This document shows positions 1-34,312 of a stretch of 34,312 bases of DNA, one piece after another. The stretch comes from Acidobacteriota bacterium (lineage in GTDB: Bacteria > Acidobacteriota > UBA4820). Positions within the stretch are counted from its first letter, which is position 1. Each line of letters begins with the position of its first letter. Below the pieces are notes generated by a model. It made no database searches. It was not told the DNA's origin and saw only the letters and a program-made list of their open reading frames with translations. The translations under genes were made by a program, and so were the position numbers. The DNA is taken from assembly GCA_029559035.1 (NCBI GenBank), contig JAKQCT010000031.1, positions 1 to 34,312 on the forward strand. Reading direction: 5' to 3'.

Positions 1-116
1 TCGTTGCAATTATACTCCAAACAGGTCCGAAGCGGGGGGTACTTTTCGACCTGCCCCGCTGCCAGCCTGATGTCAAAATCTCTTCTCATGGAAACAGTTT
101 AGTCATGGGAAAGGGA

Positions 117-197
117 AATGCATAATGCATGGCCTGACCCCTTTTTTCTACCACTTTTCAACTCAATGCATAATGCATGGCCTGACCCCTTTTTTCT
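117..197. repeat. Two direct copies of a 33-nt repeat with palindromic core
   Basis: Positions 117-149 and 165-197 are identical over 33 nt, with a 48-nt period. Each copy holds the palindrome TGCAT-A-ATGCA followed by GGCCTGACCCC and a run of T. A related GCCTTGACCCCTTTTTA lies at 542-558. The second copy begins exactly at the stop codon of the small minus-strand ORF that ends at 197. Such short palindromic dispersed units resemble REP-type repeats, but no REP-associated transposase is visible in the window. Confidence 0.8.
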
Positions 198-469
198 TAG
201 TAGCAATACCCCACATGCGTCCACTTGCATTCGCTCTCGGGCAGGGGAAGGTTGCCCTCATAGTTTATCCTCACCTTGTAGGCCACAAGGGGGTTTTCAT
301 CGGAAGCGCTGAATTGAGTGTCCTCGTGATAAGGCTCGAAGGTCGTCTGCTTGAGAGTGAAATCGGCAAGAGAGAAAGTTTCGCATCCCGTCGCGCTCAT
401 GCTTGGATTGTAACCCCGGAGAGAAAGAATATCAATGAATAGCGACTGCCGGGGTGAAAGGTACGTCAC
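197..469 (-). CDS. Small hypothetical protein, possibly a gene remnant
   Basis: This 90-codon minus-strand ORF starts at a GTG at 469, preceded directly by a weak AAAGAG. I recognise no family. Its composition is protein-like in the C-terminal two thirds (CETFSLADF, YKVRINYEG, ECKWTHVGYCY), with three Cys and several aromatics. There is no clear signal peptide or membrane segment. The reading frame is closed by a TGA shortly upstream, and the stop codon abuts a repeat unit. It may therefore be the surviving 3' end of a longer exported or pilin-like gene cut by the repeats, or a chance ORF. Nothing next to it suggests a partner. Confidence 0.35.
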   Translation of the reverse strand: MTYLSPRQSLFIDILSLRGYNPSMSATGCETFSLADFTLKQTTFEPYHEDTQFSASDENPLVAYKVRINYEGNLPLPESECKWTHVGYCY

Positions 470-663
470 CTCTTTCCGCAGGATATCGGTATTGCGTCAA
501 CGGAATGTTCGTCTCCACTACCACCTCGATTCAAGAGTAAAGCCTTGACCCCTTTTTACGTTCGAAAGGCGAGATCGCCGCGCAAAAACCAAGCTCCGAA
601 GAAAATCTCGCGATGACAAATTTTCACGTCTCGCTCCTGACCTTGTTCCTAAGCTGGATTTTT
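470..663. other. Gene-free stretch downstream of the kup genes
   Basis: About 190 nt between the doubtful small ORF and the kup1 stop codon. It contains the third, diverged copy of the GCCTTGACCCC motif at 542-558. I see no convincing U-tailed hairpin that would end the long minus-strand operon. Confidence 0.5.
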
Positions 664-2574
664 CTAGATCGTTATCAGCGAGCCGAGCTCGACGACGCGG
701 TTGGCGGGCAAGCTGAAATAGGCCGTAGCCGAGGTCGCGTTCTTCGACAGGAAGCTGAAGACCGGCTTCTCCCAGATCATCAAGCCCTTCCCCTTGCCCG
801 CCACCAGTGTCTCGCGTCCAAGGAAATAGGTCGTCTTGTCCTTGTCCACCATCAGCCCCTTCGAAGGCAGCTGATCCAGAAGCTTCGGCACGTTGGGCGT
901 CTCCATGAACCCGTACCTCGCTATCACCGAATAAATGTGCGGCGCGATCTCGTTCACTTCGATCCGCTCGTCCTTGTTCTTCACCTTCGGCTGGTCCGTC
1001 GTCGTGATCGTCAGCGTTATCACCGTCTCGTGGATCACGTAATTGTGCTTGAAGTTGTGAAGGAGAGCCACGGGAACGCCCTTCGGGTTGCCCGAGAGAA
1101 ATACCGCCACGCCCGGAACGCGCTGGATGTTGGAATTCTCGACCGAATGTATGAGCTGCTCCCAGGTGAGGGTGCTTTCCTGAAGCTTCGAAAGCAGGAG
1201 CTTTCTTCCCTTCTTCCAGGTCCTCATGACGAAGAAGATCAGGATGCCGATCAACAGGGGAAGATACCCTCCTTTCTCTACCTTTACTATGTTGGCGAGG
1301 AAGAAGGCGCTGTCGGGGATGATGAAGATCGTGGTCATGAAAAGGGTCAGAAAGGGGTTCCAGTTCCATACGAAGCTGGTGAGCCTGTAGTAGAGCAGGG
1401 TCGTTATCAGCATGCTTGTCGTGACCGCTATCCCGTACGCGGCCGCCAGGTTGTCGGAGTTCCTGAAGGCCAGGACCAGGGCTATGGTGGCGACCATGAG
1501 CATCCAGTTCACCGCCGGCACGTAGATCTGACCTCTCTCCGATTCCGATGTGTGTTTTATCGAAAGCCTCGGAAGGTAGCCGAGCTGGACCGCCTGCCTC
1601 GTCAGCGAGAACGCGCCCGATATCACCGCCTGAGAAGCGATTATGGTGGCGAAAGTGGACAGTATTACCAGAGGGAGGATGAGGGGCGCAGGGGCCAGGT
1701 GGTAGAAGGGATTGTCCGCAGCCTTCGGGTTCACAAGGAGGTTCGCCCCCTGCCCGAAGTAGTTTAGGATAAGGGAAGGGAAAACCAGGAGGAACCAGTT
1801 GAACTTGATCGGGCTCTTCCCGAAATGGCCGATGTCGGCGTAAAGCGCTTCCGCGCCTGTCACCGAAAGGAAAACCGCGCCTATGACGAAAAAGGAGGCT
1901 ATTCCATTGTTCATAAAAAACTTCGCTGCATGGACGGGATTGACCGCCAGGATTATTTCCGGATCCTTGACCAACGCGCGCAGACCAAGGATCCCGATCG
2001 AGAGGAACCAGACGATCATCACGGGGCCGAACACCTTGCCGACGCCTCCGGTTCCTTTTTTCTGGAAAACGAAAAGCGCCAACAGGACGGCGACCGTTAT
2101 CGGTATGATGAAATGGGACATCTTCGGAGCGTAGATCCCCAGCCCCTCGACCGCCGAGAGGACCGAGATCGCCGGAGTGATGACCCCGTCGCCGTATAGC
2201 AGCGACGCGCCGAAAAGCCCGAGGACCATGACGACGGTGGCCTTGCTCTTGGAGACCTTGTTCATGCAGAGCGCCATCAGGGCGATCTCGCCTCCCTGCC
2301 CGTTGTTGTCGGCCCTGAGGATGAACAGGAGGTATTTCACGGTAACCGTGAGCGTGAGGGCCCAGAAGATCATCGATATGATGCCGAGAACGTTAGCCCT
2401 CGTAACTTCGAGTCCGTATTCTTCGCTGAAGCACACCTTCATCGAATAAAGGGGGCTGGTGCCGATGTCGCCGAAGACGACGCCCAGCGCCTCCAGGGAC
2501 AGCAGCAGGAAGGCCGCCGTGCCCGTTTTGGAACCGTTCTTTTTTTCGCCGTCCGTCTGCATCGCTCCGCTCAT
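664..2574 (-). CDS. kup: Low-affinity K+ uptake protein Kup, copy 1
   Basis: Kup/HAK/KT family potassium importer of the inner membrane, probably a K+/H+ symporter. The protein is 636 aa, close to the 622 aa of E. coli Kup. The N-terminus carries the family signature GDIGTSPLYSMKVCF in the first membrane segment (about residues 35-50). About twelve hydrophobic segments follow up to about residue 440, with conserved GDGVITPAISVLSAVEG and TGAEALYADIGHFG. A soluble cytosolic tail of about 190 residues completes it. The start is an ATG 3 nt after the stop of the second kup gene, so the two are almost certainly cotranscribed. This is the last gene of the dnaK operon. The two copies are highly similar along their whole length, which indicates tandem duplication followed by divergence, most clearly at the extreme N-terminus and in the tail. 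Confidence 0.96.
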   Translation of the reverse strand: MSGAMQTDGEKKNGSKTGTAAFLLLSLEALGVVFGDIGTSPLYSMKVCFSEEYGLEVTRANVLGIISMIFWALTLTVTVKYLLFILRADNNGQGGEIALMALCMNKVSKSKATVVMVLGLFGASLLYGDGVITPAISVLSAVEGLGIYAPKMSHFIIPITVAVLLALFVFQKKGTGGVGKVFGPVMIVWFLSIGILGLRALVKDPEIILAVNPVHAAKFFMNNGIASFFVIGAVFLSVTGAEALYADIGHFGKSPIKFNWFLLVFPSLILNYFGQGANLLVNPKAADNPFYHLAPAPLILPLVILSTFATIIASQAVISGAFSLTRQAVQLGYLPRLSIKHTSESERGQIYVPAVNWMLMVATIALVLAFRNSDNLAAAYGIAVTTSMLITTLLYYRLTSFVWNWNPFLTLFMTTIFIIPDSAFFLANIVKVEKGGYLPLLIGILIFFVMRTWKKGRKLLLSKLQESTLTWEQLIHSVENSNIQRVPGVAVFLSGNPKGVPVALLHNFKHNYVIHETVITLTITTTDQPKVKNKDERIEVNEIAPHIYSVIARYGFMETPNVPKLLDQLPSKGLMVDKDKTTYFLGRETLVAGKGKGLMIWEKPVFSFLSKNATSATAYFSLPANRVVELGSLITI

Positions 2575-2577
2575 TCC

Positions 2578-4488
2578 TCAGATCGTTATCAGCGCCCCGA
2601 GTTCCACCACCTTGTTGGCCGGAAGGTTGAAATACGCAGTCGCCGACGTCGCGTTCTTGGAAAGAAAAGCGAATAAAGGCTTCTCCCAGAAACGCAGCCC
2701 CTTTCCCCGCCCCGGCACCAGCGTCTCGCGCCCCAGGAAATAGGTGGTCTTGTCCTTCTCTATCACTATGCCCCTTGACGGAAGAAGATCCAGAAGTTTC
2801 GGGACATCGGGAGTCTCCATGAAACCGTACCTCGCGATCACCGAATAAATATGCGGCCCCACTTCTTTGACCTCCAACCTCTCATCTTTGTTCCTCACTC
2901 TCGGCTCGTCTGTGGTCACTATGGAGAGGGTTATCACCGTTTCGTGGATCACGAGATTGTGCTTGAAATTGTGAAGCAGGGCCACGGGGACGCCCTTGGG
3001 ATTCCCGGATAAAAAGACGGCCGTGCGGGAGACCCTGTGGATGTTGGTATCCTGGATCGACCCTGCGAGCTGGTCCCAGGTGAGCGAGCTTTCCTGAAGT
3101 TTCGAAAGGAGGAGCTTCCTTCCCTTGTTCCAGGTGCTCATCACGTTAAACAGCAGAACGCCTATTATGAGGGGAAGGTACCCGCCCTTCTCCACCTTGA
3201 CGATGTTCGCGAGAAAGAACGCGCTGTCGGGTATGATGAAGACGGCCGTCAGGAACACCGACAGGAAGGGGTTCCACTTCCACACGTGGCGGGTAATCTC
3301 GAAATAGAGAAATGTGGTTATCAGCATGGTCGCGGTAACGGCTATTCCGTAAGCCGCCGCCAGGTGATCCGAGTTCTTGAAGATCAGAACAAGGGCGACG
3401 GTGACGATCATGAGGATCCAGTTGACCGAAGGCACGTAGATCTGCCCCCGCTCCTTCTCCGAGGTATGAACGATGGAAACCCTCGGGAGATATCCGAGCT
3501 GGGAAGCCTGCCTCGTGATCGAGAACGCTCCGGAGATGATCGCCTGCGATGCGATTATCGCCGCCACCGTGGACAGGACCACCATCGGGAGAAGCAGCGG
3601 CTGGGGAACGAGGTGGTAGAATGGGTTGGACGCAGCCTTCGGATCCATGAGGAGATTGGCTCCCTGTCCGAAGTAGTTGAGGATAAGGGACGGGAAGACG
3701 AGAAAGAACCAGTTGAACTTGATCGGGTTCTTGCCGAAATGGCCGATGTCGGCGTAAAGTGCTTCGGCTCCCGTCACCGACAGGAAGACGGCGCCCAGGA
3801 CGAGAAAGGAAGCGGGCCCGTTGTTCAGGAAGAAAGAAACCGCGTAATAAGGATTCACCGCCGCGAGTATCTCCGGGTCGTCGATCACGGCCCTCAGACC
3901 GAAAAAACCTATCGTGATGAACCACAGCACCATTATCGGGCCGAAGACCTTCCCTACGCCCGCGGTCCCCTTCTTCTGGAACATGAAAAGAACGAGGAGG
4001 ACGGCGACTGCGATCGGAACAATGAAATGGTGGAGCTTAGGGGCGTATATCCCGAACCCCTCCACAGCCGAAAGGACCGAGATGGCGGGCGTGATGACCC
4101 CGTCTCCGTAAAGGAGCGCAGCGCCGAAAAGCCCCAGGAATATTACGAGAAACCCCCTTTTCTTGGACAGCTTGCTGCCGCAGAGCGCCATCAGGGCGAG
4201 AACTCCGCCTTCGCCGTTGTTGTCCGCCCTGAGGATGAAAAGAAGGTATTTTATGGTGACGGTGACCATCAGGGACCAGAAAATGAGGGAAATTATGCCG
4301 AGGATGTTGTCTCGTGTTACGGCCAGCCCGTATTCTCCGCCGAAGCACACCCTCATCGTGTAGAGCGGGCTGGTGCCGATGTCGCCGAACACCACTCCGA
4401 GGGCTTCGAGCGAAAGCGTCAGGAACGCGGCACTTCTGAAAAACCGCGAATCCTTCCGGTTCCCGATGGACAGGTTGTTTTCACTCAC
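2578..4488 (-). CDS. kup: Low-affinity K+ uptake protein Kup, copy 2
   Basis: Second Kup/HAK/KT potassium importer, 636 aa from the chosen start. It has the same architecture as the downstream copy: GDIGTSPLYTMRVCF in TM1, GDGVITPAISVLSAVEGFG, TGAEALYADIGHFGKNPIKFNWF, and a cytosolic tail ending in VVELGALITI. An upstream ATG at 4515 would overlap the preceding gene by 35 nt. I prefer the GTG at 4488 because it sits in GTGAGTGA, where the upstream stop TGA overlaps the start region. An AAAAGGGG ribosome site lies 8-9 nt before it, a layout typical of translational coupling. Family membership is certain; the start choice is an inference. The genes upstream are stress and envelope functions, so induction of K+ uptake with heat shock is plausible. 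Confidence 0.95.
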   Translation of the reverse strand: MSENNLSIGNRKDSRFFRSAAFLTLSLEALGVVFGDIGTSPLYTMRVCFGGEYGLAVTRDNILGIISLIFWSLMVTVTIKYLLFILRADNNGEGGVLALMALCGSKLSKKRGFLVIFLGLFGAALLYGDGVITPAISVLSAVEGFGIYAPKLHHFIVPIAVAVLLVLFMFQKKGTAGVGKVFGPIMVLWFITIGFFGLRAVIDDPEILAAVNPYYAVSFFLNNGPASFLVLGAVFLSVTGAEALYADIGHFGKNPIKFNWFFLVFPSLILNYFGQGANLLMDPKAASNPFYHLVPQPLLLPMVVLSTVAAIIASQAIISGAFSITRQASQLGYLPRVSIVHTSEKERGQIYVPSVNWILMIVTVALVLIFKNSDHLAAAYGIAVTATMLITTFLYFEITRHVWKWNPFLSVFLTAVFIIPDSAFFLANIVKVEKGGYLPLIIGVLLFNVMSTWNKGRKLLLSKLQESSLTWDQLAGSIQDTNIHRVSRTAVFLSGNPKGVPVALLHNFKHNLVIHETVITLSIVTTDEPRVRNKDERLEVKEVGPHIYSVIARYGFMETPDVPKLLDLLPSRGIVIEKDKTTYFLGRETLVPGRGKGLRFWEKPLFAFLSKNATSATAYFNLPANKVVELGALITI

Positions 4489-5200
4489 CCGCGACGATCC
4501 CCTTTTCCGACACAAGGAAGCAGGAGTATTCGCCCTCTTTTATCCCCGAGGGCCTCAGGGAATTTATCTCTTCTAGGTACTCGCCGCTCCCGAAGAACTC
4601 TATCCTAAGCCTTTTCAGGCACGGACCGCAATCCTCCCCGCTGAAGCAGAAACCGAAAGAAGGCCCGAAGAGAAGTTCCTCGTCCTTGTACCTGTCGCAC
4701 CGGTATCCGAAAGAGCGCGGGAAGAGGACGGCTTTCAGCTTTTTGGAGGCGGGGCTCCTCATCACTTCCAGCTTCATTGAAAAGGACTCTATCTCCATCA
4801 GGCTTAAACATTTATGCTTTTTAAAAAGTCCGTGAAGCGACACGAAATAGCCGTTGTTCTTCAAGGCCCACTCCCCGAATTCCCCTTTCGCGAACGGGGA
4901 CGGCCTCGCCGCCGCCACCGGAGAATTCGCTCCGGCGAAATCCGCGAAGTTCGTTTTCTGGAAGATCGTGATCTCCTCCGCTTTCGCGAAGTAAGGCAGA
5001 AGTTTCCTGTAAGCCGAACGGCATTTTTTTCCTTCGGCGGCGCACAATTTCCCCAGCTCTGTTTTCCCCGCCCCGTAAAGCCCGCGGCTGTCGTATACCT
5101 CTTTCTCGAGGACCCTGACATTCTCCCAGTATCCGTCGCGGGTCATTCCGAGCGACAGGAGAACGAGAGCGGCCGCAAGGACAAGAAGAGCGGTTTTCAA
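4481..5200 (-). CDS. Exported Cys-containing hypothetical protein
   Basis: A 239-aa protein of no family I recognise. It opens with a basic residue and a long hydrophobic run (ALLVLAAALVLLSLG, residues 4-18), a signal peptide or N-terminal anchor, with no lipobox Cys. The mature part has eight cysteines, including CAAEGKKC near residues 53-60 and a cluster CFSGEDCGPC near 187-195, an even number that fits disulfides in the periplasm. The start is a TTG at 5200 inside TTGA, overlapping the stop of the lytic transglycosylase gene, with AGAGG upstream. It ends 8 nt inside the chosen kup start region. Position suggests a periplasmic accessory to the transglycosylase or to Kup, but this is only context. 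Confidence 0.8.
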   Translation of the reverse strand: MKTALLVLAAALVLLSLGMTRDGYWENVRVLEKEVYDSRGLYGAGKTELGKLCAAEGKKCRSAYRKLLPYFAKAEEITIFQKTNFADFAGANSPVAAARPSPFAKGEFGEWALKNNGYFVSLHGLFKKHKCLSLMEIESFSMKLEVMRSPASKKLKAVLFPRSFGYRCDRYKDEELLFGPSFGFCFSGEDCGPCLKRLRIEFFGSGEYLEEINSLRPSGIKEGEYSCFLVSEKGIVAGE

Positions 5201-7182
5201 TTTGAAAGCCTCTGGGTGTAGACCGACTTGTCGAACAGCACCCCCTCGGCGTAGCCCTGCGTCTCGAAATAGGGAATGAGCAGTACGAAAAGCGTCTCAT
5301 CCTCGCCGAAGCTTTTGCTCCAGACCGAAACGACATCTTCTCCGGCGTTGTAGGAAGCGGCTATACGCGCGCTCATCGGAAAAACGGCCGCGAGCTGTTT
5401 CATGTAGCGGGCGGCGATCCTCGCGTTCGTGAGAGGGTCGAGGAGATCTTCTTCCGAGACGTCTTTTCCAGATATCTTCTTCGCCGTCTCGGGCATGAGC
5501 TGGAAAAGGCCCACTGCTCCAACGCTTGAAAAGGCCAGCGGGTCGAACCTGCTCTCCCTGCGGGCTATCGCGAACATGAGCGCGGGATCGACGCCTTCCT
5601 CCCTGGCCGCGAGCATTATCTCCCTCCGCCACGGCGTGGGATGGCTCAGGCCCACACGGTAATCGAAATCCGAAGGGAACTCGAAGCAGAGCTCTCCTAT
5701 CTCCGAAAGGAGCATCATCCTGGTTATCGCGTCTTCCCTGGCAAGCTCCGTTCCCCGCCTCTCAAGCTGATCCAGCGCGAACAGGGGGAGTCCTGCGCGA
5801 TACAGGTCGTATATCAGGGAGTTTCCGTCGATCTTTCCAGAAAAAAGCCTTTTCCTGAAAACCGCGACGGCCGCCGCGGTCTTTTTCGCGAACTCCCTGT
5901 CGGAAACGGAGGAATAGTAGGAACCCGCGGGGATCGGATCGCCTTCCGCCTCGAGGGAATACCATTTCTTCAGAACATACAGCGAACGCTCCCTGAACCC
6001 GTCCTTCTCTTCAAGGAGCGGGGCGAGAAGCCCTTCCGGGCCCTTTCCGAGGGCGATGCTGGAAAGCGCGCTCTTGTAAAGGGCGTTCCTGTAGAACTGC
6101 CCTTTCTTGTCCGCTTTCACTGCCTCGAACAGAGGGACGGCCTCGGCGAACCTGCCGTTGACATAGTGGAAACAGCCCATGGCGTAACTGTTCTCGAGGA
6201 ACAGCTTGTGGTCCTTGGGAAGGTTTTTCCCGAGCCATTTGAAATAGCTCGCGGCGCGGTCCGCATCGTTGGTCCTGAGGGTCGCCCACAGCGCTTTCAG
6301 CACGGTGCCCCTGTCCCCGTTCGCTATCGCGCCCGACTTTTTAAGGACCTCGTCGGCGAGACAGAACAGTTCGTCGTTCTTCCTCGCCCGGTAAAGGATC
6401 TGCGTCAGGAGGATGCTGTTCTCCTTCTCCTTCGGGAAGGTCTTGTAGAGGTCGAGAGCGTCCCCGGTCCTGCCGCAGTTCAGAAGCTTGTTGATCAGCT
6501 CTTCCTTTTGCTTCTGATCCGCCGGCGGGTAGTCTTCGGCGCCCATTGCCTTGTAGGCCTTGAGCGCCCTGCTCCCGAAAGGGTTGGGGGTGAGGTCGAA
6601 CGCGATCGCCCTGTACATGCGCTTCGCCCTGGCCTCCGCTCCCGACAGCTGCCAGGCGAGAGCCTCCCTGAAGAGCGCCTCCTTTTTTTTCTGCTTGCCG
6701 AGGTTCTCGATGGCCCCGATCTCGCTCCACGCGAGCGCTTCCTTTCCGTGAAGCTTAAGGCGGCCATATATCGCTGCTTTTTCCCTCAACAGCCTGTACC
6801 TGAAATATGCGCCGGGAGTGCCGTCCCTGATGGTTTCTACCTGTTCCAGGGCTTTCTCCGGCATCCCCCTGGCCATAAAGATCCTCGCCAGGTTGAACTT
6901 GATGTAGTCTCCGAGCTCTTCGGACGAAGAGGCGCCGATCATTCCGTCAAGAGGCGCCGAAAGGTCCCCGAGGTCGAGGAGAAGCTGGGAATAGACGAGC
7001 GCGACCATGGGATCCGCCGTTTCCGCAGGCCCGTTCATCAGGCGGAAGGCCTCGTCGAGGGCGGCGGGAAGGTCCCCCTCGTCCTGCAGGGCGAAGAGCG
7101 CTTCAAGCCGGTCGCCGTCTCCCATCGGGAAAAGCGACAAAGACGCTATCAGAAGAAGAACCGCGGGTTTGGATCTCATCAT
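5197..7182 (-). CDS. Soluble lytic murein transglycosylase, Slt70-like
   Basis: A 661-aa exported murein-cleaving enzyme. Residues 1-20 form a signal peptide. Residues about 25-500 are alpha-helical with TPR/superhelical character, like the doughnut domain of Slt70. Residues about 515-645 are the catalytic SLT domain (GH23). It begins at HPTPWRREI and has the catalytic glutamate E543 in IARRESRFDP, then SSVGAVGLFQLMPETA and the substrate-binding AASYNAG (about 608-614). Length and domain order match the Slt70 family. The ATG at 7182 shares one base with the stop codon of the sigma-factor gene (TGATG), and the 3' end overlaps the next gene, so it is firmly inside the heat-shock operon. Cleavage of peptidoglycan in the periplasm is established for the family. 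Its control by HspR is inferred from the operon. Confidence 0.93.
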   Translation of the reverse strand: MMRSKPAVLLLIASLSLFPMGDGDRLEALFALQDEGDLPAALDEAFRLMNGPAETADPMVALVYSQLLLDLGDLSAPLDGMIGASSSEELGDYIKFNLARIFMARGMPEKALEQVETIRDGTPGAYFRYRLLREKAAIYGRLKLHGKEALAWSEIGAIENLGKQKKKEALFREALAWQLSGAEARAKRMYRAIAFDLTPNPFGSRALKAYKAMGAEDYPPADQKQKEELINKLLNCGRTGDALDLYKTFPKEKENSILLTQILYRARKNDELFCLADEVLKKSGAIANGDRGTVLKALWATLRTNDADRAASYFKWLGKNLPKDHKLFLENSYAMGCFHYVNGRFAEAVPLFEAVKADKKGQFYRNALYKSALSSIALGKGPEGLLAPLLEEKDGFRERSLYVLKKWYSLEAEGDPIPAGSYYSSVSDREFAKKTAAAVAVFRKRLFSGKIDGNSLIYDLYRAGLPLFALDQLERRGTELAREDAITRMMLLSEIGELCFEFPSDFDYRVGLSHPTPWRREIMLAAREEGVDPALMFAIARRESRFDPLAFSSVGAVGLFQLMPETAKKISGKDVSEEDLLDPLTNARIAARYMKQLAAVFPMSARIAASYNAGEDVVSVWSKSFGEDETLFVLLIPYFETQGYAEGVLFDKSVYTQRLSN

Positions 7183-8048
7183 CAGTTGAGGCGGCGCAGT
7201 AGGTCGTTCACCTTCTGCGACCTCTTGAGCTTCCTGAGGGCCTCTTCCTCGATCTGCCTCACCCTCTCGCGGGAAAGGCCTATGATCTTCCCGACCTCCT
7301 TGAGGGAAAGGTCTTCGTCGTCGACGAAACCGTATCTCAGGAGAAGCACTTTCCTCTCCTTTTCCGAGAGCTCCGCGAGGCAGGCGTTGAGGATCTCCTT
7401 CCTTGCCTTTTCTATGAGTATCTCGTCTCCCGTCTTCCGGTTGTTGTCGGCGATCTTGTCCTTGAGCAATATGTCCACGTCGTTGTCGGCTAGAAGCGGT
7501 TCGTCGAGCGAGAGCATCTCGTTCTTCGCCTGTACCACCTCGCAGACATCAGACTCCTTTATCCCGAGCATTTCCGCGATCTCGGCGGAGCTGGGCTCCC
7601 GGTTGAGGCTGCGGGTCAGTTCGCTCCTGGCTTTCTGGACGTTGTTGAAAAGGGTCGCCTTCTTCTGCGGAAGGCGGAGCGGGCCGCCCTGGTCGGAAAG
7701 GGCCCTCTCCATGCTCTGCGTTATCCACCAGTCCGCGTAGTGGACCAGCTTGATGTTCTTGCCGGGGTCGAAGCGCCTCGCCGCTTCGATCAGGCCGAGG
7801 TTCCCCTCGTGGATGAGATCGAGGAGCGAAAGGCCCCTGTTCTGGAATCTCTTGGCAGTATGAACGACATAGCGGAGGTTCCTGGAGATGAGCTCCGTGA
7901 GAGCTTCGGCGTCCCCGTTCTCCCTGTACCTTCTGCCGAGCTCCAGCTCTTCTTCAAGCGTCAGAAGGGGCTTCTTGGAGATCTCCTTCAGGTATTGCTT
8001 GAGTATGGCTGATTCGGGATCGGCCTGTCCCCTGTTATCGCCTGCCAC
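7182..8048 (-). CDS. Sigma-70 family RNA polymerase sigma factor (RpoD/RpoS/RpoH-like)
   Basis: A sigma factor of 288 aa from the GTG at 8048, with no large region 1.1. Region 1.2 is PESAILKQYLKEI. Region 2 holds RNLRYVVHTAKRF, LLDLIHEGNLGLIEAARRFDP and YADWWITQSMERAL, and is followed by region 3. Region 4.2 is LSLKEVGKIIGLSRERVRQIEEEALRKLK. The size and the intact regions 2-4 fit a group 2 factor (RpoS-like) or a heat-shock factor; the LPQKKATLFNNVQKAR segment is loosely reminiscent of the RpoH box, but I cannot assign a class. The longer ORF starts at a TTG (8081) and overlaps hspR by 47 nt. The GTG at 8048, with AAGGGGG about 11 nt upstream, cuts the overlap to 14 nt and is preferred. It lies directly after hspR and before a lytic transglycosylase gene. 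Confidence 0.93.
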   Translation of the reverse strand: MAGDNRGQADPESAILKQYLKEISKKPLLTLEEELELGRRYRENGDAEALTELISRNLRYVVHTAKRFQNRGLSLLDLIHEGNLGLIEAARRFDPGKNIKLVHYADWWITQSMERALSDQGGPLRLPQKKATLFNNVQKARSELTRSLNREPSSAEIAEMLGIKESDVCEVVQAKNEMLSLDEPLLADNDVDILLKDKIADNNRKTGDEILIEKARKEILNACLAELSEKERKVLLLRYGFVDDEDLSLKEVGKIIGLSRERVRQIEEEALRKLKRSQKVNDLLRRLN

Positions 8049-8457
8049 TTCCCGGATCCCCCTTGTCGAACATTTTTTCAACTGACGTCGGCGACAGGCA
8101 CGCGAGCGCAGCTTCGCGGACCTCCTCCCTCGAAACCCCCTTTTTGGCCATCTGCTCCATGAAGAACTGCATGAAGTTGTTGACTTCCTCCTGCATCTTC
8201 GCCATTTTCTCCCGCATGTTGAGGACTATCTCCACCCCGGCGAGGTTCACGCCGAGGTTCCTGGTGAGGTTGAGGATCAGTTCCAGCCTTTCGATGTCCT
8301 CGTCGGTATAGACGCGCGTGTTGCCGCTGGTCCTTGAAGGCTTGAGCAGGCCGTCCCTCTCGTAAAGCCTGAGCGTCTGGGCGTGGATCTCGAAACGCTC
8401 GGATACCGTGCTGATCATGTAGTAACCCTTCTTGTCCTTCCGCTCGCTCCGTTTCAC
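8035..8457 (-). CDS. hspR: MerR-family heat-shock repressor HspR
   Basis: A 140-aa MerR-type regulator. The N-terminal winged helix-turn-helix includes ISTVSERFEIHAQTLRLYERDGLLKPSRTSGNTRVYTDEDIERL (broken here at about residues 15-58), the HspR pattern of TLRLYE followed by GNTRVY. A helical dimerisation region with NLGVNLAGVEIVLNM follows. HspR proteins repress dnaK operons by binding HAIR sites, and in Streptomyces DnaK acts as co-repressor. Here the gene is fourth in the operon after dnaK, hsp20 and dnaJ, and a well-matched HAIR site overlaps the dnaK promoter, so autoregulation is strongly implied. The start is a GTG with GGAGAG about 5 nt upstream. The gap to dnaJ is 19 nt, and the 3' end overlaps the sigma-factor gene. 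Confidence 0.92.
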   Translation of the reverse strand: MKRSERKDKKGYYMISTVSERFEIHAQTLRLYERDGLLKPSRTSGNTRVYTDEDIERLELILNLTRNLGVNLAGVEIVLNMREKMAKMQEEVNNFMQFFMEQMAKKGVSREEVREAALACLSPTSVEKMFDKGDPGSGRR

Positions 8458-8476
8458 GGCTCTCTCCGCGCTTCCT

Positions 8477-9571
8477 TCACAGCCCCATCTTCTTCCTGGG
8501 GTTCTCGGGGTTCAAACGCTCGAATTCCCTTAAAAGTTCCTTGCTCTTTTCGTCGATGACGTCGGGCACGGAAATGTAGACCTCGACGAGGAGGTCTCCC
8601 GAGCTTCCTCCCAGGAGCGAAGGCATCCCCTTGCCCCTGAGCCTGAAGACCTGGCCCGAACCGGTGTTCGGCGGGATCTTGAGAAGCGTCTTGCCCGTCA
8701 TCGTGGGTATCTCGATCTTCGCACCCAGCCCTGCTTCAGAGAACGTTACGGGAAGCCTCACCTTCAGGTTGGGCCCCTCCCTTTCGAAAAGATGGTCCTT
8801 CGTTATGTGCGTCTCGATGAAAAGCGACCCGGAGGGTCCGCCGAACTTTCCCGCTTCGCCTTTCCCCTTGGCCCTGATCCTTGATCCCGTATCGACCCCG
8901 GCCGGGATGGTCACTTCGATCTTGTCAACGGCGTCCTTCCTCCCGGAGCCCCCGCAGGAAGCGCAGATCTCGCCCGGGTTGTTCCCGGTCCCGCCGCAGT
9001 GCCTGCATGGCCTCGCGAACTGGAACGGCCCCTTGGAAATGCCCTCCTTGCCGCTGCCGCCGCACTTGGGGCAAGCTCCGCGCCTCGCCGGCGCCGTCCT
9101 TCCGGAGCCTCCGCAGGCGGAACAGGGGGTTTTGTGGGGAACGGTCAGCTTGACCTTCTTTCCCGAGAAAGCTTCATGAAGCGTCAGCGTTACGGGGATA
9201 ACGATGTCCGAACCGCTCTCCGGCCTGTTATCGGGCTGCCTTGCGCCCTGGAAAAAGGACTCGAAAATGTCGCTGAAATTTGCGGCGCCGCCGAGATCTT
9301 CGAAGTTGAACCCCTCGAAGTGCACTCCCCGTCCGCCCTGCGGCGGAGCGAAATCCTCGACGTAACCCCTCGTGTCGTATTTCTTCTTTTTATCAGGGTC
9401 CGACAGTATCGCGTACGCCTCCGATATCTCCTTGAACCTGTCCTCGGAGCTCTTGTCGCCCGGATTTAGGTCGGGGTGGTACTTCCTCGCGAGGCGCTTG
9501 TAGGCTTTCTTCACCTCGCCGAGCGGGGATTTCGGGGGAAGCTCGAGAACGGCGTACAGGTCCCTCGCCAT
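8477..9571 (-). CDS. dnaJ: Chaperone protein DnaJ
   Basis: A 364-aa type I Hsp40 that stimulates the DnaK ATPase and delivers substrates. The J domain is at residues 1-70 with the HPD motif in KYHPDLNPGD. A short Gly/Phe-rich linker (about 75-110) follows. The zinc-binding region has four CxxCxGxG repeats (CSACGGSG, CPKCGGSG, CRHCGGTG, CASCGGSG), and the C-terminal substrate-binding barrels follow. It is slightly shorter than E. coli DnaJ (376 aa). The ATG directly abuts the TAG stop of hsp20 with no spacer, so translation is probably coupled. The gene order dnaK-hsp20-dnaJ-hspR lacks grpE, which must be elsewhere in the genome. Confidence 0.97.
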   Translation of the reverse strand: MARDLYAVLELPPKSPLGEVKKAYKRLARKYHPDLNPGDKSSEDRFKEISEAYAILSDPDKKKKYDTRGYVEDFAPPQGGRGVHFEGFNFEDLGGAANFSDIFESFFQGARQPDNRPESGSDIVIPVTLTLHEAFSGKKVKLTVPHKTPCSACGGSGRTAPARRGACPKCGGSGKEGISKGPFQFARPCRHCGGTGNNPGEICASCGGSGRKDAVDKIEVTIPAGVDTGSRIRAKGKGEAGKFGGPSGSLFIETHITKDHLFEREGPNLKVRLPVTFSEAGLGAKIEIPTMTGKTLLKIPPNTGSGQVFRLRGKGMPSLLGGSSGDLLVEVYISVPDVIDEKSKELLREFERLNPENPRKKMGL

Positions 9572-10003
9572 CTACCTGACCATTATCTTCTTCTTTTCGG
9601 ATCTCTTCGGAAGCATCAGCGTGAGGACACCGTCGGTGAGGGAAGCCTCCACGTTCTTGGGGTCGATCGTGGAGAGGAAGGTGAACTCCCGGGAAAAGCG
9701 GCCGAAGAACCGTTCCATCCTCTGCACGTTCTTGGGGGCCATTTCCTTGTCGGCCCTTCTCTCGCCCTCCACCCTGATGGACCTCTCCTCGCATGTGACC
9801 TCGATGTCGCCTATCTCCACTCCCGGCAGTTCCATCTCCACGTAGAAAGCAATTTCGTCCTCGCAAATGTCGGTCGGTGGGGACCAGGAGAACGACGGTT
9901 CGGATTCCGGCGCCACGCCGGGCTCCATTATGTCGGAAATGATGTGGTTGAGTTTTCCCTGAAGTTCTGCGAGGTCTTTCAGAGCGCCTTTCCTGGTTGG
10001 CAT
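9572..10003 (-). CDS. Small heat-shock protein, Hsp20/alpha-crystallin family
   Basis: A 143-aa ATP-independent holdase of the cytosol that keeps unfolded proteins soluble for DnaK/DnaJ. The alpha-crystallin domain covers about residues 45-143, with FYVEMELPGVEIGDIEV, SIRVEGER, ERFFGRFSREFTF and the beta-9 motif DGVLTLMLPK. The tail is short and ends in KKKIMVR, without a clear IxI motif. The ORF is open to 10087, but I choose the ATG at 10003 because AAGGAG lies 6 nt before it and the upstream codons look non-coding. It follows dnaK after a 108-nt gap that carries a stable hairpin. It ends base-to-base with the dnaJ start. Confidence 0.94.
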   Translation of the reverse strand: MPTRKGALKDLAELQGKLNHIISDIMEPGVAPESEPSFSWSPPTDICEDEIAFYVEMELPGVEIGDIEVTCEERSIRVEGERRADKEMAPKNVQRMERFFGRFSREFTFLSTIDPKNVEASLTDGVLTLMLPKRSEKKKIMVR

Positions 10004-10086
10004 CGCGGCTCCTTTCCCGGCGAAGAGAAGCGGGGGCGGGCTTACCCAAGCTCGCCGTCCCGCTCGCCTCACCATTTTACCACTCA

Positions 10087-10110
10087 TTCTCCGGCTTTGC
10101 GCCCGGAGAA
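10087..10110 (-). other. Intercistronic hairpin between dnaK and hsp20
   Basis: An 8-bp perfect stem, TTCTCCGG with CCGGAGAA, closed by an 8-nt loop, directly after the dnaK stop codon. No U-run follows, so it should not be a full terminator. A role in partial attenuation, mRNA processing or 3'-end protection of the dnaK message is likely, as seen in other chaperone operons. Confidence 0.6.
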
Positions 10111-10111
10111 C

Positions 10112-12022
10112 CTACTTCACGTCCTCGAACTCGGCGTCGATGACATCCCCGCCCTTCTTCTGGGAGGAGTCTCCCTGCGGAGGCGGAGGCGGGGCTTCGC
10201 CCTGTTGCGGGTTCTGCTGTTTCGCCTGGTCGTACAGGAGCTGAGCGAGGCTCTGGCTCGCCTGGTTGACCTTGTCTATCCCCTGGCGGATCTGGTCGAG
10301 CCCGCCCGTTTCCTTGACCTTCTTGAGCTCGTCGATAGCCTCTCTGAGCCTCTGCTCTTCCGCGGCGGGGAGCTTGCCCGCGTTCTGGGAAAGGAGTTTC
10401 TCGGTTGAATAGATTATCTGATCGGCCTGGTTCTTCGCCTCTATCTCGTCCTTTCTCTTCGCGTCATCGGACTTGTGGGCCTCGGCCTCCCTGACCATCT
10501 TGTCGATCTCGTCTTTCGTGAGGCCCGAAGAAGCCGTGATGGTTATGCTCTGCTCCCTCTGCGTGGCCAGGTCCTTGGCCGACACGTTCAGGATACCGTT
10601 CGCGTCGATGTCGAACGTGACCTCGATCTGCGGGGTTCCCCTCTGGGCCGGCGGGATCCCTCCGAGCTTGAAGTTACCGAGGGTCTTGTTGTCCCTTGCA
10701 AGAGGCCTCTCGCCCTGGAAGACGACTATCTCGACCTCGGGCTGATTGTCCGCCGCCGTGGTGAAGACCTCTTTCCTTCTGGCGGGTATCGTCGTGTTCC
10801 TCGGGATCAGAGGTGTGGCCACTCCGCCGAGGGTTTCGACTCCGAGGGTCAGCGGGGTGACGTCGAGCAGGAGGATGTCCTTGACATCCCCCGCGAGGAC
10901 GCCGGCCTGTATCGCCGCGCCGACCGCGACCACCTCGTCGGGGTTCACGCCCTTGTGAGGCTCCTTGCCGAAGAAATCCATCACCATCTGCTGGATCTTG
11001 GGTATCCTAGTCGAACCTCCGACGAGGACCGCCTCCTGTATATTGCCGGGAGTGAGCTTCGCGTCGCGGAGCGCCGCTTCGCAGGGGCGCATCGTCCTCT
11101 GGAATATCTCGAAGGAAAGGTTCTCCATCTGGGCCCTGGTGATTTTGGTCACGAGATGCTTCGGCCCGCTGGCGTCGGCCGTTATGAACGGAAGGTTGAT
11201 CTCCGCCTCGAGCGTCTGCGAAAGCTCCACCTTCGCCCTTTCCGCGGCTTCCTTGAGCCTCTGGAGCGCCATCGGGTCCTTGGAGACATCGATGCCGCTC
11301 TCCCTCCTGAAGTTCTCGACGATGAAATCTATCAGCACCTTGTCGATGTCGTCACCGCCCAGGTGGGTGTCGCCGTTGGTGGCCTTGACTTCGATCACGC
11401 CTTCGCTCACTTCGAGTATAGAAATGTCGAAAGTTCCGCCGCCGAAATCGTAGACGGCTATCGTCTCCTCTTTCTTCTTGTCCATCCCGTAGGCCAGCGC
11501 CGCGGCCGTGGGTTCGTTGATTATCCTCATCACTTCGAGGCCGGCTATCCTTCCTGCGTCCTTCGTGGCCTGCCTCTGCGAGTCGTTGAAGTAGGCGGGA
11601 ACGGTGATGACCGCCTGCGTGACCTTCTCTCCCAGGTACGATTCGGCCGCTTCCTTGAGTTTCCTGAGAACCATCGCCGAGATCTCCGGAGGCGAATATT
11701 TCTTTCCCTTGATGTCCACGAAAGCGTCGCCGTTGTCGCCCGGGACCACCGAGTAGGGAACGGTCTTCATCTCTTCGCCTACTTCTCCGAAGCGTCTGCC
11801 CATGAACCTCTTTATTGAGAACACCGTGTTCAGAGGGTTCGTCACGGCCTGCCTTTTCGCGACTTTTCCGACCAGGATCTCGCCTTTGTCGGTGAAGGCG
11901 ACCACCGACGGAGTTGTCCTGTCTCCCTCCTGGTTGGGGATGACGACAGGGGTTCCGCCTTCCATCACCGCCACCACAGAGTTGGTTGTTCCGAGGTCGA
12001 TTCCGATTATCTTCTTTGCCAT
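10112..12022 (-). CDS. dnaK: Chaperone protein DnaK (Hsp70)
   Basis: A 636-aa ATP-dependent cytosolic chaperone, full length. The nucleotide-binding domain starts at [20 protein letters not shown] and includes [33 protein letters not shown] and [13 protein letters not shown]. The linker [13 protein letters not shown] and the substrate-binding domain follow, and the C-terminus has the bacterial tail [11 protein letters not shown] after a proline run. The ORF is open 33 nt further upstream. The ATG at 12022 is chosen because the universal DnaK N-terminus starts there and AAAGGAG lies about 8 nt before it. It is the first gene of the operon, about 56 nt downstream of the predicted transcription start. 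In HspR systems DnaK is also the co-repressor, which gives a feedback loop. Confidence 0.98.
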
Positions 12023-12084
12023 TTCTCTGTCTCCTTTACCCCCTCGCGTTTCCAAAACCTTCGGGGAATCTTTAGCAAGACGAT

Positions 12085-12113
12085 AATATAATACTTGAGT
12101 TACCTTTTGTCAA
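12085..12113 (-). promoter_or_regulatory. Sigma-70 promoter of the dnaK operon
   Basis: Minus-strand TTGACA (12113-12108), a 17-nt spacer and TATATT (12090-12085): a perfect -35 box, optimal spacing and a 4/6 -10 box. Transcription should start near 12078, about 56 nt before the dnaK ATG. The HspR operator covers the -35 box and most of the spacer. Confidence 0.85.
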
Positions 12114-12114
12114 G
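12094..12114. promoter_or_regulatory. HAIR operator for HspR
   Basis: The minus strand reads CTTGACA-N7-ACTCAAG, 21 bp. The HAIR consensus known from actinobacteria is CTTGAGT-N7-ACTCAAG, so the spacing is exact and 12 of the 14 arm bases match. The two differing bases turn the left arm into a perfect -35 box. Overlap with the promoter explains repression by blocking RNA polymerase. Confidence 0.88.
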
Positions 12115-12193
12115 TTTTATAAACCACGGGCGGAACCCTTGATCCCACAGCTTCTTTGATTATAGGGATAGGTCCCGATCCGGAAGGTCCGGG

Positions 12194-13330
12194 TCATTCC
12201 CCCGAGCACTTGAAGCCCGAAGAGAGCGCGATCTGACCCTTCACCATTTTGGGTTTCCAGAAGGCGTTGCCGGCGAAACCGGCGTCGATCTCGGCCCACG
12301 CCCTTTTTACTGCTTCCGCGTTCTTTTCGTTGTCGAGCGCGGCGAACCTGCCGGTCGAATCTCCTTCGGCTTTCTGGTGTATGTCGATGGCCCTCGTCAT
12401 TTTCGAGCAGGAAAAGTCGAGGACGGAGATGTCTATCCACTTCAGGGAGGGCTGTTCAGAGGTCCTGAAATAGAGCTTTTTACCCGTTATGTCGTAAACC
12501 AGGGTCCACTTGTTGTTTCCGAGGTCGGCCTTTTTAAGAGCTCTGAAAGCGAAGTCGACGGAAGGCTCGGTCTTCGGCGGTTCCCTGAACATCAGGGCAG
12601 CCCACCTGAATCTGGGATCCTCCTTTTCATATTTCGGCGCCGGGTCCTTGCCCCCTCCGAAACCCTTGTAATTGAGGATATCTTTAAGTTCAAGGTCGTA
12701 CCTGTCGTTTCCGAGGATCGTGTAAGGAAGCTTCTCTCCTGAATAAACGACCGGTTTTCCTCCGATGAACTCCACGACCGCGGCTTTGCCGTTCTTGTCC
12801 GCGAGGAAGAAATGCCACTGGCAGTGCCCTTCCGGAAGGGCCGTCGACAAGCTCGAAAGGGCCTCGTCCACCGTGGCGAAGTTATCAAGGAGGTACTGCA
12901 TCCAGTGATGATGATAAAACCCCGCGACGTCTTCCCTCGCCGGCCATTCCGTCCCCATGAGGGTCATCTCGCCGACATAAAGGCCCGCTTCGTTAAGCCC
13001 TCCGTCGGGGAACTCTTTTCCGAAAACGTTGTAAGTCAGCGACCCGTATTTCGAAACCCATCTCAGCCTGCGTAATCCTCGGCCTCTCTCTCCGGCTTTG
13101 ATGTCCGAGTAGGAAATGTTTTCCTTCGAAACCCCTCTCGGGTTTATCACGATCAGGCCGGGCACCTTCATGTTCTCGTCCAGGTTGTGGCCGACGAGAA
13201 GAGAGCCTTCCGACGGGAAAAGGAAAGTAAAACAGGACCTTTGTCCCATCGGGCCGGTCCGCATGACGACGAAAGCGGCAATTATCAATATCGAGACAGA
13301 AAGAACCATTTTAATGGACGCATATTTCAT
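12194..13330 (-). CDS. Exported Ntn-hydrolase, choloylglycine hydrolase/penicillin acylase-like
   Basis: A 378-aa protein of the linear amide C-N hydrolase (C59-like) group. An N-terminal hydrophobic segment (about residues 7-24) directs export. The likely nucleophile is Cys33 in RSCFTFLFPSEGSLLVGHNLDE, the pattern of the mature N-terminus of this family, which would be freed by processing. Other family signatures are DGGLNEAGLYVGEMTL and DKNGKAAVVEFIGGKPVVY. The usual Arg of the GRNxD motif is His here, which may alter the substrate. Known members cleave bile-salt amides, penicillin V or N-acyl signals; the substrate here cannot be told. The TTG at 13348 is possible, but the ATG at 13330 with GAGGTG 5 nt upstream is better. 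It is a single-gene unit with its own promoter. Confidence 0.82.
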   Translation of the reverse strand: MKYASIKMVLSVSILIIAAFVVMRTGPMGQRSCFTFLFPSEGSLLVGHNLDENMKVPGLIVINPRGVSKENISYSDIKAGERGRGLRRLRWVSKYGSLTYNVFGKEFPDGGLNEAGLYVGEMTLMGTEWPAREDVAGFYHHHWMQYLLDNFATVDEALSSLSTALPEGHCQWHFFLADKNGKAAVVEFIGGKPVVYSGEKLPYTILGNDRYDLELKDILNYKGFGGGKDPAPKYEKEDPRFRWAALMFREPPKTEPSVDFAFRALKKADLGNNKWTLVYDITGKKLYFRTSEQPSLKWIDISVLDFSCSKMTRAIDIHQKAEGDSTGRFAALDNEKNAEAVKRAWAEIDAGFAGNAFWKPKMVKGQIALSSGFKCSGE

Positions 13331-13347
13331 TTTTTCACCTCGAGACA

Positions 13348-13376
13348 ATATTATCCCATTCAGGCCCTAAGTTCAA
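13348..13376 (-). promoter_or_regulatory. Putative sigma-70 promoter of the Ntn-hydrolase gene
   Basis: Minus-strand TTGAAC (13376-13371), a 17-nt spacer and TAATAT (13353-13348). The implied start near 13341 leaves only about 11 nt before the ATG at 13330, just enough for the GAGGTG ribosome site, so the leader would be very short. Confidence 0.45.
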
Positions 13377-13448
13377 ATTCTGTTCAGTTGTTGGTTCAAG
13401 TTTAATTTTCAGGAATCAAACCACCACATAATACATCCATTTTTTCTA

Positions 13449-13652
13449 TCAGCACTTTATCTTGCGTTTAAAACCATACTTTTCGATATCTAAACCATTT
13501 GATTTTGCTGGCTTTTTTTCTGTTACGCTATCCCCGGAAAGTATAACTACAACATAACAAGTCGTATCTTTATCGACACTGCCGGTTTTGTTGAAAACAA
13601 ACGATTTAAATCTCCTACGCAAATTGTGGCTCCATTGTTGTATCTCATTCAA
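13449..13652 (-). CDS. Doubtful small ORF in the AT-rich intergenic region
   Basis: 67 codons from a TTG, with no good ribosome site. The reading frame extends protein-like for several codons upstream (IERRDV before the TTG) and then meets a TAA. The product is basic, with CYVVVILSGDS in the middle and a KRKIKC end. I recognise no family. The region is clearly more AT-rich than its surroundings. It could be a relic of a gene, or the enhancer region of the sigma-54 promoter that happens to be open. Confidence 0.2.
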   Translation of the reverse strand: MNEIQQWSHNLRRRFKSFVFNKTGSVDKDTTCYVVVILSGDSVTEKKPAKSNGLDIEKYGFKRKIKC

Positions 13653-13704
13653 GACATCACGGCGTTCAATTCTGCCGAAAAGCCTTTAAAAAACGACATT
13701 TATG

Positions 13705-13721
13705 TTGGCATTGTTTTTGCT
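13705..13721 (+). promoter_or_regulatory. Sigma-54 (RpoN) promoter of the large secreted-protein operon
   Basis: TTGGCA at 13705-13710 and TTGCT at 13717-13721 match the -24 (TTGGCA) and -12 (TTGCT) elements. The invariant GG and GC are separated by exactly 10 nt. The start should be near 13732, about 110 nt before the chosen ATG at 13841. The 250 nt upstream are AT-rich and could hold enhancer-binding sites; I see no unmistakable dyad there. Confidence 0.72.
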
Positions 13722-13840
13722 ACCATTATCCGGAAACTGAACAGGGAGTGTCGATGAAGTCTTTTTCGAAAAACAAATTCTTCATTCGGTCCGGGAGGGG
13801 TCCGTCTTCTCCTGTTTGCACCCGTTCAAAAGGAGGGATC

Positions 13841-16800
13841 ATGTCTATCGGAAAGAAGTGCGAATGTTCAATTCAAGGTTGCACCTTACTGATCGCGGCA
13901 GTTTCATTTTTGTTTATCTGCGCGGTCCCGGCGGCCGCCCAGGACGTCACGCTCTACATCACCAAAAGCAAGCCGGCGGCGGATTGGCAGGCCGACCTTA
14001 ACTGGACCCAGGGGCCTTTCACCGGCCAGAATTACGAGATCAGGAGAGGCGTCGACGCCGCCACCCTTGTTTCTGGAGCGGCTTGGAGGACCCTGCCGAC
14101 GCTCTCCACTACCGATACCGATCTTGGATATGCGGGACTTATCTTCTACGACATCAAACCGGTATCGCCGACCCTGATGTTGTCATGGGAGGGCGTCACC
14201 CCCGATCTTCTGGACGACGGGTTCATGCCTGATCCCGTAGAGCCTTACGCCGATGCCGTCGAAGATCTCACGATAAGCGGAGACCCCTCAGAATTCCGCG
14301 TCGTGCTGACGAGCAGCCTGGGTTACATGCCCGCGACGATAGAGCTTTATCTGGACCGTAACGCTGACGGGGATTACAATGACGCGGGCGAGACGATACC
14401 GCTCGCAGAATATGATCCCATGGACGCCGATACGACCGACGGCAAGCTCTATTTCGGGCGCCTGGAAGGATTCGAGCCGACAGGAACGGTCCCGACCGCG
14501 GCATCGCCTCTCTATGTCCGCAACGAACTCGGCAACACGAGGTGGGACTTTGCCAACACGACGGGCGAAATAAGCTACAAGTTCAGCGCGACCGACGCTT
14601 CAGGCATAGCCGGCGGCGACCCGACATTCGAAAAGACGCTTATCGCCCTGAATACGGCTCAGGAACTGATAGACGATCTCGGAAAGCCCGTGGTGGCGGC
14701 TGCTACCTGCCCGAACCCGACGGACTGGCAGACCGCTCTCGTTTATTTCGAGGAAGCGGAGGCAAGGGTCGCTCCTTCCAGCCCATACAACCTCGCGTCC
14801 GAGCCGAACAGGAACATGTATTACCTCAACGCGCTTCTCGCTTCGGCGATCGCCGAGACCGGATACACTCTTCAGAACTATCACTCCCTTTTCGAGACGC
14901 CCGACACCAAGCGCTACAGGGACACGATGCTCGACTGGAAGCTCTTCGCGGACGAGCAGGTCCTAAGGATGGAGCATCTCTCGACTTGGGCGCTGAGCGA
15001 ACCGAACTCTCCCTGGGAGTTCCAGTTCCCCGGCTTCTGCATGTACCTCGAAGATACAGGCTCGGGAACGCCGTTCGTGAATATCGCAGGCCTCGCTTCC
15101 GCCGGCTCAGCTTTCGGCCTTCCTATGGCGGATCCTTCGACGCCATTCTCGCCGATCATCGGATTCGCGAACTCCCTTGCTCCAAAGGCAGATAAAGGCT
15201 CGGGCAACACCCTGGCCGGGTCCGCCGACCCGATCTACACTTTCCCCCAGGCTTACTGGGACCGCGCGGACGCCCACATGCTCGCCGCCCTCTTCAGGGG
15301 ATGGAGAGCCTCCGCGATCGCCGCAAGGGTTTACGAGAACGCCGGCGCGGCAAGGCCCGTCACCGCGGGCGACCTCGAAGCGATCGACACCTGGCTTGAA
15401 GCCGAAGACGACGCCGAAGCTCATTACAAGTGCGACCCCGAGCCGTGCGCCCCCCTGAACGGCATCGACGACGACAACGACGGCCTCGTCGACGACCTCG
15501 GCTACGCCGCGAGGGTCTTCGAGACCTTCGACGGAGTGGGGATCTACAGCCCCGATCCCGCCAACGGCTGCACCCTCGAAACCGCCGCCAACGACGCGAG
15601 CGCAGCTTCGAAGCATCTGCGCGAGGCGTTCAAGACCGTGCTTAAAGAAACGGACATCCAGGCCGACGACGCCACGATAATGTACGGCGACGGAGGGAAC
15701 CACCCGCCGCTCTTCATCGACATCGACAGCTACAACGGATTCCTGGCGGACGGCGTGACCCCCTGCCCGGACCCCGAGAACTGCGCCGACGGAATGCCCG
15801 ACCTCCAGTGGGTCCCGGGCCAGTTCCTTCCCGCCCCCTGGTGCCCCCCCGCCCAGGCGGGCGATCCCGAGCCCCCGCTTTACAACACCCCGATCTCGAT
15901 CAGGGGAGGACTCAGCGACGACATCACCTGGTGGATGGAACAGCTCATCGACGCCTATAACGAGATGATGGGAGACACGCTCAGCGAAGACTGCTATCCC
16001 GAAGCCTGGATGGATACGCTCTTCGCCACCGACTGGGGATACACATGGGAACAGGCGGTCGCGGACACTACTCCCCACTACGTGATGAACTTCCGCGACG
16101 ACATTGAGGAAATGCTCGCCGACCATGACATCGACCCGGCGGACCTCGGCGCCGACTTCCAGACCTTCCTGAACTACGCGGAAAGCATCGACGTCAGGCT
16201 GTTCGTCGAGAATCCCGAGAACGTCAGGAACTATGTCCCCTACTATTGCCCCACCCACACCGAACCGATCTGCGGCGAAGCCGAGAACTACACATTCAAC
16301 GGCTTCTGGGGCGACTGGGACGAGCCGTGCGATCCGATCGTCCCCGGCAAGTTCTGGACCATCGAGCCGTTCGCGATCTTCAACCAGGATGCGAACGGAA
16401 TACTAGACTCATCCTGCGATCCATCGAATCTGGGAACTGACAGCGACTGCCTGCAGGTTTCATGGAACGACAAGGACGGAGACGGCGAGTTCGACATTTT
16501 CGAACCTCTCCTGATGGCGGACCAGAACACTCCGATAAACTACATCGACCTTAACGGCGACGGCCAGTGGAACGGCTGGTCGGACCGCGACCACAAGAAA
16601 GCGCTCTATGCCGGCGAGCCGGCCGATCCGGGGCAGGGACTTTACAACGCCCTCTATGTCTATTTCCAGGACCCGACCTTCGGGGGAAGGCTGCCCGGAA
16701 TGACGAATGAAGGGCTCAACAATTTCGTAAGCGCTGCAGCGGGCCTTGGCGACGGGATACTCGAATTCCCCTCGGACAACCACCATCCGACCAACTACCA

Positions 16801-17062
16801 CATGGTTGAAGAGCCTCCGACCGCTCCCGGCGCGAACCTGCGGCTCGTCATCACGGCGACGGACCCTGACGGCGACACTCTGCATTACCACCTCGTCCTC
16901 CCTTCGAGCTGGAGCGGAACGGAAGTGATCGTCGACGGAAACAGCACAGGCGTTTACGAGCTTGCGGCGCCCGCGGGAACGTGGGGATTCGTCGGACTGG
17001 TTTACGACAACGTCAACAACCTCAACGACATCGTCGGGACATACCTGACGATAACGAGGTAA
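13841..17062 (+). CDS. Large secreted protein with Asp-rich Ca-binding-like motifs (MopE-like segment)
   Basis: A 1073-aa exported protein without a recognised enzymatic domain. The ORF is open from a GTG at 13748, but the ATG at 13841 has AAAGGAGG close upstream and starts a clear signal peptide (hydrophobic LLIAAVSFLFICAVPAAAQ, cleavage after about residue 34). Acidic Ca-binding-like loops occur at about residue 172 (DRNADGDYNDAGE), at about 540 (NGIDDDNDGLVDDLGY, the MopE-like metal-binding pattern), and at about 877 and 903 (DKDGDGEFD, DLNGDGQWN; dockerin/EF-hand-like). Several Cys-Pro-rich stretches lie between. There is no C-terminal anchor or sorting motif. It is the first gene after the sigma-54 promoter and is followed 67 nt later by a second giant secreted protein. 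A surface, matrix or filament role is plausible, not shown. Confidence 0.85.
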   Translation: MSIGKKCECSIQGCTLLIAAVSFLFICAVPAAAQDVTLYITKSKPAADWQADLNWTQGPFTGQNYEIRRGVDAATLVSGAAWRTLPTLSTTDTDLGYAGLIFYDIKPVSPTLMLSWEGVTPDLLDDGFMPDPVEPYADAVEDLTISGDPSEFRVVLTSSLGYMPATIELYLDRNADGDYNDAGETIPLAEYDPMDADTTDGKLYFGRLEGFEPTGTVPTAASPLYVRNELGNTRWDFANTTGEISYKFSATDASGIAGGDPTFEKTLIALNTAQELIDDLGKPVVAAATCPNPTDWQTALVYFEEAEARVAPSSPYNLASEPNRNMYYLNALLASAIAETGYTLQNYHSLFETPDTKRYRDTMLDWKLFADEQVLRMEHLSTWALSEPNSPWEFQFPGFCMYLEDTGSGTPFVNIAGLASAGSAFGLPMADPSTPFSPIIGFANSLAPKADKGSGNTLAGSADPIYTFPQAYWDRADAHMLAALFRGWRASAIAARVYENAGAARPVTAGDLEAIDTWLEAEDDAEAHYKCDPEPCAPLNGIDDDNDGLVDDLGYAARVFETFDGVGIYSPDPANGCTLETAANDASAASKHLREAFKTVLKETDIQADDATIMYGDGGNHPPLFIDIDSYNGFLADGVTPCPDPENCADGMPDLQWVPGQFLPAPWCPPAQAGDPEPPLYNTPISIRGGLSDDITWWMEQLIDAYNEMMGDTLSEDCYPEAWMDTLFATDWGYTWEQAVADTTPHYVMNFRDDIEEMLADHDIDPADLGADFQTFLNYAESIDVRLFVENPENVRNYVPYYCPTHTEPICGEAENYTFNGFWGDWDEPCDPIVPGKFWTIEPFAIFNQDANGILDSSCDPSNLGTDSDCLQVSWNDKDGDGEFDIFEPLLMADQNTPINYIDLNGDGQWNGWSDRDHKKALYAGEPADPGQGLYNALYVYFQDPTFGGRLPGMTNEGLNNFVSAAAGLGDGILEFPSDNHHPTNYHMVEEPPTAPGANLRLVITATDPDGDTLHYHLVLPSSWSGTEVIVDGNSTGVYELAAPAGTWGFVGLVYDNVNNLNDIVGTYLTITR

Positions 17063-17129
17063 CAGAAAGAGAGAGCAGGGGGCTCCGATGTTTTGTTTCA
17101 GAAAAGCAGAGAAGAAGGAGAGGTGCGGA

Positions 17130-20100
17130 ATGTTTTACGATGAGATAAAAAAACTCATCTTTTATGCGGCAATGACGGTCATTCTTGCCGCCGGGACAGG
17201 ATCAAACGCCGCGGTGATCGATACCAAGACGCTCGACAGACCGGCCGAAGCGATCATCGTCACCGGCGCTCAAACGCCCAATTTTACCTCGCTTAACCTC
17301 CAGGTAAATCCTGCCGATGCGACTTTGAGTCCGAACCAGATCTTCGTCTGGGCATACGACGAAGGAACGGGCTGGAGGCAGGTGGTCTTCCAGATCGACG
17401 AGATAAACAACGCATACCCGCAGGCGCCCCCCCCCATTTGCTCTCCCCAGGGATCGCACATAGGGTTGGGTCCGAATCACATGGAGGCAGATGACGGTTT
17501 GTGGGACGCGAACGACGAAATAATCTTCATGAGCGATGAAACCGGAGACAGAGTATCTGCAGACGAATGGGCTCCGGAAGCCGTCACGACATCTCCTCGT
17601 TACGAGATCGTCGTCGCGGACCCACTGGACACGAGCAAAAAAGGTTGGGTCTATATCTTCAGACATGATACTTTGCCGACCTGGAGGACCGACGACTATG
17701 TGTCATGGAACGAAACGAACAATACAGTCTCCGCTTCCAACTACATTGTCGATTACAACAACACCGATGCCAATGCCGTAAGAATAGACGCACTATCGGT
17801 CACTACAACCGGCGGCGGAACCGGCACGGACATGGTCCAAACTTCTCTCCAATCCTGGAACGGCGGGTTTTCCATTGATTGCACATCAAATGAAACGGCC
17901 ATAAGAACGCAGGGCACCATAACAGGCGGTACTAATTGCGATTCCTGGAGTATTCCATGGTACGCCAAAGACGGCAGAGTGAGAGTCCTTCGCTATTATG
18001 TCTGGATGCCAACCTGCTGGGCCGCGTCCAACGGCGTCGGAATGTGGCCCGCAACTCACCATTATTACTACAAATCGTACTGGCATGAATACGAGAACGA
18101 TAAGTGGCACGGTGGAAGCAGTCATACAAACTACTGGTTTGTCAGGATGAACCACGTAAGCTCCGTCAATATGACTTTCTACGACAGCAACGGCGAAACG
18201 GCGACAATAGACGGAACGGCGGACACTATCGCGGCAACACCTTTGTGGACATGGTACCAGGTCTCATCCTCCCTGGGGAGCTACATAAAAGTCCTCAGGA
18301 ATAAAGCCAAACTTGTAAGCCCGGACAGCCGCATAAACCTTTACACGGACAGCGGAACAGGCAGCAGGGGCAGCGCCGGGTTTCGAATCGAAAACCCTAC
18401 TGAAACGACCGAGAACGCCTGGCATAATTATTATTACTTCATGCTTCCTTCGAACGCCGCGAATCAGGGTTCGACCTACAATACGAATGTCGATAACCCT
18501 CTCACCGACACCGGTACCAGCCAGAACTACATAGCCTCTCCACCCGAGTTCGCGGGGATACAGTCGGTCGTGGATGTGGGCGGCGCATGCGCCGACGAAG
18601 GCGTTCAGGTCAACTGGACGGCCGTCTCCAACTGGAACGACAGTTGTTCTTCCGGCTGCACTACGCGAAGATACGAGATCAGCAGGGACGGATCGGTGAT
18701 CCACACGGTTACCGATACGGCCGCAACCTCCTGGACAGATTCCACGGCAAACAACAACGTTGCCTACGACTACAACGTCGAAGCGTGCAACAATCTCGAC
18801 ACTTGCACGGAGCTCGGGAACACGATCGAGGGTACCGACCATGTCCATTCCGAACCGACCCTGAGCAGTTCCGCGACAACCGCGACGGACATCAGCGGAT
18901 GCACGGGTGAAGGTCTCAACATAAGCTGGGCCGCGCCATCCGACTGGGGGGACAACGGCGAGGGAACAAGGAGCTACGCCCTTTACGGCAGCGCCGACGG
19001 ATATACTACCCCCATCGCAACCCCCGCGACTTCCCCCTACATTCACGACGCGGAGAACGGCGTCAGCCTTCAGTACAGGATGAGGGCGACGAACGGATGC
19101 GGCGATTTCACGAACTACTCGGCTAGCGCTTCGGTCGCCGACAATGTGGGAGCGATCCCCGCTCTTCCGGGAGACATCGCCGTTTCCGTCTCCGATATCG
19201 ACTGCTCTCTCACGGGCATCATGGTCTCCTGGAACCCGGTCGTATCATGGAACGACAACGGCGAAGGCTCGGCCCGTTATGACCTTTACAGATCCGACAA
19301 TTACTCTGTTCCGGTGATGAGCGGCGTCTCCTCTCCCTTGACATACCTGCCGGGGAATTCGAATTCATATTCATACAGGATCGTCGCGGTCAACGGCTGC
19401 GGGATGACCTCCAGCTACGCCGATTCGGCTTCGATCGCCGACGCCCAGTCGGCTCCCGCGTTCGCGGGGGTCCAGGTCGTCCAGGACACTGACGGCTGCA
19501 GCGACTCCACGCTTACGATCTCCTGGATCGATGTCGAGGGGGATGGTGAGGCAGGATGGAACGACGGCGGCTCGGGCCCCTCCACCCGCTACTATCACAT
19601 TTACAGGAACGGCGCGGAAATCCCCGGCTCGCCCGTAGCCGACGGCGTCACTTCGATAACCGACAACCCTCCGCTGACCGATACTTATTACACCTACTCC
19701 GTACGCGCGAACAACATGAACAGCTGCTGGACGGACGGCGGTACTTCTCTGTCGGGAGCGGACTATGTCGGGATGTCCCCTGTGGCCGCTCCGGCCCAGA
19801 CGACAGCCGCAGAAGACTGCAATGCCGCCACGGGAGTGACGGTCACCTGGGACGCGGTCGTTGACTGGGGCGACGGAGGGACCAACGCGGCAAACAGGAG
19901 ATACAGGCTCTACTTCAGCCGCGACGGTTTCACCAACATCATCAAGAGCGGCGGCTCTTCCACGGCATCCTTCACATACAAGCCGGTCGACAGGGGCGCT
20001 TACATTTACAGGATAGTGGCGGTCAACGGCTGCGGACGGACCATCCTCTACGCCGACAGCGCGGCGACGGCCGACCTCAGTTCCTGCGCGCCGACCTGCA

Positions 20101-20972
20101 CACTACTTCTGAACAACGATTTCGACGCGTCGAACGGCTTCACCGAAGCGTGCAACGGCGGGACGGGCATGTGGTCCGTCACTCCGGGAGCAGGCAAGGA
20201 TGGAACAGCAGCCTGGGTCTGCGACATGAACGCGGCGACCGATTGGACATCTTCCATCGAAATGACCACAGCATCCAATCTGATCTGGCAGGAGGACGTA
20301 AAGCTGAGGTTCTGGTCATCCTGCAACCTTTCTTCCGACGACGCCGGAGTGTTGGAGGTCTTCACCAACGACGCCGGGGCGTGGGTCAAGGTGGTCCTTC
20401 TGCCCTATCCCGCATTCGAAGCCGAAGTTCCTTCATCCATCGAAGGCAACTGTCAATCCGGAACACCCGGCGGAATACAGCCCGCTTTCCAGGGAAGCGT
20501 GGCAGGCGGTTATTACGAGGCGAGGCTTGACGATTACCTCACGGGATCGACCACTCAGATGAAGGTCCGTTTCCGCGCAGCCTCGGGAAGCGCCGCCGGA
20601 GCCTCTTCCTGGGTGATCGACGACGTGAAGCTGGGATACGGGATAACCGACAACATCTATTTCTGGTCTTACGGCGGAACCCCTGAACTGGGCGTTATCA
20701 AGGACGGGGTGGACGGATACGGCAGCGAGGGGATATTCAGGTGGGAGGACGGAGGCATATACCAGACGAGCGAGTTCAGGATCTACAGGAGCGAGAACCC
20801 TGCGAACATCAGGACCGACGCCACTTCTTTTCTCGCGTGGACGGAACCGGACGACGACGACCCTTACTACGAATACCAGACCAGCGACGGCGTGATGACC
20901 GTTCCGGTCTATTTTTACAAGATATACGGCTACAAGGATCCCTGCGGCGAAAGCGACCAGGGGGAGAACTGA
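17130..20972 (+). CDS. Giant secreted protein with five tandem Fn3-like modules
   Basis: 1280 aa from the ATG at 17130 (GAGGTG 5 nt upstream); an ATG at 17088 is an alternative. Residues about 8-31 are a signal peptide. The N-terminal third (to about residue 470) resembles exported proteins with VFQIDE and WDANDEIIFMSDETGD motifs. Five Cys-containing Fn3-like modules of about 100 residues follow, starting near C487, C591, C692, C790 and C897; several end in a repeated YRIVAVNGCG and YADSA signature. A MAM/jelly-roll-like segment spans about 990-1166 (LLNNDFDASNGF to WVIDDVKLGYG), and then a last Fn3-like piece. This is a modular adhesin or extracellular scaffold by architecture. The partner is probably the preceding 1073-aa protein, expressed from the same sigma-54 promoter. 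Confidence 0.87.
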   Translation: MFYDEIKKLIFYAAMTVILAAGTGSNAAVIDTKTLDRPAEAIIVTGAQTPNFTSLNLQVNPADATLSPNQIFVWAYDEGTGWRQVVFQIDEINNAYPQAPPPICSPQGSHIGLGPNHMEADDGLWDANDEIIFMSDETGDRVSADEWAPEAVTTSPRYEIVVADPLDTSKKGWVYIFRHDTLPTWRTDDYVSWNETNNTVSASNYIVDYNNTDANAVRIDALSVTTTGGGTGTDMVQTSLQSWNGGFSIDCTSNETAIRTQGTITGGTNCDSWSIPWYAKDGRVRVLRYYVWMPTCWAASNGVGMWPATHHYYYKSYWHEYENDKWHGGSSHTNYWFVRMNHVSSVNMTFYDSNGETATIDGTADTIAATPLWTWYQVSSSLGSYIKVLRNKAKLVSPDSRINLYTDSGTGSRGSAGFRIENPTETTENAWHNYYYFMLPSNAANQGSTYNTNVDNPLTDTGTSQNYIASPPEFAGIQSVVDVGGACADEGVQVNWTAVSNWNDSCSSGCTTRRYEISRDGSVIHTVTDTAATSWTDSTANNNVAYDYNVEACNNLDTCTELGNTIEGTDHVHSEPTLSSSATTATDISGCTGEGLNISWAAPSDWGDNGEGTRSYALYGSADGYTTPIATPATSPYIHDAENGVSLQYRMRATNGCGDFTNYSASASVADNVGAIPALPGDIAVSVSDIDCSLTGIMVSWNPVVSWNDNGEGSARYDLYRSDNYSVPVMSGVSSPLTYLPGNSNSYSYRIVAVNGCGMTSSYADSASIADAQSAPAFAGVQVVQDTDGCSDSTLTISWIDVEGDGEAGWNDGGSGPSTRYYHIYRNGAEIPGSPVADGVTSITDNPPLTDTYYTYSVRANNMNSCWTDGGTSLSGADYVGMSPVAAPAQTTAAEDCNAATGVTVTWDAVVDWGDGGTNAANRRYRLYFSRDGFTNIIKSGGSSTASFTYKPVDRGAYIYRIVAVNGCGRTILYADSAATADLSSCAPTCTLLLNNDFDASNGFTEACNGGTGMWSVTPGAGKDGTAAWVCDMNAATDWTSSIEMTTASNLIWQEDVKLRFWSSCNLSSDDAGVLEVFTNDAGAWVKVVLLPYPAFEAEVPSSIEGNCQSGTPGGIQPAFQGSVAGGYYEARLDDYLTGSTTQMKVRFRAASGSAAGASSWVIDDVKLGYGITDNIYFWSYGGTPELGVIKDGVDGYGSEGIFRWEDGGIYQTSEFRIYRSENPANIRTDATSFLAWTEPDDDDPYYEYQTSDGVMTVPVYFYKIYGYKDPCGESDQGEN

Positions 20973-20975
20973 TAG

Positions 20976-21095
20976 ATGGGCCCCATTCTGGATGTCAGGA
21001 TCAAAAAGGCGATCATCTGGACATTCTTTCTTTTGCTGGGGGTCGCGATATTCCTTCTGCTGGAGAAGATAACCCAGTTCCTGGCCTTGAATTGA
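20976..21095 (+). CDS. 39-aa single-TM microprotein
   Basis: ATG at 20976, 3 nt after the stop of the giant Fn3-like protein, with GGGGGAG about 10 nt upstream (inside that gene's 3' end). The product is MGPILDVRIKK followed by a strongly hydrophobic segment (AIIWTFFLLLGVAIFLLLEK, residues 12-31) and a short polar tail ending FLALN. That is a classical one-span membrane microprotein with a basic N-terminal flank. It lies before the operon's terminator, so it is cotranscribed with the two secreted proteins. It could help anchor, export or regulate them. I know no family. Confidence 0.7.
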   Translation: MGPILDVRIKKAIIWTFFLLLGVAIFLLLEKITQFLALN

Positions 21096-21150
21096 TGTTT
21101 CAAGGCCTGCAGAAACACCTTCTTTTCGCGCGCACTTCTTCTTGATACTA

Positions 21151-21179
21151 GGGGCACCGGACACGGTGCCCCCATTTTT
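21151..21179 (+). terminator. Rho-independent terminator of the sigma-54 operon
   Basis: A perfect 9-bp stem, GGGGCACCG with CGGTGCCCC, a 4-nt loop GACA, then CATTTTT. The U-run lies on the plus-strand side only, so it serves the plus-strand operon, 56 nt after the microprotein stop. Confidence 0.9.
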
Positions 21180-21200
21180 AGTTTTGAGTGGAAGGGCGGT

Positions 21201-21482
21201 CTATTTTTTCAATTCCCCGACGATCTTCAGGAGCTTCACTTCCGTCTCCATGGAGTTCAAGAGGGAGAAGCCCGCCGCGAAGCAGACGCTAAGTGCCACG
21301 GCCAGCATGAACGCGTCCGCAGGCTTTTCAGGCAGTTCGAAGAAGATGAACCAGAGCATGGCGAGGAGGGTGAAAACGATGAAAACAAGGCCCCATGTCC
21401 TTATCCTGGAGCATATCCTGATCTTTCTTTCCCTGTCCTCCGCCGAGACGCGGTACTTTTCGATCCATTCCTTTTCGTTCAT
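21201..21482 (-). CDS. Small two-TM membrane protein
   Basis: 93 aa from the ATG at 21482, chosen over 21494 because GGGAGG lies just before it. A charged N-terminus (MNEKEWIEKYRVSAEDRERKIR) is followed by two hydrophobic segments, about residues 30-48 (GLVFIVFTLLAMLWFIFF) and 58-76 (AFMLAVALSVCFAAGF), then a short amphipathic tail. I recognise no family. It lies 26 nt downstream of the DUF2059 gene on the same strand and is probably cotranscribed with it. Confidence 0.75.
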   Translation of the reverse strand: MNEKEWIEKYRVSAEDRERKIRICSRIRTWGLVFIVFTLLAMLWFIFFELPEKPADAFMLAVALSVCFAAGFSLLNSMETEVKLLKIVGELKK

Positions 21483-21508
21483 CTCGCCTCCCATCCGACC
21501 CCGCGGAA

Positions 21509-22126
21509 TTATTTCTTTTCCGGGGGAGGGGCGCTTTCCTGCGGAGCGGCTTTATCCTCAGGCTTCGGAGCCTTGTACCCTTCTTTCTCGAGACGCGCCA
21601 TGACGCGCCGTTCTACATCGCCCGCTACGCTCTTTCCCCAGGCGTTCCCTATCACCATCGATTCCCGGGAGATCAGCGGAAGCTCCTTGATCGTCTTCAT
21701 CCCAAGCGGGGAGCTGTAGAAGGCGATGAGGCCCTTGACCTCATCCCTGGTGAAATGTTTCGCGTAAACCGGCACGAACCGCTCGATGAGTTCGGGGAAC
21801 TTTTCATCCATGAACTTCTTCGTCTCCTCCCTGACCAGGTTGGTCTCTTTCTGGGAGAATTTCTCGTCTTTCGAACGAAGGTCGCCGATGATCATCCTGC
21901 TGAAATTATCCCCGTACTGGGCGGCGAGGCTTTCAGCCCCGATCAGCTTCAGAAGCTGGACTATCTCGTCGCGGAATTCCTTCGAGATCTGAGGCTCCGC
22001 CTGAACCGCCCCGGCCTTCGGCGCTTCGGGTGTCGGGGCTTCGGCCTTTTTTTCCTGCGAGGGGGCGACGCGTGCCGAAAAGACAGCGGCGGCGGAGATC
22101 AGTGCTACCATAATCATTTTCTTCAT
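21509..22126 (-). CDS. Exported DUF2059 family protein
   Basis: 205 aa. Signal peptide at residues 1-23, then an Ala/Pro/Glu-rich linker to about 45. A helical domain with the DUF2059 signature follows: YAKHFTRDEVKGLIAFYSSP followed by LGMKTIKELP (about 122-150). A charged Pro-rich tail ends the protein. Function in this family is unknown; members are periplasmic. GGAGG precedes the ATG by about 9 nt. The likely partner is the two-TM protein just downstream. Confidence 0.85.
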   Translation of the reverse strand: MKKMIMVALISAAAVFSARVAPSQEKKAEAPTPEAPKAGAVQAEPQISKEFRDEIVQLLKLIGAESLAAQYGDNFSRMIIGDLRSKDEKFSQKETNLVREETKKFMDEKFPELIERFVPVYAKHFTRDEVKGLIAFYSSPLGMKTIKELPLISRESMVIGNAWGKSVAGDVERRVMARLEKEGYKAPKPEDKAAPQESAPPPEKK

Positions 22127-22196
22127 CTTTCGTTTCCTCCAAGGGGAAGATTGTACATCATCAAGGGGGCTTCTACGAAGCGCTCCCGGCGCGAGT

Positions 22197-22592
22197 TCAG
22201 ACGCCGTCGGGGACGCCCAGCCATTTGCAGGCTATGTCCCTGTGGCAGAAAGTGATCACCGTTTCGCCGAACTTTGAGGCCAGCCGTTCGTATTCTTCCG
22301 CGAGCCTCGTGGTTTCGCTTCCCGCCGTCACTATCGCCAGCTTGTTCGCGACGATCTTGTTCGACGGGTGGCTTTCCGTGTATCCAGATATTTCGGACAT
22401 CTCCTCCATCTTCAGCTCAACGGAAGTTACTCCCGTCGCGTCGAAAAGGGTCACATGATCAGCGGGGATCTGCGGGTCGGACGCCATGGAAGCCAGGTGG
22501 TCAAGGATATCCTTCAGGGTCAGGTTGCCGGAGGCTTCGACCAATATGGCCGAGTGCTTCGGTTCGAATCTGTATTTTATGGGCAAATCCAT
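22197..22592 (-). CDS. SpoIIAA/STAS-like domain protein
   Basis: A 131-aa single-domain cytosolic protein. The strand/helix alternation and the segments YRFEPKHSAILVEASGNLTLKD (split here: beta hairpin at 7-20), VTLFDATGVTSVELKMEEM and NKIVANKLAIVTAGSETTRLAEEY fit the SpoIIAA-like (STAS/SEC14-type) fold, often found in signalling or as a stand-alone stress protein. GGAGG abuts the ATG at 22592 with no spacer, so initiation may instead use the TTG at 22586; the product differs by two residues. It has its own strong promoter. Confidence 0.65.
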   Translation of the reverse strand: MDLPIKYRFEPKHSAILVEASGNLTLKDILDHLASMASDPQIPADHVTLFDATGVTSVELKMEEMSEISGYTESHPSNKIVANKLAIVTAGSETTRLAEEYERLASKFGETVITFCHRDIACKWLGVPDGV

Positions 22593-22651
22593 CCTCCGTC
22601 ATAAAGCGGGTGACGCGAACACGCATCAAGCGTAACAAGTTTTAAGATTGT

Positions 22652-22680
22652 ATTGTATGACTGTTCCGCGTTCCGGTCAA
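22652..22680 (-). promoter_or_regulatory. Sigma-70 promoter of the STAS-like gene
   Basis: Minus-strand TTGACC (22680-22675), a 17-nt spacer and TACAAT (22657-22652): five of six bases in each box match. The start should be near 22645, giving a leader of about 53 nt. Confidence 0.7.
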
Positions 22681-22724
22681 GCCGGCGGCACAAAATGAGC
22701 TTGCAGAGGAGCCTGAGCTTTCCT

Positions 22725-22955
22725 CTATTCTATGCCGAATTCTTCCTTGAGCTTCCTGTACTTCGCGAGGATCTCCTTCTCGTGCCTGGCTTCATCGTTA
22801 TAAAAACCCTGGAGGATCTCGCGCATTTTCGGATCGCTGCAGAGGGCCATCGCCTCCCTGTACATGGCTTGCGCGCTCTGTTCCGCTTCGACAGCCTTCT
22901 GAAATATCGTGAAAAGCTTTTTCTCGTCGTCCGTCATCTGCCTGATGGGAGACAT
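22725..22955 (-). CDS. Half-ferritin/rubrerythrin-like two-helix protein
   Basis: 76 aa, two long helices only. Ferritin-type di-iron ligands are visible as E25 (in AVEAEQSAQAMY) and the ExxH pair E55/H58 (in YNDEARHEKEI). Their spacing of 30 and 33 residues is like that of E32, E62 and H65 in encapsulated ferritin (EncFtn) as I recall it. One polypeptide can build only half a four-helix bundle, so a dimer or larger ring would be needed to make the site. No encapsulin gene is in the window, and the tail KEEFGIE lacks an obvious encapsulin-targeting peptide. An AGGAGGT ribosome site lies 5 nt upstream of the ATG. A rubrerythrin-related iron or peroxide function is the family expectation. Confidence 0.75.
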   Translation of the reverse strand: MSPIRQMTDDEKKLFTIFQKAVEAEQSAQAMYREAMALCSDPKMREILQGFYNDEARHEKEILAKYRKLKEEFGIE

Positions 22956-23056
22956 CCGCCACCTCCTGAAGTCATTCTACTTGAAAGAGAAGCCGCAGGC
23001 AACGACCAACAGGTCCGCGCGCTCATCGCCCGGAACGAACCACTTTCCTGTAAGGC

Positions 23057-24880
23057 TTATTCCGCCTTGTTTCTCGGCCTGTCGCGGTAGCGGTCCTGTG
23101 CCTTCAGGACCTTTTTGCGGATCCTGAGGTTCACCGGCGTGATCTCGAGAAGCTCGTCGTCGCCGACGAACTCGATGCTCTGCTCGAGGCCCAGTATTCT
23201 CGGCGGGACAAGCTTCACCCCTTCGTCGGAGGTCGAGGCGCGCATGTTCGTCAGGTGTTTCTCTTTCACGATGTTCACGTCGAGGTCGTTCTCTCGGCTG
23301 TTCTCGCCGACGACCATCCCTTCGTAAACGGGCGTCTGCGGCGCCACGAAGAGCTGCCCCCTGCTCTGGAGGTGGTCTATCGTGTAGGAGGTCGCCTTGC
23401 CGGGCCTGTCCGCCACGAGAGCTCCGGTCACCCGCCCCGGGATGTCGCCCTGCCACGGGTCATGGCCGTCGAAGAGGGAATTGAGGATGCCCGTGCCTCT
23501 CGTTTCCGTGAGGAACTGCGTCCTGAATCCTATCAGGCCGCGGCTCGGGACCCGCCACTCCATTCTTACGCGGCCGGTGCCGTGGTTCACCATGTTCATC
23601 ATCCTTCCTCTCCTGGGGCTCAGGATCTGAGTCACGGTCCCGACGAACTCCTCCGGGCAGTCCACCTGGACGAGTTCCATCGGCTCGAGGACATCTCCGT
23701 TCCTGTCTGTCTTGGTGAGGATTTTCGGCCTCGATACCGAAAGCTCGAAGCCTTCCCTTCTCATCGTTTCGATCAGGATCGCGAGCTGGAGTTCGCCCCT
23801 GCCCTTCACCTCGAACTGGTCGCCCGTTTCGGGAAAGACTATCGTCAGGCTGACATTCTTCTGCGCTTCCTTTTCGAGCCTCGTCCTTATCTGGCGGGCC
23901 GTGACGAGCTTCCCTTCCTGTCCCGCGAATGGAGAGGTGTTGATAGAGAAGATCATGGACATCGTCGGCTCGTCGACTTTTATTCGGGGAAGCGCTTTCG
24001 GCGTCTCCACTTCGCAGAAGGTGTCGCCTATCGAGACATCCGGAAAACCGGCGAGAAGGCAGATGTCGCCGGCGGAAACCTCCTGGGCGTCAACCCTGTC
24101 GAGGCCCTCGTAGAGAGTGAGCGCGGTCGGCTTTCCCTTCACTTGGGTTTCTTCCTGGATGAGGACCAGTTCTTTTCCCGCCTTGACGCTTCCGTTGAAG
24201 ATCCTGCAGAGCGCAAGCCTTCCGAGATAATCGCTGTAGTCGAGGTTCGTGACAAGCGCCTGGAGGGGCTCTTCAGGGTCGAATTCCGGCGGAGGAATCG
24301 TCTTGAGGATCGCCTCGAAAAGCGGGATGAGGTTCGTTCCCGGTTGAGCGAGGTCGAGAGTCGCCGTCCCCTTCTTGGCGTTTGTATAGAGAACCGGAAA
24401 ATCTATCTGGTCTTCGGTCGCGTCGAGATCGATGAAAAGGTCATAAACTTCGTTGACAACCTCTTCGCACCTGGCGTCCGAGCGGTCTATCTTGTTGATG
24501 ACGACGATAGCCGGGAGCTCCTGCTCGAGGGCTTTCTTCAGGACGAACCGGCTCTGCGGGAGGGGCCCTTCGGCGGCATCGACGAGAAGAAGAACGCCGT
24601 CAACCATCGTGAGGGCGCGCTCCACTTCTCCCCCGAAATCGGAGTGGCCGGGAGTGTCCACGATATTTATCTTCACATCCTGGAATTGGATCGAAGTGTT
24701 CTTGGCCAGGATGGTGATCCCCTTTTCCCTTTCGAGGTCGTTGGAGTCCATGACGCGCTCCATCACGGTCTGGTTGGTGCGGAATATCCCGGACTGCCAT
24801 AGCATGGCATCGACGAGAGTGGTCTTCCCGTGGTCAACGTGGGCTATTATCGCAATGTTCCTGAGGTCTTCGCGGCGCAT
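23057..24880 (-). CDS. typA: Ribosome-binding GTPase TypA/BipA
   Basis: 607 aa, the usual length for this translational GTPase, which acts in 50S assembly and stress adaptation. The G domain has [10 protein letters not shown] (G1), EREKGITI (G2), [12 protein letters not shown] (G3) and NKIDRSDA (G4). EF-G-like domains II, III and V follow, then the BipA-specific C-terminal domain with [20 protein letters not shown] and LTNMRAS. The ORF is open 84 nt upstream, but the start is the ATG at 24880: the conserved N-terminus [18 protein letters not shown] begins there and AAGGAAG lies just upstream. It is transcribed alone or with the half-ferritin gene 101 nt downstream. Confidence 0.97.
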
Positions 24881-24921
24881 AAATTCTTCCTTTCTTGGGA
24901 TTTCAACCCGGAAAAACAGAT

Positions 24922-24950
24922 AAGATACAACAAATATAATAAAAACACAA
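24922..24950 (-). promoter_or_regulatory. Possible sigma-70 promoter of typA
   Basis: Minus-strand TTGTGT (24950-24945), 17 nt, TATCTT (24927-24922), in a strongly AT-rich stretch. The match is moderate; other AT-rich hexamers nearby could serve instead. Confidence 0.35.
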
Positions 24951-25143
24951 AGAATAATCCGCATCGGAGATAACAGGAAACCGCGAGAAGGAACGCGCTG
25001 AAGAGCTGAAGTTCAAGATACAGTCAGAAAGCGGAAGTCGGCGACCGATGAAAACAGGAATTGTTTGACGGCGGATTTTAAGGAGAGCGCTGAGCGGGGG
25101 TGTGGGCGGACAGCCGTTCGCCCCTACGGACGATCCTTCCTTC

Positions 25144-25270
25144 CAGGCTGCGCCTGCATTTTAAATTGAAAATTTGAAAGATTAAATTTTAAAATTATAG
25201 AATTATTTCCTTATTGACCCTTCAGCCTTCAGTCTTCAGCCTTAAGCCTGTGGCCAGCCTTCAGCGCCCA
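25144..25270. repeat. Dispersed intergenic repeat, copy 1
   Basis: Starts with the hairpin CAGGC-TGC-GCCTG, then an AT-rich stretch, then TTATTGACC, then a run of the heptamer CCTTCAG and close variants. The same ordered parts recur at about 28071, 32468, 32705 and 34045. Confidence 0.8.
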
Positions 25271-25282
25271 TGTCCCATTCCC

Positions 25283-25317
25283 TTGACTTTCCCTTTGGTA
25301 TGACTTATGGTAATACC
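25283..25317 (+). promoter_or_regulatory. Promoter and possible operator of the toxin-antitoxin pair
   Basis: TTGACT (25283-25288), a 17-nt spacer, TATGGT (25306-25311). An inverted repeat GGTAT-N11-ATACC (25297-25301 and 25313-25317) surrounds the -10 box and would suit binding by the ribbon-helix-helix antitoxin. Confidence 0.5.
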
Positions 25318-25328
25318 GGAGGCTGAAA

Positions 25329-25571
25329 ATGAGCACGTACAAGGTCGCGATAAGCATCGACAAGGAGACCCTCGAGAAGCTCGACCGCTTCGTAAAGGAG
25401 AGCGCGTTCCCTAGCCGCAGCAGGGCGATACAGGAAGCGGTGCAGGAAAAGCTCGAAAGGCTCGACCGCACCAGCCTCGCCAGGGAGTGCGCCAAGCTCG
25501 ACCCATCCGAAGAGAAAGCCATGGCCGAGCAGGGCATGGATGAGGACACGGAAAAATGGCCGGAATATTGA
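25329..25571 (+). CDS. CopG/MazE-type ribbon-helix-helix antitoxin
   Basis: 80 aa. The N-terminal 45 residues form a ribbon-helix-helix DNA-binding domain: strand [11 protein letters not shown], helix [11 protein letters not shown], then [19 protein letters not shown]. The acidic tail ([20 protein letters not shown]) is the expected toxin-neutralising part. GGAGG lies a few nt before the ATG. It overlaps the toxin gene by 16 nt, the standard layout of a type II module, and should repress its own promoter. Confidence 0.88.
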
Positions 25572-25891
25572 GAGGGGATGTCCGCTGGGCGGATCTCGAC
25601 CCCGCAAAGGGCCGCGAGCAGGGCGGCAAGAGGCCTGTCGTGGTGATCAGCCACGATGTTTTCAACCTGCGCTCCGGCACCGTGATCGCGATGGCGATCA
25701 CTAGCCAGCCGCAGGCGGCGGGCTTTCCCTTGACGCTCGAACTCGGATCGGCGAAGCTTCCCAAGCGCTCATGGGTCAAGATAAGTCAGATAAGGACGCT
25801 ATCGACCGAGAGGATAGGAAAGCTGATCGTCAGGCTCGAACCCGAGCAGACCGAGACGCTCATCGAAGGGCTCAACGAGATCGTCGGCTAG
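25556..25891 (+). CDS. MazF/PemK-family mRNA interferase toxin
   Basis: 111 aa, typical length. MazF-fold signatures: [32 protein letters not shown] (split over residues 6-37), the strand [11 protein letters not shown], and [19 protein letters not shown]. MazF toxins cleave mRNA at short sequences when the labile antitoxin is lost. The start lies inside the antitoxin gene, so translation is coupled. The target sequence cannot be predicted. Confidence 0.92.
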
Positions 25892-25979
25892 CTAAGTTTC
25901 CCGACTTTGCGGTTTTCACTCTTCTGACTCGCCCTTTCGCTAAGGGGGAAAAAGGGGGATCTTCCTTTCTCGTGCAGCC

Positions 25980-26018
25980 GCGCCCTTTACGGGCGCGTTC
26001 GCGGGCGTAAAGCCCGCG
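25980..26018. repeat. Two tandem hairpins between convergent genes
   Basis: GCGCCC-tttac-GGGCGC (25980-25996) followed by CGCGGGC-gtaaa-GCCCGCG (26000-26018). They lie between the convergent mazF-like and metallo-hydrolase genes. No U-tract follows on either strand, so any terminator role would be partial. They resemble dispersed extragenic palindromes. Confidence 0.7.
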
Positions 26019-26057
26019 CCTACCCGAAACAATCCTTCCTTGTTATTACCCGTTCCC

Positions 26058-27524
26058 TCACGCGGGCGGCGGCGGGGGAGGCTGTTTCTTTACCTTCCAC
26101 TTCCCCTTTTTTATCCTTTCCAGGGCGTCCTTGCCGCTCCGGCTCTCCGGGTTGAGCTGCAGCGACTTTTCGTATAGCTCCTTCGCCATCTTGACATCCC
26201 CGGTCTTAAGGATCGTCTCGGCGAGAGAGTCGTAGGTGTTCCATCCCTGGGGATAGAGCCTCACGTTGAGCCTGAAGATGGCTATGGCCTTGTCGAGCTT
26301 ATTGTCCTGGACGAATCTGTATCCGCAGGCGTTGACCTGCTCCTCGAGGAAGAAATACTTCGGTTTCGCGGCGTCCTTCTCGGCCATCACCGCCTCGATC
26401 GCCTCGCTTCCTGCCCCGGCGTCGATAAGCTCGTAGAGTTTCATCGCTCCCTGCTGCTGACCCGTTACCTCGGCCCACATCTCCACGATGGTGCTGTAGT
26501 TATTGTAAGGGCTGAAGCCGGGGCTGTCCGCGAGCCCGGGGAATCTGCTTTTCATGTCGCAAGCCGCGAGAAGATCACGAAGCGTCCCTTCCCCGGCGCA
26601 GCTCCTGTTGGTCTCGTCCCACAAGGTTTTTACATAGGCAACGCGCTCCTCGAAGCCCTTCATCGAAAGCTCGCCGTTCCAGTGGCCGGTAACGAGCCTT
26701 TTAATCCCTTGTTTCCGTTCGAGCAGCAGCTCCCAGTTCTTCAGCAGAAGGGGAAAATCGTGGCGGACGCCGTGGCGCGCCACGAACGAGGCGAGGCAGC
26801 CCGGCGTTTCGTTGAGCCAGACGTCGGCCATCGTGTCCCCCGTGAATAGCAGGCCGTCGCGGGAATCAAAAATGGCGATGTCGCCCGGGGAGTGCATTCC
26901 GCCTGTGTAATAGAGCTCCAACATTGCGTCCCCGAGGTCGAGACCCATCCGGTCGGAGAAAGTAAGGCCGGGCAGGGCCGGCATCACGTCCGACTTCAGC
27001 ACTTCGTACTGAATGGTGTCGGAGGCCAGCCTTTCTTTCATGGCGGCGCGGCCAGGATCGCCGGACTTCTTCTTTTCGAGTTCCTTGCGCAGTTCGGGCA
27101 GGCGCTGTTCATACCACTGGATGGCTTCTTTCCGGCCTTCGAAGGATTCCTTCATGTTCCCCGGGACAAGTTCGTGGGCGACGATGATGCAATCCGCGTA
27201 GACCGAGTTGCCCTGGGTATGGTCGCCGTGCCCGTGAGTGTTGATAAGGTATCTGAAATCGTCCCGGTCCAGCTCGCGGGCTATCACCCTGCGGAGCTCG
27301 GCGTCGATCTTCGGACAACCGAGGGTGTCGATCACTACGATCCCCCTGCTGGTTCCTATGGCTGTGGTCGCGGTGGAGGAGACATAATCTCCCACCCAGA
27401 TCCTGACCACTTTCGGGGCGAGCTTTTCGATGTGAAGCGAAAGTCCTGCGATCTCCTCAGCTGCGGTTCCCGTCGCACAGATAAAAAAGAACAACACGGC
27501 AAAACAAACCATTTTCTTCCTCAT
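26058..27524 (-). CDS. Exported metallo-beta-lactamase-fold hydrolase with TPR-like tail
   Basis: 488 aa from the ATG at 27524 (GGAGG about 8 nt upstream); the ORF itself is open to 27602. Signal peptide at residues 1-22. MBL domain: motif NTHGHGDHTQG with H97, H99, D101 and H102, then GGMHSPGD, LFTGDTMAD and VTGHWNG, so the full metal set seems present. The C-terminal 110 residues form about two TPR-like repeats (KLDKAIAIFRLNVRLYP, DVKMAKELYEKSLQLNP) before a proline run. MBL hydrolases cover lactamases, lactonases, sulfatases and others; the substrate here is unknown. Location is probably the periplasm. A monocistronic gene in the repeat-rich region. Confidence 0.85.
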   Translation of the reverse strand: MRKKMVCFAVLFFFICATGTAAEEIAGLSLHIEKLAPKVVRIWVGDYVSSTATTAIGTSRGIVVIDTLGCPKIDAELRRVIARELDRDDFRYLINTHGHGDHTQGNSVYADCIIVAHELVPGNMKESFEGRKEAIQWYEQRLPELRKELEKKKSGDPGRAAMKERLASDTIQYEVLKSDVMPALPGLTFSDRMGLDLGDAMLELYYTGGMHSPGDIAIFDSRDGLLFTGDTMADVWLNETPGCLASFVARHGVRHDFPLLLKNWELLLERKQGIKRLVTGHWNGELSMKGFEERVAYVKTLWDETNRSCAGEGTLRDLLAACDMKSRFPGLADSPGFSPYNNYSTIVEMWAEVTGQQQGAMKLYELIDAGAGSEAIEAVMAEKDAAKPKYFFLEEQVNACGYRFVQDNKLDKAIAIFRLNVRLYPQGWNTYDSLAETILKTGDVKMAKELYEKSLQLNPESRSGKDALERIKKGKWKVKKQPPPPPPA

Positions 27525-27671
27525 GGCGCGGTCCTCCATATATGCCGATTGATACGGATACTCCCCGTGAAAGTTATATCCACGCCCTCTTGTCATTGCC
27601 ATGTCTAAGCCTCGACGTCCAGATCCTTTATTGCGGGGAATAATGTCAGCGCATCCGCCTTTCCGGTCCCC

Positions 27672-27752
27672 AGGGCGTCAAATGTTGCGCCCTGAGACAA
27701 ATTCACTTTGCGAAAGGGCGCATTCTCTGCCGGGGGAGTGTTCAACGCAGCG
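27672..27752. repeat. 81-nt direct repeat, left copy
   Basis: Matches 34172-34252 with two mismatches over 81 nt. It opens with an inverted repeat AGGGCG-N10-CGCCCT. The two copies bracket the operon of 28304-32453 and the RhuM-Fic gene. Confidence 0.9.
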
Positions 27753-28023
27753 GCCTGGGGGACATGACCCGATTCGGCCTTTTGAATCGGGATCGTGTCC
27801 CCCGGCAACAATAGGAAGTGATAGCGAAATTGCGTCATCGCAAGCCCAGCTTCGAGGAATGGTCTTTTTGAAGCGATCTCGTCTTTAACCTTCAGCCTTC
27901 AGCCCGGACGGTGCCTTTCGCCCCCCCCTTCGGGGAGCGGAGCGCCTAAGAGAAATTGCGCCGTAAAATTCAAGAGAGTGACTTAAAGGGCTTTAAGGCA
28001 GATCGTAGAATTCGAGGCAGCAA

Positions 28024-28052
28024 GGATAGCTCCTCTCTTTGGGAAGCGAAGC
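28024..28052. repeat. 29-nt direct repeat, left copy
   Basis: Starts GGATAGCTCCTCTCTTTGGG and ends in GCGAAGC. It is identical to 34284-34312 at the window edge. Degenerate relatives occur near 28182-28206 and 32826-32861, often as an AGAGGA/TCCTCT hairpin. Confidence 0.9.
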
Positions 28053-28070
28053 GATCAGCCTTCAGCCCTC

Positions 28071-28206
28071 CAGGCTGCGCCTGCATTTTAAATTTTTAAG
28101 ATCAAATTTCAAACTTTAAAATTGTGGAATCCATTTCCCTATTGACCTTCAGCCATCAGCCATCAGCCTTCAGCGCTTTTTTTGAGAGGATCGCCCCCCT
28201 CTTTGG
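28071..28206. repeat. Dispersed intergenic repeat, copy 2
   Basis: CAGGCTGCGCCTG hairpin, AT-rich middle, GTGGAATCCATTTCCCTATTGACC, then CTTCAGCC/ATCAGCC heptamers and a hairpin AGAGG-N7-CCTCT followed by TTGGGAAAGC. Confidence 0.8.
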
Positions 28207-28236
28207 GAAAGCGTGGTGAAAACGAAGCTTCCAACC

Positions 28237-28271
28237 TGTTGCCCGTATTGCAACACCACGGGAATTATACT
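28237..28271 (+). promoter_or_regulatory. Putative operator and -10 box of the beta-CASP/pseudo-DnaE/PD-(D/E)XK operon
   Basis: A perfect 6-bp inverted repeat TGTTGC-N7-GCAACA at 28237-28255 lies where the -35 region should be, just upstream of a -10-like TATACT (28266-28271). A wider dyad GTGGTG (28213-28218) with CACCAC (28254-28259) surrounds it. No consensus -35 is seen, so an activator or repressor may act here. Confidence 0.4.
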
Positions 28272-28303
28272 GTTTCCGTGAAAGAAAGGAGAAACACCGA
28301 CAG

Positions 28304-29602
28304 ATGATCATCAAGATACACAGAGGAACGAGAGAGATAGGGGGCTCGTGCGTCGAGATAGCGCACGGGAAAGACAGGATCGTAATCGACATGGGATTGC
28401 CGCTGATCGGGGATGACGGCTGCGGGAAGGCGGACATTTCCAAGAAAATCGGGACGCTTCCCGAGATCGAAGGCTTGTACTCGTCAGACGAATCGAAGAA
28501 ACGAGTATCCGCCCTTTTCGTTTCCCACGCCCACCTGGACCATTACGGCCTCATCCATCACGCCGACAGGCGCGTCCCGGTCTTCCTCGGCCGAGCGACG
28601 AGGGAGCTGATCGAGATTTCATGTGCCATGAGCGGCGGGAGCGTCGCGCCGGATGCCTGGGCGCCTCTCGACGACCGAAAGCCCCTGGAAGCAGGCTGCT
28701 TCAGGGTAACGCCATTCCTCGTCGATCATTCGGCCATGGACGCCTACGCCTTCCTTGTCGAGGCGGGAGACAGGAAGGTCTTCTACTCTGGAGACTTCCG
28801 GGCCCACGGACGGAAAGGGCGGCTCATGAAAGGCATCATCGAAGACGATATTCAGGACATCGACGCCCTTATCCTCGAAGGGACAAACATCGCTTCGCGG
28901 AGGAAAGCGAAAAGCGAAACGGATATCGAGGACGAACTGGCGCGCTTTTTCAAACGCAAGAAAGACGGCATCGTCCTTGTCTCGGCATCCAGCCAGAACC
29001 TCGACCGCCTTGTCTCGATCTACAAGGCGGCGCGCAAAGCGGGCAAAACCCTTGTGATCGACCCTTACACCGCCTTCGTTCTCGACGCGATGGCAAAATA
29101 CGGCAGGTTCCCCGATTTCTCCGGCGCGTTCGGAGGCCTTAAGGTGTTCTTCCCGACCTTCATCACGGGAAAGCTCGTCGACCTGGGCTGCTGGCCCAAG
29201 ATCGTCAATTTCAGCAAGTTCAAGATAACAAAGGAGGAACTTACCGAAAGGCGGAGCGGGATAGTGATGATGGTGAAATCGTCAATGAAACCGAACCTCC
29301 GCGGCCTCAAGGCGCTGGAGGGCGGCTCGCTGGTCTGGTCCATGTGGGACGGCTACCTCAAGGAAGAATCAAGCAGACGCTTCCTGGAATTCCTCGGCCG
29401 GCAGGGCATGGACCTGGGAGCTCCCGCCGGGTTGAAGGTGATCCACACCTCCGGTCACGCGGACCTTGAAACCCTGAAGAGTTTCGCAGCTTCCCTCGCG
29501 CCGAAGACGATAATCCCCATCCACACGATGAACCCCGAGAAGTACGGAGAGACCTTCAATAACGCGATAATGCTGAAGGACGGCGAGGAGTTTGAAATAT
29601 GA
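28304..29602 (+). CDS. MBL/beta-CASP nuclease, RNase J-like
   Basis: 432 aa, no signal peptide. The opening IHRGTREIGGSCVEI and VIDMG are the usual start of RNase J/beta-CASP proteins. Metal motifs: HAHLDH (75-80), D141-H142 in FLVDHSAMDAYAF, D164 in YSGDFRAHG. Then the beta-CASP insert (about 190-375) with ILEGTN, VSASSQNLDRL and VIDPYTAF. The C-terminal HTSGHA (381-386) and IPIHT (404-408) are classical. All catalytic ligands appear intact, so it should be an active RNA or DNA nuclease. It lacks the long C-terminal domain of housekeeping RNase J (about 550 aa). AAAGGAG lies about 12 nt upstream of the ATG. It overlaps the next gene by ATGA, so the three products are probably made in fixed ratio. 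Confidence 0.87.
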   Translation: MIIKIHRGTREIGGSCVEIAHGKDRIVIDMGLPLIGDDGCGKADISKKIGTLPEIEGLYSSDESKKRVSALFVSHAHLDHYGLIHHADRRVPVFLGRATRELIEISCAMSGGSVAPDAWAPLDDRKPLEAGCFRVTPFLVDHSAMDAYAFLVEAGDRKVFYSGDFRAHGRKGRLMKGIIEDDIQDIDALILEGTNIASRRKAKSETDIEDELARFFKRKKDGIVLVSASSQNLDRLVSIYKAARKAGKTLVIDPYTAFVLDAMAKYGRFPDFSGAFGGLKVFFPTFITGKLVDLGCWPKIVNFSKFKITKEELTERRSGIVMMVKSSMKPNLRGLKALEGGSLVWSMWDGYLKEESSRRFLEFLGRQGMDLGAPAGLKVIHTSGHADLETLKSFAASLAPKTIIPIHTMNPEKYGETFNNAIMLKDGEEFEI

Positions 29603-31671
29603 TCGAAGACGCATTCGTCAACCTTTACTGTCATTCAGTTTTCTCGTTCAATCAAAGCCTTGTAACGCCGGAAGGGCTGACGGAGGAGGCGTCGGATAAA
29701 TTGATGCCCTCCGTCGCGATCACCGACAATTGCAATCTTCATGGAGCGGTCCGCTTCGCGAAAAGAGCCGCTGAACTCGGGATCAAGCCGCTAATCGGCT
29801 GCGAGTTTCCGGGGAGCGTGTTCCAGGGGCATGGCGGGCAGGCTCCCGGGCTCATCCTCATCTGCAAGGACGGTCAAGGATACAGGAACCTCTGCCGCCT
29901 TGTATCCCTGGCACAAAAGGCTGCCGCAAGCGACAATGTGATCAGCCGGGCCCTCCTCTGTTTCCTTTCAAAAGGGCTCATCGCCATCTCTCCTCCGGGA
30001 GGAGCTTCAGGCCTTAGCGCCCTTTTCGAAGAGGGCGATTTCTATCTCGGGATCGACCACAACCTCAAATACGACAAGGACCTCCGCGAAAAAACCGGGC
30101 TTCCGCTGGTCGGGATAAGTGATGTCCGCTTCCTCAGGAAAGAAGACGCCCCGTTATTCGACAAGCTTCTTCGATCTGCGCCGCCCGAAGCCGCTGGCGG
30201 GCTAAAACCCTTCCTCAACAACGACCTTTACTTCAAGGACGACAGCGAATTGATCGATCTTTTCCTCGATCACCCCGAAGCGATCCACAACACGGTCGAG
30301 ATCGCCGAAAAATGCCGGTTCGGCTTCGAGTTCGGCAGGATGCGGGTGCCAGGGCTGTCAGCCTCTGCCGGCCGGGACCTCGAGGGGATCACCAGGGGCG
30401 GGCTTGCCGACATCCTCGCGAAACAGGAAAAGACAACCGGCGGCCTTCATGACGAATACCGCGCGAGGCTCGAGCTGGAGCTGAGCGTGATAGAGAACCT
30501 CGATCTCGAAAGGCCGATATGGATGCTGTGGGACGTCTGCCGCGCGCTCGAAGCGCACGAAGTCCTCTTTCAAGCCCAGAAACGATCAAGCTCGCTGGTT
30601 TATTACTGCCTCGGAATCAGCGCCGTCGATCCCGTAAGGCACGACCTCCCCTTCGACGGGTTCCGCCGCGGCGACGATGCCTGCCTCCCCGAAATGGATG
30701 TATATCTTCCGCTTGTCGGGAAGGATTTCCTCATCGAATACCTGAGGGACAAATACGGCGTGGAAAAAGTCTCCACGAAGACGGCAGTTTACAAGGCTTT
30801 TCACGACAACGATTTCCCCGAAAGAAACTGGATGCCCCGCGAAGCTTCGGCGGCGACGACGACCGTTGTCATAGATGATGGCGCCCTCCGGGAAATAGCC
30901 CCTGTCTCATTCGATGAAGATGGAGAAACCGTCCTTCATTACCACAGAAAGGATATCAGACAGCTCGGCCTGTTCTCCTTCTGGTGCTTCGAATCCAGAC
31001 CCATGGATGTCATCAGAGAGATGATCCGGCTCCTCCGCGAGTCGGGACAAAAGCCGCCACGATTGAGGGACATCCCGCTGGATGATGAAAAGACCCTCTC
31101 CCTTTTCGCCGAAGGCGAGACAACGGGCATCCACGACTTCCATACCAAGACCATGACCGAGGCGCTGAAAGAGCTGAAGCCCGTGAAGTTCGAACAGCTC
31201 ACGGCGCTTTATTGTCTATGCTCCCTGAAAGCATGGGAGTCCGGCCTGCTCCGCGATTACCTGAACAGGGCTCATAACCGGCAAGCTGTCTCTTACATTA
31301 CCGATGAATTGAAGCCCATACTTGAAGAAACCTGCGGACTGCTCCTTTACGACGAGCAGATCCTCAGGATCATGACAGATTACGCCGGGATACTCGCCTA
31401 TGAAGCGATGTCCATTCTGCCCCGATTGAAAAAAGGCGGTCCCGAAACGATAGCGCGGATCGGCGAACAATTTTCCAACGGCGCGGCAAAACGCGGACAC
31501 GGCAAAGAAGAGATCAGCGCCGTGTGGGACATGATGGAAAGATCCAGCCCATTCGCGACAAGCAAAGCCAAGGTGGTTTCGGACGTCATGCCCGCCTACT
31601 GGCAGCAGTACCTTTATGCCAATTACGACGGGCCGTGGCGAGATAAAAATGATAGAAGGAGGATGTTATGA
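29599..31671 (+). CDS. DnaE-like (Pol III alpha) PHP protein with degenerate polymerase core
   Basis: 690 aa against about 1160 for E. coli DnaE. The N-terminus (1-70: FVNLYCHSVFSF, SVAITDNCNLHGAVRF, GIKPLIGCEF) aligns by eye with the DnaE PHP domain; metal ligands are partly lost. From about 355 on it follows the palm and fingers, but every hallmark is altered: PDxDxDF is PEMDVYL (E365, D367, Y369), FDFLGL is FSFWCF (S460), KHAGG is replaced by EASAA, FRPGP by CSLKAW, and FNKSH by ATSKAK. It stops there, lacking the HhH, clamp-binding and OB parts. LEETCGLLLYDEQILRIM still matches LEPTYGIILYQEQVMQIA. It is therefore probably a pseudo-polymerase used as a DNA-binding scaffold. Start and stop both overlap neighbours by ATGA. 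Confidence 0.8.
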   Translation: MIEDAFVNLYCHSVFSFNQSLVTPEGLTEEASDKLMPSVAITDNCNLHGAVRFAKRAAELGIKPLIGCEFPGSVFQGHGGQAPGLILICKDGQGYRNLCRLVSLAQKAAASDNVISRALLCFLSKGLIAISPPGGASGLSALFEEGDFYLGIDHNLKYDKDLREKTGLPLVGISDVRFLRKEDAPLFDKLLRSAPPEAAGGLKPFLNNDLYFKDDSELIDLFLDHPEAIHNTVEIAEKCRFGFEFGRMRVPGLSASAGRDLEGITRGGLADILAKQEKTTGGLHDEYRARLELELSVIENLDLERPIWMLWDVCRALEAHEVLFQAQKRSSSLVYYCLGISAVDPVRHDLPFDGFRRGDDACLPEMDVYLPLVGKDFLIEYLRDKYGVEKVSTKTAVYKAFHDNDFPERNWMPREASAATTTVVIDDGALREIAPVSFDEDGETVLHYHRKDIRQLGLFSFWCFESRPMDVIREMIRLLRESGQKPPRLRDIPLDDEKTLSLFAEGETTGIHDFHTKTMTEALKELKPVKFEQLTALYCLCSLKAWESGLLRDYLNRAHNRQAVSYITDELKPILEETCGLLLYDEQILRIMTDYAGILAYEAMSILPRLKKGGPETIARIGEQFSNGAAKRGHGKEEISAVWDMMERSSPFATSKAKVVSDVMPAYWQQYLYANYDGPWRDKNDRRRML

Positions 31672-32453
31672 CCAATATAGAACCGCCCGTGGTTCCCTAT
31701 TCTTACCTCAGGGCTGTTTATGACTTTTTAAGGGATTTCGGCTGTGAGGAGCTTGAAGAAATGCTGGCTGAAAGATTCGTGGTCAAGGCCGAGAGGCTTG
31801 ACCGGCTTATCACGGAGAGCGTGAAGAACCTTGTAAATTACGACAATAGACATGAAGGGTTTCTTTCTTCTTCTTATGGAAGGAAATCCAGAGAGCTGAC
31901 CGACCGGAAATTTGCCGAATGGATAGTAGCCGCTCTCAGAAAAGAAAACTCCCCTATCTTTACAGACGGCATTGCCCCGTTCCACACGGTCGCTTTTGAA
32001 GTGTCGCCTCTACGCACGACCAATTCCGTATGGGAAGACGGCTCACCCGCTTCGGATTCCGGGGCAGGGGGCATAGACGTCCTGGCCGCCTCAAGCGGCG
32101 ATCTTCTGCCCTGCGTGTGTGAAGTGAAATCGGCGCAGGACCGGGGCGCCGTCCTGGCCCTTATTCAGGCACTCGCCTACTCCATGGAACTGATCACTGA
32201 AAACCAGAGACTTCGATTGGAGAAGTTTTACCCCGAGTCCTTCGCCCCTGTTTCCACACTTGAAGGCCCATTCCTGGACATTGCGATTATCGGAGAGTCA
32301 ACAAAGAAGATGAAGGGATTGGAACAGGCTAAAAAAATAGTGGCCGCGCTCAGCCCGCCCGAGAACAGCGAGTTGAACAAATATGTCAGAAAAGTCCTGT
32401 TCTTGAAAGCCAGAAGGCTGCCAGGCAACCGCGCGGAGATCTCGATGGCGTAG
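31668..32453 (+). CDS. PD-(D/E)XK nuclease-like protein
   Basis: 261 aa, no family recognised by name. The centre carries the nuclease core: GGIDVLA (D137), a 14-residue gap, then CEVKS (E152, K154), followed by a helix AVLALIQALAYSMEL (Q167 to Y171). This is the D-x(n)-ExK arrangement of PD-(D/E)XK enzymes. The N-terminal 100 residues are helical and charged (YDFLRDFGCEELEEMLAERF), perhaps a partner-binding part. AGGAGG lies 5 nt before the ATG at 31668, which overlaps the stop of the DnaE-like gene. It is the last gene of the operon. DNA cleavage guided by the two upstream proteins is a reasonable guess, not shown. Confidence 0.68.
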   Translation: MTNIEPPVVPYSYLRAVYDFLRDFGCEELEEMLAERFVVKAERLDRLITESVKNLVNYDNRHEGFLSSSYGRKSRELTDRKFAEWIVAALRKENSPIFTDGIAPFHTVAFEVSPLRTTNSVWEDGSPASDSGAGGIDVLAASSGDLLPCVCEVKSAQDRGAVLALIQALAYSMELITENQRLRLEKFYPESFAPVSTLEGPFLDIAIIGESTKKMKGLEQAKKIVAALSPPENSELNKYVRKVLFLKARRLPGNRAEISMA

Positions 32454-32467
32454 GTAGCCGCGCTCAG

Positions 32468-32575
32468 CAGGCTGCGCCTGCATTTTAAATTTTAAAGAAT
32501 AAATTTCAAATTTTAAAATTGTGGAATCCATTTCCTTAATTAACTTCAGCCTTCCGCCTTCAGCTTTCAGCGCTT
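32468..32575. repeat. Dispersed intergenic repeat, copy 3
   Basis: GCAGGC-TGC-GCCTGC hairpin (one base of the left arm precedes the start given), AT-rich middle, GTGGAATCCATTTCCTTAAT, then CTTCAGC heptamers and CAGCGCTTTT. Confidence 0.8.
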
Positions 32576-32576
32576 T

Positions 32577-32601
32577 TCTCCCCCTTTCGCAAAGGGGGAG
32601 A
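32577..32601. repeat. Perfect 11-bp hairpin
   Basis: TCTCCCCCTTT-CGC-AAAGGGGGAGA. It is not followed by a U-tract on either strand, and a looser relative occurs near 25940-25960. It may stabilise or end transcripts of the convergent genes. Confidence 0.7.
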
Positions 32602-32623
32602 GCGGAAGCATGGGGGATTTGTC

Positions 32624-32643
32624 GGGCGATTCGTGAATCGCCC
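32624..32643. repeat. Extragenic palindrome GGGCGATTC-GT-GAATCGCCC
   Basis: A perfect 9-bp stem with a 2-nt loop, followed by CCTACGG. A relative with a changed centre lies at about 25107-25126, also followed by CCTACGG. This looks like a mobile REP/MITE-type unit. Confidence 0.75.
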
Positions 32644-32704
32644 CTACGGAATAATCCCAATCCCTCTTGAACCTTCAGCCTTACGCCTTCAGCCTTCAGC
32701 CAAG

Positions 32705-32862
32705 CAGGCTGCGCCTGCATTGAAAAATGAAAAGTGAAAATTGAAAAATGAAAAAGTGTGGAATCTGTTTCCCTATCGAACTTCAGCCTTAAGCCTTCAG
32801 CCTAGCGTGCCTTCCGCGCCTTTTTAGAGAGGATCGCTCTCCTCTTTGGGAAGCGAAGCGTT
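32705..32862. repeat. Dispersed intergenic repeat, copy 4
   Basis: GCAGGCTGCGCCTGC hairpin (starting one base before), then an AAAATGAAAAGTG-type A-rich run, GTGTGGAATCTGTTTCCCTATCGA, CTTCAGCC heptamers, and an AGAGGA-N6-TCCTCT hairpin ending TTTGGGAAGCGAAGC. Confidence 0.8.
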
Positions 32863-32866
32863 CAGC

Positions 32867-33871
32867 CTATCTCTCCCGGTTCAGCAGGCTTATCCCTATT
32901 CGTTTTACGGTTTCCATTTCTTTGGGCTTGCTCTCGGCGATGAGCAATGTAAGTGCGGCAAGAGCGTCGCTGCTCATGCGAAGAGACCCCTTGGGATCGT
33001 AAAGGATCCTGTTCCTGTTCAGGAAATGGAGGAAGCAGGCGGCCGCGATCCTCTTGTTTCCGTCAAAGAACGAATGATTCTTCACTATGAAATACAAGAG
33101 CATTACCGCCTTTTCTTCAAGCGTGGGATAAAGCTCCCGCCCGCCGAAAGATTGATATATCTGCCCTATCGAGCTTTTGAAACTTTGATCTTTTTCCCTT
33201 CCGAACAGGCTTGACTTGAACCCCTTTTTCATCTCCGCGATGACAGAGCTGAAACCTTCATAGTCAATGAAAACGGCTTTTTTTCTGGATCTTCCCCGCA
33301 GATCAAGATTTTCGCTGTCATAGTCATCCAGAAGCTTCAATCCTTTGGAATACTCGCCCAGGATCGAAGCCAGGCTCCTGGCCTCCTCGATAGTTCCGAT
33401 CTGATGCTTTATGCTTCTTTCTATTAGCACGATCCCGGATTTCAGGGATTCCAGCTCTTTTTGCTTTACCGCGAGCAGTTTTTTGTTAAGGGTGTAGCCA
33501 TTTACAAGGTGCTTCTTAAGGACAGTGGTGGCCCAGATACGGAACTGGGTCGCCCGCTTGGAGTTGACCCTGTAGCCGACCGATATTATCGCGTCCAGGT
33601 TGTAATATTGTGTCTGATAAGTTTTGTTGTCCGAAGCAGTATGTTCCAAAATGGAACTAACTGATCCTTTTTCAAGCTCGCCAGATATGAAAATGTTCTG
33701 CAGGTGCTTCGTAATTGCCGGCCTTTGGGTTTGAAACAGCTCCGCGATCTGTGCCTGGGTCATCCAGATGTTGTCCTTGTCAAGCCGCACTTCCAGTCTG
33801 GGTACTCCTCTGGATTCGTAGATTGCAATCTCTCCCTTGTTGGCAGTTTTTACCTTGTTCACTTTAAGCAT
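32867..33871 (-). CDS. RhuM-family protein fused to a Fic/Doc domain
   Basis: 334 aa. The N-terminal 140 residues are RhuM-type: WMTQAQIAELFQTQRPAITKHLQNIF, YYNLDAIISVGYRVNSKRATQFRIWATTVLKKHLV (split) and NGYTLN, a DNA-binding-like domain. A helical linker follows. The C-terminal domain has the Fic/Doc motif HSFFDGNKR in VKNHSFFDGNKRIAAACFL. Fic enzymes transfer AMP or similar groups and Doc phosphorylates; the motif looks complete. No separate antitoxin is evident. GGAGG abuts the ATG at 33871, so the GTG at 33862, 9 nt after GGAGG, may be the true start. Such proteins are frequent in defence islands and prophages. It is convergent to the three-gene operon. Confidence 0.9.
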   Translation of the reverse strand: MLKVNKVKTANKGEIAIYESRGVPRLEVRLDKDNIWMTQAQIAELFQTQRPAITKHLQNIFISGELEKGSVSSILEHTASDNKTYQTQYYNLDAIISVGYRVNSKRATQFRIWATTVLKKHLVNGYTLNKKLLAVKQKELESLKSGIVLIERSIKHQIGTIEEARSLASILGEYSKGLKLLDDYDSENLDLRGRSRKKAVFIDYEGFSSVIAEMKKGFKSSLFGREKDQSFKSSIGQIYQSFGGRELYPTLEEKAVMLLYFIVKNHSFFDGNKRIAAACFLHFLNRNRILYDPKGSLRMSSDALAALTLLIAESKPKEMETVKRIGISLLNRER

Positions 33872-34044
33872 CCTCCACGGCTATATGATAGCCCCAAATC
33901 GAGAAGGTTGTCACCCTGAACTTGATTCCTTGCCCTTTTCGTAGGAAGCTCTTCATGGGCGCGCCTACCAAAACATCCCCTTCTCTATTGACCCTTCAGC
34001 CTTCCGCCTTCAGACTTCAGCCTTCAGCTCTTGCGTCAGCCAAG

Positions 34045-34165
34045 CAGGCTGCGCCTGCATTGAAAAATGAAAAGTGAAAATTGAAAAGTGAAAAATTGTG
34101 GAATCAATTTTCCTATTGACCCTTCAGCCTTCCGCCATCAGCCTTCAGCCATCAGTCCAGCATTT
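34045..34165. repeat. Dispersed intergenic repeat, copy 5
   Basis: GCAGGCTGCGCCTGC hairpin (starting one base before), the same A-rich run as copy 4 (GAAAAATGAAAAGTGAAAA), TTGTGGAATCAATTTTCCTATTGACC, and CTTCAGCC/ATCAGCC heptamers. Confidence 0.85.
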
Positions 34166-34171
34166 GCCCGA

Positions 34172-34252
34172 AGGGCGTCAAATGTTGCGCCCTGAGACAA
34201 ATTCACTTTGCGAAAGGGCGCATTCCCTGCCGGGGGAGTGTTCAGCGCAGCG
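34172..34252. repeat. 81-nt direct repeat, right copy
   Basis: Differs from 27672-27752 only at two positions (C for T at 34226, G for A at 34245). The copies are exactly 6500 bp apart. Confidence 0.9.
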
Positions 34253-34283
34253 AGCTCGCGAGCGGAGCGCCTAAGAGAGGATA

Positions 34284-34312
34284 GGATAGCTCCTCTCTTT
34301 GGGAAGCGAAGC
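34284..34312. repeat. 29-nt direct repeat, right copy (runs to window edge)
   Basis: Identical to 28024-28052. Together with preceding bases it forms a hairpin AGAGAGGA-N9-TCCTCTCT. The match may extend beyond the window. Confidence 0.85.

Follow-up and report, generated by a model that had tools for sequence, protein, structure and literature searches.

A near-consensus sigma-54-like motif stands upstream of two long genes for secreted-looking proteins in a bacterial contig, and the question that it raises is whether these genes are transcribed from it. The window, that is, the whole stretch of 34,312 nucleotides analyzed here, is the entire contig C92 of genome G000, whose assembly comprises 2.86 Mb in 99 contigs and is 95.35% complete. 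Our preferred answer, to which we assign a probability of about 0.6, is that the site is probably an ordinary sigma-54-dependent promoter, serving a secreted-protein operon of narrow distribution.

The motif and the genes downstream

The sequence TGGCATTGTTTTTGCT occupies positions 13706-13721 of the (+) strand, directly preceded by a T, and differs at a single position from the pattern TGGCAC-N5-TTGCW. Its -24 box is TGGCAT (13706-13711) and its -12 box TTGCT (13717-13721), with ten nucleotides between the GG at 13707-13708 and the GC at 13719-13720. A sequence-only reading had reported a near-consensus sigma-54 motif with exact GG-N10-GC spacing, located 120 to 136 nt before the ATG of a 3.2-kb gene, and both statements hold: TTGGCA starts at 13705, TTGCT ends at 13721, 120 nt upstream of the ATG at 13841, and this ATG opens a 3,222-nt frame on the same strand. 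Two features by which sigma-54 promoters are recognized are present in the site, namely, GG-N10-GC within near-consensus boxes and a placement upstream of a gene on that gene's strand. The intergenic region that contains it is 492 nt long (13349-13840), has a GC content of 39%, compared with 56% for the window, and is bordered on the left by a divergent choloylglycine-hydrolase-like gene (12194-13348, -). No clear activator site was seen in 13349-13845, which contains just short, imperfect inverted repeats, and no protein encoded on this contig matched the sigma-54 activator domain.

If transcription begins 12 nt past the GC, the predicted 5' leader, as estimated from the spacing, spans 13732-13840 (+). 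A riboswitch or another structured leader was considered and rejected: the window has no Rfam match at the gathering cut-offs, and 187 of 200 shuffles fold as well as or better than the predicted leader.

The first gene (13841-17062, +) codes for a predicted secreted protein of 1,073 aa and the second (17088-20972, +; start at ATG 17088 or at the inner ATG 17130) for one of 1,294 aa, repeat-rich and likewise predicted to be secreted. ATG 13841 is preceded by AAAAGGAGGGATC and is likely the true start of the first gene, rather than the GTG at 13748 chosen mechanically, because the orthologue in the related genome G002 begins at a matching Met. GTG 13748 and ATG 13754, the latter with GGGAG before it, are less likely starts, as an in-frame stop closely precedes the ATG of the orthologue. 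A possible third ORF (20976-21095, +) would encode a 39-aa membrane-type protein with one hydrophobic stretch; no counterpart was seen downstream of the orthologue in G002. Farther downstream, an intrinsic-terminator-like hairpin followed by a T-rich tail lies at 21151-21172 (+). The terminator scan gave six such sites in 4.6 kb, against a shuffle mean of 3.7, and the hairpin at 21151-21172 is the one richest in G-C pairs. The arrangement makes it fair to suppose that the two genes are carried on a single transcript.

By eye, both proteins have signal-peptide-like N termini and are rich in repeats, with Asp/Gly-rich or fibronectin-like stretches, and these two traits suggest that both are probably surface or matrix proteins. 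Neither reaches the cut-off of any Pfam or NCBIfam family. A match of the first protein to Mob1/phocein (E 1e-4; 22.8 bits, below the Pfam cut-off of 27) was dismissed as implausible in a bacterial protein that is secreted, and the second gave weak matches to beta-sandwich-type domains, all below cut-off. A PDB sequence search with the two proteins returned weak matches only (E values of 0.035 and 0.39), and the structure predicted for residues 40-491 of the second had a mean pLDDT of 28 and was unusable. The earlier description of "two giant secreted proteins" is borne out as to the N termini and to a two-gene unit that is conserved (see below), but "giant" overstates proteins of this length. 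The suggested link to pili, exopolysaccharide or community behaviour found no footing: the proteins belong to no family above cut-off, and no pilin, pilus assembly, flagellar or polysaccharide gene was matched among the window proteins scanned, a subset of the ORFs.

Other genes of the window include one for a sigma-70-family factor (7182-8081, -), with dnaJ, a gene for Hsp20 and dnaK next to it (7182-12055); the factor may serve the heat-shock response and have these genes as targets. A gene at 32867-33871 (-) combines RhuM-family and Fic/DOC domains, and a tandem pair of Kup-type potassium transporter genes is found at 664-4515 (-).

Chance matches and competing promoters

The motif might instead be a chance match within AT-rich intergenic DNA, with the operon transcribed from another promoter, either one of sigma-70 type whose consensus does not suit the scan described below or that of another sigma factor. 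We regard this as a tentative explanation that deserves serious attention, at odds short of even. The whole window was scanned, and one or more sites within one mismatch of the pattern turned up, on one strand or the other, in 89 of 200 dinucleotide shuffles of it (mean, 0.565), showing that the motif alone is unremarkable in 34 kb. In contrast, when 13349-13840 only was shuffled, such a site appeared on the (+) strand in just 37 of 5,000 cases and on either strand in 53 of 5,000. Motif, position and orientation taken together are moderately remarkable, at about 0.7% for the region, a value that is uncorrected for about a dozen other upstream regions; since the window holds perhaps a dozen of these, we estimate the corrected chance to be nearer one in ten.

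The upstream region was also scanned for sigma-70-like promoters scoring at least 8 of 12, the -10 box being required to have A as its second base and T as its sixth. The (+) strand of the 492 nt contained none, whereas 475 of 500 shuffles contained at least one, and a second promoter scan of the region gave one sigma-70-like site, on the other strand only. This absence speaks against the chance explanation and favours the sigma-54 reading, provided that the lineage's own sigma-70 consensus resembles the one scanned for.

Genome-wide counts cut both ways. Throughout G000, 27 places match the sigma-54 pattern either exactly (3) or with one mismatch, compared with 71 for the reversed control pattern; the number of such sites thus shows no excess, as would be expected of chance matches. 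Their placement does show an excess: 9 of the 27 are intergenic, compared with 34 of the 380 hits (8.9%) that 60 permuted patterns gave in these stretches (binomial P, 0.0004). Intergenic here means outside ORFs assigned by a crude rule (minimum length 100 aa, longest taken first), and such sequence makes up 10.05% of the sample. Near-consensus sites are thus enriched between genes in this genome, which weighs against chance.

The nine intergenic sites are a mixed set. Several are poorly placed: two are antisense to neighbouring genes, one lies 177 nt upstream of a tRNA-Ser and one has no gene in reach. Some, on contigs C87, C48 and C15, resemble textbook promoters. The site on C48 precedes a gene for a small YHS-like protein, whose YHS match is below the Pfam cut-off. 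On C87, the exact consensus TGGCACGGCAATTGCT (33668-33683, -) is found 23 nt upstream of the ATG of a gene for a secreted-looking DUF6600-domain protein. Another exact match, on C15 (23423-23438, -), is followed by the ribosome-site-like GGAGGTGG and a tiny ORF of roughly 15 codons, and an rpiB-like gene lies 190 nt beyond that ORF. A tenth site, at C15:28286, falls barely inside the end of an ORF and is 33 nt upstream of the ATG of an activator gene.

The first protein turned up in 2 of the 396 phylum members searched, G002 and the window's own genome, and likewise in 2 of 60 in a smaller sample; a contig search for further orthologues of the second protein gave none, and one relative, UBA4820, appeared in a separate alignment. 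In G002, the first protein is represented by two pieces split by a short N run, with identities of 64% and 72%, and the second by an orthologue of 69% identity. Both genes are adjacent there too and form a conserved two-gene unit. The upstream neighbour differs from that in the window, and the upstream DNA of the two operons does not align, with no convincing similarity outside the coding start. The 280 nt upstream of the G002 orthologue contain no sigma-54-like site, even with up to three mismatches, but do contain TTGACA-17-TATTGT, a sigma-70-like promoter matching at 10 of 12 positions, with a TG before the -10 box, 215 nt before the ATG. Its score was reached in 102 of 2,000 shuffles, and together with the TG in 10 of 2,000. 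This contrast lends support to the chance explanation. Conservation before an orthologous gene, a supporting rather than a defining trait of sigma-54 promoters, is lacking here, and sigma-54 control of the operon, if real, would not be common to G002, though G002 has RpoN.

Just before position 7245 of the G002 contig, on the reverse strand, a 20-nt near-perfect palindrome, AGACACTAAAATTAGTGTCT, directly precedes the operon's ribosome site and may be an operator or a hairpin.

The search for RpoN and its activators in the genome

A sigma-54-dependent promoter requires its partners to be encoded in the same genome, and here the picture is split. Activators are present: 13 places in G000 exceed the cut-off for the sigma-54 activator domain, and among the 10 strongest of these 13 matches, which were read individually, 9 carry the loop G[AS][FY]TGA and the tenth does not. 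The GAFTGA-type loop is the part of these proteins that contacts sigma-54, and the genome thus possesses enhancer-binding activators of the kind that a sigma-54 promoter calls for. Searches of this 95%-complete genome with three models (Sigma54_DBD, Sigma54_CBD and NCBIfam RpoN) gave no match for RpoN itself. With Sigma54_CBD, RpoN was detected in 36 of 40 genomes and in 34 of the 35 of good quality, G000 being the sole exception among the latter; the other three genomes lacking it are 64 to 75% complete. RpoN is present in all three same-family relatives, each time with its RpoN box intact.

In these three relatives, rpoN is surrounded by genes whose products look by eye like LptC/A, LptB, Hpf, HprK, RapZ, a PTS component and PtsI. 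Here lptC/A, lptB, hpf, hprK, rapZ, ptsI and mscS are presumptive names, based on inspection of the sequences and on the order that such genes usually have. HprK-like and LptC/A-like queries from a relative had no match in G000, in searches that had no positive control, and a PtsI-like query had a weak, partial match (33%). The peptidase pair that flanks the rpoN cluster in genomes G003 and G001 lies inside a long contig in G000, in a different setting, and no contig edge shows a gap.

These absences, together with the uninterrupted peptidase contig, could mean that rpoN has truly been lost, leaving site and activators behind as relics or the activators at work with another sigma factor. We consider such a loss very unlikely. 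Nine activators retain the sigma-54-contacting loop, intergenic DNA is still enriched in near-consensus sites, and LptD is present in G000, which makes loss of the LptC/A-like genes improbable. Since usual neighbours of rpoN are missing along with it, an assembly hole of about 10 kb among the 99 contigs would account for every absence at once and is the probable explanation, likelier than loss. The particular variant in which rpoN was lost while nine loop-intact activators and promoter-like sites were kept, the activators now being paired with a different sigma factor, seems slightly more improbable still.

No other single reading accounts for the site as well as a sigma-54-dependent promoter does. 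What the sequence-only reading proposed in this respect is partly supported, by the motif and by the activators encoded in the genome; it is weakened by the failure to find RpoN in the assembly and by the absence of the site from the G002 operon.

Proposed mode of action and relation to known systems

According to the sigma-54 reading, RNA polymerase with RpoN, presumably encoded in sequence missing from the assembly, would form a closed complex on the -24 and -12 boxes (13706-13721). An activator encoded in the genome, bound upstream, would reach the polymerase through DNA looping and use ATP to open the complex. The transcript would start near 13732, carry both secreted-protein genes and end at the hairpin at 21151. 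If this is true, the locus adds one more sigma-54-controlled secreted-protein operon, from the uncultured lineage Aminicenantes, and gives a first hint of when the orphan first protein is made; knowledge of sigma-54 itself would be unchanged. In the paper collection searched in full text, no paper pairs Aminicenantes with RpoN or sigma-54, and the word stem "Acidobacteri" does not occur in the main text of a 2025 comparison of sigma-54 regulons (PMC12316311).

The site lacks a nearby activator gene and a clear activator site, and it is not kept in the orthologous operon, in all of which it is unlike established -24/-12 promoters. Compared with the consensus TGGCAC-N5-7-TTGCT of the 2025 regulon comparison (PMC12316311), its -24 box ends in T instead of C, whereas the GG and GC ten bases apart, the TGGCA and the TTGCT are kept, and the motif points at a gene as those promoters do. 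Sigma-54 has commonly been linked to functions of the cell envelope (PMC4551910). Unlike envelope and surface genes under sigma-54 control, the operon encodes proteins of no known family, and the window proteins scanned gave no match to pilus, flagellar or polysaccharide genes; like them, it has secreted, probably surface-located proteins encoded downstream of the sigma-54-like site.
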